From the NCBI GenBank assembly GCA_017524805.1, contig JAFXUX010000038.1, positions 1-64,000 on the forward strand: a stretch of 64,000 nucleotides of DNA. The letters run 5' to 3'. Numbering within the stretch: the stretch's first letter is position 1; every line of letters starts with the position of its first letter. Below, one piece after another: positions 1 through 64,000 of this stretch. The stretch comes from Candidatus Methanomethylophilaceae archaeon. Its GTDB lineage: Archaea > Thermoplasmatota > Thermoplasmata > Methanomassiliicoccales > Methanomethylophilaceae. The notes under the pieces are model-generated. The model searched no databases. It saw nothing but the letters and a program-made list of their open reading frames with translations, and had not been told where the DNA came from. A program made the translations under genes and the position numbers.

Positions 1-344
1 GGTGGATGTGCGACGGCAAGCTCCTCGGAAGGTCCACCATCGTGGCCGACGACATCGAGGTCTCCTACGAGATCACCAGGACAGCTCAGGAGTACACCGT
101 AACCGTCAAGACCGTCGACTGCGGAACCACCAAGACCGTCGAGTTCGATGTCCCCTACGGCACCCAGATGAACGTGTCCGAGGACACCTACACGCTCTCC
201 GTTCCCGGCTTCGCCAACTTCAAGGCCGATGTCCCCGTGAGCGATGCCCAGTACACCTACGACTTCAGCGGGTGGATGTGCGACGGCAAGCTCCTCGGAA
301 GGTCCACCATCGTGGCCGACGACATCGAGGTCTCCTACGAGATT
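1..344 (+). repeat. Direct repeat inside the surface-protein gene (73 bp identical, 270-bp period)
   Basis: Bases 1-73 are identical to bases 271-343. The copies encode the same InlB-type segment (GWMCDGKLLGRS...) and diverge just after the shared GAGAT. Exact identity at third codon positions suggests recent duplication or gene conversion between units. More copies may lie upstream of the window. Confidence 0.9.
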
Positions 345-2030
345 TCCAGGACCCTCAGAGAGTATGTCGTCACGATCGTGTCTTCAGATGAGGATGCTGG
401 ATCCGTTTCCGTCGAAGAGATTACCGCATTCTACGGAACTACCATAATCGTTGATGGAAACGTCCTGACCATCGGAAATTCTGAATCCGAGGCCATCGTC
501 AAGGACTCTACCGAGGAATACTCCTACGCCTTCGAGGGATGGGACTTGTCTTCCAGGACTGTCCTCGGTGAGATGACCGTCACCGCGGAGTTCTCCAAGA
601 CCCTGCTTGCCTTCGTCTACGAGAACGTTTGGTACCTTGTTCTGGAGGACCGCTCCACCGTCTCCGCATTCGGATACGACGGAGAGCCCGTTTCCATCGC
701 GGTTCCTGACCTCGTATACTGCGACGACATGGAGTTCGTCCCCGTGTCGATTGCCGAAGGCGCCTTCGCTGACTGCACTACTGTGACCTCCATCGAGGTC
801 GGAGAGACAGTCGCCGATATTGGCGCCGGAGCCTTCGACAGCCCGTTCCTCACGTCCATCGTGGTATCTGAAGAGAACGAGAACTACTCCTCCGCTGACG
901 GGGTGCTTTATGACAAGGACGCTGCAGTCCTGATCAGGTTCCCCGCCTCCATGCTGTCGGTCCAGATTCCGGAGTCCGTCGAAAAGATAGGCGCGGGAGC
1001 CTTCAGGAACGCTGGGGCCGCTCTCAAGGAGAACGGCGAAGACGCTTACTTCAACTACATATGGTTCCCAGCCACCGTCAAGACCATCGGCGCGGACGCC
1101 TTCCGCGGAAGCGCGCTCGAGTGCCTCAAGTTCAGAGACGGGACTACTACCATAGAAGCAGGAGCCTTCGCTGAATGCGGCAGCGTCAGTTACCTCTTGT
1201 TCAACTACACTCTCGAGACAATCGGAGACGGTGCGTTCGAGGGATTCGTCTTTATAGGCGAGGACAAGGCGGAGATGAAGCTCAGCGACGCCGTCAAGGG
1301 CTTCAAGTTCACCGGCGATGCCAGCGACAGCCTCGAGATCTACGTCCCGCCCGTTAACGGAGTCATCGTCAGCGGCGACGTGAAGTACAAGATAACCTCC
1401 AACGAGGATTCCAAGGATATGTCCGCCATCAGCCTCGCTGATGACAGTGTGACCGAGCTGGTAATCCCCGAGACCATCACCTACCTCGGATTCGAATGGT
1501 CCGTCACCTCCATAGCCTCCAGTGCTTTCGCAGGGACTGCCATCGAGTCCGTGACCACTTCGGCCGAGATCGGCAGCAATGCCTTCAAGGGATGCAAGAA
1601 GCTCGAGTCTGTCACCCTCGAAGGGGCGACGGCCATCGGAACGTACGCCTTCTACGGCTGCACTGCTCTTGTGTCCGTCGATCTCGGAGATGTCACTGTC
1701 TTGGGCACCAGCGCGTTCAGCGGATGCAGTTCCCTGTCCACCATCGACCTGAGCGGCGTCATCTCCGTCGGCAAGCACGCCTTCTATAACTGCAAGGCGC
1801 TTACCGCCGCCGATCTGAGCAGCGCCACGACCATAGGATACGGAGCGTTCTCCGGAACGAACCTGCAGGATGTCTCCTTCGGATCCGGCCTCACCGACGT
1901 CGACTCCAAGGCGTTCTACGGCTACACCTTCAAGAAGATCAACGGCACCACCAAGATCACGGCCAATGCCGAAAACCTCAAGGGACACACCTTCTCTGGT
2001 TCGGGCAAGGTCCTGATCATGGAATCCTGA
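3..2030 (+). CDS. Surface protein with InlB B-repeats and BspA-type leucine-rich repeats (5' end outside window)
   Basis: Open from the window edge, so the N-terminus and any signal peptide are not visible; it ends in TGA. About the first 200 visible residues are InlB/Listeria-Bacteroides-type beta repeats, including two copies of a segment containing GWMCDGKLLGRS about 90 residues apart. From about residue 215 onward the protein is built of BspA/TpLRR-type (LRR_5) units with motifs such as AFADCTTVTSIEV, AFKGCKKLESVTL and AFYGCTALVSVDL, broken by a short spacer near residues 430-470. Such repeats are typical of large secreted adhesin-like proteins of gut microbes, including host-associated methanogens, and probably bind host or microbial surface ligands. 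No C-terminal membrane anchor is visible, so attachment may depend on the missing N-terminal part or be non-covalent. Followed by a strong hairpin terminator. Confidence 0.85.
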   Translation, partial: WMCDGKLLGRSTIVADDIEVSYEITRTAQEYTVTVKTVDCGTTKTVEFDVPYGTQMNVSEDTYTLSVPGFANFKADVPVSDAQYTYDFSGWMCDGKLLGRSTIVADDIEVSYEISRTLREYVVTIVSSDEDAGSVSVEEITAFYGTTIIVDGNVLTIGNSESEAIVKDSTEEYSYAFEGWDLSSRTVLGEMTVTAEFSKTLLAFVYENVWYLVLEDRSTVSAFGYDGEPVSIAVPDLVYCDDMEFVPVSIAEGAFADCTTVTSIEVGETVADIGAGAFDSPFLTSIVVSEENENYSSADGVLYDKDAAVLIRFPASMLSVQIPESVEKIGAGAFRNAGAALKENGEDAYFNYIWFPATVKTIGADAFRGSALECLKFRDGTTTIEAGAFAECGSVSYLLFNYTLETIGDGAFEGFVFIGEDKAEMKLSDAVKGFKFTGDASDSLEIYVPPVNGVIVSGDVKYKITSNEDSKDMSAISLADDSVTELVIPETITYLGFEWSVTSIASSAFAGTAIESVTTSAEIGSNAFKGCKKLESVTLEGATAIGTYAFYGCTALVSVDLGDVTVLGTSAFSGCSSLSTIDLSGVISVGKHAFYNCKALTAADLSSATTIGYGAFSGTNLQDVSFGSGLTDVDSKAFYGYTFKKINGTTKITANAENLKGHTFSGSGKVLIMES

Positions 2031-2038
2031 ACCTAAAC

Positions 2039-2066
2039 GGCCGGGCAACCCCCGGCCAAACTTCTT
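2039..2066 (+). terminator. Hairpin terminator after the surface-protein gene
   Basis: A perfect 7-bp stem GGCCGGG/CCCGGCC with a 5-nt loop at 2039-2057, nine bases after the stop codon, followed by a pyrimidine-rich run. Confidence 0.7.
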
Positions 2067-2195
2067 TCCTTACTAAAATATCGGTTTTTGTCGGCAGTTC
2101 GCTTATCATGTTTGGGCGGGCGAATTTCAGAGCATCAAAAGGGCTCCTTAAATCCGGATCTGATCTGCATTCCAGGCTCTTTCCCAATGATTAGT

Positions 2196-2204
2196 GTTAT
2201 TAAT
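2196..2204 (+). promoter_or_regulatory. TATA box for the first FrhB/pyruvyl-transferase gene
   Basis: An A/T-rich element (TTATTAAT) centred about 25 bp upstream of the ATG at 2225. No Shine-Dalgarno sequence is visible, so a leaderless transcript is likely. Confidence 0.5.
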
Positions 2205-2224
2205 CATCCGCATAATTATCATGC

Positions 2225-4360
2225 ATGTCCGATGTGGTCACCGATCTCCGCAGCAGAGGAAAGGATTGCTGCGGCTGCGCCGCGTGCGTCAGCGTCTGCC
2301 CCAAAGGCGCTGTCAGCATGGTTTTGGATGACGAAGGAATATGCAGGTCCTCAGTTGATATCCTCGCCTGCGTGGATTGCGGCTTATGCTCCAAGGTATG
2401 CCCCATACTCAATTTGGACCGCTCCAACGACTCCAAACCCAGCTTCTATGCTTACAGGGCAGAAGAAAGTGAGGTTTTGAGGAGTTCCTCCGGAGGCGCA
2501 TTCTTCCCGATGGCCCAGCGGATGATCTCCCGCGGCGGATACGTCTGCGGCGTGGTGTTCGACAGCGACCTCAACGCCGTGTTCAGGATGACCCAGGACA
2601 TCGCCGTCGTAAGGGACATGCAGAAATCCAAGTACGTATTCAGCGAGATGGGTAGTATATACGGCGAGATAGAGGAAGCTCTGAAATCCGGGAAGGAGGT
2701 TCTTTTCGTCGGCTGCCCATGCCAGGTCGCAGCGGTGAAGAACCGCATCAAGGACAAGGAGAAGCTGTACACCGCCGATCTTCTTTGCGCCGGGCTTCCC
2801 GCCAAAGGCATCTATCGGAAGTATCTGGAGGAGATCTCCGAGGGCAAGAAGATAAAGAACCTTATCTTCCGCGACAGCGAGCTTCCGTACGGGACTCTTG
2901 TGATCGAATACGAAGACGGCACCAGGAAGACCAATTTCCGCGATCTGTATTTCGCAGGGTTCCTGAAGCATATGTTCAAGAGCAGATCCTGTTCTGAATG
3001 CGAGTTCGCGTCCATCCCGAGGCAGGGAGACGTGACCATAGGCGACCTCTGGAATTACGACAAGATCATCTATGATCTCGATGCGAAGACCGGCATAAGC
3101 TGCGTCGTGGTGAACAGCGAAAAAGGAAGGGAGATGTTCGGCGTACTCTCGGAAAACGCTACTTTCCTCAGGGAGATTCCGATGTCCTTCGCCATGCGCT
3201 TCAACAGGTTCAATGTGAAGCGTCCGGCAGGTCCGGCCAGCGAAAGGTTCCATTATCTTCTCGACAGGGGCTATAGCGTCAGGAAAGCGCTGGATTACTC
3301 GATCAATTCGAAATATGACGTGGCCATCACCGGATTCTGGCGCGCCCCCAATTACGGCGGGGATCTCACGTACTATGCGCTGTACAACGTGGTCAAAGAC
3401 ATGGGTCTGGAGCCGATATTCGTGGAGGCATGCAACCCCAAGGCTCCTCCGGGATCTCCTCCGAGCCCGGTGCACATGGACACCAAATATCCCGCGTTCA
3501 GCATCGCGCCGTGGTATGCCAGCAAAGAGAAGCAGGCGGAGATCAACCTCCGCGTGAAGAACGTGATGGTCGGGTCGGATCAGGTCTGGAACCCCAAGCT
3601 TCTGTCCCCCGGCGGGCTGAACGCCTACTCTCTGGATTTCGTGTCGGCATGGAGGAATTCCGTGGCATACGCCTCATCGTTCGGAGCGACCTCTTACGAA
3701 GCGGACACGCCCCAAAAGAAGGAGCACATAGACCTTCTGAAGCGCATAAAGCACGTGTCGGTCCGCGAGAAGTCGGGAGTGGACATCTGCGCGAAATTCG
3801 GCATCGATGCCAAGCTTGTCCTGGATCCGGTCATGCTCTGCGACATGAAGCATTACGAGGAGCTGATCGACAGCGCCGACATGGAGTTCCCCAAGAGGTA
3901 CATGCTAGCCTTCATCCGCCACATAAACGTCCACATGGATCCGGTCCTGATGTCCTCCGCGCTGGGGGTCACCTCGCTGAACGTCGGCGGGCCGGAGCTC
4001 GACTATTCCAAGCCCGTCTCATACCCCATGATCAACGTGCATTCCGTGGAGAACTGGCTGAAATCGATAAGCAGAGCCGAGTTCATTCTCACGGATTCGT
4101 TCCACGCCACCGTTTTGGCTATATTGTTCAGGAAGCAGTTCATCTCGGTGTACGGCCGCATGGATGAGGCATCAGGGAACGGACGCATGTCCACCCTGCT
4201 GAATTCATTGGGACTGAGCGGCCGCCTATTCAGGACCACGGAAGAGGCCGTTCAGGCGGGCGCCCACAAGCGCGAGATCGATTACGATGCCGTCTACGGG
4301 AAGCTGGACGCCCTGAGGGCGGAATGCATGGCTTGGCTCGAGAGCGCCATAGAGCGCTGA
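2225..4360 (+). CDS. FrhB-like Fe-S flavoprotein fused to polysaccharide pyruvyl transferase (paralogue 1)
   Basis: 711 residues. Residues 15-60 hold two [4Fe-4S] ferredoxin motifs (CCGCAACVSVCP and CVDCGLCSKVCP). Residues ~75-345 resemble the coenzyme F420 hydrogenase/dehydrogenase beta subunit (FrhB N and C domains), with FVGCPCQVAAVK and a GDLW segment. From about residue 360 the protein is a polysaccharide pyruvyl transferase (CsaB/WcaK, PF04230) with GSDQVWN, VSVREKSG, DPVMLCD and TDSFHA motifs. Pyruvyl transferases move pyruvate from phosphoenolpyruvate onto sugars as a ketal; FrhB-like domains pass electrons between Fe-S, flavin and F420 or another carrier. What the fused redox module does is unknown; acting on a cell-surface glycan is an inference. 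First of five related genes in 11 kb. Confidence 0.88.
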   Translation: MSDVVTDLRSRGKDCCGCAACVSVCPKGAVSMVLDDEGICRSSVDILACVDCGLCSKVCPILNLDRSNDSKPSFYAYRAEESEVLRSSSGGAFFPMAQRMISRGGYVCGVVFDSDLNAVFRMTQDIAVVRDMQKSKYVFSEMGSIYGEIEEALKSGKEVLFVGCPCQVAAVKNRIKDKEKLYTADLLCAGLPAKGIYRKYLEEISEGKKIKNLIFRDSELPYGTLVIEYEDGTRKTNFRDLYFAGFLKHMFKSRSCSECEFASIPRQGDVTIGDLWNYDKIIYDLDAKTGISCVVVNSEKGREMFGVLSENATFLREIPMSFAMRFNRFNVKRPAGPASERFHYLLDRGYSVRKALDYSINSKYDVAITGFWRAPNYGGDLTYYALYNVVKDMGLEPIFVEACNPKAPPGSPPSPVHMDTKYPAFSIAPWYASKEKQAEINLRVKNVMVGSDQVWNPKLLSPGGLNAYSLDFVSAWRNSVAYASSFGATSYEADTPQKKEHIDLLKRIKHVSVREKSGVDICAKFGIDAKLVLDPVMLCDMKHYEELIDSADMEFPKRYMLAFIRHINVHMDPVLMSSALGVTSLNVGGPELDYSKPVSYPMINVHSVENWLKSISRAEFILTDSFHATVLAILFRKQFISVYGRMDEASGNGRMSTLLNSLGLSGRLFRTTEEAVQAGAHKREIDYDAVYGKLDALRAECMAWLESAIER

Positions 4361-4378
4361 GGGGGGCTGTCCCCCCTC
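4359..4378. terminator. Bidirectional hairpin overlapping two convergent stop codons
   Basis: GAGGGGGG-CTGT-CCCCCCTC is a perfect 8-bp stem with a 4-nt loop. It contains or overlaps the TGA stops of both flanking genes, so one hairpin could end both convergent transcripts. Confidence 0.65.
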
Positions 4379-6533
4379 AATATTCTTTCTCTATCTCCAA
4401 GGCATCTTTGAGCCAGTTCAGGGATTCCTCGCGAAGACTCTCCAATTTGGCGTTGACCTTGTTGTAATCGATGGGAACCCCGAAATCCTTGGATGTGACG
4501 GCGTCCCAGGTGGTCTGGTACATCCTGCATTCCAGGTCGAACATTCCCAGCAGCGATCTGAAGCGGTCCAAGCCGGTCTCTTCGCCCATGTTTCCGTACG
4601 TCACCGTGAACTGTTTCCCGAAGACGATGCAGAGGGCGGCCGCATGGAAGGAGTCCGTCAGCACGTAATCCGCGTAATATATGGACTTGACCCAGTTCTC
4701 GACGGTGCCAGCATGGGTCATGGGGTACGAAGTCCTGACCTCATCGAGGTTGATGTCGGGTCCGACTATGTTGACGAAATCCAGGCCTATGAAGTCGGCC
4801 AATCTGAGGGGTTCCATATGCTCCCCTATGTGCCTGATGAAACATAGTCCGTAGTGCTCCGGGAATTCCATGGTAGCTTTGTCCAGAAGGGCCTGATAAT
4901 GCTGCATTCCGCAGAGCATGACCGGATCGAGGACATGCTTCGCCTCTATGCCCAGGTTTTTGCATATGTCCACTCCCGATTTCTCGCGGACCGACACGTG
5001 CTTGATGTTGCGGAGGGCTTTGACCTGCTCTTTCTCCACTTCCGTCTCGGGCTCGTACGTGGATTTGCCGAACGAGGATGCGTACGCCACGGTATTGCGC
5101 CACGGGGTCGAGAAGTCCAGGGCATAGGAATACACGGTCTCGGGGTGTCCCTCGAACAGATTCGGGTTCCAGACCTGGTCCGACCCGACCATGAGCGTGT
5201 AGATCCTGAGATTCACCTCGGTCTGCTGGCGCTTGTCATGGGCCCAAGGTATGATGCTGTAAAGGGGATAGGCGTTCACCAAGCGCTTCGGGCTTCCGGG
5301 GACCACGAATTTATTGTTGCTGCGGGCCTCGATCATCGCGGGTTCCAGCCCCAGGTCCTTGATTATGTTGAATAGAGCGTAATATGTCAGGTCCCCGCCG
5401 TAGTTCGGCACTCTCCATAGCCCGGTGATTCCCACGTCATATTTCCATTCCAGACAATACTTGATGGATTTTCTGACCGAATATCCGCGCTCAAGCATGT
5501 AGTACATTCTTTTCCTGCCCAAGTGGTGCTTGTGCTCGGGGTGGAGCCTGTTGAAACGCCTCACGAAGTCGAACGGTATCTCCCTCAGGAACGTAGAATT
5601 TTCGATGAGGACGTTCATCAGCTTCCTTCCGGCGGCGTTGTTGACGAGGACCGCGCTGACCCCTTTGCTGGAGTCGAAGTCGTAGAACAGCCTCTCCGAA
5701 TCCCACAGGTCCCCGATGGTCAGATCCGCGTGCCTGGGGGCGGCCGCGAAATCGCAATTGGCGCAGCAGTCGTCTTTATACAGATTAGCGTTGAATCCGG
5801 CGAAGTACGGGTCTTTGAAGTTGGTCTTGCTGGTCCCGTCCGCGAAATCGAATATCAGAGTTCCGTATGGGACCTGTTTGCTGCGGAAAGTCAGGTTTCT
5901 TATCCTCTTCCCCCCGGCTTCCTCTTTGATGTATTTTTTGTAGATGCTCTTGGATGGCATTCCAGAGCAGATCAGATCCACGGTGAACAGCTTGTCATCC
6001 TCGCCTATGTAATTCCTGAGGGCTGCCGCATGGCACGGAAGACCGACGAAAAGGACGATGTGGCCCTGGCTCAGGCAGGCCTTGACGTCTTTGTATACGC
6101 CTCTCATCTCGCTCAGAACGTATTTCGAGCCGTACATGCGTCTGATGGTGCTCCTGTCGTTCGTCAGCTTGTACACGACGTTCATGTCGTCGTCGTAGAG
6201 AGCTCCGCACACGTATCCGCCGTTGTGGAGGGTCCACCCGGCCAATATGGAAACGGCGCCTCCGGAAGAGCTCATAGCGAGGACTTTGTCGTTGGCCATG
6301 AAGGCATACGATTTGGGGCGGCTCATGTTGATGCCGGTGCTGTGGTTGATGATGGGGCATACGTCGATGCACGTTCCGCATTCCGTGCACAATTCGGTGT
6401 CGACAGACGATTTGAGGAACCCTTCTTCGTTGAGATCGATGGAGATCGCTCCGCTGAGGCAGACATTCTTGCATGCGTAACAGCCCAGACAGCTTTTCTC
6501 CAATTCTTCCAGCGCATCGACCACATGTTCCAT
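4377..6533 (-). CDS. FrhB-like Fe-S flavoprotein fused to polysaccharide pyruvyl transferase (paralogue 2)
   Basis: 718 residues with the same architecture as its neighbours. The N-terminal ferredoxin motifs are CLGCYACKNVC and CTECGTCIDVCP, followed by the FrhB-like region (FVGLPCHAAALRN, DLTIGDLWDSE). The C-terminal pyruvyl transferase keeps the apparent catalytic motifs GSDQVWN, VSVREKSG, LDPVMLCG and TDSFHA. Convergent with paralogue 1 and divergent from paralogue 3. A TATA-like element lies about 23 bp upstream of its ATG, pointing to a leaderless monocistronic transcript. It probably modifies surface sugars; the substrate cannot be told from sequence. Confidence 0.88.
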   Translation of the reverse strand: MEHVVDALEELEKSCLGCYACKNVCLSGAISIDLNEEGFLKSSVDTELCTECGTCIDVCPIINHSTGINMSRPKSYAFMANDKVLAMSSSGGAVSILAGWTLHNGGYVCGALYDDDMNVVYKLTNDRSTIRRMYGSKYVLSEMRGVYKDVKACLSQGHIVLFVGLPCHAAALRNYIGEDDKLFTVDLICSGMPSKSIYKKYIKEEAGGKRIRNLTFRSKQVPYGTLIFDFADGTSKTNFKDPYFAGFNANLYKDDCCANCDFAAAPRHADLTIGDLWDSERLFYDFDSSKGVSAVLVNNAAGRKLMNVLIENSTFLREIPFDFVRRFNRLHPEHKHHLGRKRMYYMLERGYSVRKSIKYCLEWKYDVGITGLWRVPNYGGDLTYYALFNIIKDLGLEPAMIEARSNNKFVVPGSPKRLVNAYPLYSIIPWAHDKRQQTEVNLRIYTLMVGSDQVWNPNLFEGHPETVYSYALDFSTPWRNTVAYASSFGKSTYEPETEVEKEQVKALRNIKHVSVREKSGVDICKNLGIEAKHVLDPVMLCGMQHYQALLDKATMEFPEHYGLCFIRHIGEHMEPLRLADFIGLDFVNIVGPDINLDEVRTSYPMTHAGTVENWVKSIYYADYVLTDSFHAAALCIVFGKQFTVTYGNMGEETGLDRFRSLLGMFDLECRMYQTTWDAVTSKDFGVPIDYNKVNAKLESLREESLNWLKDALEIEKEY

Positions 6534-6550
6534 GGTGCCTGATGGTCATA

Positions 6551-6660
6551 GAATAATAAACTTATTCGGTGGATGGCAGCCGGCGTTTTCCGGTTTCTCC
6601 GGTTCTGGACGAGCTTCGGAAGCCTGGGTTTCGGCCGCCAGAAAAAGTGCTAATTTATAT
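6551..6660. promoter_or_regulatory. Divergent promoter region between paralogues 2 and 3
   Basis: Two outward-facing TATA-like boxes. The minus-strand box (TTTATTATTC, about 6551-6560) lies about 23 bp from the start at 6533. The plus-strand box (TTTATAT, 6654-6660) lies about 25 bp from the start at 6682. Both transcripts look leaderless. Confidence 0.55.
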
Positions 6661-6681
6661 CGCAAAACACTACGCCTTCGC

Positions 6682-8811
6682 ATGGCCGTCAACGTCGGGA
6701 CAGAACTCCCCAAAGCGAAGAAATTCTGCGTCGGATGCTATGCTTGTGAGAGCGCATGCAACCACAGCGCAATAAGCATGGGCTTGGATGCGGAAGGCTT
6801 CTGCAGAGCTTACGTGGACGATTCCGCTTGCACAGGCTGCGAGTCCTGCGTGATGGTCTGCCCGCAGCTCAATTACGAATCAGAATCCGTTGATTCGCCT
6901 CTGGCGTACGCTTTGAAGGCTCCGCAGCCGGTGCTCTCCGAGAGCTCTTCCGGCGGTGCGTTCTCCCTTCTTGCCGATTTCATTTTGGAAAAGGGAGGGT
7001 TCGTGTGCGGCGTTGTTTTCGACGGGGAGTTCAACGCAGTCTACGAACTGACCGACGACAGGGAAGAGATCGCCAAGATGCGCGGTTCCAAATATGTCTA
7101 CAGCGAGATGCGCGACATCTATGATAGAATCTCTGAGAAGCTGAAGGCGGACCGCGATGTTCTCTTCGTAGGGCTGCCATGCCAGGTGAAGGCCGTCAGA
7201 AACTGCATCGGGAACGATGAGCATCTGTATTGCGTCGATCTGATCTGCGGCGGCCAGCCGTCCAAAGGCGTGTTCCAGAGGTACGTGTCCGAGATCTCAT
7301 CCGAGAAGCCGATCTCCGGCCTCTCATTCAGGAAAAAAGGGTATCCGTACGGGATGCTCGCCATAGATTACGCTGACGGGACCAGCAAGCTGTCATTCGG
7401 CGACAAGTATTATGCCGGATACAACAGGCATATGATAAAGAACCAGGCGTGCGGCGACTGCAAGTTCTCGTCCGCCCCCAGGCCCGGCGATCTGACCATA
7501 GGGGATCTCTGGGGTGCCGAGAGGTACATCCGCGACACCGACATCTCGGAGGGGGTCAGCGCCGTGCTGGTGAATACCCGCAAAGGGCGTGAGATGTTCG
7601 ATGCCATTTCCGAAAAGGCCGCATACAGGAGGGAGGTCCCGCTCGATTTCGTGAAGCGCTTCAACAGGATGGGTCCCAGGCTTGCGATCCACGAATCCAG
7701 GAAGAGGCTCTTCGATCTGGTGGGCCGCGGGTATCCCGTATCGAAATCGGTGGACTATTGCCTCGTCGGAAGGTTTGACATGGGGATCACCGGCTTCTGG
7801 AGGGTCAACGACTATGGCGGCGAGCTTTCCTACTACGCATTGTTCATGTTCTTCATGGACAGGGGAATGGAATCATTGATGATCGAGTCCAGGAACGACA
7901 TCTCCGGCCTTCCCAGCGAGCCGGCCCTTTTCAGCAACCATTACACCGCCAATTCGAGGGCCAAATGGTATCCCAACATCAGGGAGCAATCGGAGATCGG
8001 CGCCAGAGTCTACAACGCCATCGCCGGTCCGGGTCCCATATGGGACAGGAGGATCATCGGCCAGGACGTGGTGGAATGCTATTCCCTGGATTTCATACCG
8101 TCATGGAGGAACAAGATTTCCATAGCATCCAGCTTCGGCTCGAACGTCTTCGAAGGATCGGACGAGGACAGGGCGAGGATCGCGAATGCCATCGGCAGGC
8201 TGGACAAGGTATCGGTATGCGATCTCTCATCGCGCAGCATATGCGAGTCCATGGGCGTGGAGGCCAAGATCATCATGGATCCCGTCTTCCTCTGCGACCC
8301 CAGGCATTATCGCGACCTCATCGCGAAATCCAAGGCCTCTTTCCCCCACGGATACGTGCTGATCTATGCCTTGCACCAGAAGGATCTGGAAGGGTTCGAA
8401 GCCGCTGTCGACGAATTGGGTCTGGGGCAGATATTCGTCGGAAATGCGGAGACGAATTTCAATCTGAAGTCTCCGTATCCGGTCACCAACACATATTCCA
8501 TAGAGAACTGGCTGAAATGCATAGACGAGTCGTCGTTTGTCATCACGGATTCCTATTACGCCGCCGCTGTCGCCATCCTGTTCAGGAAACCTTTCGCGAT
8601 CGTAACGAAGGCGGAGCCCGAGCGCGAGGGAAGGATATCCTCTTTGCTCAAGATCGCAGGATTGGAAGGCCGCATTTTCGTCGACATCCCGGAGCTTCTG
8701 AATTCCGGAGCAATCGGCGAGGAGATTGACTACGACGCCGTCCATGAGAGGATAGCTCTCGGCCGCGACGAATCCATAGAGTGGGTTCTCAGTTCGCTTC
8801 AGCTGTCCTGA
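6682..8811 (+). CDS. FrhB-like Fe-S flavoprotein fused to a degenerate polysaccharide pyruvyl transferase (paralogue 3)
   Basis: 709 residues from the ATG at 6682. The frame is open further upstream, but this ATG sits 25 bp after a TATA box and aligns with the paralogues' N-termini. Ferredoxin motifs CVGCYACESAC and CTGCESCVMVCP and the FrhB-like part (FVGLPCQVKAV, DLTIGDLWGAE) are intact. The C-terminal pyruvyl-transferase part has diverged at its signature sites: GPGPIWD replaces GSDQVWN, VSVCDLSS replaces VSVRE, and TDSYYA replaces TDSFHA. The fold is clearly retained, but activity as a pyruvyl transferase is doubtful, so it may be a regulatory or redox-only family member. Confidence 0.85.
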   Translation: MAVNVGTELPKAKKFCVGCYACESACNHSAISMGLDAEGFCRAYVDDSACTGCESCVMVCPQLNYESESVDSPLAYALKAPQPVLSESSSGGAFSLLADFILEKGGFVCGVVFDGEFNAVYELTDDREEIAKMRGSKYVYSEMRDIYDRISEKLKADRDVLFVGLPCQVKAVRNCIGNDEHLYCVDLICGGQPSKGVFQRYVSEISSEKPISGLSFRKKGYPYGMLAIDYADGTSKLSFGDKYYAGYNRHMIKNQACGDCKFSSAPRPGDLTIGDLWGAERYIRDTDISEGVSAVLVNTRKGREMFDAISEKAAYRREVPLDFVKRFNRMGPRLAIHESRKRLFDLVGRGYPVSKSVDYCLVGRFDMGITGFWRVNDYGGELSYYALFMFFMDRGMESLMIESRNDISGLPSEPALFSNHYTANSRAKWYPNIREQSEIGARVYNAIAGPGPIWDRRIIGQDVVECYSLDFIPSWRNKISIASSFGSNVFEGSDEDRARIANAIGRLDKVSVCDLSSRSICESMGVEAKIIMDPVFLCDPRHYRDLIAKSKASFPHGYVLIYALHQKDLEGFEAAVDELGLGQIFVGNAETNFNLKSPYPVTNTYSIENWLKCIDESSFVITDSYYAAAVAILFRKPFAIVTKAEPEREGRISSLLKIAGLEGRIFVDIPELLNSGAIGEEIDYDAVHERIALGRDESIEWVLSSLQLS

Positions 8812-8914
8812 GCCTCGGGCCGGAGCGGTCTGGAGGGGAGGTTCTGCCTCTCCATCCGTTGCCCCCCGGAATACGCTGGGATATACCGCAAAACCAGTGG
8901 ATTTGAACGGGGTG

Positions 8915-8924
8915 CATATAAAAT
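8915..8924 (+). promoter_or_regulatory. TATA box for paralogue 4
   Basis: CATATAAAAT lies about 17-22 bp upstream of the ATG at 8937, as expected for a leaderless or very short-leader archaeal transcript. Confidence 0.5.
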
Positions 8925-8936
8925 AGTAGATTCGGC

Positions 8937-11093
8937 ATGATAGGTCTGGGTATAGAATTGACTTGTATCGATGCCTTGTCAGAGCTTAGCAAAGAATGCG
9001 CCGGATGCGCGGCATGCCAAAGCATCTGCGTCAAGAATTGCATATCTATGGTGGAGAATAAAGAAGGCTTCCCTGTCGCAGTGATAGACAAGTCCGCATG
9101 CATAGATTGCGGAGCATGCGAGCGCGTCTGCCCTCAGATCTCCCCTGTTTTCGACAATGACAAAGAGCCGGAATGCTATGCGGTCAAAGCGCCGTCTGAA
9201 GTGCTGGAGAAGAGCTCGTCCGGAGGCGCCCTGTCTCTGATAAGCGATGCGGTCTTCCGCGATGTCCCCGGATTCATCTGCGGGGCGGTTTACGACAGCG
9301 AATTCAACGTAGTGTTCGACATGGTGGACAGCAAAGAGGGCGTCACCCCGTTCCACGGGTCGAAATACGTGTTCAGCGACTTGACGAACATATACCCAAA
9401 AATCAAAGAGAAGCTGTCCGCAGGCTCCCGCGTCCTTTTCGTCGGATGCTCCTGCCAGGTCGCCGCCATCAAGAATGTATTCAAGAACGACGAGAATCTG
9501 ATCACGGTCGATCTCCTCTGCGGCGGGTTCGCATCAAAGATGGTGTTCAAGAAATATGTCGCCAGTTTGGAGGAGACTTACGGGAAAAAAGTGGCCGACG
9601 TCAAGTTCCGCGCCTTCGGCGTCCCGTACGGCTCCCTTTATGTGGTCTTCGAAGACGGAAGCACCGAGACCATCCTCAACGATCTGTACATGAGGGCGTT
9701 CGTCAAGGGGCTGATCAAGAACAAATCGTGCGCCCAGTGCCAGTTCGGGCTGCCCAGACAGGGGGACCTGACCATCGGCGACCTTTGGAACGCGGACAAG
9801 ATCATTTCGGACACAGATCTGAAGAACGGGATAAGCAGCGTTCTCGTCAACAACGAGCGCGGGAAGGAGATCTTCGAGATTGCACAATCCTCGGCCGAAT
9901 ACGTCACGCCGGTGCCGCTGTCTTTCCTGAAAAGATTCAATAAGACTTCGTCCAGCAAGACGAAGCCGCATCTGGGCCGCTCCAGGCTCTTCGACATGCT
10001 CGAGCGCGGGGTTCACATACAGAAAGCTCTGGACTATTGCCTCGGATGGAAGTTCGATGTCGGCATCACCGGATTCTGGCGCGTCCACAATTTCGGCGGG
10101 GAGCTGACGTACTATGCTCTTTACAACCTTATGCTGGATCTGGGCCAGGAACCCATCTTCATAGAGGCCCGCCACGATTTCAAAGGGGCGCCTCCGGACC
10201 CCAAGCTGCTGAAGGGCGTATATCCGTTCTATGCCAAGGCCAGATGGTACCCCACTATGGAGGAGGAGAACGAGATCAACCTTCGCGTGACCAATTTCGT
10301 GGTCGGATCGGACCAGGTCTGGAACCGCCGTTTCGTCTCCCAGAGCTCGATCGAATGCTATGCGCTGGATTTCGTCGCAGATTGGAGGAACAAAGTCGCC
10401 ATAGCGGCATCGTTCGGAACGGACAGGTACGAAGGTAATGAGGAGGAGACTGAGCGCTTCGGGAAGCTGATCAGAAGGTTCAACCACATATCCGTGCGCG
10501 AGAGCCAGGCCAAAGACATTATCGAGGAATTCGGAAAGGAAGCCTACGTAATCCTGGACCCTGTCATGCTCTGCGATACGAAGCACTTCGACGAGCTTAT
10601 AAGCAATAACGAACACGTGTTCCCCGGCAAATACGTCTTCAACTACGTGATGCACCCCGAGATTTTCGAGGGCATGGACAGATTCTACAGCAAACTGGGA
10701 TACGGGCCGGTTACGATCCTGAACTATCTGCTGGACCCCAGGAACGAGGATCTCCTGGCCATCAACACGCATTCGGTGAGCGATTGGGTCAAGTGCATCA
10801 AGAACTCGTCCTTCGTCCTGACGGATTCCTTCCACGCGACCGTGTTCTCGATTCTGTTCAGGAAGCCCTTCGTCGTCCTGCACGGCAATCTGGACAAGAC
10901 AGGCGGACTGACCAGGCTGGAGACTCTGCTCAACAAATTCGGCTTGGAGGACCGCCTATTCAAGACGGTCGACGAGGCCCTCGCCACCGATGTGATGGAG
11001 AGGGAGATCGATTACGAGCCTATCCACAAAGCCCTCAACGAACTGAAGGAAAAGGACATCCAATGGCTGAGGATGGCTTTGAACATCGAATGA
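8937..11093 (+). CDS. FrhB-like Fe-S flavoprotein fused to polysaccharide pyruvyl transferase (paralogue 4)
   Basis: 718 residues. Ferredoxin motifs CAGCAACQSIC and CIDCGACERVCP; FrhB-like region with FVGCSCQVAAIKN and DLTIGDLWNAD; pyruvyl transferase with GSDQVWN, ISVRES, LDPVMLCD and TDSFHA, so the transferase looks active. It closely resembles paralogue 5, for example sharing the unusual region MHPEIFEGMD versus MHPVNFEGME, so these two are probably a recent duplication pair now arranged tail to tail. Confidence 0.88.
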   Translation: MIGLGIELTCIDALSELSKECAGCAACQSICVKNCISMVENKEGFPVAVIDKSACIDCGACERVCPQISPVFDNDKEPECYAVKAPSEVLEKSSSGGALSLISDAVFRDVPGFICGAVYDSEFNVVFDMVDSKEGVTPFHGSKYVFSDLTNIYPKIKEKLSAGSRVLFVGCSCQVAAIKNVFKNDENLITVDLLCGGFASKMVFKKYVASLEETYGKKVADVKFRAFGVPYGSLYVVFEDGSTETILNDLYMRAFVKGLIKNKSCAQCQFGLPRQGDLTIGDLWNADKIISDTDLKNGISSVLVNNERGKEIFEIAQSSAEYVTPVPLSFLKRFNKTSSSKTKPHLGRSRLFDMLERGVHIQKALDYCLGWKFDVGITGFWRVHNFGGELTYYALYNLMLDLGQEPIFIEARHDFKGAPPDPKLLKGVYPFYAKARWYPTMEEENEINLRVTNFVVGSDQVWNRRFVSQSSIECYALDFVADWRNKVAIAASFGTDRYEGNEEETERFGKLIRRFNHISVRESQAKDIIEEFGKEAYVILDPVMLCDTKHFDELISNNEHVFPGKYVFNYVMHPEIFEGMDRFYSKLGYGPVTILNYLLDPRNEDLLAINTHSVSDWVKCIKNSSFVLTDSFHATVFSILFRKPFVVLHGNLDKTGGLTRLETLLNKFGLEDRLFKTVDEALATDVMEREIDYEPIHKALNELKEKDIQWLRMALNIE

Positions 11094-11101
11094 TGGGGCC
11101 C

Positions 11102-11128
11102 GGCCCGATGCTTCTGTTGCGTCGGGCC
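11102..11128. terminator. Bidirectional terminator hairpin between convergent paralogues 4 and 5
   Basis: GGCCCGATGC and GCGTCGGGCC form a 10-bp stem (one G-U pair) around a 7-nt loop, in the 42-bp gap between two convergent genes. Confidence 0.7.
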
Positions 11129-11135
11129 CTCCCTT

Positions 11136-13265
11136 TCAGCTCATGTTCAAAGCGTTCTTAACCCACGCCATTCCCACTTCGCGTTCTTTATCCAGTTTCC
11201 TGTGGACTTCGTCGTAATCGATGGGAGCGAACAGGACCCCGGATTCTATTGCATCCTGGGACGTCTTGCATATGCGCTCTTCGAGGCCCAGCGTCGTGAG
11301 CAGGGTGGTTATCCTGCCGACCCCAGAGCCTTCGTTCCAGTTCCCTATCAGAGTCACGAACGGCTTTCTGAACAGGATGGAGAACACGGTCCCGTGGAAG
11401 GAATCGGTGACGACGAAAGACGAGTTCTTGATGCCCTTCATCCAGTTTTCGACGGTCCCCACGGAAGTCCTGGGGTAGTCAATCCTTTCGTTGAAGTCCG
11501 ATGACGCGTTTCCGGCGGTTACAGGGCCGTATCCCAGCGCTTCGTAGATTTTCTCCATGCCTTCGAAGTTGACCGGGTGCATCATGTAGTTGAATGCGTA
11601 TTGCTTCGGATAGCGCATCTGCGAGGCGTCTGAAAGAGCCTCGAAGTGCTTCACGTCGCAGAGCATGACGGGATCGATGATTATCTCCGCCTCAGCGCCG
11701 AGCTCTTTGCAAAGCTCCACGGCAGAGCTCTCACGCACGGAGAGGTGGTTGAACCTTCTCAGCAGAGCGGCGAAGGATTCTCTCTCCTCGTCGGTGCCTT
11801 CGAATCTGTCCGTACCGAATGATGAAGCTATTGCAATCTTGTTTTTCTCGTCGTGGACGAAATCCAGGGTGTAGCATTCCAGGATGTCCTGGGTGATGAA
11901 GCGCCTGTTCCACACCTGATCGGATCCGACTATGAAATTGTCGACCCTGTTGTTGAGCTCTTCCTGCTCCTCTTTCGTTTCATACCATCTGGCGATGTTG
12001 TAGAACGGGTATTTCGTCGCCAGCAGAGGGGGGTTCGGCGGGGCGTTCCTTTTCGATTTCCTTCTGGATTCGATCATGAGCGGCTCCAAACCCATGTCCA
12101 TTATGATGTGGTACAGGGCGTAGTACGTGAGCTCCCCGCCGAAATTCAGGACGCGCCAGAATCCTGTTATGCCGACGTCGAACTTCCATCTGAGGCAGTA
12201 ATCTATCGATTTGGCGACCGGGTGCCCGCGCTGAAGGAAGTGCACCATCCTGATCCATCCCAGATGCAATCTGCGCTCATGCTTCAGGCCTGGGTTCTCC
12301 TCGAAATTAGGCTTGGGTATCCTCTCGGCGAAATCGGCGGAATCGTTCATGTCGAACGCCATGGCGGCTCCCTTTTGGGAGTTCACCATCACCAGGCTGA
12401 GGGTCCCTGCGGCGCTTCCCGCGACTTTGTCGCTTCCCATGAGGTCTCCGAGAGTTATGTCTCCGGGCCTGCTGTCTATGAACCTGCATGCGGCGCACCC
12501 TTGGTTGATGATGAGGCTGGCGTTGCATGCCCTGACGAACGGATCGTAGACGGACATTCTGAAGGTTCCGTCTGCGTACATTATGGCCAGGGAGCCTTTG
12601 GGCTGGCCCCTGGGATTGAAATCCATGGACGTGATCGGCTTCTCCGCGGACAGCTCTTCGATGTACTTGCTGTATATCATCGGCGAAGGCTGGCCGGTGC
12701 ACACGATGTCCGCGGTGAAAAGATGGGGGTCGTCCCCGACTATGTTGTGGAGGGCGTGCACATGGCACGGCATCCCGACGAAGAGGACATCTTCGCCCTC
12801 GTCCAGTTTCTTCTTGATTTCGCCGTAGATGTGCCCCATGTCGCTGGGGGCGTATTTGGGTCCGCGCATCTTCTGGACGATATCCTTGTCTTTTGTGATC
12901 GCGTATACGGCGTTCACGCCATTTTCCAGGATGACTCCGCACACGTATCCGCCGCGGGCGAGCATCCAATCGGCGAGGATCGGGAACGCACCTCCGGAAG
13001 AGCTCGTGCTCGCTATCTCGGCGTTGGCCCTGAACGCATAGTAATCCTGTCTCCTCTTGATTTCCGGGAGAGGGGATATAAGGGGGCAGATTTCCGAGCA
13101 TCTTCCGCATCTGATGCATTTGCTTTCGTCGACGGAGGACCTCAGGAACCCCACATTGTCGGTAGCCAGAGTGATAGCGCCTTTCTCGCACACGTTCTCG
13201 CATGCGCGGCAGCTTACGCACAGCTTTCTGATGCCGATGAGCTCTTCGACGACGTTGAGGGCCAT
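11136..13265 (-). CDS. FrhB-like Fe-S flavoprotein fused to polysaccharide pyruvyl transferase (paralogue 5)
   Basis: 709 residues. Ferredoxin motifs CVSCRACENVC and CIRCGRCSEICP; FrhB-like region FVGMPCHVHALHN and DITLGDLMGSD (the usual GDLW tryptophan is methionine here); pyruvyl transferase with GSDQVWN, LSVRES, IDPVMLCD and TDSFHG. A TATA-like TATTAAAG about 25 bp upstream of the ATG suggests leaderless transcription. It is the last member of the five-gene array. Role in glycan pyruvylation is inferred from the C-terminal family only. Confidence 0.88.
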   Translation of the reverse strand: MALNVVEELIGIRKLCVSCRACENVCEKGAITLATDNVGFLRSSVDESKCIRCGRCSEICPLISPLPEIKRRQDYYAFRANAEIASTSSSGGAFPILADWMLARGGYVCGVILENGVNAVYAITKDKDIVQKMRGPKYAPSDMGHIYGEIKKKLDEGEDVLFVGMPCHVHALHNIVGDDPHLFTADIVCTGQPSPMIYSKYIEELSAEKPITSMDFNPRGQPKGSLAIMYADGTFRMSVYDPFVRACNASLIINQGCAACRFIDSRPGDITLGDLMGSDKVAGSAAGTLSLVMVNSQKGAAMAFDMNDSADFAERIPKPNFEENPGLKHERRLHLGWIRMVHFLQRGHPVAKSIDYCLRWKFDVGITGFWRVLNFGGELTYYALYHIIMDMGLEPLMIESRRKSKRNAPPNPPLLATKYPFYNIARWYETKEEQEELNNRVDNFIVGSDQVWNRRFITQDILECYTLDFVHDEKNKIAIASSFGTDRFEGTDEERESFAALLRRFNHLSVRESSAVELCKELGAEAEIIIDPVMLCDVKHFEALSDASQMRYPKQYAFNYMMHPVNFEGMEKIYEALGYGPVTAGNASSDFNERIDYPRTSVGTVENWMKGIKNSSFVVTDSFHGTVFSILFRKPFVTLIGNWNEGSGVGRITTLLTTLGLEERICKTSQDAIESGVLFAPIDYDEVHRKLDKEREVGMAWVKNALNMS

Positions 13266-13305
13266 GCGCCGTCAACTGGATGTCCGTATTAAAGGGTATT
13301 CAAAA

Positions 13306-13330
13306 GAAGGCCCTGGGATACGGCCCAGGT
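13306..13330 (-). terminator. Hairpin terminator downstream of the 185-residue hypothetical gene
   Basis: CCTGGG/CCCAGG, a 6-bp stem with a 6-nt loop just after the minus-strand stop codon, followed on that strand by a T-rich stretch. Confidence 0.5.
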
Positions 13331-13331
13331 T

Positions 13332-13889
13332 TCACAGTCTGTCGAAAGCCACCAGGACGGACGCGAGCTTCGGGTTGTCAACTAGCCCGTAGTGTTTTTT
13401 GATCATGAGGTCGCTGGTGGGCGCCGGACTGCAGGAGACTACGTTCTTGCAACCGTTGCTTTCGTTCAGTTCCGGGAACGAAACGGGAGGCATGACGAAC
13501 TGCTCTCCTCCGCTGGCCTGCACCGTGGGGAACAGCACGAATCCGTCGGACAGCCACACGACATCGTCTCTGGAAGTGTACTTGCTCGCGGTGAAAGGGA
13601 ATACCTCTTCGCCTATGACGTTGCCCTCCCCGGAGACGAGGATGACCGTGGGTTCTGGCGGAGGTCTGAATCTGGGATCCTTGACTATGCAGATGACGCT
13701 GTCGCGCTCCAGAGCCTGTTTGAATCCCTGATTGTCCACTTCGATGTTGCCCATCGCACGGACTTTTGCCTCCTCTTTCTCGAGCTCAGAGAGAATCTCC
13801 TTGTCGAGATAGAAGGCATGGATGACTCCTCTCAGCCCGCGTATTATTTCGAGCTGTTCGTCGCCCGGTGCGTCCGGATCCGCTGTCAT
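13332..13889 (-). CDS. Hypothetical protein, 185 residues
   Basis: I do not recognise the family. The protein is soluble-looking, with no membrane segment or signal peptide. The N-terminal third is charged and probably helical (DKEILSELEKEEAKVRAMG). The middle contains a proline-rich RPPPEPTVILVSGEGN, a beta-rich segment with VVWLSDGFVLFPTVQASGG, and a C-terminal SCSPAPTSDLM. It ends in TGA followed by a hairpin, and lies upstream of, and divergent in function from, the pyruvyl-transferase array. Base composition is like its neighbours. The gene order next to methanogenesis-linked genes is the only hint of a role. Confidence 0.6.
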   Translation of the reverse strand: MTADPDAPGDEQLEIIRGLRGVIHAFYLDKEILSELEKEEAKVRAMGNIEVDNQGFKQALERDSVICIVKDPRFRPPPEPTVILVSGEGNVIGEEVFPFTASKYTSRDDVVWLSDGFVLFPTVQASGGEQFVMPPVSFPELNESNGCKNVVSCSPAPTSDLMIKKHYGLVDNPKLASVLVAFDRL

Positions 13890-13972
13890 GGTTCCACTTG
13901 ATGTATTTAGACGTTAAAAAAAGTATGCAATCCAACGCATTGCGCATAATTGTGGATTCTTCGGTTTTCCTT

Positions 13973-14326
13973 TCATTTGATGTCCGAAGTTTCGCCGTCT
14001 TCGAGGAAATGTATGGCGCAATCGCGCTTCAGACCGAGGCCGCCGGCGACTTCTATCGCTTTTATTATTCCGGCCATCACCGGGCAGGCCGCGTGGGGGA
14101 TGGTCTCTTCCGCGAGCCTGTATATTTCCGATTCGGAGATCTTGGCTTCCACCTCGGAGAATGCGCTGATAGGCTGCAATCCCCAGGAGAGCCTCAGAAC
14201 GTTCGGGCATTCGCTTTTTATGTCCACGCGGACCATGCCCATGTCCTCCTCGGCGGTCACCAGCGTGCGTTTTTTGCACACCCCTGCGTCCACCACCAAT
14301 CTGCACGTCTTATTCATTGTCGTCAT
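13973..14326 (-). CDS. DUF6951-type small protein of methanogens
   Basis: 117 residues. It resembles the short methanogen family I know as DUF6951: an N-terminal strand ending in a cysteine (VVDAGVCKKRT), a VDIKSECPNVLRL segment, and a conserved IPHAACPVMAGIIKAIEVAGG motif. The paired cysteines (SECP and HAACPV) suggest metal or cluster binding, but function is unknown. Its ATG overlaps the end of the upstream regulator gene by 17 bp, so the two are co-transcribed and probably translationally coupled. Ends in TGA. Confidence 0.65.
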   Translation of the reverse strand: MTTMNKTCRLVVDAGVCKKRTLVTAEEDMGMVRVDIKSECPNVLRLSWGLQPISAFSEVEAKISESEIYRLAEETIPHAACPVMAGIIKAIEVAGGLGLKRDCAIHFLEDGETSDIK

Positions 14327-15272
14327 TCCTCAGTCTTATGAGGTTGTTCACGCCGGCCATGGATCTTATGTCGACCACGCCTATGGCCGCGATGATGCGG
14401 TTGTCCAGTTCGATCGGGGTGACGATGACTCTGATGCCTTTGTAAGGCCCGGAGACTGCAATCTTGCGTATGGTGGTTCCGGCGCTGATCACTTCCTCCA
14501 AAACCTGGCCGGTGTACGCGTTGTCTATGACCTTTCCGTTCTCGATCCTTATCCCCAGATTGTCCCTGCTTTTGGCGCATACCGGGAGCCCTCCCACCAA
14601 GTCGTGGATGGCGAACGCAAGGGAGATAAGCTCGCTGCCCGAGCTGCGCGACGACAATATATCTTCCAATTCGCGGCCGAATCTCATCCCTCCCATCATG
14701 GCCAGCCCGGCGTTGACCGCCGCGATCTCCGCCGCTTCCAAAGTCGGCCCGGTGCCTATTATGATGACGTCGTCGCTTTTCAGCTGGAAACTGGACCTTA
14801 TGCTTTCCTCCGTTCTGGCGTCCAGCGTGGCATCGGAGCCTGGCAAAGACAGCTTCCCGCCGGAGTAGGTAAGGGTGGTGGCTCCTGCCGACCCCTCTTT
14901 TTTGGCCGCGCCCTTCTCCTCGCATCCGTATTTCACGTTTCTGGCCATCTTCGGTATGCGGACGGCCACGTTGGCATCCCCGCCGGTCAGGCCTTCGGCG
15001 TCCACGTCTGCGGAGATGTCCATGTGGGTCTTCTTCTTGAATTCCAGACCTTTGGCGGTGAGCAGAATGCCGCTCTTCCCGATCGTCACCATTCCCTGCT
15101 CCTGCATTATGGAGATGATGGATCTGGTGCTCCCTTCGCCGATGCCGAGGAGCTCTGCCAGTTTTTTCCTTCCGATGGTATTCCTGCTGTCGAGGGTTTC
15201 GATAGCCTTCCAGATATGGTAATCGCTGAATTTCGGCAGCGGTCCGCCGGATTTGGCTGGTCCAGGGGTCAT
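14310..15272 (-). CDS. HTH transcriptional regulator with C-terminal methanogen-specific domain (DUF2111-like)
   Basis: 320 residues from the ATG at 15272; the frame is open for seven more codons to a TTG, but the ATG is 24 bp from a TATA box, fitting a leaderless start. Residues ~15-85 form a winged helix-turn-helix (KKLAELLGIGEGSTRSIISIMQEQGMVTIG). The C-terminal ~180 residues, with AAVNAGLAMMGGMRFGREL and ELDNRIIAAIGVVDIRS, look like the archaeal DUF2111 family; I am moderately sure of that name. It is divergent from the MCR-activation operon across a 150-bp promoter region, so it may sense a small ligand and control that operon. Its stop, TAA, is the only non-TGA stop I found at a gene end. 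Confidence 0.7.
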   Translation of the reverse strand: MTPGPAKSGGPLPKFSDYHIWKAIETLDSRNTIGRKKLAELLGIGEGSTRSIISIMQEQGMVTIGKSGILLTAKGLEFKKKTHMDISADVDAEGLTGGDANVAVRIPKMARNVKYGCEEKGAAKKEGSAGATTLTYSGGKLSLPGSDATLDARTEESIRSSFQLKSDDVIIIGTGPTLEAAEIAAVNAGLAMMGGMRFGRELEDILSSRSSGSELISLAFAIHDLVGGLPVCAKSRDNLGIRIENGKVIDNAYTGQVLEEVISAGTTIRKIAVSGPYKGIRVIVTPIELDNRIIAAIGVVDIRSMAGVNNLIRLRNDDNE

Positions 15273-15292
15273 ATGGATATATCTTTCATCCA

Positions 15293-15400
15293 ATTTAAAT
15301 AGTTTTGAGTGTCTGGATGTATATTCGGACAGTACGGCATCGGATAAGTATGATGGGTGTATCGCTTCCCGTCGGGGCTTCGATTCATATACTATTTATT
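15293..15400. promoter_or_regulatory. Divergent promoter region: regulator gene and MCR-activation operon
   Basis: A minus-strand TATA box (ATTTAAAT, 15293-15300) lies 24 bp from the regulator ATG. A plus-strand box (CTATTTATT, 15392-15400) lies about 25 bp from the atwA ATG. Sharing this region makes autoregulation or cross-regulation possible. Confidence 0.5.
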
Positions 15401-15422
15401 GGCAGAGGATTTACGGAACGGC

Positions 15423-17030
15423 ATGGCTCAAGAATCTGTCGACCTTCTTGAAATCGAGAACGTCTCCAAATCCTTCGACGGAAGGTTAGTACTGAAGAAT
15501 GTCAGCGCCAAGCTTTCCACGGGGAAGATACTCGGTTTGGTCGGGAAGAGCGCGGCCGGAAAGAGCGTTCTGATCCATATGCTCAGAGGCAGCGACGAAT
15601 ACGCCCCGGACTCTGGCCGCGTGATATACCACGTCAACCGCTGCAAGAAATGCGGCGACCTCGATCTTCCGTTAAAGGGTGTTCCCTGCGTCAAATGCGG
15701 CGGGGAAACGGAGAAGCTGGCGGTGGATTATTGGTCGCTGAAAGAGGATGATCCGCTCAGATCGGCGGTGAAATCCCATATCGCCATCATGCTTCAGAGG
15801 ACCTTCGCCCTGTTCGGAGACAAGACGGTCATCGAGAACGTCATGGAAGCCGTCACCCCGGATTACGAAGGTGACAGAAGGGTCAGGCGCGCCATCGAGA
15901 TGATCGAGATGGTCAACATGACCCACAGGACGACCCACATAGCCAGGGACCTGTCCGGAGGGGAGAAGCAGCGCGTGGTCATGGCCAGGCAGCTCGCCAA
16001 GGAGCCTCTGTTCTTCCTGGCCGACGAGCCCACCGGAACTCTCGACCCCACCACCGCCGAGACGGTCCACCAGGGTCTCATCGATTACGTCCGCAAGATG
16101 AACATCTGCATGGTGTTCGCGTCCCACTGGCCTGAGGCCATAACCAGGATGGCGGACGAGGCTATTCTGCTGGAGGCCGGGAACGTCGTCAAGCAGGGCA
16201 ACCCCAAGGAGGTCACCGACCTCTTCATGAAGGACTACCATTTCGAGAAGCAGGCCGTCGGAAAGCTCGGCGAGCCCATAATCGTCCTGGACAACGCCAA
16301 GAAGCACTATTTCTCTGTCGTCAGAGGAGTCGTCAAAGCCGTCGACGGCGTATCATTCGACATCAAGGAGAGGGAAGTCTTCGCTCTCATAGGTTATTCA
16401 GGGGCGGGGAAGACTACGACCTCGCGCATGATTGCGGGAATGACCCCGGCCACCTCGGGAACCGTCAAGATAAAGATAGGCGACGACTGGGTGGACATGT
16501 CCGAGAGCGGTTTCGCAGGAAAAGGAAGGGCCACACCTTACATCGGCGTCCTCCACCAGGAATACACGCTGTATCCCTTCGACACCGTCCTTCAGAACCT
16601 GACCACCTGCATAGGTATGAAGATGCCCGCGGAGCTCGCCAAAGTAAAAGCTATACAGGTCCTGACCAGCGTGGGATTCCCCAAGGAAACCGTCGAGAAA
16701 ACTCTCTACTCATATCCCGATTCTCTCTCGGTGGGAGAATGCCAGAGGATAGCCTTCGCCCAGGTTCTGATCAAAGAGCCGCGCATAATCATCCTCGACG
16801 AGCCCACCGGAACGATGGACCCGATAACCAAGACGATTGTGGCGAAATCCGTGGTAAGGGCGAGGGAGACCTTAGGAGAGACTTTCATCGTCGTCAGCCA
16901 CGACATGGATTTCGTTATGAACTGCTGCGACCGCGCCGCCTTCATGAAGAACGGGACGGTCGTATCCATTGGGAACCCAGAGGACATCCTAGAGGAGTTC
17001 AACATGGAGCCTGTGCCCGAAGGTGAATGA
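15423..17030 (+). CDS. atwA: Methyl-coenzyme M reductase activation ATPase, component A2
   Basis: 535 residues: two ABC-ATPase domains in one chain. First domain: Walker A GKSAAGKS, signature LSGGEKQR, Walker [10 protein letters not shown]. Second: Walker A GYSGAGKT, signature LSVGECQR, Walker [11 protein letters not shown] zinc-ribbon-like insert (CKKCGDL...CVKCGG) sits in the first domain, as is usual for AtwA. In methanogens this protein provides ATP-dependent activation of MCR, raising its Ni-F430 cofactor to Ni(I). The frame is open 22 codons further upstream, but the ATG at 15423 follows a TATA box by about 25 bp and starts the family's conserved region. The next gene, mcrC, overlaps its stop by 4 bp. 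Confidence 0.93.
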
Positions 17031-17653
17031 AATTGAAGCAGAAGATGGGAAGGCATCTCAGCTTCGTTGAGTGCAGGGAATCGATGGGTCTCGGAGTCGG
17101 AGGCGGACTTGCTCAGAGGGCGACCATCTCCGAGTCCGGGAGGGACGTGGTGGCCATAGCGATGGGTCCCGGAAGGAGGCACATCACCAAACCCGTCTGC
17201 GAGATCACCTATGCGCTCCGCGAGGAAGGGATAGATACGAGCGTCCTGGTGGTGAACGCCGGTTCGGGAGTGCCCGCCGACGCGCCGGACATGACTACGG
17301 GTTCCTGCTTCGGCCTCGATCCGATCGAGGTCGAGAGGATCCAGCAATACAAGGTGGCTCTGATCCACCTGGGGAACGTCAGGGCCCACATCATCTACAA
17401 GGCCAGGCTGATACTCAGGAACGTGAACATACCTGCCATAATAGTGGCGCAGTGCCCCATAGATTTCGAGGACTTCGCTGCAATAGGCGTCAAGACGTCC
17501 CGCGTGATGCCCCCGGACGACAAGATCCAGACCAAGGGTGAGATCGTGAACATAGTCACCGGCGTCGTCAGAGGGGTAACCTGCGACCAGGACAAACTGG
17601 ACGAGATCGTATCGAAAGTGCAGTCGATGCTTCCGGAGCGCGGTATCGAATGA
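17027..17653 (+). CDS. mcrC: Methyl-coenzyme M reductase operon protein C
   Basis: 208 residues, typical for McrC. Recognised by [24 protein letters not shown], the [19 protein letters not shown] segment and [11 protein letters not shown] near the middle. McrC is a component of the MCR activation complex in methanogens. Here it is detached from mcrBDGA (not in the window) and joined to atwA and the methanogenesis marker genes. Start ATG overlaps atwA by 4 bp, and its end overlaps mmp3 by 4 bp, so translation is probably coupled. Confidence 0.93.
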
Positions 17654-19167
17654 TAGTCATCGTCAACGGCAAAGAGAAGAAGCTCAAGGCCGGCTCCACG
17701 CTCAAGAACGCGATAGCCGGCGAGACTTACGTCAAAGGGTCCCTCATCTCTGTGCATCTGTCGGAGGAGAAGATTGTCACCGAGACCAGCGATTTCGAGA
17801 TCGAGACCGAAGCCGGGACCATGGTCATGCGCCTCAACGACTCCCCGCTGGCGGAGATGTGGAGGACCAAGGTGGCACAGGCGCTTCCCGGCGCGAACGC
17901 CAGATGGGTGACCCACGACATAGCGGCGTTCGGATCGTTTCCGACCGATCTGGAGGTGAGCAGGGAGGAATTCCACTACAAGACCTACGACTGCTTCTTC
18001 GCTCTCGGAGGGTTCGACAACCACACCACGTACATCATGGTGGCCAGGGACAACCACAACGGCTCCTACGGCGCCGGGCATGGGCTCATCGGAAAGATAA
18101 CCGTCGGAAGGCACATACTGGACAAAATCAGGGAGGGGGACCGCATCATCGGCGTCCGCCCCATGATGTCCGAGACCAGCACCGAGAACGTCGTGGTCAC
18201 GGACGATTTATCATTCAAGCTTGAGGACGGGTACAGAGTGGAGACATCCGTCACGGTCAAGCTGGACCCGGCTTCCCCAGAGGCGTCGGAGCACGTGCTC
18301 GTGCTGTCCAGCCAGGGATTCATCAGAGCGACGGATTCGACCGGGAGCTACGTATCCTGCTCCGACGATCTGGACGTCTCGATCCCGGCGGAGAACATAG
18401 CGATAAGAGGCGCCGGGGCGGTCGCGGTCAGGAACAGCGGAGTCGGTACCGGGCGTTTATTCTTCTACAAGGAGAAAAGGCAGCTCTCGCCCAGCCACAC
18501 TTCGGCTGGAAACATAACCCAGGGGGCGGCAATCCTGTCCCGCGCGAAAGCCGGCGACGTCTTCGCCGTGACAACGGAGCCTCCGAGGGCGCTTTCGGTG
18601 GGCATGACCCAGGCCGATGGCGCCAAGTTCCTGGAGGCCGCCGGGATAAAGCAGGTCAGGACCGGGGACGTCTCGGATGACGCAATAATCGCCGAGCAGA
18701 GCCCGGAGCGCACCATGCAGGCTCTCAAGGACGGGGAGGTCGAGACTTTCGGCGTCCCGAGGGAGAGAGTGTTCAAGATCAAGCTCTCTGACGCCGACCC
18801 AGCCAGCAACATGTATTTCAGGAAGATTACCGGCCTCAGTCACAAGCCCGTCGGGACCTTGAAGGTGCAGTTCACTTTCGAGGGCCTTCCCATGGTGACC
18901 TTCTACGGCGACGAGATGAGGGGAAAGAACCTGTATCCCCAAGACCCGTTCAAGAAGTCCAAGCGCGGGGACATAGGGCTGACCAACCAGGCCAGGCCGC
19001 ACCACGGTCTGATAGGCATCAGGCTGAAGGACAGCAAAGAATACGGCCCCACCGGCGAGGAGCCCTACGGGACCAACATCATAGGGAAGTTCGTGGACGA
19101 TCTGGACAGGCTGATGGACGGCTTGGAGGACGACGCCACGGTGTACGTCACGGAGGCGGATTTATGA
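17650..19167 (+). CDS. mmp3: Methanogenesis marker protein 3
   Basis: 505 residues, the usual family length. It begins with a ubiquitin-like fold ([18 protein letters not shown]), then the marker-3 body with [22 protein letters not shown] and a C-terminal peptidyl-prolyl-isomerase-like region ([10 protein letters not shown]). It is found in methanogens generally, and homologues have been reported in the MCR activation complex; the biochemical role is unknown. Overlaps mcrC and mmp6 by 4 bp each. Confidence 0.9.
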
Positions 19168-19586
19168 GCGAAGCCAGAGAGACGAGATTGTTCATGATAT
19201 CGCCCAGATCCACGCTCACGCCGGATCAGCTCGCGCGCATGATCCATGCGTACGGGGCGGAGGCTCTGGTCAAGGAGACATGCTACGGGTGCCTCGTCGA
19301 GGGGCCGAGGGAGCTGGTCCTGTCGATACGCGACAGGGTCAGGGAAGGCTATCCGAACGAGGTCTTCACCAAAGTCAGGGCATACCCCAGCAGCGACCCC
19401 AGAAGATGCCGCGCGATGCACGGTACAAGGCCCGGGTACGCGCAGCTGGAGATGGAATGGGAGCTACTGGCAAAGGTCCAATACGGGCTCGAAGAGGTAG
19501 CCAAAGGCGCCAAATACGTCCCTCCCGAGGAGAAGAAACGCATTTCAGTAAACGATTTCAAGAGAATTTGCGAGGTACGCCGATGA
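19164..19586 (+). CDS. mmp6: Methanogenesis marker protein 6
   Basis: 140 residues. Matches the small marker-6 family: an N-terminal ferredoxin-like fold (TRLFMISPRSTLTPDQLAR), CYGCLVEGP and the C-terminal MEWELLAKVQYGLEEV. Function unknown but the gene is nearly confined to organisms with MCR. Overlaps both neighbours, consistent with a single operon. Confidence 0.88.
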   Translation: MSEARETRLFMISPRSTLTPDQLARMIHAYGAEALVKETCYGCLVEGPRELVLSIRDRVREGYPNEVFTKVRAYPSSDPRRCRAMHGTRPGYAQLEMEWELLAKVQYGLEEVAKGAKYVPPEEKKRISVNDFKRICEVRR

Positions 19587-20017
19587 AGGTCTTCATAGAT
19601 CCGCCCAACAGCCTGGTGCTTTTCGATCTGGTCGAAAGGTTCGGGCATGAACCGCTCAGCACCATGGCCGCCATCCAGGAGAGGGTGGACAACATAGAGG
19701 TGGACATGCCGCCGATGAACGTCACCCTCGACGACGTCGTCAAAGGGCTGAAATACGCCGGTGTGGAAGTCCCATCCGGCGTCAGAGGGAGATTGGCCTT
19801 GTGGGGCCCCCTAATCGACGAGGCGGACGCGGCCATAATCATGGACGACTGCCCCTACAGCTTCGGATGCGTCGGATGCGAGAGGTCCAATCTCATGGTC
19901 AAATATCTCATAAAAAGGCGCGGCATCCCTGCTCTCAGGGTCACGTACCCGGAGAACGACGAGCAGGCGGTCAATTTCGTCGCTCAGACCAAAGAATTCC
20001 TGGAGGGATTGAAATGA
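19583..20017 (+). CDS. mmp5: Methanogenesis marker protein 5
   Basis: 144 residues from the ATG at 19583, which overlaps the mmp6 stop by 4 bp; this coupling decides the start, since the frame is open far upstream. Typical start [21 protein letters not shown]; a [16 protein letters not shown] motif with three cysteines suggests metal or Fe-S binding. Function in MCR maturation is inferred from strict co-occurrence and operon position. Confidence 0.88.
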
Positions 20018-21237
20018 CGATCAAGATAGCGCAGCTCTCATGCGGAACGGAATACAGCAGCGTCCAATACGAGATAGAGAAGGCGGCCAGATCCGTCGGG
20101 GCTAAAATCGTGTATCCCGACGTCTCCGCGGCGGACATCGACGAGGCCGTCAAGAGGTTCGGATTCGTCCCCAGGTCGCCTCAGCTCAAGCTGATGATCG
20201 CAAGGGCGGTCAGGCTGGCCGACGGGAAATACGACGCCGACGCGGTGTTCATCACCACCTGCTTCAGGTGCGCCGAGGCCGCTCTGGTGAGGAACGAGCT
20301 CAGAAGGTTCATCCAGGAGAACACCAGGCTCCCTGTGGTCACGTATTCGTTCACAGAGAGGCTCAAGGCGTCCCAGCTTCTGACCAGGATGGAAGCTTTG
20401 GTCACCATAGTCACGAGGAAGGAGCTCCTTTCCAGGGAGAGGCAGACAGGCATCACCGTCGGGCTGGACTCCGGGTCGTCGACCACCAAAGCGGTCGTCA
20501 TGGAGAACAACAAGATCATCGGGAAGGACTGGACTCCCTCCGGGGATGTGGTCGCATCGGCCGAAGCTGTGCTCAACAACGCCCTCAAGATGGCCGGCAT
20601 CGAGATGAATCAGGTGGAAGCCATCGGAACCACCGGGTACGGGCGTTTCACCCTCGGCGAGCATTTCGGCGCCAAGCTCGTGCAGGAGGAGCTGACAGTC
20701 AACTCCAAAGGGGCCGTCTGGCTGGCCGACAGGCAGAGAGGCGAAGCCACCATCCTCGACATCGGAGGGATGGACAACAAAGCCATCACCGTCAGGGACG
20801 GGGTCCCGGACAACTTCACCATGGGCGGCATCTGCGCCGGAGCGTCCGGCAGGTTCCTCGAGATGACCTCCAAGAGGCTCAAGATCGAGGTCACCCAGCT
20901 CGGAGCTCTGGCAGACAAAGGGAACTGGAGGAACGCCAAGATGAACTCCTACTGCTCAGTCTTCGGCATCCAGGATCTGGTCACCACTCTGGGCGAGGGG
21001 AAGAGGTTCGAGGACGTCGCCGCGGCCGCGTGCCACTCGGTCGCCGAGCAGGTCTACGAGCAGCAGCTCCAGGAGATCGACGTGAGGCATCCGATCATAC
21101 AGGTCGGAGGGACTTCGCTGATCTCCGGGCTGGTCACCGCCGTCGGGGAGATCCTCGGGGAGGCCCCGATCGTGCCTCCGGATTCCCAATACATCGGCGC
21201 GGTGGGCGGCGCTCTGCTGAGCTCAGGCCTCCTGTGA
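20014..21237 (+). CDS. mmp15: Methanogenesis marker protein 15 (BadF/HgdC-type ATPase)
   Basis: 407 residues from the ATG at 20014 (4-bp overlap with mmp5). An N-terminal ~140-residue domain is followed by an ASKHA ATPase of the BadF/BadG/HgdC activator type: phosphate-binding [43 protein letters not shown] and [11 protein letters not shown]. Cysteines between subunits of this family normally hold a [4Fe-4S] cluster that fires low-potential electrons on ATP hydrolysis (GGICAGASG site here), which fits a role in reductive activation of MCR. Confidence 0.9.
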
Positions 21238-21246
21238 GGGATTCCC

Positions 21247-21813
21247 ATGGAAACTGAGGTAATAGGGGACGACAGGTTCGGGGATGAGGCGTACCAGCGC
21301 CTTTTCGACGAGATCATGAGCGATCTCAACAAGGCGGTCCTCATCGACAGGGCCAAGCTGGTGCTCAGGCCCGACGTGCCCCTCTTCATATTCTCGATAG
21401 TCCTGAAATCGGAGCCGACCCTCAAGACCATCCCGGACGTGTGCAACGTCAGGGCGGAGGGGGAGAACATCCACCTCACGATATCGCAGGAGCGCTATGC
21501 GCCGGCGGTGCTGTCCGCCCTCTGGGGGAAGTACGGGAGGAGGTCCGTCTTCCAGCAGACCCGCTTCGACCTGGATGTGACAGGCGCCAAGGAATCCGAG
21601 ATAGCATCCATGGTGGTGTCTTCCGGGGAGGAGACCAAGCGCGAGATACTCGGCGCGCTGTGGAGGTCCATGCCCGAGGGGATCAAGAACCGCAAGGTGC
21701 TGATGGACGGGAACGTGATCACCGTCGTCGCGACGGAGGAGATCTTGCTTCCGGACATGATCGGCGAAGGCAAGAAGATACACTCCGGAATGGGAGGTGC
21801 GGCAGATGTTTGA
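21247..21813 (+). CDS. mmp17: Methanogenesis marker protein 17
   Basis: 188 residues. Recognised by operon position and by motifs ALWGKYGRRSVFQQTRFDLDV, VVSSGEET and the basic C-terminal KNRKVLMDGNVITVVATEE. Homologues have been found in the purified MCR activation complex. Nine bases separate it from mmp15, and it overlaps mmp7 by 8 bp. Confidence 0.87.
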   Translation: METEVIGDDRFGDEAYQRLFDEIMSDLNKAVLIDRAKLVLRPDVPLFIFSIVLKSEPTLKTIPDVCNVRAEGENIHLTISQERYAPAVLSALWGKYGRRSVFQQTRFDLDVTGAKESEIASMVVSSGEETKREILGALWRSMPEGIKNRKVLMDGNVITVVATEEILLPDMIGEGKKIHSGMGGAADV

Positions 21814-22734
21814 GGTCATGATGTATGACGGAGGGGTTTACCGCTCCGAGGAGCTCTTCGAGATGATCGAAGACGTGGGAGGCGTCGTCCTCCAGAAGAA
21901 CAGGAGCTCGCAGATGCTCATGGTCACCATGTCGGTTCCCGGGGAAGACAGGGAAGCCATAACCAAGCTCTGCTCGGACATCGGCGGGGTCGTTAAAAGC
22001 GTCCCTCTGGCCGGGACCGAGATCGCCGTCATCGGGCCGACCCTTGGAAGGCACCACATGCCCCACCCCATATGCGACATCGCCGAAGAGCTCAGGAGAT
22101 ACGGCTCGGTGACAGTCGTGATGGGTCTCGCAAGGGGAAGAGGGAAAGCTACGTCCCAGATATCCGCCGAGGAGAAGGCCATCATCGACGAGTACGACGC
22201 CGCAGTGTTCGTCATGGGAACTTCAAGAGCTGCGTGGAGAAGAAATCGGAGCTTATAGAGGACATCCGCGTGCCTACGGTGCTGGTATCCGGCCCCAAAC
22301 CGGACGGCATCGACGACAAATGCGAGGCCATCGTGTCCGGAGTCGGCAGGAAGGCATCCAGGATGAGGACGCCTCCGGAGAGGGCGAAGCTCGAGGAGAT
22401 AGCCGATACCCTGGAAAAAGTGCTCCGCGACAGGAAGAAGAGCCTGGAGGAAGACCCTATCTTCGTGCATCCGGCCGAGGTCAAGCAGATCCTCGAAGGC
22501 TACGAGCCTATAGACATGTGCCTCAGGCCGTCACCGATGGTCCTGCACTTGGACGGGCTAAGAGTCAAGATCCCGTACAGGGAGCACAAGGATTATCTGG
22601 AAAACGTAGAGGTGTTCGGCAGGAAACTCGGGGAAGTCGCCGACATATTCCCGTCTAGGATAGACGACAGCAGCGTGATAATCCGCATCAAGACGCTTTC
22701 CCAGGTCACATACGAGGACGCGCACAGGAATTGA
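21806..22734 (+). CDS. mmp7: Methanogenesis marker protein 7, split by a one-base frameshift
   Basis: Starts at ATG 21806 (MFEVMMYDGGVYRSEELFE) and follows the marker-7 family through AAVFVMG near residue 137. After the GGG at 22216-22218 the frame breaks: the expected continuation NFKSCVEKKSELIEDIRVP is read only in the +2-related frame, which then runs to TGA at 22732-22734 with full family similarity (LRPSPMVLHLDGLRVKIPYREHKDYLEN). A single missing base, probably one G of a GGGG run, explains it. Both halves are otherwise intact with no further damage. A homopolymer sequencing error is the likeliest cause; true mutation or programmed frameshifting are alternatives. Mmp7 belongs to the MCR activation set. 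Confidence 0.85.
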
Positions 22735-22737
22735 GGC

Positions 22738-22780
22738 CCAGGCGCCGGGGTCAGACGCGATTCCGGCGCTTGGGAAACCG
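22738..22780 (+). terminator. Terminator of the MCR-activation operon
   Basis: CCAGGCGCCGG (22738-22748) pairs with CCGGCGCTTGG (22763-22773), an 11-bp stem with one G-U pair, starting four bases after the mmp7 stop and followed by GAAACCGTTTTT. Confidence 0.7.
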
Positions 22781-22897
22781 TTTTTCACTGTCAACGCTTC
22801 GTTCCAGACACCTGTGGCCTAGCCAAACTTTTTAATTAACCATGTTGTACCCGCCTTTATTATTATCCATTCAAGCTGAATGGAGGTTGAGACCCAC

Positions 22898-25633
22898 ATG
22901 AAGTCCATAGGAGCAGACAATTCCAAAGTCACGTCCGAAGCTATGAGCCAGTTGGCCGCCCTCATCGGGAGGACAACGATCACAGACGACGTCGCAGTCT
23001 TCAAGCCCGCCGACGAGTCCGAGATCGCCAAGGCCATCCCTAAGATCCTCAGCGCCGGGGCCGGAATCACCACCCTCGCCAGGAAAAAAGGCTGCCAGAA
23101 GGGCGAAGTTTACGTGGATCTGTCGGGAATGACCGAGATTGTGTTCATTGACACCGTCGCGATGACCGTCAAGGCCCAGGTCGGATGCAAGATCGCGGAT
23201 TTGGAGGCGGCAGTCAACGAGAAAGGGTTCACTCTCGGCGCCTATCCCGGCAAAGTCGGAGCCACCCTCGAGGATTTCGTGTACACCGAGGATGCGGTTC
23301 TGGGATCGTACAAATACGGCACGATCAAGGATTGCGTCTACAACGTCTATGCGGTGGACTGCAACGGAGACTCCTTCGAGACCGGATACGACAACATCGG
23401 ATACTACATGTCCGGATACAATCTGACGCAGACGATGGTCGCATCCTACGGCAGGGTCGGGCTCATCACCGCCGTCACCCTCAAAATCTCGCCTCTCGGC
23501 GTCATCAAGATGGCCGCCTACAGCTTCCCCGATTACGCGACCATGCAGGCCGCCTACATGAAGCTGGTCCACGAGGCCTCCCTCAAGCCTCTCAACATCT
23601 CATTCAACGCAGCGGAGAAATGCACCAAGATCGCATACCAGGGCGCGGAGGATTTCGTCAACGCTGATATCGAAGCCACCGACGCGCTCATGTCCGAGAT
23701 CGGGGCCACCAAAATCGGCGAGCCCAGCTGGGAGAAATGCGTCGGATGCGACTGCGTCAACCCCGATCTCACCACTTTCTACGTCCCCCTGAAGAACATG
23801 GCGGCTTTCCTCGAGTGCGCCGCGTCTTTCGGGAAGATCGCCGGCACCATCCCGGACCGCAGCACCGTCGCGGCCAAGATCGCCGGATCCCCGTCGGCCG
23901 AGGACATCGACAAGATCGCCGACAAAGCCGAGGAGCTGGGCGGAAGGTCCTCTTCCAGATGCTTCAGCAAGTATCGCGACGGGCCCACCAACGCATTCTC
24001 CAAGAGGATCGAGGAAGGCATGCTCGGAGGCACTGTGGAAGACGTCAGGCTCAGCCGCGAAGTCACCCCAGCGATCATCGAGAAGATCAAAGCCATTGTT
24101 GGCGATAAGAACGTGAGCACCTCCGACATGGACAGGATCCTCTACAGCCACGACATGGCTCCCCTCCCCAAAGAGGCGGGGATGGCTTTCAAGAACATCC
24201 CTGACGTCATCGTCAGGCCGGAGACTCCCGAGCAGATCGCAGAGGTCGTCAAGATCGCTTACGCCAACGGCATCGCCGTCATCCCCAGAGGGAATGCCAG
24301 CTGGGGTCTCGGAGGATGCATGCCGACCGCAGCAGGCATCCTGATAGACATGTCCTCCAAGATGAACAAGATCCTGGAGATCAACGAGGAAGAGCTTTAC
24401 GTCAAGGTCCAGGCCGGAAGCACCTGGAAGAACCTGCTGGAAGCCTGCATGAAGAAAGGCTACATCATCGGTTCCTATCCCTCAAGCTTCCCCGGAGCGA
24501 CTCTCGGGGCCTGGATCTCCACCAACGGAATGGGAGTCGGATCATACAAGTACGGATCCGCCAGAGAGAACGTCCTGAATTCCGTCTATATCGTCGACGA
24601 CGGTTCGATCGTCACCACCGGGTTCGACAACATCGGATCCTACAGGCAGATGTACAACCTGAACCAGTTCTTCTCCGGCGCGGAGGGAACCCTGGGAATC
24701 ATGGCCACCGTCACCTTCAGGATCTACCCCATGGGCAAGATCAAACCCCTGGCATACGAGTTCGATGCCCTCAAGTCCATCGACGGCCCGATGCAGGAGA
24801 TGGTCAACGACGCTTCGGTCAGGCCCCTGCACGTCGCCTGGTCCGATTACATGCATTTCGAAGGCCAGAGGAGAGCCGGATGGCACGCTCCCGACGTCTC
24901 CAACCTGTGGCTGGTCACCCTCCAGGGCGATGAGAAGCACAACGGAATGGAGGAGGCGTGGTTCGACGCTGTGGCTGAGAAGTCCGGCGGAAAGAAGATC
25001 TCCTACGAGATATCGGAGCATGAGTGGGAGGAGAGATGCTACGAGTTCAGGGCCAGGCACCTCGGAGTCGGAGAGATCCCGGCTGAGGTCATAGTGCCGA
25101 CCCACGACTGGGGTACCTTCACCGACAGATGCTACGAAGGCTTCAAGGAGATGAGGATGGAGGCCGGAGGAATCATCGGAGTCATGGTAGACAGGTCCAC
25201 CGCCCTGTTCATGCCCTATTACTTCAAGGACGACGAGATGATCACCGGAATGCTCTCGTTCGGATTCAACTTCTACCTCGGCGACGTGGCCTCGGAGTAC
25301 GGAGGAAGGAGCACCGGGTTCGGAGTGTTCTTCGCCTGGAACCTGGACAACATCCACAGCGCCACTACGGTCGCCAAGATGAGGGATCTCAAGACCGTCT
25401 TGGATCCGCATGACGTGGTCAACCCCGGACACGTGGTCTGCGGAACCACCAGGTTCGGAGTGAACATGACCAAGAGCCTGATGGGCATGGGAAGCACCAT
25501 GATGCAGGCCATGAAGAAGCTCCTGCCCGCCGACAAGTCGTTCACCAACAACTCCAAGAGATTCAGATACGAAGATCTGGAAGAGATCAAGGTCCTCGAC
25601 AGGGTCCATACCCTCGGCGACGGATCCCAGTGA
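22898..25633 (+). CDS. Large FAD-binding oxidoreductase with two tandem GlcD-like halves
   Basis: 911 residues from the ATG at 22898, which follows a strong GGAGGT at 22883-22888; an ATG at 22880 is in frame but overlaps that site. The protein contains two FAD-binding-4 (PCMH/GlcD) units. Second half (from about residue 445): DVIVRPETPEQIAEVV, RGNASWGLGG and NGMGVGSYKYGSARENVLNS, ending in FAD-oxidase-C with LDPHDVVNPGH. The first half is a diverged copy: LGSYKYGTIKDCVYNVY and YDNIGYYMSGYNL mirror the second half's FDNIGSYRQMYNL. Enzymes of this class oxidise 2-hydroxy acids and pass electrons to quinone or Fe-S partners. In Methanomassiliicoccales, GlcD-like proteins are discussed as partners of HdrD, but no hdrD gene is next to it here. 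The hairpin at 25651-25680 ends the transcript. Confidence 0.8.
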   Translation: MKSIGADNSKVTSEAMSQLAALIGRTTITDDVAVFKPADESEIAKAIPKILSAGAGITTLARKKGCQKGEVYVDLSGMTEIVFIDTVAMTVKAQVGCKIADLEAAVNEKGFTLGAYPGKVGATLEDFVYTEDAVLGSYKYGTIKDCVYNVYAVDCNGDSFETGYDNIGYYMSGYNLTQTMVASYGRVGLITAVTLKISPLGVIKMAAYSFPDYATMQAAYMKLVHEASLKPLNISFNAAEKCTKIAYQGAEDFVNADIEATDALMSEIGATKIGEPSWEKCVGCDCVNPDLTTFYVPLKNMAAFLECAASFGKIAGTIPDRSTVAAKIAGSPSAEDIDKIADKAEELGGRSSSRCFSKYRDGPTNAFSKRIEEGMLGGTVEDVRLSREVTPAIIEKIKAIVGDKNVSTSDMDRILYSHDMAPLPKEAGMAFKNIPDVIVRPETPEQIAEVVKIAYANGIAVIPRGNASWGLGGCMPTAAGILIDMSSKMNKILEINEEELYVKVQAGSTWKNLLEACMKKGYIIGSYPSSFPGATLGAWISTNGMGVGSYKYGSARENVLNSVYIVDDGSIVTTGFDNIGSYRQMYNLNQFFSGAEGTLGIMATVTFRIYPMGKIKPLAYEFDALKSIDGPMQEMVNDASVRPLHVAWSDYMHFEGQRRAGWHAPDVSNLWLVTLQGDEKHNGMEEAWFDAVAEKSGGKKISYEISEHEWEERCYEFRARHLGVGEIPAEVIVPTHDWGTFTDRCYEGFKEMRMEAGGIIGVMVDRSTALFMPYYFKDDEMITGMLSFGFNFYLGDVASEYGGRSTGFGVFFAWNLDNIHSATTVAKMRDLKTVLDPHDVVNPGHVVCGTTRFGVNMTKSLMGMGSTMMQAMKKLLPADKSFTNNSKRFRYEDLEEIKVLDRVHTLGDGSQ

Positions 25634-25650
25634 TCTCAGTTTTAGAGGCA

Positions 25651-25680
25651 CCCAGCCCCTTCCTAGCGGAGGGGGTTGGG
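25651..25680 (+). terminator. Hairpin terminator after the GlcD-like gene
   Basis: CCCAGCCCC and GGGGGTTGGG pair across a short loop (one G-U pair), about 18 bp after the stop codon. Confidence 0.5.
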
Positions 25681-25929
25681 GCAAACGTCTTTCCTGTTTC
25701 TTTCCGGCCTCTATTGTCTCTTAGGTTCCGCGCCAGCATGCGGCCCATTTCCGTCCCGGTTTCCTGCGCATATTCCAGCAAGGCGTTCGGGGGGCGGACG
25801 GAAACATACCTTGCAATCTCAGGCCGATCTGACCTAGCGGGATGGTCCATCCTTCTCTTTGATTGAACTATTTTCAATGTAATCAGTAATTTTTATCATA
25901 TTTTTATTTTAAACTATCCATATGTTCTG

Positions 25930-25940
25930 TTTTAAATAAT
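25930..25940 (+). promoter_or_regulatory. TATA box for mtmC
   Basis: TTTTAAATAAT centred about 26 bp upstream of the GTG at 25961, fitting a leaderless transcript that begins at or beside the start codon. Confidence 0.5.
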
Positions 25941-25960
25941 ACGACCGAGATTTCATTCCG

Positions 25961-26650
25961 GTGGTTTTCATCCCCGCGACCAAGGAACAGCGCATCCTCA
26001 AGAATCTCTGCAAATCCGTGGAGACGAGCGATTTCCGCCTGATGGAGAGGAGCGTCGACCAGGCTTTGGAAGCGGGGATCCCGTTCGAAGTGATAATGTC
26101 CCAAGGCCTCGGCAAAGGGATGGAATCCATCGGCAAGCTGTTCGACAGCGCCAAGATTTACCTCCCGCAGGTCGTGGCCGCCTCGAAGACCGTCGAAAGC
26201 GCCATAAAGAAGCTTGAGCCGGCGATCGGAAGCGGCGACAAAACGCACCGCGGCACCATCGTCATGGGCTCCGTGGAAGGCGACATCCACGAGATAGGCA
26301 AGAACGTGTGCTGCGCAATGCTCCGCGGCGCGGGATATCGCGTCATAGATCTGGGCCCTGATGTGTCTCCGGACGATTTCCTGAAGGCCGCCAAGGAATA
26401 TTCTGCCGACATAATCGGCGGTTCGGCGCTCATGACCACGACGCTGAAGATGCAGAAGAGCATGGTGCAGACTGCCATCGAGGAAAAATCCCCTGTGATG
26501 ATGATATTCGGCGGGGCTCCCTGCAGCAAGGAATGGGTGGATAAGATCGGCGGGGACGGCTATTCCGCATCGGGCACGGAGATAGTGGAGCTCGTCGATA
26601 AGCTTATGAAGAGCCGTGCCGAAGAGGAGACGGACAATGCCGATTCCTGA
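25961..26650 (+). CDS. mtmC: Monomethylamine corrinoid protein
   Basis: 229 residues from a GTG start. Two domains typical of methanogen corrinoid proteins: a helical cap (residues ~5-95, GIPFEVIMSQGLGKGMESIGKLF) and a B12-binding Rossmann domain from about residue 100 with the cobalt-ligand motif EGDIHEIGKN and IIGGSALMTTTLKMQK and FGGAPCSKEW. It carries the methyl group from monomethylamine, delivered by MtmB, to MtbA and then coenzyme M. Assignment to the monomethylamine branch rests on mtmB lying next door; the protein alone could equally be MtbC or MttC. Confidence 0.85.
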   Translation: MVFIPATKEQRILKNLCKSVETSDFRLMERSVDQALEAGIPFEVIMSQGLGKGMESIGKLFDSAKIYLPQVVAASKTVESAIKKLEPAIGSGDKTHRGTIVMGSVEGDIHEIGKNVCCAMLRGAGYRVIDLGPDVSPDDFLKAAKEYSADIIGGSALMTTTLKMQKSMVQTAIEEKSPVMMIFGGAPCSKEWVDKIGGDGYSASGTEIVELVDKLMKSRAEEETDNADS

Positions 26651-26760
26651 AAAGCACAGTATTTAATGTTTTTCCATGAGGCAATAGATTTTCGCTATTC
26701 TAATATATAATGGATTTAAGCAATGTTCTATTGCGCTCAAAATGATTGTTTTGGTGTCAA

Positions 26761-26771
26761 TATTATAAATA
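26761..26771 (+). promoter_or_regulatory. TATA box for mtmB
   Basis: TATTATAAATA about 30 bp upstream of the mtmB ATG, in a 148-bp gap after mtmC. mtmB therefore seems to have its own promoter, with a short leader containing AAGGT. Confidence 0.5.
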
Positions 26772-26798
26772 AGAGATTGCATGCCCTAACAAGGTAGA

Positions 26799-28178
26799 AT
26801 GGCAGCCCGCAGATATGTTGACGTTTTTGAGTCGTACGATCGTTTCACAGAGGGAGACAAGGTGCAGGAATCGTATTGGGATTACGATATCGTCCACAGC
26901 ACCGCAGTCAAGATGAAGGATCGTTATGAACTGGATTTCGGCGCCAACATAGTCCCGGAAGACCCAGACATGGTGGACAATCTTTTCCTGGCCGGAGTCG
27001 ACATGCTGCTTGAGACCGGGATCTACAACATAGATCTGGGCCGCGTCATGCACATCGATGAGGATGAGCTGTACGAAGGCATCAAAATGGCCCCCAGAAA
27101 ACTCAGCATCGGCCATGGCAAAGACAAGTGCAAATGCAAAGCCCGCGTGGGAAATTCCAAGAAAAGGCCTATAATCCAGGGGGGTCCGACCGGAGCCCCT
27201 CTGTCCGAGGAGATATTCATGTCCGTGATAGAGTCCTATGCGGATGAGCCCATGGTGGATGCCATCGTCAGCGGGGTCCTCGAGACCGTGGACGGCCATC
27301 AGGTCCTCACCAACACGCCCTGGGAGATCAAGGCCACCATGGCCGAGGTCAGATATGTCCGCGAGGCAGTAGCCAACTCAGGAAGGCCTGGGATGGGCAT
27401 CTAGGGCCCGCAGACTCCGCTCTCGCCCGACGGCCGTCTCGCAGCCGGGCTGGGTTCCAACGGCATGAGGATATGCGATCCCCACGAGTGCTCACAGCTC
27501 AACGAGCTCAAGATAGACATGGGGGCATTGAACATAATCTCCGGATGGCATTCCGCCGGGGATATAATCCTGATCGAGCAGATGCCGATGTTCGGAGGGT
27601 ATGCAGGAGGCGTCGAGGAGACCGCCATATGCGACGTGGCGACCACTCTCGCCTCATTCGCGGCTTTCAACGCCGACATACATCTCGACGGCCCGATCCA
27701 CATCAGATGGGGCACCACGTCCACCAGAGAGACAATGCAGGTCGCCGCACATGCCGCCGCAGCTCTGGATTACAACACCGACCTCCTTCTCGCCAACCAA
27801 TACTATACGATGGCCGGGCCTTGCACAGAGATGTGTCTCCTTGAGGTTGCCGCCCAAGCGATAGCCGATACAGCATCCGGAAGGGAACTCCTGTCGGGGG
27901 TGGCATCCGCCAAAGGAGTCGCCATCGACAAGGCCACCGGTTTGGAGGCGAGGATGCTCGGGGAAGCCTCGGCGGCCACCTGCGGGATGGAGATTCCGGA
28001 GGTAAACAGCATCCTCGACAAGATAATCTCCAAATACGAGCTGAATTTCTCTTCCGCGCCTCAGGGTAAGACCTACAAAGAGTGTTACAACGTCAACGAT
28101 GCCACCCCGCTGCAGGAGTATCTGAGCATCTACGATTCCGTCTTGGACACTCTCGCCGATTGCGGGCTCAGTTTCTGA
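26799..28178 (+). CDS. mtmB: Monomethylamine methyltransferase, pyrrolysine-containing
   Basis: 459 residues when TAG at 27402-27404 is read as pyrrolysine. The TAG is codon 202, exactly the known Pyl202 of MtmB, and the family sequence continues in frame after it (GPQTPLSPDG, SGWHSAGDIILIEQMPMFGGYAGG, DGPIHIRWGTTSTRET). The enzyme is a TIM barrel that binds monomethylamine on pyrrolysine and transfers its methyl group to the Co(I) corrinoid of MtmC. It ends in TGA, overlapping the tail of the convergent HAD gene by 11 bp. The pyl genes needed to make and load pyrrolysine are not in the window. Confidence 0.95.
27402..27404 (+). other. Pyrrolysine (amber) codon of mtmB
   Basis: In-frame TAG at codon 202. 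The downstream 60 bp are G/C-rich and could fold (a GCCCG...CGGGC pairing around 27430-27455) like the proposed PYLIS element, but I could not fold it. Confidence 0.93.
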
Positions 28179-28848
28179 GAAGCTCCACGCAATCTCCGGC
28201 GCGCTCTATGACGGGGATGGCGGGATCAGCCTCCTTCCATTTCTCCCTGGTGCCGCTGCCGGTCAGGACGCCAACGAATTTAGCGCCAGCCCCGTGGGCC
28301 GACATGTAATCGGTAATGTTGTCGCCGACGTACAGAATCTCGGCGGGATCGACGCCCAAAAGGGAGGCCAGCTGCCTCATAGCCACAGGAGATGGCTTAG
28401 CGTCGTCGTATGAGGAGAAATCCCTGCCCATGACGGCGTCGAATCCGTCTCTCGTGCCTGTGACGTCCAATGCGGCTTCGGCGTATTCCAGGCTCCCGCG
28501 GGTGAGCAAACCCGTCTTCAGGCCCATGGACCTCAATTCCCCCAAGCATTCCTTGGAGCCGGGATAGGGGACGGCCTCCGTGACGTATTCCTTCTCCACC
28601 TTGGTGAACGCCGCGTCTATCTCCTTGGATATCGCATCGAATTCGTCTTCGCGGCCGTGGGACTCCAGCCAGGCTTTGATGGGCCAGCGGGGCCTTTTGA
28701 TGTATTTCTCTTTGTATGCCTCTTCGAAGGGGATGCCGTGGGATTCGAGGATCGCGACGTCTGCCACCGATAGCTTGGCGTAATCGACATGGGTCTTCAG
28801 GAACGTACCGTCCATATCGAATCCTACTGCTTTTATCCCCTCTAGCAT
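28168..28848 (-). CDS. HAD-family phosphatase (phosphoglycolate-phosphatase-like)
   Basis: 226 residues. HAD motif I is GFDMDGTFL (residues ~8-16), motif II TGLLTRGS, motif III lysine in DAKPSP, and motif IV YVGDNITDYMSAHGAG. A helical cap lies between motifs I and II, as in the PGPase/Gph subgroup. It hydrolyses a small phosphate ester; the substrate is not predictable. It is downstream of mmp1 with only 7 bp between, so it forms a two-gene operon, and its last codons overlap the end of mtmB on the opposite strand. Confidence 0.85.
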   Translation of the reverse strand: MLEGIKAVGFDMDGTFLKTHVDYAKLSVADVAILESHGIPFEEAYKEKYIKRPRWPIKAWLESHGREDEFDAISKEIDAAFTKVEKEYVTEAVPYPGSKECLGELRSMGLKTGLLTRGSLEYAEAALDVTGTRDGFDAVMGRDFSSYDDAKPSPVAMRQLASLLGVDPAEILYVGDNITDYMSAHGAGAKFVGVLTGSGTREKWKEADPAIPVIERAGDCVELLRN

Positions 28849-28855
28849 GGTATCC

Positions 28856-30073
28856 TCAGCGGCGAGGTGGCCACATCCCGCTGAGTCTTCCGCCTTCCCT
28901 TTCTGGGTCCATGGTGCTGACTTCGAGCCCGGGCACGATCATCCTTACCGTCGGAACCCCTAATTCGGGGCGGGTGAGGTCCACTGCCGCCACCGTATCG
29001 AATCCGTTGTCCATAAGGCTTCCTAACACGACCTCTATGTCGTCCAAAACGTATGGGGTGGCTTTGTTCTCCATGCTTTCCAGGGCTATCTTCTTGGGCC
29101 TGTCCGCGTACCACAGCCTGTTGACCTTCTTGATCTTCTCGTAGCCCATGTCCTGGGTCACTTTCTGCAGCTGGGCGTTAATCTTTGACCCGTGCTTGTG
29201 TGTGGCTCTGCTCTGGGCGACTTCCGTTATCGCTCTTATGGCGGCGATCTCGGGGTCCAGATGAGTCCCTACGCCTATTGTGAGCATCTCCGGGTCTTTC
29301 GTTCTCACGTCGTCGGCCGCGGCGCCTATCGTCGTAATTCCGAGGTCGGTGGTCAGGTCCTTCAGGTGGATCTCTATACCTTGGTCGGCGAATTTCTTGA
29401 GGAGCTGGCCAGGCACAGAATTCTCGTCCTCGACCACTACGTCCGCGTTGCACGTCTCCCTGTATTCGGCGATGGACCAGGCATCTCTTTCTATGTCTTC
29501 GAAAAGCGCATGGAGTATGGCCTCTTCCATCGTGTTCCCGCTGGCTATGCCGTTCGTGTGCCATCTGAACAGCTGGTAATCGCCGTCCGGCACGTATGGG
29601 TAATACACGGCGCATGCCGGGACCCAGATGGGACATCCCCTGAACATCTCGAACCCTTCGGTCCATGCGATCTGCTGGCCTTCCAGATGGTCAAGGACCC
29701 TCAGCGGAAGGATCAGATCGACAGGGTTTATGGTCATCATGACCTCCTTGGCCTGCTCATAAGTGCCGTAGACTATCTCGTCCGAATCGCGCTGTTCCGC
29801 GCTGTATCTCTCGATGGATTCCATCACGGCCGAAGCTTCCGCCTGGGCGGGGGTGGCTCCTTTGCCGTTGTAGAATTTCGGCTTTCCCAGCGCTGTCTCG
29901 CCGCGCCTGACGGAGAATACGGGTATTCCGACGTCGTCTTTGGAGGTGATGTTCTCCGGGGCATCAAGCCCTGCTTTTTTCAGCAGCGGCCTGACCTCGT
30001 CGAGAGTTTCTTCGGGAGGTTTGATGCGTATGCCGGATTCGGGGGAGCATTTGGGGCAGCGGTTGAGGATCAT
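28856..30073 (-). CDS. mmp1: YcaO-type McrA-glycine thioamidation protein (methanogenesis marker 1)
   Basis: 405 residues. YcaO fold with ATP-binding motifs: GKGATPAQAEASAVMESIERYSAEQ, NGIASGNTMEEAILHALFEDIERDAW and THLDPEIAAIRAITEVAQSR. The N-terminal CPKCSPESG and the C-terminal proline-rich tail PPRR fit the family. In methanogens this protein, often with TfuA, converts a glycine of McrA to thioglycine. No tfuA gene is visible here. It is transcribed toward the HAD gene and divergently from the possible YbjN-like gene. Confidence 0.9.
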   Translation of the reverse strand: MILNRCPKCSPESGIRIKPPEETLDEVRPLLKKAGLDAPENITSKDDVGIPVFSVRRGETALGKPKFYNGKGATPAQAEASAVMESIERYSAEQRDSDEIVYGTYEQAKEVMMTINPVDLILPLRVLDHLEGQQIAWTEGFEMFRGCPIWVPACAVYYPYVPDGDYQLFRWHTNGIASGNTMEEAILHALFEDIERDAWSIAEYRETCNADVVVEDENSVPGQLLKKFADQGIEIHLKDLTTDLGITTIGAAADDVRTKDPEMLTIGVGTHLDPEIAAIRAITEVAQSRATHKHGSKINAQLQKVTQDMGYEKIKKVNRLWYADRPKKIALESMENKATPYVLDDIEVVLGSLMDNGFDTVAAVDLTRPELGVPTVRMIVPGLEVSTMDPEREGGRLSGMWPPRR

Positions 30074-30176
30074 GGATTCAGCTTCCGTTTCCCCATCGCA
30101 AAATTAGTACTTATCAATGTCCTATCTGAAAGGTAGGAGAAAATACGTTTAATTGTAAGAAGCGATATCCTTAAGC

Positions 30177-31109
30177 ATGGTTGCAACCGAGAGTGGCGGT
30201 TTGGGCACCGAAAAGATCGATTCGGGGCGCATGGCTTTTGAGGAATCGGATGCGCTGTCGAAAGTCAGAGACGCATTAGGGGTCATGGGCTGCGACCAAT
30301 ACAGCTACAACGAGAGCGACAGATGCATCAATTTCATAGCCGAATCCGAGGGCAAGATCGTCCATGCCCAGGCGTACGTCGACGGCGAGGCATTGGCGTT
30401 CATCTGCGGGCCGGCCAAACTGAGGATTCCGCGCAGCTGCGGTTTCAAAGCCCGCAAAGCGATCTCCGACATGAACAACGCGGGCGATCTTCTCGGAAGG
30501 TACGTGATGGTCCCGATCGACGCGGAGAGCAGCATGGTCGCCGAGATTTATGCCATTCCGTGGAAGAAGTTTGACATCAGCGCCGAGGAGCTTTCGTCGG
30601 TCATGGGAATAATCATGGATTCTGTCTTCGAGAGTTGGGACGATCTCAGCCTTCTGGCGGAAGACCCGGGAGCAACCGCTCTGGATACGGTGAAAGACGC
30701 CATGAAGCTTCTGGACGTGGATTACAGCGTCAAGAAGGACATCGTGATGTTCGGCCTCCAAGGCGATGACATGCAGATGTTCGTCGGCGTCTACGTCAGC
30801 GACGGATGCCTGACAATCAGGATAAAATCGGCGATAGTGGTCTCCGCCAACAGGAAAGCCACAGCTTTGGAATCGCTGGATGCCATAAACTCCTCGATGA
30901 GGATGGGCGCCTTCTGCCTCACGAAAGTGAAGAAAGGCTACAGCATCGGATATAGGTACACGCTGCCCCTGATGGGGATCGACCTCACCCCGGAGATCGT
31001 AGCCATCCTGGTGAAGACGTCGATCGCAGCAGTCGACAGCCGCGACGGAGATCTTCTCGCGCTGGTCGGAAAGAACAGCGCCAGATTCAGCGACTTCATG
31101 TTCGGATGA
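30177..31109 (+). CDS. Protein with two YbjN-like domains (tentative)
   Basis: 310 residues, soluble. It seems to hold two similar halves (about residues 20-150 and 165-305), each a short helix, a beta sheet and a helix with a VMGIIMDSVFESWDDLS or TPEIVAILVKTSIAAVDSRD ending, reminiscent of the YbjN/type III chaperone-like fold. Compare DALGVMGCDQYSYNES with DAMKLLDVDYSVKKD. Function unknown; YbjN-like proteins are often small-partner chaperones or stress regulators. The stop is 7 bp from the 3' end of rnpB on the opposite strand. Ends in TGA. Confidence 0.5.
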   Translation: MVATESGGLGTEKIDSGRMAFEESDALSKVRDALGVMGCDQYSYNESDRCINFIAESEGKIVHAQAYVDGEALAFICGPAKLRIPRSCGFKARKAISDMNNAGDLLGRYVMVPIDAESSMVAEIYAIPWKKFDISAEELSSVMGIIMDSVFESWDDLSLLAEDPGATALDTVKDAMKLLDVDYSVKKDIVMFGLQGDDMQMFVGVYVSDGCLTIRIKSAIVVSANRKATALESLDAINSSMRMGAFCLTKVKKGYSIGYRYTLPLMGIDLTPEIVAILVKTSIAAVDSRDGDLLALVGKNSARFSDFMFG

Positions 31110-31115
31110 ATGGGC

Positions 31116-31415
31116 GTCAGGTGGTGGTAGTAGCCCCCCTTCTGTTTCAGACGGCATTCAACTACGCGTTCTACCCGCCGGTCGCGGGCCGTTCATCCCG
31201 GCTGTATGAACTTGCTCCGATGGGGAGTCGCCGTTTCACCAAATCTTCGGGAACGTCACCGCCTGGCGGATCATCCTATGCGCCGAATCTGTGTCGTTTC
31301 TGGGCCCTTGCCACGGCTCTCGCCGTACCGGCTTGCGCCGATCCATCTTGCCCTCGGAGGAGGGAACTTCCTCAGCTGGCTTGCGCCTACCGTCGGCCGT
31401 CCTCCATCTCCTGAC
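31116..31415 (-). ncRNA. rnpB: RNase P RNA
   Basis: Read on the minus strand, this region shows archaeal RNase P RNA hallmarks: GAGGAAGTTCCCTCC (conserved region I), CCAGAAACGACACAG, GGTGAAACGGCGACTCC, and near the 3' end GGGTAGAACGCGTAGTTGAATG followed by ACAGAAGGGGGGC. The 5' GTCAGG (31410-31415) pairs with the 3' CCTGAC (31116-31121) as stem P1, fixing the ends at about 300 nt. A TATA box (ATTTTAAAT, 31436-31444) lies about 25 bp upstream of the predicted 5' end. It is the catalytic RNA that matures tRNA 5' ends. Exact ends are approximate. Confidence 0.88.
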
Positions 31416-31435
31416 AGCCAGCGAATCTTCAGGCG

Positions 31436-31444
31436 ATTTAAAAT
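31436..31444 (-). promoter_or_regulatory. TATA box for rnpB
   Basis: ATTTTAAAT on the minus strand, about 25 bp upstream of the predicted RNA 5' end. Confidence 0.55.
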
Positions 31445-31549
31445 GGCTTCGGTGATGCCGAATGTCTGCATGTATTTATGCCCGCCTACGAATAAGATGA
31501 GCAGCTCTGGCACGCATCGTTTAATACGGGGTCTGATAATTTCGCCCTT

Positions 31550-31858
31550 ATGTTGATAAGCACCACAGAGAGAATCGGAAGAGAATACGAGGTTCTTGGT
31601 ATTGTTAAAGGGAGTACCATTCAATCCAAGAACATCGGCCGTGACATAGGGCAGGGCCTGAAATCCATTGTCGGAGGCGAGCTCGTAGATTATACCAAGA
31701 TGATGAACGACGCGCGTGCGCTGGCCGAGAGCAGGATGATCGAGGACGCGGAGAAATGTGGCGCCGACGCTATCGTTTGCGCGAGATACGCGACCTCGTC
31801 GGTCATGCAGGGTGCCTCAGAAGTCATCGCATACGGCACCGCGGTCAGATACGTCTGA
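31550..31858 (+). CDS. YbjQ/UPF0145 family protein
   Basis: 102 residues, complete for the family. Motifs: LGIVKGSTIQSKNIGRDIGQGLKSIVGGEL and a C-terminal ADAIVCARYATSSVMQGASEVIAYGTAV. YbjQ proteins form pentamers and have been called heavy-metal-binding, but no firm role is known. Starts at ATG, with a TTTAATAC box about 28 bp upstream. Tail to tail with the ACT-domain gene (11 bp apart). Confidence 0.85.
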   Translation: MLISTTERIGREYEVLGIVKGSTIQSKNIGRDIGQGLKSIVGGELVDYTKMMNDARALAESRMIEDAEKCGADAIVCARYATSSVMQGASEVIAYGTAVRYV

Positions 31859-31869
31859 GCCTGCCTTTC

Positions 31870-32382
31870 TCAAACCTTTTCCTTCACTTTCAGTATTATG
31901 CTCGAGACTCCGCGGGAGGATCTGAGCTCCGGGATCAGCTCCGGCGGAACGGTTCCGTCGATCACTATTGTGAGCACGGATTGTTCCCTGTCGCCTTTGT
32001 CGTCGACAGCGGCCTGCCTTATCGACAGGTTGTGCCTGTAAAGTATCTCGGTGATCCCGGACACTATCCCTGACATCTTCGCGTCCGTAGGTATTATCTT
32101 GATTGTGGAGCAGCCAATTTCCGGCGCGAGATTCTCCATGGAAAGCATGCATTCCAGCTTGGAGAAAATGGAATCCAGCTCGGGAATGGAAGATATGCGT
32201 TCAAGGGTTGTGCGCACCACCCTCCTGTCGACTTTGGCCGCGCGGCCTATAGCAGAATCGCTTTGGACTATCTCCCCGCAGAAGGCCTTGCCATCGACCA
32301 CTTTTATCCCGTGAGAGAAAAGAAGGCGCGCGACCTTGTTCTGCGAGGGATATCCCCCAAAGTATTTGTCCAATTTTTCCAT
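31870..32382 (-). CDS. HTH and ACT-domain regulator of amino-acid metabolism
   Basis: 170 residues. Residues ~1-80 form a winged helix-turn-helix-like region (QNKVARLLFSHG, SAIGRAAKVDRRVVRTTLERI); residues ~95-165 form an ACT domain (IPTDAKMSGIVSGITEILYRHNLSIRQAAVDD, LTIVIDGTVPPELI). This matches archaeal proteins described as predicted regulators of amino-acid metabolism. ACT domains normally bind amino acids. It lies divergent from chorismate mutase, so control of aromatic amino-acid synthesis is a reasonable guess. Confidence 0.75.
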   Translation of the reverse strand: MEKLDKYFGGYPSQNKVARLLFSHGIKVVDGKAFCGEIVQSDSAIGRAAKVDRRVVRTTLERISSIPELDSIFSKLECMLSMENLAPEIGCSTIKIIPTDAKMSGIVSGITEILYRHNLSIRQAAVDDKGDREQSVLTIVIDGTVPPELIPELRSSRGVSSIILKVKEKV

Positions 32383-32572
32383 GTTGGTAGCATGTTTTTA
32401 TTCTTTATTTATCATTTATGTGCATTATTATTGACAAATCTATACTTTTGATGATTCACTCAACGTGGAATATGGTCCCGGCTCTAAATGCGCATGGTTT
32501 TTGGCTCAACCATCTTATCTATGGCCCAAGAAAAACCGTTAATACGCATAGTGGAATCTGTAGGCGAGTTTT

Positions 32573-32854
32573 ATGCCCGATGAGCCTGAGACGGAAGAGT
32601 TGAGGATGCAGATCGAATCCATAGACGAAGAGATAATCGATCTCATCGCGACGCGCATGGAAATAGCGGACGAGCTCGCCAAAGCGAAGAGAAGGTCTTC
32701 CCAAGGCTATTGGAACGAAGAGAAAGAGCGGGAAGTCATCAGCAGGTACCATGAGCTCTGCGAAGAAGTAAGCCTCTCGGAGGATGAGGCAAGGCAGATT
32801 GCAGAGGTCATACTCCACATCTCCAAGGAAAGGCAGAAGCACTTTTTCGAGTGA
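32573..32854 (+). CDS. Chorismate mutase (AroQ class)
   Basis: 93 residues, all-helical AroQ monofunctional enzyme. Typical pattern LRMQIESIDEEIIDLIATRMEIADELAKAKR, followed by EKEREVISRYHELCEE and ARQIAEVILHISKERQ. It converts chorismate to prephenate in phenylalanine and tyrosine synthesis. Divergent from the ACT-domain regulator across a 190-bp A/T-rich region with TATA-like boxes and no other feature. Ends in TGA, two bases from the tail of the convergent transporter gene. Confidence 0.85.
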   Translation: MPDEPETEELRMQIESIDEEIIDLIATRMEIADELAKAKRRSSQGYWNEEKEREVISRYHELCEEVSLSEDEARQIAEVILHISKERQKHFFE

Positions 32855-32855
32855 A

Positions 32856-33770
32856 TCAGGCTCCCTGCGGCGCGGGAGAGGCGCTCCTGCGCGTGTACAT
32901 GGAGAACCACAGGGATTCCATGATCATGCAGATGAAGCATGGGATGACCGATTCAGGAGTGTTGGCGAGAAGAACCATGCACATGGACACCGAAAGGCCG
33001 GTGTTCTTCCATACGCACAGCACATGGAATACCGGTTTGGATGCCGAATCCACATTCAGTTTGCCCATCAGGAATCTGGATATCCCTATCAGCAGCAGAA
33101 GCCTGAAAGCCCCCGCGGCAACGACCGCCACCGCCAGTTCCGGGTACGAGAAGAGGTATTCGCGGTTGGCGCTGACCGAAAGGAACAGCATTATGCCCAT
33201 CATCAAGTCGATGAACGGTATCTTCAGCTTGCGGGACAGATTCAGCTTCCTGAGTGGGATGCTGACGATCACCGGCACCGCAATGAACAGGACTATGTAC
33301 TTCAGTATCTCCAGAGGATTCACAGCGTCCCCAAGCATCGCAAACGAAATCAGCGGGGTCAGCACTATTCCCGCGGCATAAGTGGCAGCTACCGCCGATA
33401 CCGCCGTTTTTATGTTGCCTTTCATCAGAACCGCGGCAGTGACCACGGATATCGCGCATGGCATCGATGCCAGCAGGGTCCATCCATGCCAGATTTCGGG
33501 GTTATTTCCCGCGAAAAGGAGTCCTATCCCTATGGTGACCGCGGTGTTGACCCCATAGCACAGCAGCATCGACAGCAGGAATTCTCTGCCGCCCTCCCTG
33601 ATGTCTTCGTCGGAGAATCTCAGACCATCGAGCGAAAGGGTCATCTGGATCATCAGAGCGATGATTATCAGTTCAGACGACGGGATGTCAGTCTCGCCTA
33701 TAAGGAGGCCTAGAGCCAGCGCTCCCACGGTCCATACGCGCAGGTCGCTGACGACTCCGAAGGCATCCAT
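32856..33770 (-). CDS. Bile acid:sodium symporter family (SBF/BASS-like) membrane transporter
   Basis: 304 residues with about nine or ten hydrophobic membrane segments. The SBF/BASS pattern is seen in MIQMTLSLDGLRFS, in LASMPCAISVVTAAVLMKGN (the conserved middle segment, residues ~100-120) and in HVLCVWKNTGLSVSMCMVLL near the C-terminus. The family moves organic anions with sodium (bile acids, pantoate, pyruvate and others). The true substrate is unknown; in a gut methanogen a role in uptake of a keto acid or vitamin precursor is as likely as bile acid. Confidence 0.7.
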   Translation of the reverse strand: MDAFGVVSDLRVWTVGALALGLLIGETDIPSSELIIIALMIQMTLSLDGLRFSDEDIREGGREFLLSMLLCYGVNTAVTIGIGLLFAGNNPEIWHGWTLLASMPCAISVVTAAVLMKGNIKTAVSAVAATYAAGIVLTPLISFAMLGDAVNPLEILKYIVLFIAVPVIVSIPLRKLNLSRKLKIPFIDLMMGIMLFLSVSANREYLFSYPELAVAVVAAGAFRLLLLIGISRFLMGKLNVDSASKPVFHVLCVWKNTGLSVSMCMVLLANTPESVIPCFICMIMESLWFSMYTRRSASPAPQGA

Positions 33771-33815
33771 GCCGTCGCAAGATATGGACGGGGTATATAC
33801 GCGATGCGGGCGCCA

Positions 33816-34793
33816 TCAGATGTACGACGAGAGGTCGAGCAGGGGGCTGAGGGGTTCTGAGGTCTCCAATCTCGCGCCTTGCTCCCCGGTCTTCATGATG
33901 TACGCGATCCCTCCGCGGGATTCTATGGCGGACGCGACTTTCTCTGGCTCGTCGGTCAGAGCGACCATGCACCCTCCCCCTCCGGAGCCGGTGAGCTTGG
34001 CTCCGTACGAGTACGGCATCGCTGCGTTGACCAGCTTGTTCAGCTCTTTGCACGAGACGCCCAGGATGGACAGGAGCTTGTGGTCGGTCAGCATCATCCT
34101 GCCCAAAGCTTCCACGTCGTTCCTCTTTATCGCTTCGTATCCGCTGAGCGTGACGTTTCCGATCTCTTCGATCATTTCCGTCGCGAAGTTGCTCCTCTTG
34201 GCGTAGCGCCTGACTTTGTCGACCTGCGGGGCGGTAGGCGCTCTCACGCCGGTGTTGCCGACGACGAAGGTCATGTCGGGGACGTCGATGTCAGTGACGC
34301 ACCAGGAGCGGTTCCCGCGGGTTATGTTCCACAGCTTTCTGTCTTCGTTCCCCGGCAGGTTGACGCCGATCCCTCCGCCATGGACGCATGCCGAGGCGTC
34401 CATAGGGCTTCCGCTGCCTTGGGCCGCCAGCTCTGCGTTGTAAGCTTCGTCTACGAGATATCTTTCGCTCGGGTCGTCTCCGGCCATGGAGCTCAATGCG
34501 AGGGCCAAAGCCGCGGAAAGGGCGGCAGAGGAACCCAGGCCTGCTCCGGCCGGGATGTCGCTTCTGGTTACGAAATCGGCCGCATGGCGCAGGTTCCTTG
34601 TCAGGTAGCGGAAGTGTGGCTGCTTGCCGAACTCTATGGTCTCCCCGTTGAGGGTGTTGTGCCTGCTGCGCCTGACGCTGCAAGTTATCCTGCGGTTGGC
34701 CGCGAGTACCAGCGCCGGCTTGCCGTAGACCACGGAATGTTCCCCGAGGATCACGAATTTCCCCGGGGCGGATGCGGTGTGCCACCTGGACAT
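33816..34793 (-). CDS. mvk: Mevalonate kinase
   Basis: 325 residues from the ATG at 34793, which overlaps the upstream stop as TGATG; this coupling and the GHMP start SAPGKFVILGEHSVVYGKPAL decide the start over an upstream in-frame codon. GHMP kinase motifs: ATP loop PAGAGLGSSAALSAAL (residues ~95-110), SPMDASACVHGGGI, and C-terminal KLTGSGGGGCMVAL. It phosphorylates mevalonate for isoprenoid lipid synthesis. Last gene of a likely three-gene operon with the aminotransferase and the hypothetical gene. Confidence 0.92.
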   Translation of the reverse strand: MSRWHTASAPGKFVILGEHSVVYGKPALVLAANRRITCSVRRSRHNTLNGETIEFGKQPHFRYLTRNLRHAADFVTRSDIPAGAGLGSSAALSAALALALSSMAGDDPSERYLVDEAYNAELAAQGSGSPMDASACVHGGGIGVNLPGNEDRKLWNITRGNRSWCVTDIDVPDMTFVVGNTGVRAPTAPQVDKVRRYAKRSNFATEMIEEIGNVTLSGYEAIKRNDVEALGRMMLTDHKLLSILGVSCKELNKLVNAAMPYSYGAKLTGSGGGGCMVALTDEPEKVASAIESRGGIAYIMKTGEQGARLETSEPLSPLLDLSSYI

Positions 34794-35317
34794 CAATCTT
34801 CCAATCCGTATTTGGCCATCTGCTCGCGGATAGCGTCGGATGGGGTTCTCTTGTTGAGGAGAGGCTGGGGGATGCTCCACCATTGGTCGGAAGCGTCGTC
34901 GAGCTTTCTGTCGTATTCCTCGTCGCTCTCCCCGTCTTCCCTCTTCACTTCGCCCAAGGCTTCGTTGAGCTCTTTGTAGAGGTCCACGCCGAATTTCTTG
35001 TTCACTATGGCCACGCCGGTGAACCCGTCAACGCATTGCGCCACTTCTTCGGCGGTGTCTGGGGCTAGGCTGTCCATGATCATGTCCAGGACGCTCTGGG
35101 CGGTCAGCTTGAAGATCATCTCGCGCTTGGCCTCTTCCGGGAGCTCCGGGTTTTCGACGACGGATTTGATGAGGTCCCTTCCGAACAGGTCCGTCAGGGC
35201 TTCCACTCTGCGGGGATTCTTGCCGTAGACCATCTCATCGTGGGCCTCTTCAGGTCTCATCTCCGGTTCGTCGTCACCGAAGAGCGCCGCGTTGGGGTCG
35301 ATGTTATCGTTCGCCAT
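34793..35317 (-). CDS. Hypothetical protein between aminotransferase and mevalonate kinase
   Basis: 174 residues from the ATG at 35317 (MANDNIDPNAALFGDDEPE), 5 bp after the aminotransferase stop. Acidic, mostly helical, no membrane segment. I do not recognise the family. Notable segments: GRDLIKSVVENPELPEEAKREMIFKL, a long helix, and QWWSIPQPLLNKRTP near the C-terminus. Its stop overlaps the mevalonate kinase start by one base, so the two are translated together, hinting at a housekeeping role. Confidence 0.7.
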   Translation of the reverse strand: MANDNIDPNAALFGDDEPEMRPEEAHDEMVYGKNPRRVEALTDLFGRDLIKSVVENPELPEEAKREMIFKLTAQSVLDMIMDSLAPDTAEEVAQCVDGFTGVAIVNKKFGVDLYKELNEALGEVKREDGESDEEYDRKLDDASDQWWSIPQPLLNKRTPSDAIREQMAKYGLED

Positions 35318-35322
35318 GTCTT

Positions 35323-36447
35323 TCACTTCAGCCCGGCCATCACTTCGGCCAATATATCCATTCCCTTGGAGATTTTCTCTTCGGACGCCGCATACGAGAA
35401 TCTGAGGTGCTTTTCTCCGCGCTTGCCGAAAGCAGATCCAGGGGTGCATATGAGTCCGGCGGCCGCGAGCTTGTTGGCCAGATCCACTGACGGGATGTCC
35501 TGCTCATAGGAAGGGAACGCATAGAAAGCCCCTTTGGGAGGCTTCAGGCTCATGCCTTCGATCCCGTTGAGCCTGCCGGTTATGAGGTCCCTTCTTGATC
35601 TGTAAATCTTCCTGGCATTCTCGAGATAGGGTTCTATCCCAGGCAGCGCGTCCAGTATCCCGTATTGGGCGGGCATGTTCGGGCTGGCGCACACGTGGTA
35701 TTGCATTTTGATGAGGTCGGGCATCACGCTCTCGTCCGCTATGAGGAATCCCATCCTCCAGCCGGTGACCGCCATCATCTTGGAGAATCCCCCGGCGACT
35801 ATCGCCCTGTCAAGCCTGTCCAGGAAGGACACGTGCTTCCCTTCGTAAACGAACGAGTCGTGGACCTCGTCGGAAAGGATGATGATGTCCTTGTCCTCGG
35901 CGATGTCCAGGAGGGCTTTCTTGGATTCCTCGGAAAGGACTCCGCCGGTGGGGTTGGAAGGGGTTGTGACGACGATCATCTTGGTTTCGGGGGTTATCTT
36001 CGAAAGGATGTCGTCCGCATCAGGCTGGAAATCCCCGTCGGTGAGGTTGTATTCAACGCTCTTCCCGCCGCAGAGCTGGGCGTGAGGGCCGTAAATGACG
36101 AACCCCGGGCTCGGAACCAGAACCTCGTCGCCGGGATCGATGAACGTTTCGGATATCTCCAGAAGCGCGGAGGATCCGCTGGGGGTTATCATCACGTTGT
36201 CGCCTTTGATACGGCCGTATCTGGAATATCTGTCCGCGACCGCATCCCTGAGCTCCATGATCCCGGCTGTGGGGCCGTATTTGTTGAGTCCGGCGCATGC
36301 GGCTCTGTTCATCCCTTCAATCGCCGTCTTCGGCGGATCCAGATCCGGCTCGCCTAGACCGAGGTTGATGGAATTCGGGCCCGCCAGATCGAACATCTTC
36401 CTTATTCCGGACATCGGAATCGCCGATATCCTCTGGGACACTTTCAT
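35323..36447 (-). CDS. PLP-dependent class I/II aminotransferase
   Basis: 374 residues of fold-type I. Substrate-loop GLGEPDLDPP at the N-terminus, cofactor asparagine and aspartate in TTPSNPTGGVL and IILSDEVHDSF, catalytic lysine in GGFSKMMAVTGWRMGF, and C-terminal arginine in KHLRFSYA. Archaeal relatives act as aspartate, aromatic or alanine aminotransferases; motifs alone do not settle the substrate. Heads the operon with the hypothetical gene and mevalonate kinase. Ends in TGA. Confidence 0.85.
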   Translation of the reverse strand: MKVSQRISAIPMSGIRKMFDLAGPNSINLGLGEPDLDPPKTAIEGMNRAACAGLNKYGPTAGIMELRDAVADRYSRYGRIKGDNVMITPSGSSALLEISETFIDPGDEVLVPSPGFVIYGPHAQLCGGKSVEYNLTDGDFQPDADDILSKITPETKMIVVTTPSNPTGGVLSEESKKALLDIAEDKDIIILSDEVHDSFVYEGKHVSFLDRLDRAIVAGGFSKMMAVTGWRMGFLIADESVMPDLIKMQYHVCASPNMPAQYGILDALPGIEPYLENARKIYRSRRDLITGRLNGIEGMSLKPPKGAFYAFPSYEQDIPSVDLANKLAAAGLICTPGSAFGKRGEKHLRFSYAASEEKISKGMDILAEVMAGLK

Positions 36448-36529
36448 GACGGGAGAATCTAGGTCGTTCTATAAGAGAAGTTGCCGTTCCGCAGAAAAGT
36501 AGTCCACTATTTTTGGATTGGGAAGTATC

Positions 36530-36540
36530 AACTTTTATTA
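36530..36540 (+). promoter_or_regulatory. TATA box for the PP-loop/Sel1 operon
   Basis: CTTTTATTAC about 40 bp upstream of the chosen start at 36579. It predicts transcription from about 36560, after the alternative ATG at 36552. Confidence 0.45.
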
Positions 36541-36578
36541 CTCTTACAGATATGGCATTGCATCCGTGGGGAGCGAGA

Positions 36579-39071
36579 ATGAAATCTGTTCTGGGAGACA
36601 TAATCATCAGGGAGATCTGGAAGGAGGAGCGCGAGGGTGTCTCCGATCTCAAATGCAGGATAGATATATCGGACAGGGACGACGATGGCGTCGAAACCGT
36701 CGAGACGAAGGAGATCAGGTTCTCGGTCCCATCCGAGTATTCCGAATACCTTCTCACGGAGAGGTGCGACGCATATGTCGTATTGCTGCTGAGGTACGCC
36801 GTGAGCAACGGATACAACATCAGGTCCGACATCCCCATCTCGAACGACCTCTATTACAATCTAAAAGAGCAATTCCTTCCGCCCTTCGTCAAGAACGACG
36901 GATACGCGGCCGACCTGATCCTCGAGACGGCCAGCAGCGTCGGAGGGGGCGAAGCGGTAGGCACGGGCCTGTCATGCGGCGTGGATTCCCTGTACACTGT
37001 GATGAGGATGAAAGATTATCCTGATCCCGAATTCAGGCTGACCCACCTGTGCATCAACAACGTGGGAGCTTTCAACGGCCTGTACAGGATGGAAGGCATA
37101 GACAAGGTCCGCAAAGGCATGTACGCCAACGCCCGCGCGGCGGCGGAAGAGATCGGTCTTCCCCTGATCGAAACGGATTCCGATGTCGATGACGTCTTGC
37201 ACCAGAACCATTACCTCACCCACTCATACACATCCGCCTTCGCTATTTTCTGCCTCAAAAAGCTGTGGAAATACTATTTCTATGCATCATCGGGCGTTGA
37301 TTGCATCACTGGGTTCAGCATCAGGGGGCATCTCATGTTCCCGCCGTCCAAATACGAGCTTCTGACCATGGACTGCCTGTGCACCCCAGCCATGAGGATA
37401 TATATCGACGCGCCGACGGTGGCCAGATACGATAAGACAGTTGCATTGGCCGATTATCCCGTGGCGCAGAGGCATCTCGTGTCCTGCACGTCCTCGTACG
37501 TGAATTGCTCGCGCTGCGACAAATGCATGAGGAACATCATGGCCCTGGATTCGGTGGGCAAGCTGGAAGGTTTCTCGAACATATACGATCTGGATCTCTA
37601 TCGCAATTTCAAGTACAGGTACATGTGGTATCTATATTCGAGGAGAGACGACCACTATTTCGAGCCGGTCTTCGAGAATTTCAGGGCCAAGGGCGACGAG
37701 GAGTTCGTTCGCACCGGCCAGATCTACGAGTCGATGGAGGAGTTCGACAGCGCCTGGAAGAGCGGCAACAAGGAGTGGGTGGCCGAGTGCTTCGAAAGGA
37801 TCAAAGGCTACGCCGACGCCGGTGACATGCATGCTGCATCCCGCATAGGCAGGGCCTACAATTATGGCGTCGGCGCGGAGCAGAACCGCGAGGAAGCCCA
37901 GAAGTATTGGGCGATAACTATCGACGCTTTGAGGCAGGAGATCGCCGACGGATTCAACACGTCCAGGATCAAGCTTTTCGACATGCTGTGGGCGACCGGC
38001 GAGGAGAAGTACTATCCCGAGATGATAGAGCTTTTGCAGCCGCTTCTGGACGCGGAGGATATGTCCGCCATAGCCCGCAGAGGGCGCATGAGCAGGGACG
38101 GAAGAGGTTATCCCAAGGATACCGACGATGCCGTACAATGGTTCAGGTGGGCGTACAGGAAGGATCCTGTATGGCTCCAGGAGTATTGCGGCCTTCTCCT
38201 GAGCTCCGGGAAAGAGGAATATTACCAGGAAGCCAGAGAGGTATGCCTCGAGCGCTGCGACAAGAGCGCCAGATACGCGTATGGATTCCTGGGCCGCATT
38301 TATCGCGACGGGAAAGGAGTTCAGAAGGATCTCTGCGAGTCGGCCAAATGGTTCGAATTGGCCGTGATCAACAACGTGGAATGGGCTCCTATAGAGTATT
38401 TCGATGTCCTTTGGACGTTCAACGATCGCATGTAGGATCTGAAGCTCAGGGATTTGGTTCGCGCCATGGCAGAGGGCGGCTCCGTCGCGGCGATGGGCCG
38501 TCTGGGCAAGGTCTACCATTACGGCCGCGGTGTGCCCAAGGATCTCCATCTGGCCCGCAGGTGGCTAAGGCGCGCCCAGGAGAGGGATTTCGTCTGGTTC
38601 CCGGAGTATTACGAGACCCTTCTGGCTTCGGACGAGAAGTTCCATGATGAGGCCTGCAAGAGGTGCATAGCTCTCTCGGACAAGGGCGTGAAGCATGCTT
38701 ACGTCTATCGGGCGCGCATGTATCGCGACGGGTTCGGCTGCGAGAAGAATGCCGACGAAGCCATCGCATGGTACAGGAAAGGCGTCTCGGAGGGCATGGT
38801 CTTGGCCGCGATGGAGCTGTTCGAGATATTCTGGGCCAATCCGTCCCCAGCCACGGACAAAGAGATGATAGACGCCATACTTCCGTTCGCGAACCGCGGA
38901 AGCCCCGGCTGCATGGGCCGTCTCGGCCGCGCTTATCACTACGGAAGGGGCGTCCCGGTGAATCTTGCGATGGCCGAGAGGTGGACCGCCAAAGCCTGCG
39001 AGAAAGATCCTGCGAGATGGAGCAAGGGCCTCGAGACGATAAGGCTCAAGAGAAAATCGGAAAAGCGCTGA
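36579..39071 (+). CDS. QueC-like PP-loop domain fused to Sel1 repeats, interrupted by one in-frame TAG
   Basis: 830 residues if TAG at 38433-38435 (codon 619) is decoded. The start at 36579 follows GGGGAG by 5 bp; an ATG at 36552 is in frame but lies before the predicted transcription start. Residues ~128-145 (GLSCGVDSLYTVMRM) are a PP-loop nucleotide-binding motif; residues ~302-316 (CTSSYVNCSRCDKC) give the C-x7-C-x2-C-x2-C zinc site of QueC-type enzymes. From about residue 400 there are Sel1/TPR-like repeats (AYNYGVGAEQNREEAQKYW, IYRDGKGVQKD). The TAG falls inside a repeat: FDVLWTFNDRM-TAG-DLKLRDLV aligns with FDMLWATGEEKYYPEMIELL earlier in the protein. Repeats continue to TGA, only 9 bp before the next gene. 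Function unknown; possibly activates or amidates a small molecule. Confidence 0.75.
38433..38435 (+). other. In-frame TAG within a Sel1 repeat, candidate pyrrolysine codon
   Basis: The sequence after it (38436-39071) is one long open frame of Sel1 repeats (KVYHYGRGVPKD, MYRDGFGCEKN, AYHYGRGVPVN) in the same frame as the sequence before it. No Shine-Dalgarno site or ATG suggests a new start immediately after the TAG. Decay by point mutation is the alternative. Confidence 0.6.
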
Positions 39072-39080
39072 GGGATAAGT

Positions 39081-41708
39081 ATGGATGGTACCGGCTCACA
39101 CGTGACGCTGCGCATCAGAGGGATACGCCGCGAGGATTCGGAAGAGGTTTCTCGCCTGGTTTTTTCGATAGATAAGACTATAGTGGAAAACAATGGTAGC
39201 ACTACAGTCAACTCAGAAACATTCCTGGAGGCCCCCACAGAATACGCTCCGTTCTTGGTCACAGAAAGAGCCGATGCCATCGTCGCTTTGCTGATAGGAT
39301 ACGCCAGCGGCAAAGGGTGCGAAATACAGTCTGACGTCCCGGTTTCCGAGGATTTCTATCACAATGTTATTGAGATTCTCCTTCCAGAATTGAATGATGG
39401 AATCACTCTGTCTTCCGAGTTGCTTCCTCCGCTTCCTAAGGGCAACTCTGTAGGTTCTGGGATGCAATGCGACGTCGATTCGATGCATGCGGCGATGAAG
39501 TATTCCGATTACAAGATCCAAAGGTTCAAGCTCACTCACCTGTGCACCAGCAATCTGGATTATTTAGGGGATGACTATAGTCTTACTGATGACACCGAAT
39601 GCTTCCTGAGCAGAGCGCGCGAGGTCGCCGGGGAAATCGGGCTTCCGATGATATCCGTCCGCACCAATGCATGCGAGGAGTTCCCGATCGGTTCGCAGGA
39701 CGCCCGCGTCTACGCCGAAGCTTTCATCGCGCTCTGCCTGAGAAAGCTTTGGAGATGCTATTTCATCCCGTGCTCCGAGGAATCAATTGGCTTTGCACCA
39801 TTCCTCATGTCTTGTCTGAGTTCCCCGGGATTGGAGCTGATCCCGGAAGGGCTGCGCATGTCCCGGTACGGGAAGATAGCGGGGATATCCGATTTCGCTC
39901 CGGCTCAGAGGCATCTTCTCTCGTGCCAGTCCGGAGGCGGCAATTGCGGCATCTGCGACGGATGTGCATTCGATATGCTGGCTTTGGATTCGCTCGGAAA
40001 GCTGGACCTGTTCTCCGAGACTTACGATATAGAATTTTATGGGGCGCACAGGGAACGTTATCTGAGGCAACTGGCCCATGAAAGGGACGATCCCAGATAT
40101 GTGCCCATATGCGCTTCGTTCTTGTATAAAGGCGATGCCCAGTATGTTTCTGCGGACGAATCCGAATCGCTGATAAGGAATTTCGATGCGCTATGGGCTA
40201 AGAACGATCCGGAATCGGATGCGGAGGCAGTGGCTTCCATAATGCCGCTGGCATCCGGGGACATCCGCGCCGCATATCGTCTGGCTGACGCGTACGCATC
40301 CGGAAGAGGAGTAAAGAAGAACCGCGAAAAGGAGCTTGGATGCCTCAGGTCCATCGCTGAAACATACAGGATGGAGATGGTCGACGGCTTCCCTTCGGGA
40401 TGCGATCTCTTCGACGTGCTGTGGAGGTCTGGCGAATCCGACTCGGACCTCTTGGATTCCGTGAGGCCGACGGCTGAAGCGGGCGATTCTTCCGCCTGCG
40501 TCCGCATGTCCAAGGCATTCGCCGAGGGGAGAGGGACCAAGAAGGATCCGGACGGTGCGATCTTCTGGATGGGGAAGGCTTTCGAGGCTGACCCGCCCGA
40601 ATATGCCGAGGATTATTGCGAGATGCTCATATCATCCCAGGATCCGGAGAAGCAAGCGGAGGCTGCGCGCCTATGCGAGAGCCAAGCCGCCAGCCTTCGG
40701 AACCCTAAGATGTGCGCGATGATGTCCGGTCTGTTCCGCGACGGAAAAGGGGTAGAGAAGAATCTCTCGGAAGCCTGCGGATGGATGGCCAAGGCCGCGG
40801 AGATGGACAGATCTTATGAGCTCGAATGGTGCAGGATGACATTGGAGCATGGCGATTCCCGTGCCAAAGCCAAAGCCGCCGAGGTCTGTCTCCGCGGCTG
40901 CGAGGAGCTTCAGAATCCGGATTACTGGACGCTCATGTCCGAGATATATCGCGACGGAATCGGAGTGAGGAAGGACATAGGAGAAGCGATCAGATGGATG
41001 AGGGAAGCGGTCGCCGTCAGGCCGTCCAGGCTGTCGTACGAATTTTTCAGGCTGCTCCAATCGTCCGACGATGAGAATAACCGCAGGGAGGCTTTCGAAG
41101 GCGCTACCGAGCGCTTCGAGAAGACCGGGTCCACGATGTATCTCGCGCTCATCGCCCGCGCATACCGCGACGGAAAAGGCACTGAGAAAGACATGGCTAA
41201 AGCGGTCGAGCTCATGAGGAAGGCATCCAAAGAATCGCCGTCCAAATACCTCAGGGAGTATTGCGAGATCCTCGTCGATTCCGACGATCCCAAGGACAAC
41301 AAGGAGGCGCTCAGAAGATGCGAATCCTTGTATTCGAAGACCGGGTCGGCTTTCAGCTGCAAGCTTCTGGCCCGCATGTACCGCGACGGGAAAGGCGTGG
41401 AGAAGGATCTGGACAAAGCCTTCGAGTGGATCGGAAGATACAGGGAAGCGGAAGGCTCCGATGAGCTGGGCTACTGCGAATTCCTTCTGAGCACTGGGAT
41501 GGAAAGCGCCTGCTCAGAGGCCTGGGAAATCTGCAATGAGCGCTATTCGGAGACAGCGGATCCCAAGTGCTGCGGACTCATAGCCCGCATGTACCGCGAC
41601 GGGAAAGGGGTTGGGAAGGACCGCGACAAAGCCATCGAATGGATGGAGAAGGCCTTCCTGGATGACCCCGCCGTTTGGGAAGCCGAATTCAACGAGCTTT
41701 TGGGATGA
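39081..41708 (+). CDS. PP-loop-derived domain fused to Sel1 repeats (paralogue, altered PP-loop)
   Basis: 875 residues, no in-frame TAG. Starts at ATG after GAGGGATAAGT, 9 bp from the previous stop, so it forms an operon with its paralogue. The N-terminal 330 residues match the paralogue (TERADAIVALLIGYASGKG versus TERCDAYVVLLLRYAVSNG), but the PP-loop is altered: GMQCDVDSM replaces GLSCGVDSL. The zinc site CQSGGGNCGICDGC is kept. From residue ~390 at least seven Sel1-type repeats follow (AYASGRGVKKN, AFAEGRGTKKD, LFRDGKGVEKN, IYRDGIGVRKD, AYRDGKGTEKD, MYRDGKGVEKD, MYRDGKGVGKD). Sel1 arrays bind protein partners. ATP binding by this copy is doubtful. Confidence 0.8.
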   Translation: MDGTGSHVTLRIRGIRREDSEEVSRLVFSIDKTIVENNGSTTVNSETFLEAPTEYAPFLVTERADAIVALLIGYASGKGCEIQSDVPVSEDFYHNVIEILLPELNDGITLSSELLPPLPKGNSVGSGMQCDVDSMHAAMKYSDYKIQRFKLTHLCTSNLDYLGDDYSLTDDTECFLSRAREVAGEIGLPMISVRTNACEEFPIGSQDARVYAEAFIALCLRKLWRCYFIPCSEESIGFAPFLMSCLSSPGLELIPEGLRMSRYGKIAGISDFAPAQRHLLSCQSGGGNCGICDGCAFDMLALDSLGKLDLFSETYDIEFYGAHRERYLRQLAHERDDPRYVPICASFLYKGDAQYVSADESESLIRNFDALWAKNDPESDAEAVASIMPLASGDIRAAYRLADAYASGRGVKKNREKELGCLRSIAETYRMEMVDGFPSGCDLFDVLWRSGESDSDLLDSVRPTAEAGDSSACVRMSKAFAEGRGTKKDPDGAIFWMGKAFEADPPEYAEDYCEMLISSQDPEKQAEAARLCESQAASLRNPKMCAMMSGLFRDGKGVEKNLSEACGWMAKAAEMDRSYELEWCRMTLEHGDSRAKAKAAEVCLRGCEELQNPDYWTLMSEIYRDGIGVRKDIGEAIRWMREAVAVRPSRLSYEFFRLLQSSDDENNRREAFEGATERFEKTGSTMYLALIARAYRDGKGTEKDMAKAVELMRKASKESPSKYLREYCEILVDSDDPKDNKEALRRCESLYSKTGSAFSCKLLARMYRDGKGVEKDLDKAFEWIGRYREAEGSDELGYCEFLLSTGMESACSEAWEICNERYSETADPKCCGLIARMYRDGKGVGKDRDKAIEWMEKAFLDDPAVWEAEFNELLG

Positions 41709-41710
41709 TC

Positions 41711-44700
41711 TCACTCCTCGGTCGGCATCAGATTACCGCCTTCCTCCAGGATCAGCCCGTCCTCCACGGCCAAGTCGATGGCCTTCTCGATCGTGGAGAT
41801 TACGTTGGCTCCGGGGCGTTTGAATCCCAAGGCTTTGCCGGCTGCAGAAGCGCATGAGAGCCTAGGAATCGAGACGGAAGCTTCCACGACGTCCAGGCAG
41901 GCGTTCATCAGCTCGATCAGCGGGATGCAATCTATGTCCCTGGAATCTGCGGTAGATTCGGCCGCTCTGTAGGTGCGCATTTTTCTGTCCGCGCCTTCCG
42001 CCCAGTAAGTGACGAAATCATCGCGGATGTCCGGGGAGAACTCGGAGCGCAGGTTGCGGATCAGAGCTTCCTTTTTGTTTCCCACAAGGCGCTTGATCCC
42101 GGTGCCTTTCCTGTATAGGGACAGCAGCAGCTCTTCGTTCACCGGGGATTCCATTGCGATTATCTTCCCGGCGATATCCCTGATCAGATCGCGGTCGGAC
42201 GTAGCGACATCCACGGGAACATCTTCGAATTGGAGGTTCAGCGGGACGTACGTTCTCCGCCTGGGTTCCTCCTCATCGGGTTCCGCATCGTCCACTGGCA
42301 TCTCTTCCTCGGCGCTTTCGTCCGGTGCCACTTGAGGACCGTCTGCGGGAGTATCCTCGGTAGCATCTTTCTGCGGCTCTTCCTCCGCCGGGACGTCGTC
42401 CGGGATGAGCTCTTCTCCGTCTTCCTCTGCCGCCACCGCGCGGTTGGCCAGGATGTCCTCAATCCTGTTCTCTATCTTCTTGAGGGTCAGCTTCTTGTTG
42501 AAGAACCAGTCCACGGACCACACGTGCATGATGTTCCATCCCAGCCTCACCAGGACATCGGATCTGGCGAATTCCCTGTCCCTGGTGTTCTCCGACTTTT
42601 TGTACGAGTCTCCGTCGCCGAGGATTCCCAAGATGTATTCCTGCGGGTTCTCCGGATCCACGACGGCCAGATCAACCCTGAACCCGGAGCTTCCGATTCC
42701 GAAATGCGATTCGTATCCTATCTCGCTGAGAGACTCGGCTATGTCCTCCATGATGGCGGACATGTCTTCGGCTGGCTTGGCATGGTCCTGGTCTCCGAAG
42801 CGCCCGTTGTTCTCGGCGAACTTCAGGAATTCCCTCATGCTGCGGACGCCGCTGCTCGAAGCCGGCGTGAGCTTGACGTCGGTGTATCTCATCGATGAGA
42901 ACACGACCATCTCGCATCTTGCGCGGGAGACCGCGACGTTGAGCCTGCGGCCTCCTCCGGGACGGTTGATCGGACCGAAATTCTGGACGACCGTCCCTTC
43001 CCTGGAAGGCCCGTATCCTATGGAGAAGAGGATGATGTCCCTCTCATCTCCCTGGACCGTCTCCAGATTCTTGATGAACATGCCCTCGGACATCTTCCCC
43101 AGCCTCTGCTGGAATCTCGGATGCTTAGATGTCATGTCATCCATGGCGTCCTCGATGCAGTTCTGCTGGCTTATGCTGAACGCGATTATCCCTATGCTCT
43201 CCCCTTTGTATCCCTTTGACATGACGCGCCTGTAAACCTCGTCGACGACGGCGGCAGCCTCTATGGGATTGCAGCGCCTTCCCTTATGGTATCTGCCCTC
43301 CCTGACGAAGCGCATGCCGACTTTGGTCTCCTGGTCGTTGGGGGACGGGAACGTGAGCATCTTTCCGTCGTAGAAGACCCTGTTGCTGAACGTGATCAGG
43401 CTCTCATGCCTGCTGCGGTAATGCCATTCCAGATAGGTCTGGGGCATGTTCAGCGCGAGGCAGTCTTCCAGGAAGCTTTCCATGTCTTCGATCTCCTCCT
43501 CGCTTTCCTCGGTCTCCATCTGCTTCTGGAAGAACCTGGTCGGAGGGAGCTGCTGCCTGTCGCCGGCGATCACCGCCGCTTTGCCTCTTCCCAACGTGCC
43601 TATGGCTTTGCTGGTGGTTATCTGCGAGGATTCGTCGAATATGACGATATCGAATTTGGGATAGTCCATGGTCAGATACTGGGACACGGACTGCGGGCTC
43701 ATCAGGAGGCAGGGGCACAGGCGGGGAAGCATATGCGGTATCTCTCCCAGGAGGGTCCTGATGGATTTCTTCATGCGTCCCGCGCTGACCGCCCTGTAAA
43801 CTTTTCCAGCTTCCGAATCGGGGATGGAGCTGTCAATGTTGCGCGGCACGTTCTTGTAGAGCCTGTATTTCAGAAGGCTCTTGTTTATCTCCGCATATTC
43901 GGAGTCCAGCTTCCTGAGGCGTTCGACGGTTCCCTCGAACGTAGAGGCGTTGAACATGCGCAGGGATTCCGACTCCTGGCGGCAGAGGTTTATCATCGTT
44001 TTGTACAGCGATCTGTAGGTCGAGTTCACCACGGCATTTGAGTCCATGCCGGACCTTATTGCATCGCACGATGCGCCCAGGCCTTCCTCCTCGAGCTTGG
44101 AGGCGTAATAGTTCCAGTTGGCCCAGTCGAAGACTCCGGCGAGATGCGGGCGGATGGATTCGCAATAAGCCCTGCATTTTTCCGGGAGCGAAATGTCCGC
44201 GTCGGTCTTCATCACGGATATCAGTTTGTCGCGGGCGGCCTCCCATCTTTCGACGGCGCTCTGATAGTCTTCCGCGCCACCGTTGGGCCCTTCCAGAGCC
44301 ATGCGCAGCTCATGCAGCTTGTCAGCGGATATCCCCACTGCTTCGGCGGCGGAAATCGTCTCGTTGGCGCGGACCAGCATATCCGAGAGGGACGCCTTCT
44401 CGGAGGCAATCCCAGCGGAAGCGGAGGCGACCTTTCCCGGGATCGAGGAAAGCGATCTGAAATCCTGGTTCACGGCAGAGATCAGGTCTGCGGTTGTGCC
44501 CAGAGACTCGAAGGCAACTCCTGGGCGGAGCACATTGGAGACGTCGGACATGAACTTCTTCTTGGCCGCGCTCTTGAACAGCATCTTCCCGTCGGCTTCG
44601 TGCCATCCTTTCTTTATGTTGTATCTGGAATCGAAATCGTAGACCTCCGGGCGCCATTGGGTCTCGATGCGATTCATGTCGGGCCCGATGGCTATCAGTT

Positions 44701-47641
44701 TGGAGCAGAACGATTTTACTTTCTCCGCCGACGAGCGGATGGCGCTGTTCGGAGGCAGCCATCCCGCTTCGGTCGCTTCAGAAGCCAGATCTGAGAGCTC
44801 GCCGGAATCCTTCAGCATTTTTGCCGCTTCGTCCTGGCGGACGTCCCTGGGATCCCAAGCTGCGAAGGCGTCGAATATGGAGTCCGAGAGCGAGACGATC
44901 TTCGGAACGACATCAGGTATGCGGGCTATGTTGGGATCCGAAGCGATCTTGGCGTCGGCGGACATGACTGTCGACACGATCCTTCCGGTCCGGTCCGTAT
45001 CTCCGTCTATCCCGGCCGCGGCTATCTTCGGCCCGACGGCATCCAGCGCGTCCGCCGCGGCCAAAGCCTCGTCCATCGCCTCTTCGATGTCGTATTGCAG
45101 GGAGGCGGCAGGCACGTCCGCGTGGATCGTCGCAAGGGCGTCCGTGTCGCACATGCTGGTGGCGATGCCGTAGGCCTGGCATGCCTTTATGATGTCGTCC
45201 TCCAGGTTCCCTACCGTCTCCGGTTTCATCCTCAGCGCGGTGTCGGTGGATATCCTGAGGTCTTTGGCTCCGGCGACGTTATGGGCCTCATAAAGAGAGA
45301 TGCATTCGTACGCGCTGAATCCCCACGCCTGCTTCCTGTGAAGGTCGGAGACGTAGGCATCCAGCTTCTCTTTGGTGGCGCTGAGCTTGGCGATGGTCTC
45401 CTCCAGCTTGGAGTCGTCGAATTCCTTGCACGGCTCCATCGCTTTCCTCAGCTGCTCCAGGACCTTAGTCTTCTCCGTCTTATCGGAATGGAGCTCCAGG
45501 CAATGGTTCCCGATGCCGATGCCATCCAGCCTTTTCTCGACGACGTCCAGCGCCGCTCTTTTCTCGGCCACGAACAGGACCGTCTTCCCGCGGTAGATCG
45601 AATCCGTGATTATGTTGGTGATCGTCTGCGATTTCCCGGTTCCCGGCGGGCCGTGCATGATGAAGGTCTTCCCTTCGCTGGCGGCTCTCACCGCTTTGAT
45701 CTGGGAGGAGTCTGCGGGGACGGTGAGGCATAGGCCGTACGGGTCCGCGTCCGCTTCCAATTCCGGGTCGGCGTGGTATATCCCGCCCGACACCATGGCC
45801 TCCACGACGGGGTTCTCCTTGAGCTTGCCCATGTTCTTCTCCAGGTCTTTCCACATGGCATACTGGCTGAACGAGAACACGCCCAGCGCGGCGCCGTCGA
45901 GGACTTCCCATCCCTCCAATCCTTCTATGCATCTGCGGACGTTCTGGGTGATCCTGTCGACGTTCAGGCCGCCGTCGTCCAAAGGAAGCGGATCTATCCC
46001 GGGGATGTTTATGTCGTATTCCTGGCGAAGCTTCTCGGCCAATGTGACGTTGAAAACGGTCTCCTCATCGTAAGGCACGACCACGTATCCCTTCTGCTTC
46101 TTGATGAGCTCGGCCGGGATGAGGATGAGAGGAGAGTAGCGGGGTATCCTGTCGGCTTTGCTCTCGAACCATCTGAGCACGCCTATGGCTATGAAGAGTG
46201 AGTTGCATCCGCTCTCTTCCATCTCTTTCTTGTACAGACGGTAGATGGATTTGAGCGAGGATATTGTGTCGGCCTCGCCGAGCGGGGTTCTTATCCAACC
46301 TCTGGACAGCTCATCCCCGAACGAGCCCGCATAGTTTCCGACGTAGGTCTCGGTCTCGAACGGCCTTTCCGAGTAGATCCCGGCGCCGTCCCAATCCTGG
46401 GGCTTCGGCATCAGGATGAACTGCGTCCCTTTGGAGAACGTCTCCCCGAACTTCGAGGTGTCCCCGACGAGCAGAGGGACCGCTTTGGCGCCGACTTTCA
46501 TGCTCACCAGCGGGTTCCTGGTGGTGATGTCGAGGAGGTCGCGCTTCCAGATGTCCACGCGGGTCAGCGCTCTGTCCTCGGCCGCCTCGTAAACTTCGCC
46601 GACCTCTTTGGGGGCGACGGATTGGGTATCGAATTCGTCCTTCTCGACGGTCCAGGCCCCATTCTCATATCTGCGGGTCGGGAGGGGTCTGATCGTCGGG
46701 CGGGATTTCTTTATGTCCACGGCGCAGATGAACGATTCAGTGTCCTCCAGGCGCATCAGGGCGGCTTCCGAGGCCACGTCGAAAGCGGCCGCGTGTCCAT
46801 CGCAGAGATATGTGCACTCGACAGCTCTGGCGTCGCGGTTGCGTATCAGACGCGTGATGGCTGAGCTGTCGATGGATGTTATGTCGGCCATGTGGTCGTC
46901 CACGAGCCAGAAACCTGCGAACGCATGGCCTTTGACCAGGAAGATGAACGTGTTGAGGCCGATGGATTCCAAAGCGGAGCAGTAGAGCGCCGATACGTCG
47001 ATGCATGTGCCTTCCCTGTCGGATACTACGGTATCTGCCAGGCGCACCCTTTGGCCTGATTCCTCGAAACCTGCCGGCGGCACGATGTATTTGATTCTGA
47101 GCTTCTGGATGGCGTCGTATACTGCGGCAGCCATCTCGGCTACCCTGTTCCTGTCGCCGCGATAGCCTTCGAGGGATGGGTCTTTGCCCCAGCTTCTGAG
47201 CGTCTCAGAGGCTGAATCGCGGATTTTAGCAAGGCAGGAAGCGTTGGGAGTGACGAAGGACGCTATGAGCTCCGGACTGTCCGGACCGGGCCAGTATTCG
47301 AACGGGAGGATCTCGGTGTCGCAGGACTCGGATTTGATGCTTCCGTCTTCGCCTTCCGCTAGCAAGGTGACGCGGCAGGGCATCGTCTCGGCGGCTTCCA
47401 GCAGGCGGGCGGGATCCAACGACACGTTGAAGTGCTCTCTGAGATCCAGAATCGTGCCGGCGGCGATCCCGTCGGCTTTGAACGAGATTTCCTTGATGAA
47501 AGGCGGATCCGATCTGAGCGTGAAGGTGATATTCTTCTCGTCTTCTTCGGCCTCCGCCGTCGCCGTAAGGACGGGGTTCATCCCATTCCTGTAGAGCACG
47601 TACCCTATCTTGCTGATTTCCAACTCGAGTTTCAGTTTCAT
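41711..47641 (-). CDS. Giant DUF4011-type superfamily I helicase with Vsr-like nuclease and DUF3320 (probable anti-phage protein)
   Basis: 1976 residues from the ATG at 47641 (MKLKLELEISKIGY), which overlaps the PLD gene stop by 4 bp. Order: N-terminal beta region; transglutaminase-like fold (~205-245: EGTCIDVSALYCSALE, KGHAFAGFW, with Cys, His and Asp); DUF4011-like region (~390-600, RVDIWKRDLLDITTRNPL); SF1 helicase with Walker A GPPGTGKSQT (~665), DESSQ (~1333), QGDERDIILFS and VAVSRAR; Vsr/DUF559-like endonuclease (~1640-1710: GSSGFRVDLAVVDP, GWNIMHVWSVDW); an acidic linker; a DUF3320-like region (~1815-1870) and a wHTH-like tail. This order resembles the candidate defence protein described as DUF4011-helicase-Vsr-DUF3320 (Hhe). 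Foreign-DNA destruction is inferred. Confidence 0.82.
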   Translation of the reverse strand: MKLKLELEISKIGYVLYRNGMNPVLTATAEAEEDEKNITFTLRSDPPFIKEISFKADGIAAGTILDLREHFNVSLDPARLLEAAETMPCRVTLLAEGEDGSIKSESCDTEILPFEYWPGPDSPELIASFVTPNASCLAKIRDSASETLRSWGKDPSLEGYRGDRNRVAEMAAAVYDAIQKLRIKYIVPPAGFEESGQRVRLADTVVSDREGTCIDVSALYCSALESIGLNTFIFLVKGHAFAGFWLVDDHMADITSIDSSAITRLIRNRDARAVECTYLCDGHAAAFDVASEAALMRLEDTESFICAVDIKKSRPTIRPLPTRRYENGAWTVEKDEFDTQSVAPKEVGEVYEAAEDRALTRVDIWKRDLLDITTRNPLVSMKVGAKAVPLLVGDTSKFGETFSKGTQFILMPKPQDWDGAGIYSERPFETETYVGNYAGSFGDELSRGWIRTPLGEADTISSLKSIYRLYKKEMEESGCNSLFIAIGVLRWFESKADRIPRYSPLILIPAELIKKQKGYVVVPYDEETVFNVTLAEKLRQEYDINIPGIDPLPLDDGGLNVDRITQNVRRCIEGLEGWEVLDGAALGVFSFSQYAMWKDLEKNMGKLKENPVVEAMVSGGIYHADPELEADADPYGLCLTVPADSSQIKAVRAASEGKTFIMHGPPGTGKSQTITNIITDSIYRGKTVLFVAEKRAALDVVEKRLDGIGIGNHCLELHSDKTEKTKVLEQLRKAMEPCKEFDDSKLEETIAKLSATKEKLDAYVSDLHRKQAWGFSAYECISLYEAHNVAGAKDLRISTDTALRMKPETVGNLEDDIIKACQAYGIATSMCDTDALATIHADVPAASLQYDIEEAMDEALAAADALDAVGPKIAAAGIDGDTDRTGRIVSTVMSADAKIASDPNIARIPDVVPKIVSLSDSIFDAFAAWDPRDVRQDEAAKMLKDSGELSDLASEATEAGWLPPNSAIRSSAEKVKSFCSKLIAIGPDMNRIETQWRPEVYDFDSRYNIKKGWHEADGKMLFKSAAKKKFMSDVSNVLRPGVAFESLGTTADLISAVNQDFRSLSSIPGKVASASAGIASEKASLSDMLVRANETISAAEAVGISADKLHELRMALEGPNGGAEDYQSAVERWEAARDKLISVMKTDADISLPEKCRAYCESIRPHLAGVFDWANWNYYASKLEEEGLGASCDAIRSGMDSNAVVNSTYRSLYKTMINLCRQESESLRMFNASTFEGTVERLRKLDSEYAEINKSLLKYRLYKNVPRNIDSSIPDSEAGKVYRAVSAGRMKKSIRTLLGEIPHMLPRLCPCLLMSPQSVSQYLTMDYPKFDIVIFDESSQITTSKAIGTLGRGKAAVIAGDRQQLPPTRFFQKQMETEESEEEIEDMESFLEDCLALNMPQTYLEWHYRSRHESLITFSNRVFYDGKMLTFPSPNDQETKVGMRFVREGRYHKGRRCNPIEAAAVVDEVYRRVMSKGYKGESIGIIAFSISQQNCIEDAMDDMTSKHPRFQQRLGKMSEGMFIKNLETVQGDERDIILFSIGYGPSREGTVVQNFGPINRPGGGRRLNVAVSRARCEMVVFSSMRYTDVKLTPASSSGVRSMREFLKFAENNGRFGDQDHAKPAEDMSAIMEDIAESLSEIGYESHFGIGSSGFRVDLAVVDPENPQEYILGILGDGDSYKKSENTRDREFARSDVLVRLGWNIMHVWSVDWFFNKKLTLKKIENRIEDILANRAVAAEEDGEELIPDDVPAEEEPQKDATEDTPADGPQVAPDESAEEEMPVDDAEPDEEEPRRRTYVPLNLQFEDVPVDVATSDRDLIRDIAGKIIAMESPVNEELLLSLYRKGTGIKRLVGNKKEALIRNLRSEFSPDIRDDFVTYWAEGADRKMRTYRAAESTADSRDIDCIPLIELMNACLDVVEASVSIPRLSCASAAGKALGFKRPGANVISTIEKAIDLAVEDGLILEEGGNLMPTEE

Positions 47642-48414
47642 CTGCCCATCCTCTTTTTGCTCAGCGCCAACTCCATCTTGGCGCGGTCGCCTTCCGAAAC
47701 CGTTTGAAGCGAAGGCGATTCCCATAGTTTATCGTATGCATCCCGCAGCTCGCGGAAAATGTCCGGCAAGTCGCTCTCCATTATGCGGATGCCCCATTCC
47801 TCCGCTGTCGTGAGGGCGCTTTTGGAGATGTTCGCCGAGCCTACGTATGCCTCCCCATTGCCGTTCGGAGAGGTGAAAATGAAGCTTTTCGCGTGTATGT
47901 GGTCCTCTGCGGTGGCATCGAACTCGAATTTCACTTCCGTATTGGGGAGCGAAGCCAATTCGATGACGGCTTCCGCCTCTGTGGAACCCATGAATGAAGT
48001 CGTTATGGTGCGTATTTTCGTTCCTTCTTCGGCTCTTTCCCGGAGCCAATCGATCATCAGGTTCAGCCCGGACATCTTGATGAAAGACACCACTATGTCG
48101 ATGCCATCCGCATGGGAGGCCGATTCTTCCAGAGCGTCGATCAATGCGAATCCGCATCCCGGGGTCACCGCAGAGCTGTGGGATGGGATCTCCGCGAAAT
48201 CGCGCTCGCTCTTCCTGATGCCAGCTCTTTTCCAGTTCTTTTTCGTTTTTGTAAATATTATAATCTTAGTTTTGTTCACGTTTTTCTTGCCCAGGAATTC
48301 TTCGGGCATGCATATCCCGCAAACTTTACCACTATCGCAGGTGTACTCTCCCTCACGTTTTTCACATATTATGCAGGGGTTCTTCACGCGGGGATACATG
48401 AGGGCGCATGCCAT
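47638..48414 (-). CDS. Phospholipase-D-type nuclease with N-terminal zinc finger
   Basis: 258 residues. Cysteines at about 14, 17, 26, 32 and 35 (CIICEKREGEYTCDSGKVCGIC) suggest a zinc-binding finger. The rest is a single PLD domain with the catalytic pattern H-x-K in DHIHAKSFIF (~172-180) followed by GSANISKSAL, as in bacterial PLD nucleases that act as dimers. Directly upstream of, and overlapping by 4 bp, the giant helicase gene, so the two make one operon and probably one defence system in which PLD cuts nucleic acid. Alternative start at the sixth codon (MYPRVKNPC). Confidence 0.8.
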   Translation of the reverse strand: MACALMYPRVKNPCIICEKREGEYTCDSGKVCGICMPEEFLGKKNVNKTKIIIFTKTKKNWKRAGIRKSERDFAEIPSHSSAVTPGCGFALIDALEESASHADGIDIVVSFIKMSGLNLMIDWLRERAEEGTKIRTITTSFMGSTEAEAVIELASLPNTEVKFEFDATAEDHIHAKSFIFTSPNGNGEAYVGSANISKSALTTAEEWGIRIMESDLPDIFRELRDAYDKLWESPSLQTVSEGDRAKMELALSKKRMGR

Positions 48415-48490
48415 TCATGCCTATTATTTGCTGTCATGGTTGGATTTGATATTCTTTTAAGAATATTATTATTTTATTTTTAGGCACAAA

Positions 48491-48500
48491 TATTTATAAA
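48491..48500 (+). promoter_or_regulatory. TATA box for asd
   Basis: TATTTATAAA in a very A/T-rich 123-bp divergent gap, about 40 bp before the asd ATG. Confidence 0.5.
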
Positions 48501-48537
48501 TTATAGGAATAGCCCCGGCCACTACAGAGGAAAGAGC

Positions 48538-49599
48538 ATGAGCAAAATCAACGTAGCGGTGCTTGGAGCGACCGGGATGATAGGGCAGAGATTCATCCAG
48601 ATGCTCGAGGACCACCCGTATTTCGAGATCGAGGGGCTTTATGCGTCCGAGCGGTCGCAGGGAAAGAAGCTCCGTGACGTACTCAAAGTCAGGGACCACG
48701 TCTATCTGGACGACACCCTCGACAGGACCATCGAGGTCATGGACATCGCGAAGATTTCCAAGAGCTGCAGGATCGCTTTCAGCGGCATCCCTTCGGACCT
48801 GGCAGGGCCCACGGAGACGGATCTGGCGCAATCAGGAGTCGCCGTCTTCACTAACGCAGGCTCCCACAGGATGGATAAGAACGTCCCGATCCTCATCCCC
48901 GAGGTCAATCCCGAGCATTTCGAATCCATAAAGGACCAGAGCACTTACGCGAACGGCGGATACATCGTGACCAACGCGAACTGCTCCTCCACCGGGATTG
49001 CGCTTCCGCTGGTGGCGCTGGACAGGGCTTTCGGGCTCAAGCAGGTATTCGTCTCCACATATCAGGCGCTCTCTGGCGCAGGATATCCCGGAGTTCCCTC
49101 CCTTGATGCGGTCGGAAACGTTGTGCCGTTCATCAGCCACGAAGAGGAGAAGATGGAGTCCGAGCTGGCAAAGATGCTCGGAACCTATTCGGACGGCCAG
49201 TTCAAATATGCCGGTTTCAAGGTCATGGCCAATTGCGCCAGGGTTCCAGTCGTCGACGGCCATCTCGAGTCGCTAGTTCTGGACCTTGAGAAGCAGCCCA
49301 CCCTCGAGGAGATGTCCAAAGCTCTCTCCGAATTCCGCGGAGAGCCCCAGAAGCTCCATCTCCCGTCCGCGCCAGATCAGCCGGTGATCGTGAGGCCCGA
49401 GGAGAACAGGCCCCAGCCCGCTTTCGACGCCATGGCCGGTACCCCAGCCCGCGCGAGAGGCATGGCTTCCACCATCGGCAGGCTCAGACAGAGCAACGGA
49501 TACTACAAGGCGTTCGTCATGTCCCATAACACCCTCAGGGGAGGCGCCGGCGGCTCTGTTCTGAACGCAGAATTGGCGAAAGCCAAAGGTATTCTCTGA
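48538..49599 (+). CDS. asd: Aspartate-semialdehyde dehydrogenase
   Basis: 353 residues, the length of the archaeal/fungal-type enzyme. NADP-binding VAVLGATGMIGQRFIQML at the N-terminus, catalytic cysteine in TNANCSSTGIALPL (residue ~144), and the substrate-binding MANCARVPVVDGH with the active-site histidine. It reduces aspartyl phosphate to the semialdehyde for lysine, threonine, methionine and isoleucine synthesis. Monocistronic, with its own promoter and terminator. Confidence 0.93.
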   Translation: MSKINVAVLGATGMIGQRFIQMLEDHPYFEIEGLYASERSQGKKLRDVLKVRDHVYLDDTLDRTIEVMDIAKISKSCRIAFSGIPSDLAGPTETDLAQSGVAVFTNAGSHRMDKNVPILIPEVNPEHFESIKDQSTYANGGYIVTNANCSSTGIALPLVALDRAFGLKQVFVSTYQALSGAGYPGVPSLDAVGNVVPFISHEEEKMESELAKMLGTYSDGQFKYAGFKVMANCARVPVVDGHLESLVLDLEKQPTLEEMSKALSEFRGEPQKLHLPSAPDQPVIVRPEENRPQPAFDAMAGTPARARGMASTIGRLRQSNGYYKAFVMSHNTLRGGAGGSVLNAELAKAKGIL

Positions 49600-49610
49600 G
49601 AAAAACAAAA

Positions 49611-49640
49611 GATGGGGGCGCGTCCCCCATCCAATTTTTG
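49611..49640 (+). terminator. Terminator of asd
   Basis: GATGGGGG-CGCGT-CCCCCATC hairpin at 49611-49631 followed by CAATTTTTG, 11 bp after the stop. A very similar stem occurs at 51613-51650. Confidence 0.8.
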
Positions 49641-49810
49641 ATAATCTTGACCCTCCGATAAAAATCAATTTTTAATGCTTCAAATTACAAAAATTACTTT
49701 TTAGTAATCGAGGCTATCACTCCGATCAAGCCGCAAAAGGCACCAGAATTATCGCAGATCAAACCCTATTTGCTGGCAATCGGAAGCGAGGATTCCGGGA
49801 GATTCTGCGA

Positions 49811-51523
49811 TCAATCGCCAGATTCTTCCAGTTCCCTCAGGAATCTTTTTATTTCCTCCAGATCAGCATCATTCCAATCCGAATGTTTGCGGTTCAGAAG
49901 GGCCGGCGGGAATCTCATTATGTCTCCGTAGAGCGCTTCCATGATTTTCTCGCCGTTGTTGGGGCCGCTCAGAACGAGGTCCTCGAATTGAATATCTTTT
50001 ACCGGGAAGAAATCCGATCTGTCGAATAGTTTCCGCCTCGGGCGGGGGACGGGGTTGTCAAAGGTCAGAGCCACCGCATCTCCCTCGGAGCCTCCCATGT
50101 CTTTCGTGAAATTCTTTTTGGCCTCTTCATAGGTGCCAATTATTCTGGGGTCCTTTACCGGGCTGACCTTATTGGCCAGATCTTCTTTCGCCAGCGCGTC
50201 GATCTTCGCGCGCAATCCGGCTATGTAGTTTCTGTACTCTTCCCATCCTTCGTCATCCGAGGATCTCACGCCGTCGAAGATCATCACGTCTATATGCAGC
50301 ACTCTGGGGCTCACGTCTCTCATCCGGATCTGATGGCCGTAATTGATTCCGTTTCCCATCGAGCTGAGATATACGAATTCTTTCGTTTTCATTTCAGGGT
50401 CGTCTTCCAGCGCTTTTGCGAGTCTGTCGTAATCCTCGCGCATCATGTAGATGTCGACGTCGTCGTCCCACGGTATGAATCCTCCGTGGCGGGCGGACCC
50501 CAGCAGAGTCCCGCATGCGATCATGTAGTTTACGCCGAACTTCCTGCATTTGCCGTCCAGCTTTTTGAGCATCGCTCTGAGCCCTTCCTGGATGGTGGAG
50601 ATTCTGGAGTCGTCGATCTTTATCGACCTGAAGATTTCGCTTACGTTGTCTTTGGAAATCAGGCCCGCTTCAATGGCGGCATCAAGGGCTCCGTTGAGGG
50701 TGTCAGAGGCGTTTCTGCTGCTCAGAAGGCCGGACGTCCCGCATTCCATCATGGCGTCGATGACGGTCTGGAAGTCCTTTGCCATCTGTTTTTCCGGGCT
50801 CTCCGAATTCTTCAAGAAATCAGCGTATGACGCAGGCACTCTGAGGTTCGTTTCCATCAGGGCCAAGAACATGCGGTCGGCGGAGCGCTCACCTAAATAT
50901 TTGGCCGCTGCGATGTCGTCTTGGTCGAGCCGGCTTTTTTCCGCGGACTCCAGGGCGCCGTTCCCTTGGCGCATCAGCTCCAAAGCAAGCCATGGGAGCT
51001 CTTTTTTCCAGTTGGGCGGTAGCTCCCCGATGCGGCTCAGGATTTCTGCGGCCTTTTCCGGGTCTTTTTCGGTTCCGTTTCCGTGGATATGGGCGGACAT
51101 CAGGCGCAGCTGGGCGCATAACGAATCGGGATCCCGGGATTCCAGCAGGTATCTGCATGCCAGATTCCGGCAGACCGGATCGCCCGAAGAGGATGCGATA
51201 TCATAGAGCATGCAAGCCGCCGTCATGGATCCCAGATCCGCGGCGGATTTCATCCACGATATGGCTGCGATCTCGCTTCTTTCCGTTCCGATACCGTTGT
51301 TGTACGCTTTGGCCATGCGTATGATCGATTGGATGTCACCGGATTCCGCGAAAGGCTCTACCACGCGTAACGCTTCTTCTCTGCTTTCCGGATCATCGGA
51401 TGCGCGGAGGGCGTCGAAGAGTTCGGCAGCCGCTTCTGCAGAGCCGGCGAGTGCGTCGCGGCGCAGAATGTCCAGAGTCCCATGCATTTGGGCTGTATTC
51501 TGATCCTCAGCGTCTCCATCCAT
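49811..51523 (-). CDS. Sel1 repeats fused to LicD-family phosphotransferase (copy A)
   Basis: 570 residues, start supported by GGAGG with a 7-bp spacer. Residues ~55-160 are Sel1 repeats (AKAYNNGIGTERSEIA, SAHIHGNGTEKDPEKA). From about residue 310 it is a LicD-type nucleotidyltransferase-fold protein: GTLLGSARHGGFIPWDDDVDIYM (338-360) carries the catalytic DDD triad. LicD enzymes of bacteria transfer phosphocholine from CDP-choline to surface glycans; relatives transfer other phospho-groups. The LicC-like gene at 55517 fits such a pathway. Downstream of copy B on the same strand, separated by a hairpin. Confidence 0.85.
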   Translation of the reverse strand: MDGDAEDQNTAQMHGTLDILRRDALAGSAEAAAELFDALRASDDPESREEALRVVEPFAESGDIQSIIRMAKAYNNGIGTERSEIAAISWMKSAADLGSMTAACMLYDIASSSGDPVCRNLACRYLLESRDPDSLCAQLRLMSAHIHGNGTEKDPEKAAEILSRIGELPPNWKKELPWLALELMRQGNGALESAEKSRLDQDDIAAAKYLGERSADRMFLALMETNLRVPASYADFLKNSESPEKQMAKDFQTVIDAMMECGTSGLLSSRNASDTLNGALDAAIEAGLISKDNVSEIFRSIKIDDSRISTIQEGLRAMLKKLDGKCRKFGVNYMIACGTLLGSARHGGFIPWDDDVDIYMMREDYDRLAKALEDDPEMKTKEFVYLSSMGNGINYGHQIRMRDVSPRVLHIDVMIFDGVRSSDDEGWEEYRNYIAGLRAKIDALAKEDLANKVSPVKDPRIIGTYEEAKKNFTKDMGGSEGDAVALTFDNPVPRPRRKLFDRSDFFPVKDIQFEDLVLSGPNNGEKIMEALYGDIMRFPPALLNRKHSDWNDADLEEIKRFLRELEESGD

Positions 51524-51612
51524 CCGTATCCCTCCGATTCCGATCTATCCAGAGCCACTCAAGGCCGTGCGGCATACTTGGTCGGCAGCGGTCTGGTGGC
51601 TGATTCATAAGG

Positions 51613-51650
51613 CGCCCCCATCTCATGCGCTCGGCAGAGACGATGGGGGC
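51613..51650 (-). terminator. Hairpin between the two Sel1/LicD genes
   Basis: GCCCCCATC (51613-51621) and GATGGGGGC (51642-51650) form a perfect 9-bp stem with a 20-nt loop, about 29 bp after the copy B stop. It shares the GATGGGGGC arm with the asd terminator. Confidence 0.55.
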
Positions 51651-51678
51651 AGATTTCAACAGAGTCCTTGTCAAGAGC

Positions 51679-53880
51679 TCATATTTTCGGGGTTCTCTTT
51701 GCAAGGAACGCTTTGATCCTTTTCAGATTGTAGTCTTTGCCTTTGACATGGTTGCGCATCATGTCTCCGGGGAACCTCATGGGAGACCCGTAAAGATTCG
51801 TCAGGACTTTCATCGGGTCGCGGGGCCCGGGGAGCATAATGTCCTCGAATTTCATGTATACCGGCGGGAACACTTCGTCGTATCTGAATATCTTCTTTTT
51901 GTGGGATACTCTGGGGTTGTCCATGGTCATCGCTACGGCGGTCCCGCCTTCTCCGCGCATATCTGATTCGAAAGATTCCCTGTAGCTCGCGTAGAGGTCT
52001 TTGATCCTCGTGTCTTCCAAGGGGTTGAGGCCTTTCTCTTTGTCTTCTTCGTTGAGGTCATCGATCATTTCTCTGAAGCTGTGGGCGTAATCGGAATATC
52101 TCTGCAATCCGGCTGGGTCGGCGGACTCGACGTAATCCAGCACCATGACGTCCAGGAACATGTTCGCGCCCTTCATCCTCATGTGGATGTGGTTGAACCA
52201 TTGGGTGGTATCGGCCTTGCTCTCATACAATCTGCTGTGTATCCTGAACGGAGAGTTTTCGTCCAGCACAGTCTTGAGCTTCTCAAAATCCTCGCGCATC
52301 ATGTAGTAGTCGATGTCGTCATCCCACGGGACGAATCCCCCGTGGCGATAGGCGCCCAGAAGCGTTCCGCAGGCGATCACATATTGGATTCCGTTGGCCT
52401 TGCAGATGTCGTCGAACGACTTCAACATCAGTTTGAGGACTTTATGGATGTTCTCCAGGTCGCTTTTGTTGATCCTCAGGGCTGAGAAAATGCTCTTAAG
52501 ATCATCCTCGGCAATCGCTCCAGCTTCCAAGGACGCTTCCAGCATCCTGTTCATCGTCCCGGATGCGTTTCTCGGGGTCAGAAGGTATTCATCTTCGAAT
52601 TCCACTAGTATGTCCAGGATGGTCTGGCAATCCTCGGCGATGAAGCTCTTGGGATCCTCGACGTTCTTTATCAGTTTTCCGTATGACGAATCGAGGCGGA
52701 GATTGTTCTCAATCAAAGCGGCTAAGACGTGTTCCTTATGGGATTCGACCAGTCTGGGCGCCCATGCCGGCATGTTCTCGGAGAAGTTAAGCTTCTTGAT
52801 GGACGAAATCATGTCGCCCTCTTGGTACGACATATACAGCGCCATTTCCATCAGATCTGACAGATAAGTCTCCCTGTCCAGCCCGGCAGTCAGGCTTACG
52901 GCGGCTTCTCTAATTTCAGGGTCGCTGCTGAGACAGCAAAGCTTGCCCAAACACACCCTTTCGTCTGGTTCCTCGACAGGGTCGTCGCTTTCTACCGCGC
53001 GTTTGGCCATGGCCTCTGCGGCTTCGGCATCTTTTTCCATGCCTATGCCCTAGTAATATGCTTTGGCGATGCGGATCATGGCGGATACGTTGCCAGATTC
53101 CGCGAAGTATTTAAGTGAAGGTATTATCGCTGCAGCTCCCTTGGGATTGGGCGCGCTGCCGACGGCAAGGTCAAACATGCGTACCGTATGCTTGCATGCT
53201 TCGTTGCGGGCAGATTTGAAATCGGAATTCAGATCCTGGATTTCTTTCAGATTCGCTTTGGCCCATGGAACGTCCTCTTTGTACGACAATATCGCCCATT
53301 TCTCGGCTTCGCTCAGATCCTTTTTGTAGCATTTGCCTCTGTAATACATCTTTCCGATGCGGGCCATAGCCCTAGGATTGCCGTTCGCGGCGGATTCCTC
53401 GGCTATTCTCATCATCTCGGAATTGTCATCGGAATCTCCCAGCCTCCAATAGATATCGACCAGAGTGTTGCTGACGAAAAAGTTGCTCAGGATGTCCGAA
53501 TCGTGCATCCAATCTGCCATCACGCGAAGCGCTTCTTTGCTGGCGCCACGGCTTTCAACCAATTTTCTTACGGCTTTCAAGCTGTCCGTGTTCTTTTCCT
53601 CTATTTTGGAGCAGACAATCGGAACGATGCGTTCGGCCATCTCTTTGTCGATAGTCGCAGGCAAGTTTTGCATAAGCATGCATGCCGCATCGAAGCCCTC
53701 TTCCGGGTGTTCGGATATGAGTTCGCACACCTTCTACTCCTTGAGATCGAATCTGGTGTAATATGAGTATTTCAGCTCGTCGGCCAGTTGGGAGAAATCA
53801 CCTGATTCGGCGGTTAAGATGGCTTTTTTCAATCCATCGCAGCTTCTGTTCGAAGCGTCTTTTCTTATGATGTCAGTCAT
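51679..53880 (-). CDS. Sel1 repeats fused to LicD-family phosphotransferase (copy B), interrupted by two in-frame TAG codons
   Basis: 733 residues from ATG at 53880 to TGA at 51679 if TAGs at 53734-53736 (codon 49) and 53050-53052 (codon 277) are decoded. The three pieces share one frame. Around the second TAG, IAKAYY-TAG-GIGMEKDAEAA matches copy A's MAKAYNNGIGTERSEIAA residue for residue, so it lies inside a Sel1 loop. The first lies in a helical N-terminal region (TRFDLKE-TAG-KVCELISEH). The C-terminal LicD domain is intact: GTLLGAYRHGGFVPWDDDIDYYM (505-527). It should transfer a phospho-group to a surface glycan. A TATA box (ATTATAA near 53943) precedes it. Either amber codons are read as pyrrolysine or the gene is decaying only through TAGs. 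Confidence 0.75.
53050..53052 (-). other. In-frame TAG within a Sel1 repeat of copy B, candidate pyrrolysine codon
   Basis: Codon 277. The flanking residues align without gap to the intact paralogue, where the same position is asparagine (AYNNGIG versus AYY-TAG-GIG). Confidence 0.62.
53734..53736 (-). other. In-frame TAG near the N-terminus of copy B, candidate pyrrolysine codon
   Basis: Codon 49. Upstream, 48 in-frame codons lead back to an ATG at 53880 with a TATA box farther upstream. A GTG six bases after the TAG could serve as an alternative start, so this site is weaker evidence than the one at 53050. Confidence 0.5.
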
Positions 53881-54240
53881 GTCATATCACTTTAGCAAAT
53901 CTTGCGGAACTGGGTTCGATTTTTGTCGTAATTTTTTTGATTATAATCCGAACATCTGAATGATGAAGAACGTCTTCTGGCAGATCTCAGCTCCCGAGTG
54001 TTTTGAGCAATTCCTGTTGGTAATAGGCACCATAAAAATCTTATTTATATGATGCGGGATGGGCCCGCAATCCATGTCTGTCGGATGATTCCGATGATGC
54101 CGTGCGTTCGTTCGTTCTCTTAGAATCGCCCCGATTTGGCGATTATAATCGGGAGTTTATAGGCTAAATTTGGTGTGATGATATGGGCAACCGTTATTGT
54201 GCAACAATATTATTAATAAAAGGGGTACTATGAAGACAGC
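53881..54240. other. 360-bp divergent intergenic region in the LicD island
   Basis: It holds the minus-strand promoter of copy B (ATTATAA near 53943) and a plus-strand TATA-like ATTATTAATAAA (about 54208-54219) fitting leaderless transcription of the ATP-grasp gene. Two small inverted repeats occur: GCGGG-ATGGG-CCCGC near 54055 and CCCGAT...ATCGGG near 54130-54152. I see no tRNA or convincing ORF. Confidence 0.5.
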
Positions 54241-55512
54241 ATGGAATGCCTTCTTATCCTAGGTGGGAACTCCGCTACAGCTGGCCTTGTGACGATGGCC
54301 AAGTCTATGGGTGTCAGAACGGTGGTCGTGGACAAAAATCCTCACGCTTACGCCAAAAAGTTCGCTGACGTGCCATACGACATCGACGGCACCGATATAG
54401 ATAGCATAGTGAGGATAGCCAAGAAGGAAAAGGCGGACGGCATCATGTTGGGCGCTGTCGAGGAACTCATGGACACTTATCAGAAGGTGTGCGATGCCCT
54501 TGGGATGAGATGCTATGCGACGAAGGAGCTCTTAGATCTGTTCTCGGACAAGAGCGCATTCAAGAATGCATGCGTCGCAAACGGTGTGCCTACGACCGAA
54601 GGCGGGCTTTATGGCATCGCCGACGTCGATTCTTTCAGGTCCAAGAAATTCCCGCTGATCGTGAAGCCGGTCGACAGCAGCGGATCCCGCGGCATCAGGG
54701 TATGCTACAAGTTCGAGGAGCTCCGTTCCGCGGTCGAATCAGCCCTGTCATTTTCCGAGCTCGACAAAGTCCTCATAGAGAGGTACATGACCGGGCAGGA
54801 GGTCGTGGTCTATTACGCGTTCCAGGACGGGGAGCCAACGCTGCTGGGAATCTGCGATCGCTACACTAACCATGAGCGTGCCTCCAGCGCGCAGCTTCCG
54901 ACCTCATATGTGTTCCCATCCAGATTTACGAAAGGGTACATGGCATCCGAAGACTCGGCGGTAAGAGAGATGTTCCGCAAGATCGGAGTCAAGAACGGGG
55001 TCATGTTCCTTCAGGGATTCGCAGATGACGACGGGACGCTCAGGTTCTACGAGTCTGGATATAGGCTGAACGGCGCACAGGAGCACCACATCTTCGCCAA
55101 TCTCTGCGGCATAGACGCGAAGAGGATGATGGTCGACTTTGCTCTGCACGGCAGGATGGCCGATTTCAGCATTTCGGAGAAGGCCGACCCTCTTCTCGGC
55201 GGCCGCTTCGGATGCAAGCTGTCCGTCCTCATGGAGCCGGGAACGATCGCCAAAGTCGTCGGATTGGAGGAGGTATCGAAGATGGAGGGCGTGGTATGCG
55301 TCAATCCCAGCTATGATATCGGGGAGACGGTGAAGGATGCCGGCACGCTCAAGCAGATAGTATGCAGGTTCTTCATAGTGGCCGATACGATATCAGATCT
55401 GAAGGTCCGCATAGACAAGATTTATGATGCGTATGACGTTATCGATGGGAACGGCGCGTCTTTGTTGATGGAGCAGTTTGACACGAGACTTCTATTGGAG
55501 AATTACAGGTGA
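54241..55512 (+). CDS. ATP-grasp carboxylate ligase (carbamoyl-phosphate-synthase-like)
   Basis: 423 residues. N-terminal Rossmann-like pre-ATP-grasp domain (LLILGGNSATAGLVTMAKSMG), then the ATP-grasp with FPLIVKPVDSSGSRGI, VLIERYMTGQEVVVYY, and the Mg-binding end FYESGYRLNGAQEHH. These enzymes make an acyl phosphate and join it to an amine, thiol or alcohol. Four bases separate its stop from the LicC-like gene, so they form an operon. It may build or attach the group that the LicC/LicD proteins handle; the substrate is unknown. Confidence 0.82.
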   Translation: MECLLILGGNSATAGLVTMAKSMGVRTVVVDKNPHAYAKKFADVPYDIDGTDIDSIVRIAKKEKADGIMLGAVEELMDTYQKVCDALGMRCYATKELLDLFSDKSAFKNACVANGVPTTEGGLYGIADVDSFRSKKFPLIVKPVDSSGSRGIRVCYKFEELRSAVESALSFSELDKVLIERYMTGQEVVVYYAFQDGEPTLLGICDRYTNHERASSAQLPTSYVFPSRFTKGYMASEDSAVREMFRKIGVKNGVMFLQGFADDDGTLRFYESGYRLNGAQEHHIFANLCGIDAKRMMVDFALHGRMADFSISEKADPLLGGRFGCKLSVLMEPGTIAKVVGLEEVSKMEGVVCVNPSYDIGETVKDAGTLKQIVCRFFIVADTISDLKVRIDKIYDAYDVIDGNGASLLMEQFDTRLLLENYR

Positions 55513-55516
55513 TCTC

Positions 55517-56263
55517 ATGAGAGCTATTCTTTTGGCCGCTGGAAAAGGAACCAGGATGTACAGGCATTTCAAATGCCCCAAAAGCACGCTGAAGGTCGAT
55601 GGCGTGCCGATAATAAGGCATTCAGTCGAGATATTGCTCAGCAAAGGGATCGATGTCACGGTCGTGCTGGGATACGACTGCGAGACTATCCGCTCTTCCC
55701 TAAAGGGCTGCAAAGTGGACTACAGCTACAACCCGTTCTACTCTAAGACGAACAGTTTGGGCTCCCTATGGACGGCCAGGAAATATCTGAAGCCCGGGGA
55801 GGACGTGATAATCTCCAATGCCGACGTCTATTGGGAGGAACCGCTCCTGGAAAGGCTGCTGGAGGCTCCCGGCAAGATAGTGATGGTTGCCGACAGCGCG
55901 AGGTACGAGGTGGGAGATTACTTCTTCTACGTGGAGGACGGCATGATCTCCAAGTTCGGCAAGGAGCTGAAGCTCGAAGAGAGGAACTACGAGTACGTCG
56001 GATTGGCCAAGATTTCGGGCGACCGTGTGGAGGCGTTCTCGAAGAGGCTGGACACCATGGTGAAAGAGGAGAAGTACGACCTGTGGTGGGAGAACGTCCT
56101 CTACAACTATCTGTCCGAAGATCCCGTCAGAGTCGTGGATGTGCCGGACCTGTTTTGGGCGGAGGTGGACTACGTCCAAGACTATGATCGCATTAAGGAG
56201 TATATCAGAACGAAGGACGTCTCCTGCAAGCTGGACAAAAGGTTCATGCCGATCGTAGAATGA
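55517..56263 (+). CDS. LicC-like sugar-phosphate/phosphocholine nucleotidyltransferase
   Basis: 248 residues from the ATG at 55517, preceded by AGGTGAT. NTP-transferase fold: LLAAGKGTRMYRHFKCPKSTLKVDGVP (residues ~4-31), VVLGYDCETI, NSLGSLWTARKYL, and the metal-binding IISNADVYWEE. The pattern resembles LicC CTP:phosphocholine cytidylyltransferase more than sugar-nucleotide enzymes, for example TNSLGSLW. With LicD-family genes on both sides, activation of a phospho-alcohol with CTP is likely, though choline itself is not proven. Confidence 0.8.
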   Translation: MRAILLAAGKGTRMYRHFKCPKSTLKVDGVPIIRHSVEILLSKGIDVTVVLGYDCETIRSSLKGCKVDYSYNPFYSKTNSLGSLWTARKYLKPGEDVIISNADVYWEEPLLERLLEAPGKIVMVADSARYEVGDYFFYVEDGMISKFGKELKLEERNYEYVGLAKISGDRVEAFSKRLDTMVKEEKYDLWWENVLYNYLSEDPVRVVDVPDLFWAEVDYVQDYDRIKEYIRTKDVSCKLDKRFMPIVE

Positions 56264-56491
56264 CGGCGGTCGCCGGGGGCCATCAAGGCCCTTCCGCGGC
56301 GAGCGTTTGCAGATCCGCGCATCGTCAAAGGGTGTCCCGTCGGAAAACGGGATTCCAAACGGTCAACTTTGTTATCTGTGGCCGGCGCCGGGCACAGCCA
56401 AAAACAATCGGCGCAATACATTATATTTCCCTGAATGTTTTGCTGGAAATCCAAGCAATGAAACCTGCGGCCTAACGAGGAATGTGATAAT

Positions 56492-57817
56492 TTGAGGTAT
56501 CTGGGGTATGGTTATGTCGAAGGGGTCGATCAGAATGGCGAAACTGCGATCCTTCCTTCCAATGATTTGGACAAAGCGTCCTGTGAAACCATAATTCAGC
56601 AGCTGCAGCCCAAAAGTGACATGCTGCTGAATTTCTACTCTGAATTGGACGTGATTAAGCTGGGGCTCAGAGAAGAGTACATTCTGGCCATCGACGAAGG
56701 GATCAAAAAACATGGCGTCAACGAGACCATCGACATAATTCTGAACAATTATTCCGACAAAAACAATAATTTCCTGAGGATACTGAAAAGAACCGATCAG
56801 TGCCATCTTCTCACTCTGATGATCGACGCGGAATTGGGTTCGAAACTCTGCTATGATGACAGTTCGGTCGGCGGAAAAGTCAGCGGCAAAACCTATTCGC
56901 GCGACATCAGTATGCTGTCGTTCCTCTGCCAGCAGGAGAAAGATTGTTTCATAGCGAAAAAGATGATCGTCAAAGCCATAGACTGGCTGATCGATAAAGG
57001 GCTGAAAGACAGCGCCTTCGGGAAAGAGGAGGTCAGAGGTTTCATCGGGAGTTTCAGGCAATACGACGACTACTCCATCGTAATGCGCAAGACCATTCTG
57101 TTCATGCTGAAGGAAGTGGACAGAATCTGCTCTGCTAATGAAATCGATTATTCCATTGCGTCAGATACCCTTCTGGGCTATGCCGTTTTCAAAGGCCTGA
57201 TGCCTTCCACCAACAGCGCTCAGATCATGATGACCCGCCAGGATTACGACATATTAAAGAAGGCGCTGGCAGGCAACAAGACGCTGAAGATAGTGGAATA
57301 TGCTTACAAAAAAGTGATGAGAACCCGCATCACAGTGAAAGGGATTTCGAGCAGCTGGGCGTACATATCGGTGATCAAATTGGATGTAGTCAAAGACGGC
57401 GACCGCCGCGGGCAATACGATTCGATCAAAAGCGATCTGAAGAAAAGCCTGGCGAAGATAGACCTGGGCGATGTCGACGTCAACAATCCGAAGGTGTCAG
57501 CCCTCTACAGGGATGCCTTCAAAAAAATATCCAACCTGATCGGTTCGGATAAGGCGGATCAGAGCTGCGGCCTCGTGAACGGCATCGAAACCGCGAAAAT
57601 AAACGAGATCGACTGCAGATTGGAAGATTATCTGCCCACGAAATCTATTCAATTCGATTCGCTCACTCTGAAAGCCGCGAACCATCCCTCATCTTTCAAC
57701 GGAAAATTCGAGGAACCTCCGCTGAAATTGTCGCCATATCTCGGCAGCAAGAGGGCAAAGGCCGATCTGGATGTGATCGAGACTGTTATCAACAAAGAAT
57801 TGGCGGGAGGGAAGTGA
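56492..57817 (+). CDS. Degenerate LicD-family protein lacking the catalytic aspartates
   Basis: 441 residues, with a TTG start at 56492; no ATG is available upstream before an in-frame TGA, so the start is uncertain. N-terminal ~190 residues are helical and unassigned. The LicD region starts near residue 200 (ILFMLKEVDRICSANEIDYSIASDTLLGYA), but where family members have GGFIPWDDDxD this one has KGLMPSTNSAQIMM, so all active-site aspartates are gone. The C-terminal part (RLEDYLPTKSIQFDSLTL) still aligns with the next gene (PIEDYLPTKRLKFEDMTL). It may be a non-catalytic partner of that protein, whose start overlaps or adjoins its stop. Confidence 0.75.
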   Translation: MRYLGYGYVEGVDQNGETAILPSNDLDKASCETIIQQLQPKSDMLLNFYSELDVIKLGLREEYILAIDEGIKKHGVNETIDIILNNYSDKNNNFLRILKRTDQCHLLTLMIDAELGSKLCYDDSSVGGKVSGKTYSRDISMLSFLCQQEKDCFIAKKMIVKAIDWLIDKGLKDSAFGKEEVRGFIGSFRQYDDYSIVMRKTILFMLKEVDRICSANEIDYSIASDTLLGYAVFKGLMPSTNSAQIMMTRQDYDILKKALAGNKTLKIVEYAYKKVMRTRITVKGISSSWAYISVIKLDVVKDGDRRGQYDSIKSDLKKSLAKIDLGDVDVNNPKVSALYRDAFKKISNLIGSDKADQSCGLVNGIETAKINEIDCRLEDYLPTKSIQFDSLTLKAANHPSSFNGKFEEPPLKLSPYLGSKRAKADLDVIETVINKELAGGK

Positions 57818-57822
57818 TCGCT

Positions 57823-60378
57823 ATGAAGGACAAAATAGTCTTGAGCAAATCCAGGGTCGATTCCTTATCCAAGATCGATGTTGAAGAGGAAAGCTGGATC
57901 AAGCAGTATTCTGAGCGTCCGTGGGATGGAAAAGAGCCGATAACAACGGGCAAGTACTTCATCGAATACGAGGGAATCCCGTTCCACTTCGCATTTTACA
58001 AGTCAAAAACTGACGACAAGCATCTGATGGTGTCCCTGACCGGAGGGAATTACGGTTCGACCCGCACCGAGGGCATGTATACGAGATGGAAATATGCGGC
58101 ACGCACGGATTATTCCATACTTTGCATCGATGACCCGATGGTGTGGATGTACAAGGTCAGGTTCGGATGGTTCGGCGGCGCGAACAAAAAAGGCAAGCCG
58201 ATTTGGACCATCACTTCTGAATTGATCAAGAAGATAATGGCCGCAAGCTATTCGAAGCAGCCCGAGGTAATTTTCTACTCTTCTTCTTCTGGTGGGACTG
58301 CAGCCATTCTGATATCGTCAGTGATAGGGTTCCCATGCTCCGTGGTCGCGATCAACCCGCAGCTGTATCTGCCGTTCAATCCTATGTACAAAAAAACGAC
58401 GGGCGCCGGCATCCTCCATGAAGAGTTGGTAAAACAGAAAACCGTAGTCGGAATCATCAAGAATCACAAGGAAAATCATTACATCATTCTGGAGAATCTG
58501 GCCTCGTACAATGATTACGTCAGGCATCACATGCATCTTTGCGGAGAGCTGGGAATAAAACCGGCATACGGCATAACCCGCTCATCCGACAATCTGATCA
58601 GCTGGGTTTATTATGCGGCCTCCAATCAAACTCATAGGGCGCAGGATTTCGCTTCGCTCTATCCGGCTTTGGAATACTTGACAGCCAATTTCGATCGTTT
58701 CAAGGAGATCCCGTGGAACCTGTTGGATCTTTTCAACGGATACCTCCAGGACCATCACGTCCAACTCAGGGATGCCAAACTTATCGAATCAAATCTGAAA
58801 CCGCCATTGGAAGATGCCGTCGAATATGCCAAATCCGGGGATTTCACATTTCTGGAAAAGATAATCGACGATTGCTCGGAAGATGAGATCAGAGACAACG
58901 AGATATTCAAGCTGATTCTGAAGTTTCCCAGCAGATCCGTTGTCTGCCTGTGCCATCTCTTCGGCAAGACCCATGACAAGGCTTTCTTGGACAAGGCCGC
59001 CCACCGCATCGTCAGAGCTCTTATAGAGGATCCCAAGACCTTTACGAATCAGATGCAACCCATACTGATGGGCTCGAATCTGACGGAAGAAGCGGCATGC
59101 TCTTTGGTCGAAGCGGCATCGTCGCGCATCGATGATGTCTTAGAGAGTATGAGGTCGTCCGAACAGATCAAAGAGATCGCATGCGCGGTTATGCTTCAGT
59201 ATCTGTCGTCGGGAAAGCCGATGGATGTCATCATCGATCAGATGAAGTCCGACGGCCCGAGATCCGTCCTTTTGCTCCTGAGAGCGGTCAATAAAGAGTA
59301 TCTTCTTACGCTGGCTCTCGAAACCGTCATGAAGAGCGGCATGCATTATAAATGCAAAAAGAGGGATTACGACTCAAGGAAGGAGTCGCTGCTGTCCGAC
59401 TGCTCGATATTGATATCTATCCTCGAGCTGGGCGAAGAAAGATTGGTATTCAATTCGGCGGCGGTATCCCATATGCTCAACTGCATTGTCGAAAGTGGGC
59501 AGAAAAACAATGTCATCGGTGAGCAGGATATATTGGGCATCTTCAAGTCTATAAAATGCAGCGATTCGACGACCGTGGTCATCCACAGGGCGCTGGCGAT
59601 GATTCTGAGGGAAGTCGACAGGATATGCACGTCAAAAGGAGTCAATTACACTCTGGCGTGCGGCTCTCTGATCGGCGCCTATCGCCACGAGGGATTCATC
59701 CCATGGGATGACGACGCCGATCTGTACATGACCCATGACGATTTCAAAGTCTTTAGGGAGGCGGCGAAGAAGAGCGAAGTCATCGATCTCATCGAATTCA
59801 CGTACCACAGCAATTACTCCACCAGACTGAAGCTCCGCAATGTCCCGACCCGCTGGCTGTTCATCGACATCTTCACTTTCGATTACGTATCGGATCTGGA
59901 GAACGCTTGGGAGCTGCGCTGCGAGATGAAGAAGCAGATGAACAAGGAGATGAAAAAGTACCTCGTCGGAAACAGATTCTCCAACAAAGAGGTCAATATC
60001 CCCGGCGTCAAGAGCCTGTATAATCGCTATATCCCGATGTCCATGTCGCGTTTGGACCCCAATAACGAAAGGAAAGGGATCGTGCTGGGAATAGACAACG
60101 CTACGAGGCACAAGCACATCTACCCGATAGAAGACTATCTGCCGACAAAGCGCCTGAAATTCGAGGATATGACCTTGGCAGTCGCCAACAATTACCAGAA
60201 GATTCTGGAGGTTAATTACTCGAACGCCCTGAGCTTCCCTGAGGATATGATGACGGCCAAGCACAGGCGCACGGATCTGGATCTCACGGACATCCTGATC
60301 AGGGTCTGTAAAGACGATTCCGCCCGCAGGTCTGAGGCTCAATCAGAATCGGATGGAGGGGACTCCAAGCAGAGCTGA
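57823..60378 (+). CDS. Alpha/beta-hydrolase-like domain fused to LicD-family phosphotransferase
   Basis: 851 residues from ATG 57823; a GTG at 57814 overlapping the previous stop is also possible (GGAGG at 57806-57810). Residues ~40-270 look like an alpha/beta hydrolase with a nucleophile-elbow-like FYSSSSGGTAAIL and a preceding strand, similar to accessory secretory or glycan esterases. Residues ~300-560 are helical repeats. The LicD domain near residues 600-820 has GSLIGAYRHEGFIPWDDDADLYM with the catalytic aspartates from residue ~629. The fusion suggests both adding a phospho-group and processing an ester on the same glycan. Ends in TGA. Confidence 0.78.
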   Translation: MKDKIVLSKSRVDSLSKIDVEEESWIKQYSERPWDGKEPITTGKYFIEYEGIPFHFAFYKSKTDDKHLMVSLTGGNYGSTRTEGMYTRWKYAARTDYSILCIDDPMVWMYKVRFGWFGGANKKGKPIWTITSELIKKIMAASYSKQPEVIFYSSSSGGTAAILISSVIGFPCSVVAINPQLYLPFNPMYKKTTGAGILHEELVKQKTVVGIIKNHKENHYIILENLASYNDYVRHHMHLCGELGIKPAYGITRSSDNLISWVYYAASNQTHRAQDFASLYPALEYLTANFDRFKEIPWNLLDLFNGYLQDHHVQLRDAKLIESNLKPPLEDAVEYAKSGDFTFLEKIIDDCSEDEIRDNEIFKLILKFPSRSVVCLCHLFGKTHDKAFLDKAAHRIVRALIEDPKTFTNQMQPILMGSNLTEEAACSLVEAASSRIDDVLESMRSSEQIKEIACAVMLQYLSSGKPMDVIIDQMKSDGPRSVLLLLRAVNKEYLLTLALETVMKSGMHYKCKKRDYDSRKESLLSDCSILISILELGEERLVFNSAAVSHMLNCIVESGQKNNVIGEQDILGIFKSIKCSDSTTVVIHRALAMILREVDRICTSKGVNYTLACGSLIGAYRHEGFIPWDDDADLYMTHDDFKVFREAAKKSEVIDLIEFTYHSNYSTRLKLRNVPTRWLFIDIFTFDYVSDLENAWELRCEMKKQMNKEMKKYLVGNRFSNKEVNIPGVKSLYNRYIPMSMSRLDPNNERKGIVLGIDNATRHKHIYPIEDYLPTKRLKFEDMTLAVANNYQKILEVNYSNALSFPEDMMTAKHRRTDLDLTDILIRVCKDDSARRSEAQSESDGGDSKQS

Positions 60379-60500
60379 TTGTACCGTGCCGAAACGGCAA
60401 AGGATGTCGGGAAGGGTTGGCGGCCCGCAGATTCCTGTTCCCGTTCCCGTCATCCTTATCTATATCGCGCATATACGAAGCAACCGACGGAAGGATTCAA

Positions 60501-61364
60501 ATGACGCTCAGATTCGGAGTCCCAAACAAAGGAAGGCTGAACGAACGGACCATCGAGCTCCTCACGAAAGCGGGCCTCGATCTTGGTGACGACATCGGCA
60601 GGAAGCTGTATGTCAAGATAAAGAACCAAGACATCGAGATTATGTTCGTTCGCGCCCAGGACATCCCCGAATTCATCGCCAAAGGGGCGATCGACATGGG
60701 CATCACCGGCCTGGACCAGGTGGCCGAATCCGGGCACGATCTGAAGAATCTTCTGGATCTCGGATTCGGTTTCTGCCGCCTCTCCGTGGCGGTTCCGGAG
60801 GAATCCCCTGCCAGATCCGTCAAGGACATAAAGGACGGGAGCCGCATCGCCACGTCGTTCCCGAAGATAACGAAGAAGTACTTCGATTCGCTCGGAAAGG
60901 ACGTCAGCGTCATCGTCGTGTCCGGGGCGGCCGAGATCATGCCTTATCTGGGCATCTCGGATTACATAGTCGATTTGGTGTCAACCGGATCCACCCTCAA
61001 GATGAACAGGCTCGTCGAGATCGGCACCATCGTCGAATCCCAGGCGGCTATCATATCCTCGGAGAAAGCCATGAAAGGCCACGGGGAAGAGATCGATCTC
61101 GTAGTCAGCTCCATCGCCAGCGTCATAGCGGCCGAGGACAAGAAATACATCATGGCTGACGTGCCCAAATCGGCGCTGCCCGAGATCGAGCGCATAATAC
61201 CCGGCATAGGCGGGCCCACCATAGTTCCGATATCCGGAAGCGGGGACACAGTGGCCGTGCACGCGGTCATCGATTCCGATCAGGCCTATCGCATCATATC
61301 CGAGCTCAAGAGGGTCGGGGCCAAAGGAATATTGACCATGCCCATAGAAAGGCTGGTCGATTGA
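60501..61364 (+). CDS. hisG: ATP phosphoribosyltransferase, long form
   Basis: 287 residues from the ATG at 60501, preceded by GGAAGGATTC; the frame is open upstream but without family similarity. PRPP-binding and catalytic segments: FGVPNKGRLNERTIELL, MGITGLDQVAE, SRIATSFPKITKKYF and DLVSTGSTLKMN; the C-terminal ~75 residues are the regulatory ACT-like domain that binds histidine (ADVPKSALPEIERIIPGIGGPT). First step of histidine biosynthesis; start of a tight hisGCHA operon. Confidence 0.94.
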   Translation: MTLRFGVPNKGRLNERTIELLTKAGLDLGDDIGRKLYVKIKNQDIEIMFVRAQDIPEFIAKGAIDMGITGLDQVAESGHDLKNLLDLGFGFCRLSVAVPEESPARSVKDIKDGSRIATSFPKITKKYFDSLGKDVSVIVVSGAAEIMPYLGISDYIVDLVSTGSTLKMNRLVEIGTIVESQAAIISSEKAMKGHGEEIDLVVSSIASVIAAEDKKYIMADVPKSALPEIERIIPGIGGPTIVPISGSGDTVAVHAVIDSDQAYRIISELKRVGAKGILTMPIERLVD

Positions 61365-61365
61365 T

Positions 61366-62415
61366 ATGGACCGCAGCGTCATGAGAGAGACTGCGCAGGG
61401 ATTCCAAAGGTATTACAACCCCAAGCTGAGCGGCGAGCTCAGGCTGGACACGAACACCAACGTCCTCGGATCCAATCCGGCGGCGGAAAGGTATCTGGCC
61501 CAGGGGAAGTGGAATCTGGATTCCTATCCCAATACGTATTCTGACGGTCTCAGAGCCGCTCTCGGTGAGCTCTACGGCCTCCAAGCGGACAATTTCATCG
61601 CCGGCAACGGTTCGGACGAGATGCTGGACGTCACTTTCAAGACGTTCACCAATTGGGGGGACAACAGCGTAGTCCCTGTGCCGTCCTATACGCTCTACGA
61701 TTATTTCGTGAAGATGAACGGAGGCAAAGCCCTCGAAGTCGATCTGACCGAGGATTTCCAGCTCGATGTCGACGCCATAGTCAGGCAGGACGCGAAGATC
61801 GCGATAATGCCTTCCCCGAACAATCCCACCGGCAACTGCTTCAGGGAGAGGGACATCGAGGACGTCCTGTCCAGGTTCGACGGAATAGTGGTAGTTGACG
61901 AGGCCTACGCCGAATACTCGGAAGGCTCCATGATCCGCAGGGTTGACGAATTCGAGAATCTCATTGTGCTCAGGACGTTCTCCAAGGCATACGCCATGGC
62001 AGCCCTCCGCATCGGATACGCCGCCGCCAACCCCAAGCTGGCCGAGATGATGATGTGCGTGAAGATTCCCTATTCGCTGAACATGATCAGCGAGGGAGCC
62101 GCCATCGCCGCCATCAAAGACCAGGATTTCATCAGTAGAAGCGTATCCATGGTCAAAGAGGAGAGGCCCAAACTGGCCGCCGGCCTCAGGAAACTCGGGT
62201 TCGAGCCATTCCCGTCGGATTCCAATTTCATTCTGGCCCGGTCTCCGATAGACCACGAGGTCTTGGTCAGCGGGCTAAAGAGCAGAGGCATACTCATACG
62301 CGATTTCGGCTCCAAGCGCAGGACCGAGAACTGTGTCAGAACCACCGTCGGCAATTCCGAGCAGAACGCGCTCCTGCTGGAGAAAGCCGAGGAGGTGATC
62401 TCGTCATGCCGCTGA
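61366..62415 (+). CDS. hisC: Histidinol-phosphate aminotransferase
   Basis: 349 residues, one base after the hisG stop. Fold-type I PLP enzyme: AGNGSDEMLDVTFKTF, PNNPTGNCF, VVDEAYAEYS, lysine in RTFSKAYAMAALRIGY, and C-terminal VRTTVGNSEQN. It makes histidinol phosphate from imidazole-acetol phosphate. Its last 10 bp overlap hisH. Confidence 0.93.
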   Translation: MDRSVMRETAQGFQRYYNPKLSGELRLDTNTNVLGSNPAAERYLAQGKWNLDSYPNTYSDGLRAALGELYGLQADNFIAGNGSDEMLDVTFKTFTNWGDNSVVPVPSYTLYDYFVKMNGGKALEVDLTEDFQLDVDAIVRQDAKIAIMPSPNNPTGNCFRERDIEDVLSRFDGIVVVDEAYAEYSEGSMIRRVDEFENLIVLRTFSKAYAMAALRIGYAAANPKLAEMMMCVKIPYSLNMISEGAAIAAIKDQDFISRSVSMVKEERPKLAAGLRKLGFEPFPSDSNFILARSPIDHEVLVSGLKSRGILIRDFGSKRRTENCVRTTVGNSEQNALLLEKAEEVISSCR

Positions 62416-63011
62416 AGATCACTGTCACAGATTATGGCGTGGGGAACATCTATTCCATCGCCAAATCCCTGGAGAGATGCGGCGCAGCTGTGGAAGTCAT
62501 CAGGGACATGTCTAAGCTGAAGGATGCGGAATGCATCGTTTTCCCCGGAGTGGGAGCTTTCGACAGGACCGCCGAGACTCTTCTGCCATACAAAGATGAG
62601 ATACTGGCGATGCTGGAATCCGGGGTTCCGACCCTGGGAATATGCATCGGGATGCAGATCCTATTCGAAGGGAGCGAGGAAGGCTCGAAGCCCGGGCTCG
62701 GCTATTATCCGGGAAAGGTCAGGATGATGGAAGGGAAAGTGCTGCCTCACATGGGCTGGAACGAGGTCAAGACCGACGATCCTCTTTTCGAAGGGGTTGA
62801 CGACCGCATGTTCTATTTCGTCCATTCCTATTGCGGATGCCCCAGCGACCCCGGCATATGCGTCGGGACCACCGAATACGATGGGAAGGAGTTCGGCTGC
62901 TTCTTCAGGAAAGGCAACGTCTACGGCACCCAGTTCCACCCGGAGAAGAGCAGCGCCACAGGGAAGAAGGTGCTGCAGAACTTCATAGCGTTCGCGGAGG
63001 AGCGGATATGA
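62406..63011 (+). CDS. hisH: Imidazole glycerol phosphate synthase, glutaminase subunit
   Basis: 201 residues. Class I glutamine amidotransferase with the nucleophile cysteine in TLGICIGMQILFEGSEEG (residue ~80) and the catalytic His-Glu in GTQFHPEKSS. It feeds ammonia to HisF, which is not in the window. Overlaps hisC by 10 bp and hisA by 4 bp. Confidence 0.93.
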   Translation: MPLKITVTDYGVGNIYSIAKSLERCGAAVEVIRDMSKLKDAECIVFPGVGAFDRTAETLLPYKDEILAMLESGVPTLGICIGMQILFEGSEEGSKPGLGYYPGKVRMMEGKVLPHMGWNEVKTDDPLFEGVDDRMFYFVHSYCGCPSDPGICVGTTEYDGKEFGCFFRKGNVYGTQFHPEKSSATGKKVLQNFIAFAEERI

Positions 63012-63772
63012 AGGTCATACCCGCGGTCGATGTCCTGGACCATCAGGTTGTCCAGCTGGTGGGCGGGGTTCCCGGCAGCCAGCAGATCGTCATGCCCGAT
63101 CCCGTCGCCGTGGCCGAGATGTGGGCAGACAAAGGTGCCGATTACTTGCATCTGGTGGATCTGGACGGGGCGTTCGGCAAGGAGAACAATTTCCCTGTCT
63201 TCAAGAGGATCATAGAGGAAGTCGGGGTGCCGGTGGAGATCGGCGGCGGAATAAGGGATTCGGATTCTGTCGAGGACCTCATATCCGCGGGAGCTGACCG
63301 CGTAATAGTCGGCACCAAGGCCGTGAAGGATCCCGACTGGCTGGCCGAGCTGGCTTACGATTTCCCGGGAAAGATAGTCCTTTCCATGGACACCAAAGGC
63401 GGACGCATCGCCGTCAAAGGATGGCAGGAATCCGCGGAGCTCACCGTGGACGAGATGTTCGGCCGCATATGGGATCTGCCGCTGGCGGCCGTCCTCAACA
63501 CCAACGTGGATGTCGAAGGCCAGAGGAAGGGCATCGACGAGGCGCAGGCAAGGCAGTTCATAAGTTCCTGTCCCCACGACGTCATCGCATCCGGCGGAGT
63601 CACATCCAAGAGGGATGCCGAGATCCTGTCCGAGTGCGGCGCGGTGGGAGCTGTCGTAGGCCTCGCCATGTACACCGAGGTCATCCGCCCCTGGGAATGG
63701 GATGTCCCCTGGTGGGCGCGATCGACAGCAGCTAATATCCCTACCGATCTCCAGATCCGATCGTATTTATGA
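63008..63772 (+). CDS. hisA: ProFAR isomerase
   Basis: 254 residues from the ATG at 63008, chosen by the 4-bp overlap with hisH and the family start KVIPAVDVLDHQVVQLVGG. Half-barrel motifs: YLHLVDLDGAFG, VEIGGGIRDSDSVEDLI and VIASGGVTSKRDAE; phosphate-binding glycines present. GWQE supports HisA over HisF. The C-terminal 15 residues (ARSTAANIPTDLQIRSYL) extend beyond the usual end. Confidence 0.92.
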   Translation: MKVIPAVDVLDHQVVQLVGGVPGSQQIVMPDPVAVAEMWADKGADYLHLVDLDGAFGKENNFPVFKRIIEEVGVPVEIGGGIRDSDSVEDLISAGADRVIVGTKAVKDPDWLAELAYDFPGKIVLSMDTKGGRIAVKGWQESAELTVDEMFGRIWDLPLAAVLNTNVDVEGQRKGIDEAQARQFISSCPHDVIASGGVTSKRDAEILSECGAVGAVVGLAMYTEVIRPWEWDVPWWARSTAANIPTDLQIRSYL

Positions 63773-64000
63773 GGCTGGAAGACGGAATCTACGAGCATGT
63801 AATCAGCGAGTCCATAGACGGGGCGCTATCCGAGCTGGGCATGGAGGATGCCGAGGTCAGAGGCATATCCCCAGAGGATTCGCCGGAAGTTCTCTCGCAA
63901 TACATCGCAGGGGTCGTCCGCCGCGCTCTCGAATCATCTGCAGGAAGGCATCCCAGCAACCGCGCCGGCAGATCCGATGCCATATCCGAGGAAGTCAGCA
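63769..64000 (+). CDS. N-terminus of an unidentified protein, possibly a DUF3427-type DEAD/DEAH helicase (cut by window edge)
   Basis: 77 codons are visible from the ATG that overlaps the hisA stop (ATGA). The sequence starts RLEDGIYEHVISESIDGAL and continues SPEVLSQYIAGVVRRALESSAG. That opening resembles the N-terminus of DUF3427-type helicase/nuclease proteins (a GLYE-like start, then a helix ending in a KY/QYIA-VVRRAL-like segment), but the evidence is slight. The tight overlap argues for translation coupled to hisA, which is odd for such a protein and may reflect insertion next to the operon. Confidence 0.4.
   Translation, partial: MRLEDGIYEHVISESIDGALSELGMEDAEVRGISPEDSPEVLSQYIAGVVRRALESSAGRHPSNRAGRSDAISEEVS

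Follow-up and report, generated by a model that had tools for sequence, protein, structure and literature searches.

The TAG at codon 619 of an archaeal PP-loop/Sel1 gene is, with a probability that we put at about 0.93, a sense codon read as pyrrolysine, giving one intact protein of 830 residues. The gene lies in the window, a stretch of 64,000 nucleotides from contig C38 of an archaeal draft assembly (genome G000; 1.95 Mb in 47 contigs); the closest genome with a name is a rumen MAG, by its label Methanomassiliicoccaceae archaeon Tb.RUG.172. Its frame consists of 618 codons, the TAG (38433-38435), 211 further codons and a TGA (39069-39071). The original prediction, made from the letters alone, had these coordinates exactly right, as it did the 636-bp frame after the TAG and the 9-bp gap before the ATG of a tandem paralogue at 39081. 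The gene and its surroundings are laid out as follows.

36579-39071, plus strand: PP-loop/Sel1 gene, full coding sequence, 830 residues with the TAG counted as an amino acid (translation, colinear orthologues over 830 residues, AlphaFold model)
36969-36989, plus strand: ATP-binding PP-loop motif LSCGVDS, residues 131-137 (conservation among homologues, fold match to PP-loop ATPases)
37485-37526, plus strand: cysteine cluster C303-x6-C310-xx-C313-xx-C316 (all four cysteines invariant in homologues)
37719-38432, plus strand: Sel1 solenoid before the TAG (Pfam PF08238, solenoid structure matches covering residues 458-829)
38433-38435, plus strand: in-frame TAG, codon 619, putatively read as pyrrolysine
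38436-39068, plus strand: Sel1 solenoid after the TAG, 211 codons (Pfam PF08238 with E = 3e-21, dN/dS)
39072-39080, plus strand: 9-bp spacer; the TGA is overlapped by a GAGG-like ribosome site (sequence)
39081-41708, plus strand: tandem paralogue, 875 residues, lacking a TAG (36% identity over residues 11-570, 31% over 598-868)

When 60 related genomes, including that of the window, were searched at E <= 1e-30, the gene was matched in 10 of them, its own genome again counted. The closest orthologue, found in the sister species G026 (MAG JAEEJP01; JAEEJP010000034.1) with 89% amino-acid and 84% nucleotide identity, carries the identical TAG at codon 619 in the same context. Elsewhere the equivalent codon is CAG (Gln) in G018, GAC (Asp) in G027 and TAC (Tyr) in G001, G002 and a second copy in G026, and in all five of these genes the region around it is an open frame. 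Between the window gene and its G026 orthologue, dN/dS was 0.053/0.892 for residues 1-370, 0.056/0.831 for residues 371-618 and 0.075/1.202 for residues 620-825, so that the tail is as constrained as the body (ratio ~0.06) while silent sites are near saturation. Taken together, the TAG kept in the sister species, the constrained tail and the sense codons in other orthologues indicate that the TAG is translated, most probably as pyrrolysine. The comparison of orthologues had been proposed as a check by the original prediction, and its claim that translation normally reaches 39071 is borne out by the uninterrupted orthologues, the shared TAG, purifying selection after it and the conserved order of the gene pair. 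The prediction had drawn that claim from operon spacing; in G026, G027 and G018 the two genes again stand together, with little space behind the stop of the full-length frame, which favours this argument, but spacing alone is no proof.

The sequence on either side of the TAG also belongs to a single protein. The paralogue at 39081-41708 is colinear with both the pre-TAG and the post-TAG parts by sequence alignment, and Pfam Sel1 matches lie on both sides of 38433-38435, with PF08238 scoring 99.2 bits for the full protein (39.5 pre-TAG and 75.5 post-TAG) against a gathering cut-off of 30.7. The codon score after the TAG is +48 in the gene frame, with none of the five alternative frames above -0.3, compared with +55 before the TAG at equal length. 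At this base composition an open frame by itself would be weak evidence; with homology and the coding score it becomes strong. DNA repeats of the Sel1 unit at 38098, 38308 and 38521 (spacings of 210 and 213 bp) keep both spacing and frame across the TAG, in agreement with part of the earlier description of a TAG in the middle of a Sel1 unit; however, codon 619 maps to a short turn or helix formed by residues 617-620 and flanked by solenoid helices, outside the Pfam-matched units. An AlphaFold model of the full 830-residue protein has a pLDDT of 90.7 over its whole length, and the predicted fold is continuous through residue 619. Solved Sel1 proteins align with the model across this residue: 4bwr over residues 458-829 (Z 25.3, rmsd 10.3 A, 370 aligned) and 6ork over residues 603-830 (Z 18.0, rmsd 4.7 A, 222 aligned), the large rmsd values probably reflecting differing solenoid curvature.

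The cause that the original prediction lacked is an encoded pyrrolysine system, to which a methyltransferase gene with a TAG inside the window was already a clue. We found a complete pyrrolysine cassette on contig C25 of the same genome, listed here with the mtmB gene of the window:

C25:7127-7197: pylT, tRNA-Pyl, anticodon CTA in the DNA (CUA)
C25:7204-8037: pylS (252.6 bits, curated NCBIfam cut-off 178)
C25:8047-9105: pylB (432 bits, curated NCBIfam cut-off 348)
C25:9102-10259: pylC (304 bits, curated NCBIfam cut-off 248)
C25, ending at 11077: pylD (195 bits, curated NCBIfam cut-off 150)
Window 26799-28178, plus strand: mtmB, monomethylamine methyltransferase (PF05369, 721 bits), TAG at codon 202 (27402-27404), the positive control in the window

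The expected in-frame TAG was present in 4 of 4 methylamine methyltransferase genes found (two mtmB, one mtbB and one mttB), and that of the window's mtmB is also present in the sister species. In the proposed mechanism, PylS would charge tRNA-Pyl(CUA), which would decode codon 619 and so allow one 830-residue protein to be made. We detected no PYLIS-like RNA element 3' of codon 619, where the RNA fold was no better than shuffles (z = -0.40), and no preference for base context 3' of the TAG was evident among 30 sites; the missing RNA structure speaks neither for nor against a pyrrolysine reading.

Because the genome also contains an aRF1 gene, some termination at TAG is possible, and pyrrolysyl-tRNA would compete with aRF1 at UAG. 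We surveyed 764 kb (39% of the genome), calling genes with TAG as a sense codon by means of a home-made codon score. By this score the candidates for a TAG stop number no more than 9 among 649 called genes, a figure that fits the 1.6% of stops given for 'Ca. Methanomethylophilus alvus' (PMC4153887). A few genes may still end in TAG, so that it may not be a sense codon everywhere; since it is nearly unused as a stop, pyrrolysyl-tRNA probably wins over aRF1 in general. The alternative that survives best is decoding with two outcomes, in which termination would give a short form and pyrrolysine a long one, their ratio being set by the supply of methylamine or pyrrolysine and the Sel1 tail serving as a regulated extension. 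With aRF1 and tRNA-Pyl both acting on UAG in one cell, and pyrrolysine-dependent regulation described for Acetohalobium (PMC4153887), such an arrangement is conceivable, but we consider it unlikely: very low use of TAG as a stop fits constitutive decoding, as was argued for M. alvus (PMC4153887), the TAG sits mid-solenoid away from domain borders, and close orthologues yield the long form only.

Much less probable still is that the TAG is a real stop, leaving a young pseudogene or a 618-residue protein whose tail is decaying or separately translated. The presence of aRF1 and possible internal starts (TTG at 38454, ATG at 38466) would suit this explanation; those starts, however, are preceded by a weak AGG at best, each orthologue consists of one uninterrupted frame, and the same TAG kept over near-saturated synonymous divergence, with a tail dN/dS of ~0.06, largely refutes it. 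All seven internal stops in homologues of the gene are moreover TAG, none being TAA or TGA, and they are scattered over unrelated sites aligned to residues 190, 219, 291, 460/461 and 619, the pattern expected from a sense codon arising at random. The chance that a suppressor tRNA other than tRNA-Pyl inserts a canonical amino acid is similarly slim: relatives do have Gln (CAG) or Tyr (TAC) at this codon, but no CUA anticodon other than that of tRNA-Pyl was found among 44 Rfam tRNA hits (checked with ARAGORN) or in an intron-aware scan of the sampled 39%. A sequencing or assembly error replacing a sense codon, conceivable for a contig from a draft assembly, is refuted by the identical TAG in an independently assembled sister genome at 84% nucleotide identity and is of negligible probability.

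Under the preferred reading, in which codon 619 is decoded as pyrrolysine, the TAG would have arisen, possibly by neutral change, at a variable turn of the solenoid that is probably exposed at the surface. In relatives this position is occupied by Gln, Asp or Tyr, and a single base change would turn CAG or TAC into TAG. The codon would be tolerated because the lineage appears to be efficient at decoding TAG and seldom ends a gene with it. A special conserved role for residue 619 was considered and rejected, since its column varies among Gln, Asp, Tyr and TAG and the homologues' TAGs lie at unrelated sites. Pyrrolysine itself probably has no special role there, as these natural replacements suggest.

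The original prediction had pointed to a LicD/Sel1 gene as a second locus with the same signature and had proposed that Sel1 genes might be enriched for in-frame TAG.

51679-53880, minus strand: LicD/Sel1 gene with two in-frame TAGs (53734-53736 and 53050-53052)

An in-frame TAG is indeed present in this gene, although there are two rather than one. Beyond a tandem paralogue and a partial match it had no orthologues at E <= 1e-40, and the gene most like it on the sister contig is ~35% identical. A second LicD/Sel1 gene without a TAG adjoins it (49811-51523, minus strand), and a Sel1 gene at C43:32912-34225 is interrupted by two TAGs and perhaps by a third close to its start. In a genome-wide Pfam search for Sel1, the 28 genes recovered (13,623 codons) contained 8 internal TAGs, or 0.59 per 1000 codons, as against 19 (one of them in mtbB), or 0.09 per 1000, among 618 non-Sel1 genes with 212,042 codons (p = 1.4e-4). 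Leaving out the two genes that had prompted the question, 5 TAGs remain (0.41 per 1000 codons, p = 0.008), and counting genes rather than TAGs gives p = 0.03. Three of the non-Sel1 genes with a TAG (C9:116971, C19:8770 and C19:12777) look like false calls, and retaining them in the counts makes the comparison conservative. The proposed enrichment therefore holds, at about 5-6-fold per codon, but as a modest excess whose simplest cause would be relaxed constraint in fast-changing repeat genes; it offers a testable clue to how TAG spreads once a stop becomes a sense codon. In these gut methanogens, Sel1 genes might even take up pyrrolysine codons by preference, so that the full-length forms of their many Sel1 proteins (here a QueC-like enzyme among defence-like neighbours) would depend on the supply of pyrrolysine and hence of methylamine, and nutrition would switch accessory or defence proteins on and off; this strikes us as distinctly improbable.

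The signature is not specific to Sel1 genes, contrary to what the original prediction had implied. Among ~25 TAG-interrupted genes in the 764 kb surveyed, ~18 lie outside the Sel1 and methyltransferase genes and include Kae1/TsaD, citrate synthase, a PHP protein, transcription regulators and others.

C6:57444-58391, minus strand: single-copy Kae1/TsaD gene with an in-frame TAG at codon 107 (frames of relatives full-length and without TAG)

Kae1/TsaD was matched in 34 of 40 relatives searched, 33 of them with a full-length gene and one with a split gene, and none with an internal stop; if its TAG is translated here, TAG decoding may be indispensable to the organism. Annotation with the standard code would cut all ~25 genes at their TAGs, Kae1/TsaD included, in the sampled 39% alone. 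In the sister species, the syntenic contig (G026:C56) shares 85 of 90 genes and retains the TAGs of the PP-loop/Sel1 gene, of mtmB and of a gene with a PHP domain. G026 also has TAGs of its own at positions where G000 has sense codons, for example in a diphthine-synthase-like gene (the C38:91961 orthologue), where TAG stands in place of Glu, and these extra TAGs mean that TAG is still being gained.

The N-terminal 380 residues of the protein had no family match by sequence in Pfam, PHROGs, PADLOC or the PDB. Modelled alone, the N-terminal part reached a pLDDT of 91.4, and its best structure matches were QatC (9y02_B; Z 14.4, rmsd 4.9 A, 306 aligned) and Cap9 (9nto_B; Z 12.4, rmsd 3.0 A, 171 aligned), compared with Z scores of 8-10 for general PP-loop enzymes; Foldseek alone gave a weak signal. 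The model thus identifies the domain as a predicted QueC-like PP-loop fold, closest to the anti-phage proteins QatC and Cap9. Across 19 homologues, G128, V135 and D136 are invariant and G130, G134 and S137 nearly so. QueC carries an SGGxDS motif and a zinc motif C-x8-CxxCxxC (PMC13329287); relative to these, G134, V135, D136 and S137 are conserved in the SCGVDS of the gene with Cys replacing the first Gly, and the cysteine cluster resembles the zinc motif but has a spacing of x6 instead of x8. The fold, the PP-loop motif and possibly the cysteine cluster are the features shared with QatC (of qatABCD) and Cap9 (of type IV CBASS), from which the gene differs in having no sequence-level match to them and in being fused to Sel1 repeats. 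Tandem QueC-like domains fused to Sel1, here at 36579-37718 and in the paralogue at 39081-40220, also occur as a pair in several related genomes.

In defence systems, QueC-family enzymes have a partner protein that they modify or are believed to modify (PMC13279940), and the pair has candidate defence genes as neighbours.

41711-47725, minus strand: helicase-nuclease of 2004 residues with DUF4011, AAA and REase_MTES_1575 domains (PADLOC PDC-S37, 1036 bits), tail to tail with the paralogue of the QueC-like/Sel1 pair
47638-48414, minus strand: PLD-type nuclease following the helicase-nuclease

These two nuclease genes beside the pair possibly mark a defence island. In those neighbouring genes that were scanned (Pfam, PADLOC), we recognised neither QatA, QatB or QatD nor a CD-NTase with Cap10. 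A defence role for the QueC-like/Sel1 protein would be a lead to follow rather than a result.

The TAG in the PP-loop/Sel1 gene is a further clear case of a known kind of decoding, and the protein concerned has no connection with methylamine metabolism. In 'Ca. Methanomethylophilus alvus', 16 pyrrolysine proteins were predicted beside the methyltransferases, and AGI86303.1, with a Sel-1 domain and 389 residues, is among them (Borrel et al. 2014, PMC4153887). That archaeon belongs to the same methanogen order and has the same cassette, TAG in non-methylamine proteins including Sel1, and rare TAG stops; the gene described here differs in combining a QueC-like PP-loop domain with Sel1 repeats in 830 residues, and we have shown conservation of the TAG between species and selection on the tail. 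Similarly, 46 genes with an in-frame amber codon, across many functional classes, were listed for ISO4-H5, one of the rumen Methanomassiliicoccales, and the portions of that report considered here name no Sel1 or PP-loop gene and present no selection test (PMC5011839). Selection, beyond homology alone, shows long-standing translation, on an evolutionary scale, of a TAG that lies in none of the methylamine enzymes, and the PP-loop/Sel1 gene offers a clean target for mass spectrometry. In MtmB, MtbB and MttB the TAG is decoded by the same machinery, but pyrrolysine there is catalytic and invariant, whereas residue 619 is variable. Kivenson and colleagues, in Science in 2025, reportedly described an archaeal 'Pyl code' in which every TAG is pyrrolysine and TAG is nearly absent as a stop. 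TAG may likewise be read genome-wide as pyrrolysine here, although in the 39% surveyed up to 9 called genes may end in it. What this gene adds to these known systems is comparative evidence stronger than usual, a modest statistic for the excess of TAG in Sel1 genes, and the QueC-like/Sel1 fusion as a lead.

Follow-up and report, generated by a model that had tools for sequence, protein, structure and literature searches.

The stretch of DNA analysed here (termed the window; 64,000 nucleotides) belongs to a 1.95-Mb genome (G000) from a Methanomethylophilaceae archaeon of rumen type and contains two adjacent paralogous genes, termed copy A and copy B, in which a QueC-like domain is followed by an array of Sel1 repeats. 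The pair and its recognizable elements are as follows:

36579-39071, plus strand: gene 1 (copy A), whose first 370 or so residues are a QueC-like PP-loop/zinc domain, followed by a Sel1 array
36966-36992, plus strand: PP-loop GLSCGVDSL, copy A residues 130-138
37347-37358, plus strand: SKYE, the aromatic-acidic site, copy A residues 257-260
37485-37526, plus strand: predicted zinc site of copy A, C303-x6-C310-x2-C313-x2-C316
37692-39068, plus strand: Sel1 repeat array of copy A, modelled as an all-helical solenoid with a pLDDT near 90 over its whole length
38433-38435, plus strand: in-frame TAG, copy A codon 619, most likely pyrrolysine
39081-41708, plus strand: gene 2 (copy B), the paralogue, with a broken PP-loop, its zinc cysteines kept and a longer Sel1 array
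39459-39485, plus strand: damaged PP-loop GMQCDVDSM of copy B, from the sequence
39924-39965, plus strand: zinc cysteines of copy B, all four kept, from the sequence

The sequence-only reading of this DNA had ended the first protein at 38435, but the reading frame runs on through the in-frame TAG: with this codon translated, copy A is an 830-aa protein that starts with the ATG at 36579 and stops with a TGA at 39071, and the frame behind the TAG is open and carries Sel1 repeats. The TAG occupies the identical codon in the sister species (G061, locus L033) and is replaced by CAG, GAC or TAC in other relatives. Between these two species, the domain of copy A has a dN/dS of 0.061, and its repeats have 0.065 upstream and 0.063 downstream of the TAG (dS for these segments, 0.8-1.2). 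The genome encodes pylD (195 bits, above cut-off) as well as a PylC-like match that falls below cut-off, and the window holds mtmB (monomethylamine methyltransferase; 26799-28178, plus strand; 724 bits to PF05369), a known pyrrolysine gene whose internal TAG at codon 202 is an independent sign of TAG decoding in this genome. Given the conserved codon, the equally strong purifying selection downstream of it and a genome that encodes pyrrolysine, we take gene 1 to span 36579-39071, with codon 619 most likely decoded as pyrrolysine. All 32 genes called in the window stop at TGA, and three of them (mtmB, gene 1 and one LicD-Sel1 gene) have an internal TAG, although this gene set presupposes read-through in those three and is thus a consistency check and not a proof. 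In the model of all 830 residues (pLDDT 88), the solenoid is unbroken through residue 619, as expected given that the alignment includes orthologues without the TAG. In the same order, proteins other than methyltransferases have been proposed to contain pyrrolysine, e.g., Cas1 of 'Ca. M. alvus', and TAG makes up only 1.6% of stops there (PMC4153887).

Further in-frame TAG codons were seen in the LicD-Sel1 gene at 51679-53730 (minus strand; TAG at 53050-53052), which automatic calling would split; in copy B of G057 (L034:10504-13206; codon 190, within the PP-loop domain); in loci L024 and L027; and once each in L077:8345-10678 (minus strand) and L078:10477-12759 (plus strand).

Both the PP-loop and the long Sel1 array that had been read into the first protein are present, the array matching PF08238 with an E-value of 9.8e-29 (6.3e-38 in copy B), and Sel1-type repeats were the only matches above cut-off in a Pfam scan of the two copies. 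The cysteine cluster is also there, but its spacing is C-x6-C-x2-C-x2-C and not the C-x7-C-x2-C-x2-C first given. Among 27 domain copies from eight genomes, the PP-loop form [ST]xGxD[SA] is kept in 22 and all four cysteines in 26, and dN/dS in the domain of copy A is 0.06 between species at dS of about 0.9, which argues that neither the PP-loop nor the cysteine cluster arose by chance. Wherever the [ST]xG core is unbroken, as it is in 22 copies, an aromatic residue is followed by an acidic one (Y-[ED]; displaced by one position in two of these copies), and the acidic residue is missing from all five copies whose core is broken; since these five belong to only two lineages, the co-loss corresponds to about two events rather than five. 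From this co-loss, the Y-[ED] site is likely to be catalytic or substrate-binding.

The structure prediction and fold search that had been proposed along with the sequence-only reading recovered a PP-loop fold. An AlphaFold2 model of copy A residues 1-375, built from 12 sequences, reached a pLDDT of 87.5 and a pTM of 0.88. Foldseek found nothing significant for it in the PDB (best E-value 0.087), and sequence searches of solved structures, with a single sequence and with a profile, returned nothing relevant. We ran VIA-align, which usually yields a Z of 7-8 where there is no clear match, on the Foldseek candidates: QatC (9y02) ranked first (Z 14.5, rmsd 5.0, 306 residues) and Cap9 (9nto) second (Z 12.3, rmsd 3.0, 171 residues), and other PP-loop enzymes scored Z 8-11 (TtuA, TilS and LarE, Z 9-11). 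For this predicted model the best Z is thus well above the no-match level. The structure of QueC itself was not among the 50 VIA-align matches listed, which is no argument against a likeness to QueC. In the alignment with QatC, model residues 3-375 correspond to residues 2-454 and take in parts outside the QueC core; the earlier statement that the rest of the domain is unlike QueC was correct, but the domain resembles QatC over its whole length.

QatC belongs to the qatABCD anti-phage system (PDB 9y01/9y02) and shares with copy A, besides the fold and the extensions that flank the QueC core, the PP-loop and a four-cysteine zinc site. The two are only about 10% identical, however, their zinc spacings differ (C-x19-C in QatC, within C-x19-CGxCxxRR, versus C-x6-C), and of the two only copy A has the Sel1 fusion. 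Cap9, of type IV CBASS, is likewise similar through the QueC-like core, but it consists of a minimal core and has a CD-NTase beside it, whereas copies A and B are large multidomain proteins without one.

Within the archaeal family, the domain occurs in eight of 102 genomes, seven of them from the same genus, with copy numbers that go up to at least five each. By tblastn we detected hypothetical proteins encoded on Paracoccus plasmids (5e-40) and, with weaker scores, proteins of Gloeothece, Azospirillum and Nostoc, and through these bacterial relatives we reached Priestia, Gemmobacter, Pseudobutyrivibrio and haloarchaea. In hhalign comparisons, the archaeal set matched the bacterial/haloarchaeal set at E 3.6e-44 (4.3e-22 when two bridging sequences and two near-duplicates were omitted), and the latter matched canonical QueC with 94% probability (E 1.3e-7) from the PP-loop to the zinc site; the archaeal set compared directly with canonical QueC gave a weak match, of 10% probability, over the PP-loop only. 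The relatives carry FSGGVDS and NCGxCEKC, the SCGVDS of copy A is an SGGxDS-type PP-loop, and the four cysteines, which form a predicted zinc site, align with those of QueC through the bacterial relatives. This chain of profiles, together with the QatC and Cap9 fold matches, bears out the description of a QueC-like PP-loop and zinc site fused to Sel1 repeats. Some copies of the domain have no Sel1 match, so the domain does not need the repeats.

QueC (PF06508, 7-cyano-7-deazaguanine synthase) shares with copy A the PP-loop Rossmann core and the C-terminal four-cysteine motif, but copy A has an extra N-terminal domain and canonical QueC is encoded separately in the genome (C8:120200, 245.9 bits). 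YxQxHxxE, VPxRN and YPDC are the catalytic motifs of QueC (PMC13329287). In the alignment of the 27 copies the first two are absent and YPDC is not kept as such: what persists is the acidic residue that follows an aromatic one, and no residue-level mapping of this Y-E site to the YPDC of QueC could be fixed. Copies A and B do not match PF06508, no tested member of the group reaches its cut-off (best single relatives, E 0.0059-0.066), and the QatC model (PADLOC PDLC02214) has no match in G000, neither copy included, and one bacterial relative at E 0.071. Since neither model matches the copies, these represent a separate branch, and on the profile comparisons both are members of an uncharacterized branch of the QueC superfamily that they share with bacteria and haloarchaea. 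No relative was found in viral contigs and phage records. In agreement with the expectation that the fusion family was new, no matching description of it turned up in the literature searched, and a 2026 survey of PF06508 is unlikely to have sorted the branch, since no tested member reaches the cut-off.

As had been proposed, the second gene has a damaged PP-loop. A tree separates copy A, in which all PP-loops are intact, from copy B, whose loop is broken in G000, G061 and G057, intact in G068 and G070, and altered from Ser to Ala at its end in G069. In one species pair (dS about 1), dN/dS was 0.17 for copy B versus 0.06 for copy A, and in another it was 0.26 versus 0.13. By these comparisons copy B is the faster-evolving paralogue and the damage to its PP-loop is lineage-specific: the description of a catalytic/pseudo-catalytic pair fits the source species but not the genomes in which the second copy is intact (G068 and G070). 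The two copies are adjacent and retained together in at least five genomes.

The genes on the far side of the pair had been read as a defence operon with which the pair might form a nucleotide-based modification or signalling system. They are as follows:

41711-47725, minus strand: ProA, a DUF4011 helicase with an MTES_1575 nuclease domain (NCBIfam anti-phage model, 1614.7 bits, cut-off 1500)
47638-48414, minus strand: a PLD-like protein that travels with ProA (profile matches)

ProA lies on the opposite strand and is convergent with the pair, and hence is not in its operon. It adjoins the pair in all six pair-carrying genomes (G000, G057, G061, G068, G069 and G070), but PLD and ProA occur without the pair in G058 and G012, ProA is above cut-off without any QueC-like match in G012, G058 and G019, and in G062 it stands beside the same asd gene on a contig with no QueC-like gene. 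None of the other paralogue loci that were fetched contains ProA. The two units are therefore separable, although their shared locus would allow cooperation, and from this distribution we judged ProA and PLD to be an independent unit. Literature searches on ProA, and on pyruvyl transferases together with QueC, produced nothing usable.

The window also holds the following genes of glycan-related types:

2225-13265, both strands: five PS_pyruv_trans proteins of 709-759 aa, the first a Fer4/FrhB-PS_pyruv_trans fusion
49811-51523 and 51679-53730, minus strand: two LicD-Sel1 genes (profile matches)
54241-55512, plus strand: an ATP-grasp ligase, whose homologue adjoins a QueC-like gene in loci L037 and L038
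55478-56263, plus strand: a MobA-like/LicC-like nucleotidyltransferase, whose homologue adjoins a QueC-like gene in the same two loci
56492-60378, plus strand: two further LicD genes (profile matches), making four LicD genes in all

The pair itself is not operonic with any of these glycan genes, its nearest neighbours being an aminotransferase and ProA, and the five pyruvyl transferases, which are five of the six PF04230 matches in the genome, form a cluster that counts as one event. Elsewhere, a PS pyruvyl transferase adjoins or lies a few genes from a QueC-like gene in seven lineages (Gloeothece, Azospirillum and Priestia, two each; Gemmobacter; Pseudobutyrivibrio; and archaea G342 and G321), this and the other neighbour figures being raw counts from few lineages with partly incomplete plasmid annotation; in G321, of the same order, it lies 7 bases upstream of the QueC-like gene. 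Glycosyltransferases recur beside QueC-like relatives, ATP-grasp proteins occur near the QueC-like gene in Gemmobacter, Halorientalis, L037 and L038, and the neighbours of haloarchaeal relatives include ATP-grasp, a sulfatase and a polysaccharide deacetylase. Within the genus, a nucleotidyltransferase is found near the QueC-like gene in L036-L038 and LicD in L038; a hexapeptide acyltransferase is fused to it in L077 and L078 and adjacent in L065 and L076; and a capsule PGA_cap gene adjoins it in L077.

The fusions in L077 and L078 combine a degenerate QueC-like domain, Sel1 repeats and the hexapeptide acyltransferase in a single frame, and in L072:12600-14055 a QueC-like Sel1 gene precedes genes for a cytidylyltransferase and a PP-loop protein of the asparagine-synthase type. 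A candidate PS-pyruvyl-transferase/QueC fusion in Paracoccus, raised by the motif SIGVRGE, was rejected: a profile built for this check gave no match to the protein, whereas some shuffled versions scored weakly.

The interpretation we favour, at about an even chance, is that the QueC-superfamily branch to which the pair belongs acts in cell-surface glycan assembly, as an ATP-dependent, adenylating and amide-forming ligase/amidotransferase. We prefer it because relatives repeatedly have glycan genes as neighbours, because characterized members of the superfamily hand an activated acid to an amine, QueC and Cap9 both activating the acid with ATP (PMC13279940, PMC13329287), and because WbpG, a superfamily PP-loop enzyme of surface-polysaccharide synthesis, provides a functional precedent: WbpG-type N-sugar amidotransferases of O-antigen synthesis form cluster 5 in PMC13329287. 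By its described motifs WbpG is set apart from copy A (CxxC-x6-CxC, in another motif order, versus C-x6-C-x2-C-x2-C). Each catalytic copy would bind ATP with its PP-loop and adenylate a carboxylate, e.g., a pyruvyl-ketal, a uronate or another acid group on a glycan or glycan precursor, releasing pyrophosphate; the adenylated acid would then pass to an amine to form an amide. In QueC this partner is ammonia, in Cap9 it is a protein N-terminus, and in WbpG, as annotated, it is a sugar. The zinc site would be structural, and the Sel1 array, which LicD and acyltransferase proteins of these genomes carry as well, may be a lineage-specific scaffold holding partner enzymes or substrate. Copy B would be a diverging paralogue, no longer able to bind ATP in one sub-lineage and perhaps retained as a partner subunit in contact with copy A. 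A bolder version, which we offer tentatively, is that this QueC-fold branch of bacteria and archaea places amide-linked groups, perhaps of the deazaguanine type, on surface glycans or on proteins anchored to glycans, and that in rumen methanogens it has pyrrolysine-containing Sel1 scaffolds and a pseudo-enzyme partner.

Because the top fold match is QatC, a protein-modifying role retains some probability, whether or not it serves defence. Proteins are the typical binding partners of Sel1 arrays, and in a somewhat unlikely alternative outside immunity the arrays would recruit a protein or peptide for copy A to adenylate or acylate at the N-terminus or on a side chain, with copy B as the pseudo-enzyme subunit presenting it; the adjacency and co-retention of the two copies would fit. 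QatC and Cap9 do act on, or bind, protein partners, the reaction of QatC itself being not yet settled (PMC13279940). However, bacterial relatives and that of G321 have no Sel1 matches, and the start of copy B shows no MGxS-type tail conserved between species. The same fold match, and the presence of ProA next to the pair in every pair-carrying genome, would also suit a Qat-like immune module, in which the N-terminus of a protein is modified by copy A, with copy B or a further Sel1 protein perhaps serving as substrate or sensor, and the ProA helicase-nuclease and PLD act downstream against viruses. We regard this as improbable: the adjacency reflects a single orthologous locus in one genus, with the genes on opposite strands, and the QatC model and zinc signature do not fit. 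As to a qatABCD-like operon, the scanned neighbours (ProA, PLD, asd, LicD and others) include neither KAP nor TatD, as sought for QatA and QatD, and no MGTS start like that of QatB is conserved among the partner genes, although a diverged QatB, for which there is no Pfam model, could escape. The occurrence of ProA and PLD without the pair led us to drop a joint defence system with ProA as the leading idea; as most paralogues of the domain also lie away from ProA and relatives lie in glycan loci, the defence-linked system first envisaged is not supported as a joint system.

We rate the remaining alternatives lower still. A second synthase converting 7-carboxy-7-deazaguanine to preQ0 for archaeosine would agree with the shared superfamily, the QueC-like zinc placement and an aromatic-acidic pair before the zinc site that could mimic YPDC, but it is highly improbable in a genome that has canonical QueC, for proteins that lack YxQxHxxE and VPxRN and do not match PF06508. 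We give equally little credence to decaying genes without present function: the in-frame TAG of gene 1 and the broken PP-loop of gene 2 might suggest decay, but between species at dS of about 1, dN/dS is 0.06 on either side of the TAG in gene 1 and 0.17 for gene 2, and mtmB has an in-frame TAG as well.

The locus serves as a warning that automatic gene calls in pyrrolysine-using archaea truncate such genes at the TAG. Bacterial members of the branch, such as those of Azospirillum and Priestia, offer a tractable route to its chemistry. If the glycan ligase that we favour is real, amide-linked glycan chemistry would be new for the QatC-like architecture of the superfamily, and a branch outside immunity that combines the QatC fold with ties to polysaccharides would suggest where the architecture of QatC originated.

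Follow-up and report, generated by a model that had tools for sequence, protein, structure and literature searches.

A Sel1-repeat/LicD gene with two in-frame TAG codons in an archaeon that decodes TAG as pyrrolysine

Can a gene whose frame is broken twice by TAG still make its protein in an archaeon that inserts pyrrolysine at this codon? The question is raised by a minus-strand frame in the window – by which we mean the whole 64,000-nucleotide stretch of DNA analysed – that runs from an ATG at 53880 to a TGA at 51681-51679 and, read through both TAGs, gives a 733-residue Sel1-repeat/LicD protein (Table 1). The first-pass annotation had proposed that this protein contains one or two pyrrolysines, or at least that the gene tolerates read-through. 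We now consider it highly likely that the gene is functional and read through TAG2 (codon 277), and probably through TAG1 (codon 49), into a protein carrying pyrrolysine; we infer both the identity of the residue and the expression of the gene. Pyrrolysine, or at least sense read-through, thus remains the best reading, with support that comes mainly from outside the LicD gene.

Table 1. Positions of the features of the window that are discussed in the text
Feature	Position	Strand	Remarks
mtmB	26799..28178	+	Positive control; pyrrolysine TAG at 27402-27404
Second Sel1 gene	36513..39071	+	In-frame TAG at 38433-38435; aligns through the TAG with intact neighbour 39081-41708
Intact Sel1/LicD paralogue	49811..51523	-	570 aa; 74% identical to syntenic gene of G026
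Sel1-repeat/LicD gene	51679..53880	-	733 codons reading through two TAGs; TGA end; coding signal in all three segments
LicD nucleotidyltransferase-type domain	51787..52404	-	Complete, with PWDDDID motif (Pfam and motif)
TAG2, codon 277	53050..53052	-	Sel1 helix end; position variable among homologues
Sel1 repeat	53281..53376	-	Pfam match
Alternative start	53728..53743	-	AAGGAG, 6 nt (TAGAAG), GTG at 53730 (sequence)
TAG1, codon 49	53734..53736	-	Spanned by predicted helix 48-57; GTG 53730 is an alternative start
ATP-grasp ligase	54241..55512	+	Island member
MobA-like nucleotidyltransferase	55478..56263	+	Island member; LicC-like role inferred
LicD-family gene	56492..57817	+	
LicD-family gene	57814..60378	+	

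Re-reading the frame gave the same picture as before, since it contains no internal TGA, TAA or frameshift and TAG is its sole interruption. The LicD domain is indeed complete, as had been claimed: in a Pfam search, the read-through product matches the full PF04991 profile at residues 493-698 (E 1.7e-31), with the conserved DDD motif and the other invariant LicD motif residues kept, and it also matches Sel1 (PF08238, E 1.3e-7). Coding continues on either side of the in-frame TAGs, as in pyrrolysine genes. With 358 long ORFs from the same genome as the training set of a 3-periodic Markov model, segments 1, 2 and 3 score 0.17, 0.20 and 0.25 log-odds per codon (the gene median being 0.21); of the remaining five frames, two average about -0.3, one -0.48 and two just below zero. 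A search for PYLIS-like RNA structure 3′ of the two TAGs revealed no specific signal (z of -1.8 and -0.8, compared with +1.2 for mtmB), and a scan for bacterial-type promoters 5′ of the gene found none above chance.

Pyrrolysine at residue 277 is well supported. TAG2 sits inside a homologous stretch with alignable residues, through which homologues are open, and the alignment with the intact paralogue pointed out in the first-pass annotation is real, at least locally (IRIAKAYY-TAG-GIGMEKD versus IRMAKAYNNGIGTERS). The aligned residue is N or Q if TAG2 is matched to the homologues' first Sel1 repeat, H, N or E for the second and D or E in others, which makes the pyrrolysine there look tolerated rather than catalytic. 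An AlphaFold model built with five sequences (mean pLDDT 69.5, moderate) has a helical repeat region that is largely continuous from residue 1, with residue 277 at a helix end and residue 49 within a helix, and the predicted superhelix runs on past both TAG sites. Could translation instead stop at TAG2 and re-initiate three codons further on, at the ATG at 53040, giving a separate LicD enzyme of 453 aa and a Sel1 protein? The LicD domain does lie entirely 3′ of TAG2, but the break would cut through a Sel1 repeat, a Shine-Dalgarno-like start is first seen 33 codons downstream, homologues are single chains and several other TAG genes of this genome have no start codon near behind the TAG. Such a split is therefore most improbable.

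The reading of TAG1 is less certain than that of TAG2, and pyrrolysine (a sense reading) at residue 49 is moderately supported. With a start at GTG 53730, which follows TAG1 and has an AAGGAG 6 nt upstream, the gene would hold TAG2 only and specify a 683-aa protein with one pyrrolysine, a sub-case of read-through rather than a competitor to it. Segment 1 is only 48 codons long, and a score as good is reached by 17% of the open 48-codon windows that lie outside called genes; furthermore, a search with the N-terminal segment produced weak matches only (best E 0.005), with no reliable homologue covering TAG1. The shorter protein is nevertheless somewhat unlikely, because the frame-specific coding signal begins at about ATG 53880 and drops further upstream, an AT-rich stretch lies 30-60 nt 5′ of this ATG and the predicted helices run on across residues 2-57. 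In other words, the proposal of one or two pyrrolysines stands for TAG2 and, more cautiously, for TAG1, and we retain the longer protein with both.

That the host decodes TAG as pyrrolysine, as the first-pass annotation had assumed, is borne out by mtmB, with its TAG in the window, and by a complete pyl cassette in the genome. All the components expected of a pyrrolysine-decoding organism are present, namely (i) tRNA-Pyl(CUA), with the anticodon CTA in the DNA, (ii) pylS and (iii) pylB/C/D-like ORFs lying in a row 3′ of pylS (8047-11077 of locus L073), which were assigned by sequence and order. The TAG-bearing methyltransferase genes are two mtmB, mtbB and mttB.

Further evidence comes from how TAG is used elsewhere in the genome, in a sample of 750 kb. 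Among its 523 confident ORFs, the stop is TGA in 437, TAA in 63 and TAG in 23, and coding continues in frame beyond the stop for 15 of the 23 TAGs versus 53 of the 500 TGA/TAA codons (p = 2.5e-9), which leaves TAG almost no use as a true stop. The first 15 codons after the TAG score positive in all 15 cases, with a median of 2.9 versus about 0 for 50 TGA/TAA pairs, where the next gene's own ATG is often only a few codons on. None of the five pairs that looked most suspicious has a domain spanning the stop, and all five are separate genes. A few TAGs in the sample precede a short non-coding extension and may still terminate. Besides four methylamine methyltransferases, the 15 continuing genes include those for CobT, a PHP phosphatase, a dipeptidase and several Sel1 proteins, although the share of the latter is biased upward since the stretches sampled were partly picked around Sel1 matches.

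In these genes, family matches run straight across the TAG, as in CobT (TIGR00303, residues 25-345, TAG at 228), the PHP phosphatase (NF004981, residues 36-245, TAG at 138), the dipeptidase of the beta-Ala-His family (residues 5-458, TAG at 362) and an IS630 transposase. The PHP gene (L078 5228-5974, i.e. C38:69228-69974) carries its TAG at one and the same position in six species (G000, G026, G018, G001, G006 and G027, in our genome numbering), with Ala or Met in others, and the CobT gene (L092 9698-10807, on C40) shares its TAG in four (G000, G026, G002 and G006), with Glu in others. Downstream of the TAG, dN/dS is 0.08-0.18 for PHP among five of the six species (synonymous difference around 0.5) and 0.077 for CobT in the pair G000-G002, figures that leave out G027 and G010 (PHP) and G026 and G014 (CobT). 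Shared TAGs and low downstream dN/dS together indicate that the sequence past these TAGs is translated and selected, and it follows that this clade uses TAG as a functioning sense codon, which almost certainly stands for pyrrolysine. CobT, the PHP phosphatase and the like are also likely to be genes that the cell needs. The PHP TAG, which follows HGETxxEPV, is one codon kept in six species despite roughly half of the synonymous sites differing. It is conceivable, although unlikely, that function constrains some TAGs beyond methylamine metabolism, with the PHP pyrrolysine being selected in an enzyme of a housekeeping type and the LicD and Sel1 TAGs representing a drifting background of the same code.

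Other Sel1 proteins have their TAGs at different repeat positions than TAG2, and the second Sel1 gene of the window has an intact orthologue in G002, with Tyr (TAC) at the TAG site. A further gene of 1033 codons (L076 14363-17461, on C33), in which a TAG at codon 176 is flanked on both sides by a strong coding signal, has no NCBIfam match. Since the assembly is a draft in 47 contigs, one or both TAGs of the LicD gene might be put down to an assembly or sequencing error, but this is barely credible in a genome with many independent TAG genes, two of which have TAGs shared by the assemblies of other species.

Is the LicD gene, then, a young pseudogene, in which TAG terminates often enough for the LicD product to be lost and the two TAGs are there by accident? 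The first-pass annotation had argued that a decaying gene would also gather TGA, TAA and frameshifts. Their absence is real, but judging from the codons of the gene, a nonsense mutation would create TAG with a probability of about 0.39, and two TAGs would arise by chance with a probability of about 0.15, which makes the argument weak when taken alone. The gene also lies in a variable island, where loss is common, and it is absent in G018, G001 and G026. It had further been suggested to align orthologues from close relatives and compute dN/dS downstream of the TAGs. A search that covered 60 relatives, as well as each of the 31 genomes of the genus, returned only homologues about 28-40% identical, none of them with the TAGs, and a scan of the genome contigs for an orthologue found nothing. 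These homologues are too distant for dN/dS; codon-position distances to them rank third > first > second, a pattern that speaks for past selection only. On the other side, TAG is a sense codon elsewhere in the same genome and hence does not disable a gene, the 733 codons are free of other lesions and the coding signal is undiminished past the TAGs, which in our view makes a pseudogene improbable and leaves a functional, read-through gene as the preferred reading.

The island stretches from 48538, at a conserved aspartate-semialdehyde-dehydrogenase-like gene, to a conserved block from 60417, and harbours LicD, ATP-grasp and nucleotidyltransferase genes in a content that varies between close species. 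It is missing in G018 and G001, holds a single LicD gene together with ATP-grasp and nucleotidyltransferase genes in G026 and has two tandem LicD genes with the same companions in G027. Elsewhere in the window, a DUF4011/helicase/REase_MTES_1575 protein of 2004 aa (41711-48414, minus strand) adjoins a PLD-family nuclease-like gene, in a synteny kept across several relatives, and the two are a possible defence pair. The archaeal RNase P RNA (Rfam RF00373) is at 31119-31412 on the minus strand.

How might such a gene work? PylB/C/D would make pyrrolysine, which PylS would load onto tRNA-Pyl(CUA), and the charged tRNA would beat termination genome-wide, turning TAG into a rare but ordinary sense codon. 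A point mutation to TAG at a tolerant site would then be no worse than a missense mutation and could hence persist. In the resulting protein, the Sel1 superhelix would serve as the scaffold of the LicD enzyme, and pyrrolysine 277, lying where a helix ends at a variable and probably exposed position, would have no catalytic part. The protein would probably decorate a surface glycan with a phosphocholine-like head group, and its association with a LicC-like nucleotidyltransferase suggests that this group may be activated first and then transferred. LicD enzymes modify surface glycans, yet need not themselves be located at the surface, and the label of cell-surface phosphotransferase initially given to this protein therefore goes too far. 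Nor is the gene special, as had been implied, since TAG acts like any other sense codon in this genome.

These findings have implications for annotation, which in its standard form splits such genes and would label CobT, the PHP phosphatase, the dipeptidase and several Sel1 proteins as truncated or as pseudogenes. Reading TAG as a sense codon restores these genes in the genus, and the likely pyrrolysine proteins gain a glycan-modifying enzyme of the LicD type, while TAG columns compared across species offer a route to telling selected pyrrolysines from those that are merely tolerated.

How does this gene compare with known systems? With the methylamine methyltransferases MtmB, MtbB and MttB, all present in this genome, it shares an in-frame TAG and the machinery that decodes it, but pyrrolysine is catalytic and conserved in these enzymes, whereas the TAG site in the LicD gene is variable. 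With LicD phosphocholine transferases (PF04991), it shares the full profile match and the PWDDDID motif, and differs from them in its fusion to Sel1 repeats and in the TAGs that interrupt it. In the archaeal Pyl code, which Kivenson and colleagues are said to have described in Science in 2025, all TAG codons are sense, reportedly with proteomic proof in some archaea, and the genome-wide reading of TAG as pyrrolysine is common to that code and to the present case. Another parallel is Ca. Methanomethylophilus alvus, which also has a pyl cassette, a very low use of TAG as a stop (1.6%), linked to predicted pyrrolysine proteins, and 16 genes predicted to contain amber codons in addition to the methyltransferases, among them those for a Sel-1 domain protein and for glycosyltransferases (Borrel et al., 2014; PMC4153887). 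Judging from its gene content, the present genome would fall in the same order. The table of amber genes for that species has neither a LicD gene nor a gene with two TAGs, and what is added here is the conservation of TAGs across species and the downstream dN/dS. The phenomenon was thus already predicted in close relatives, and the LicD gene is a new example of it rather than a new kind.
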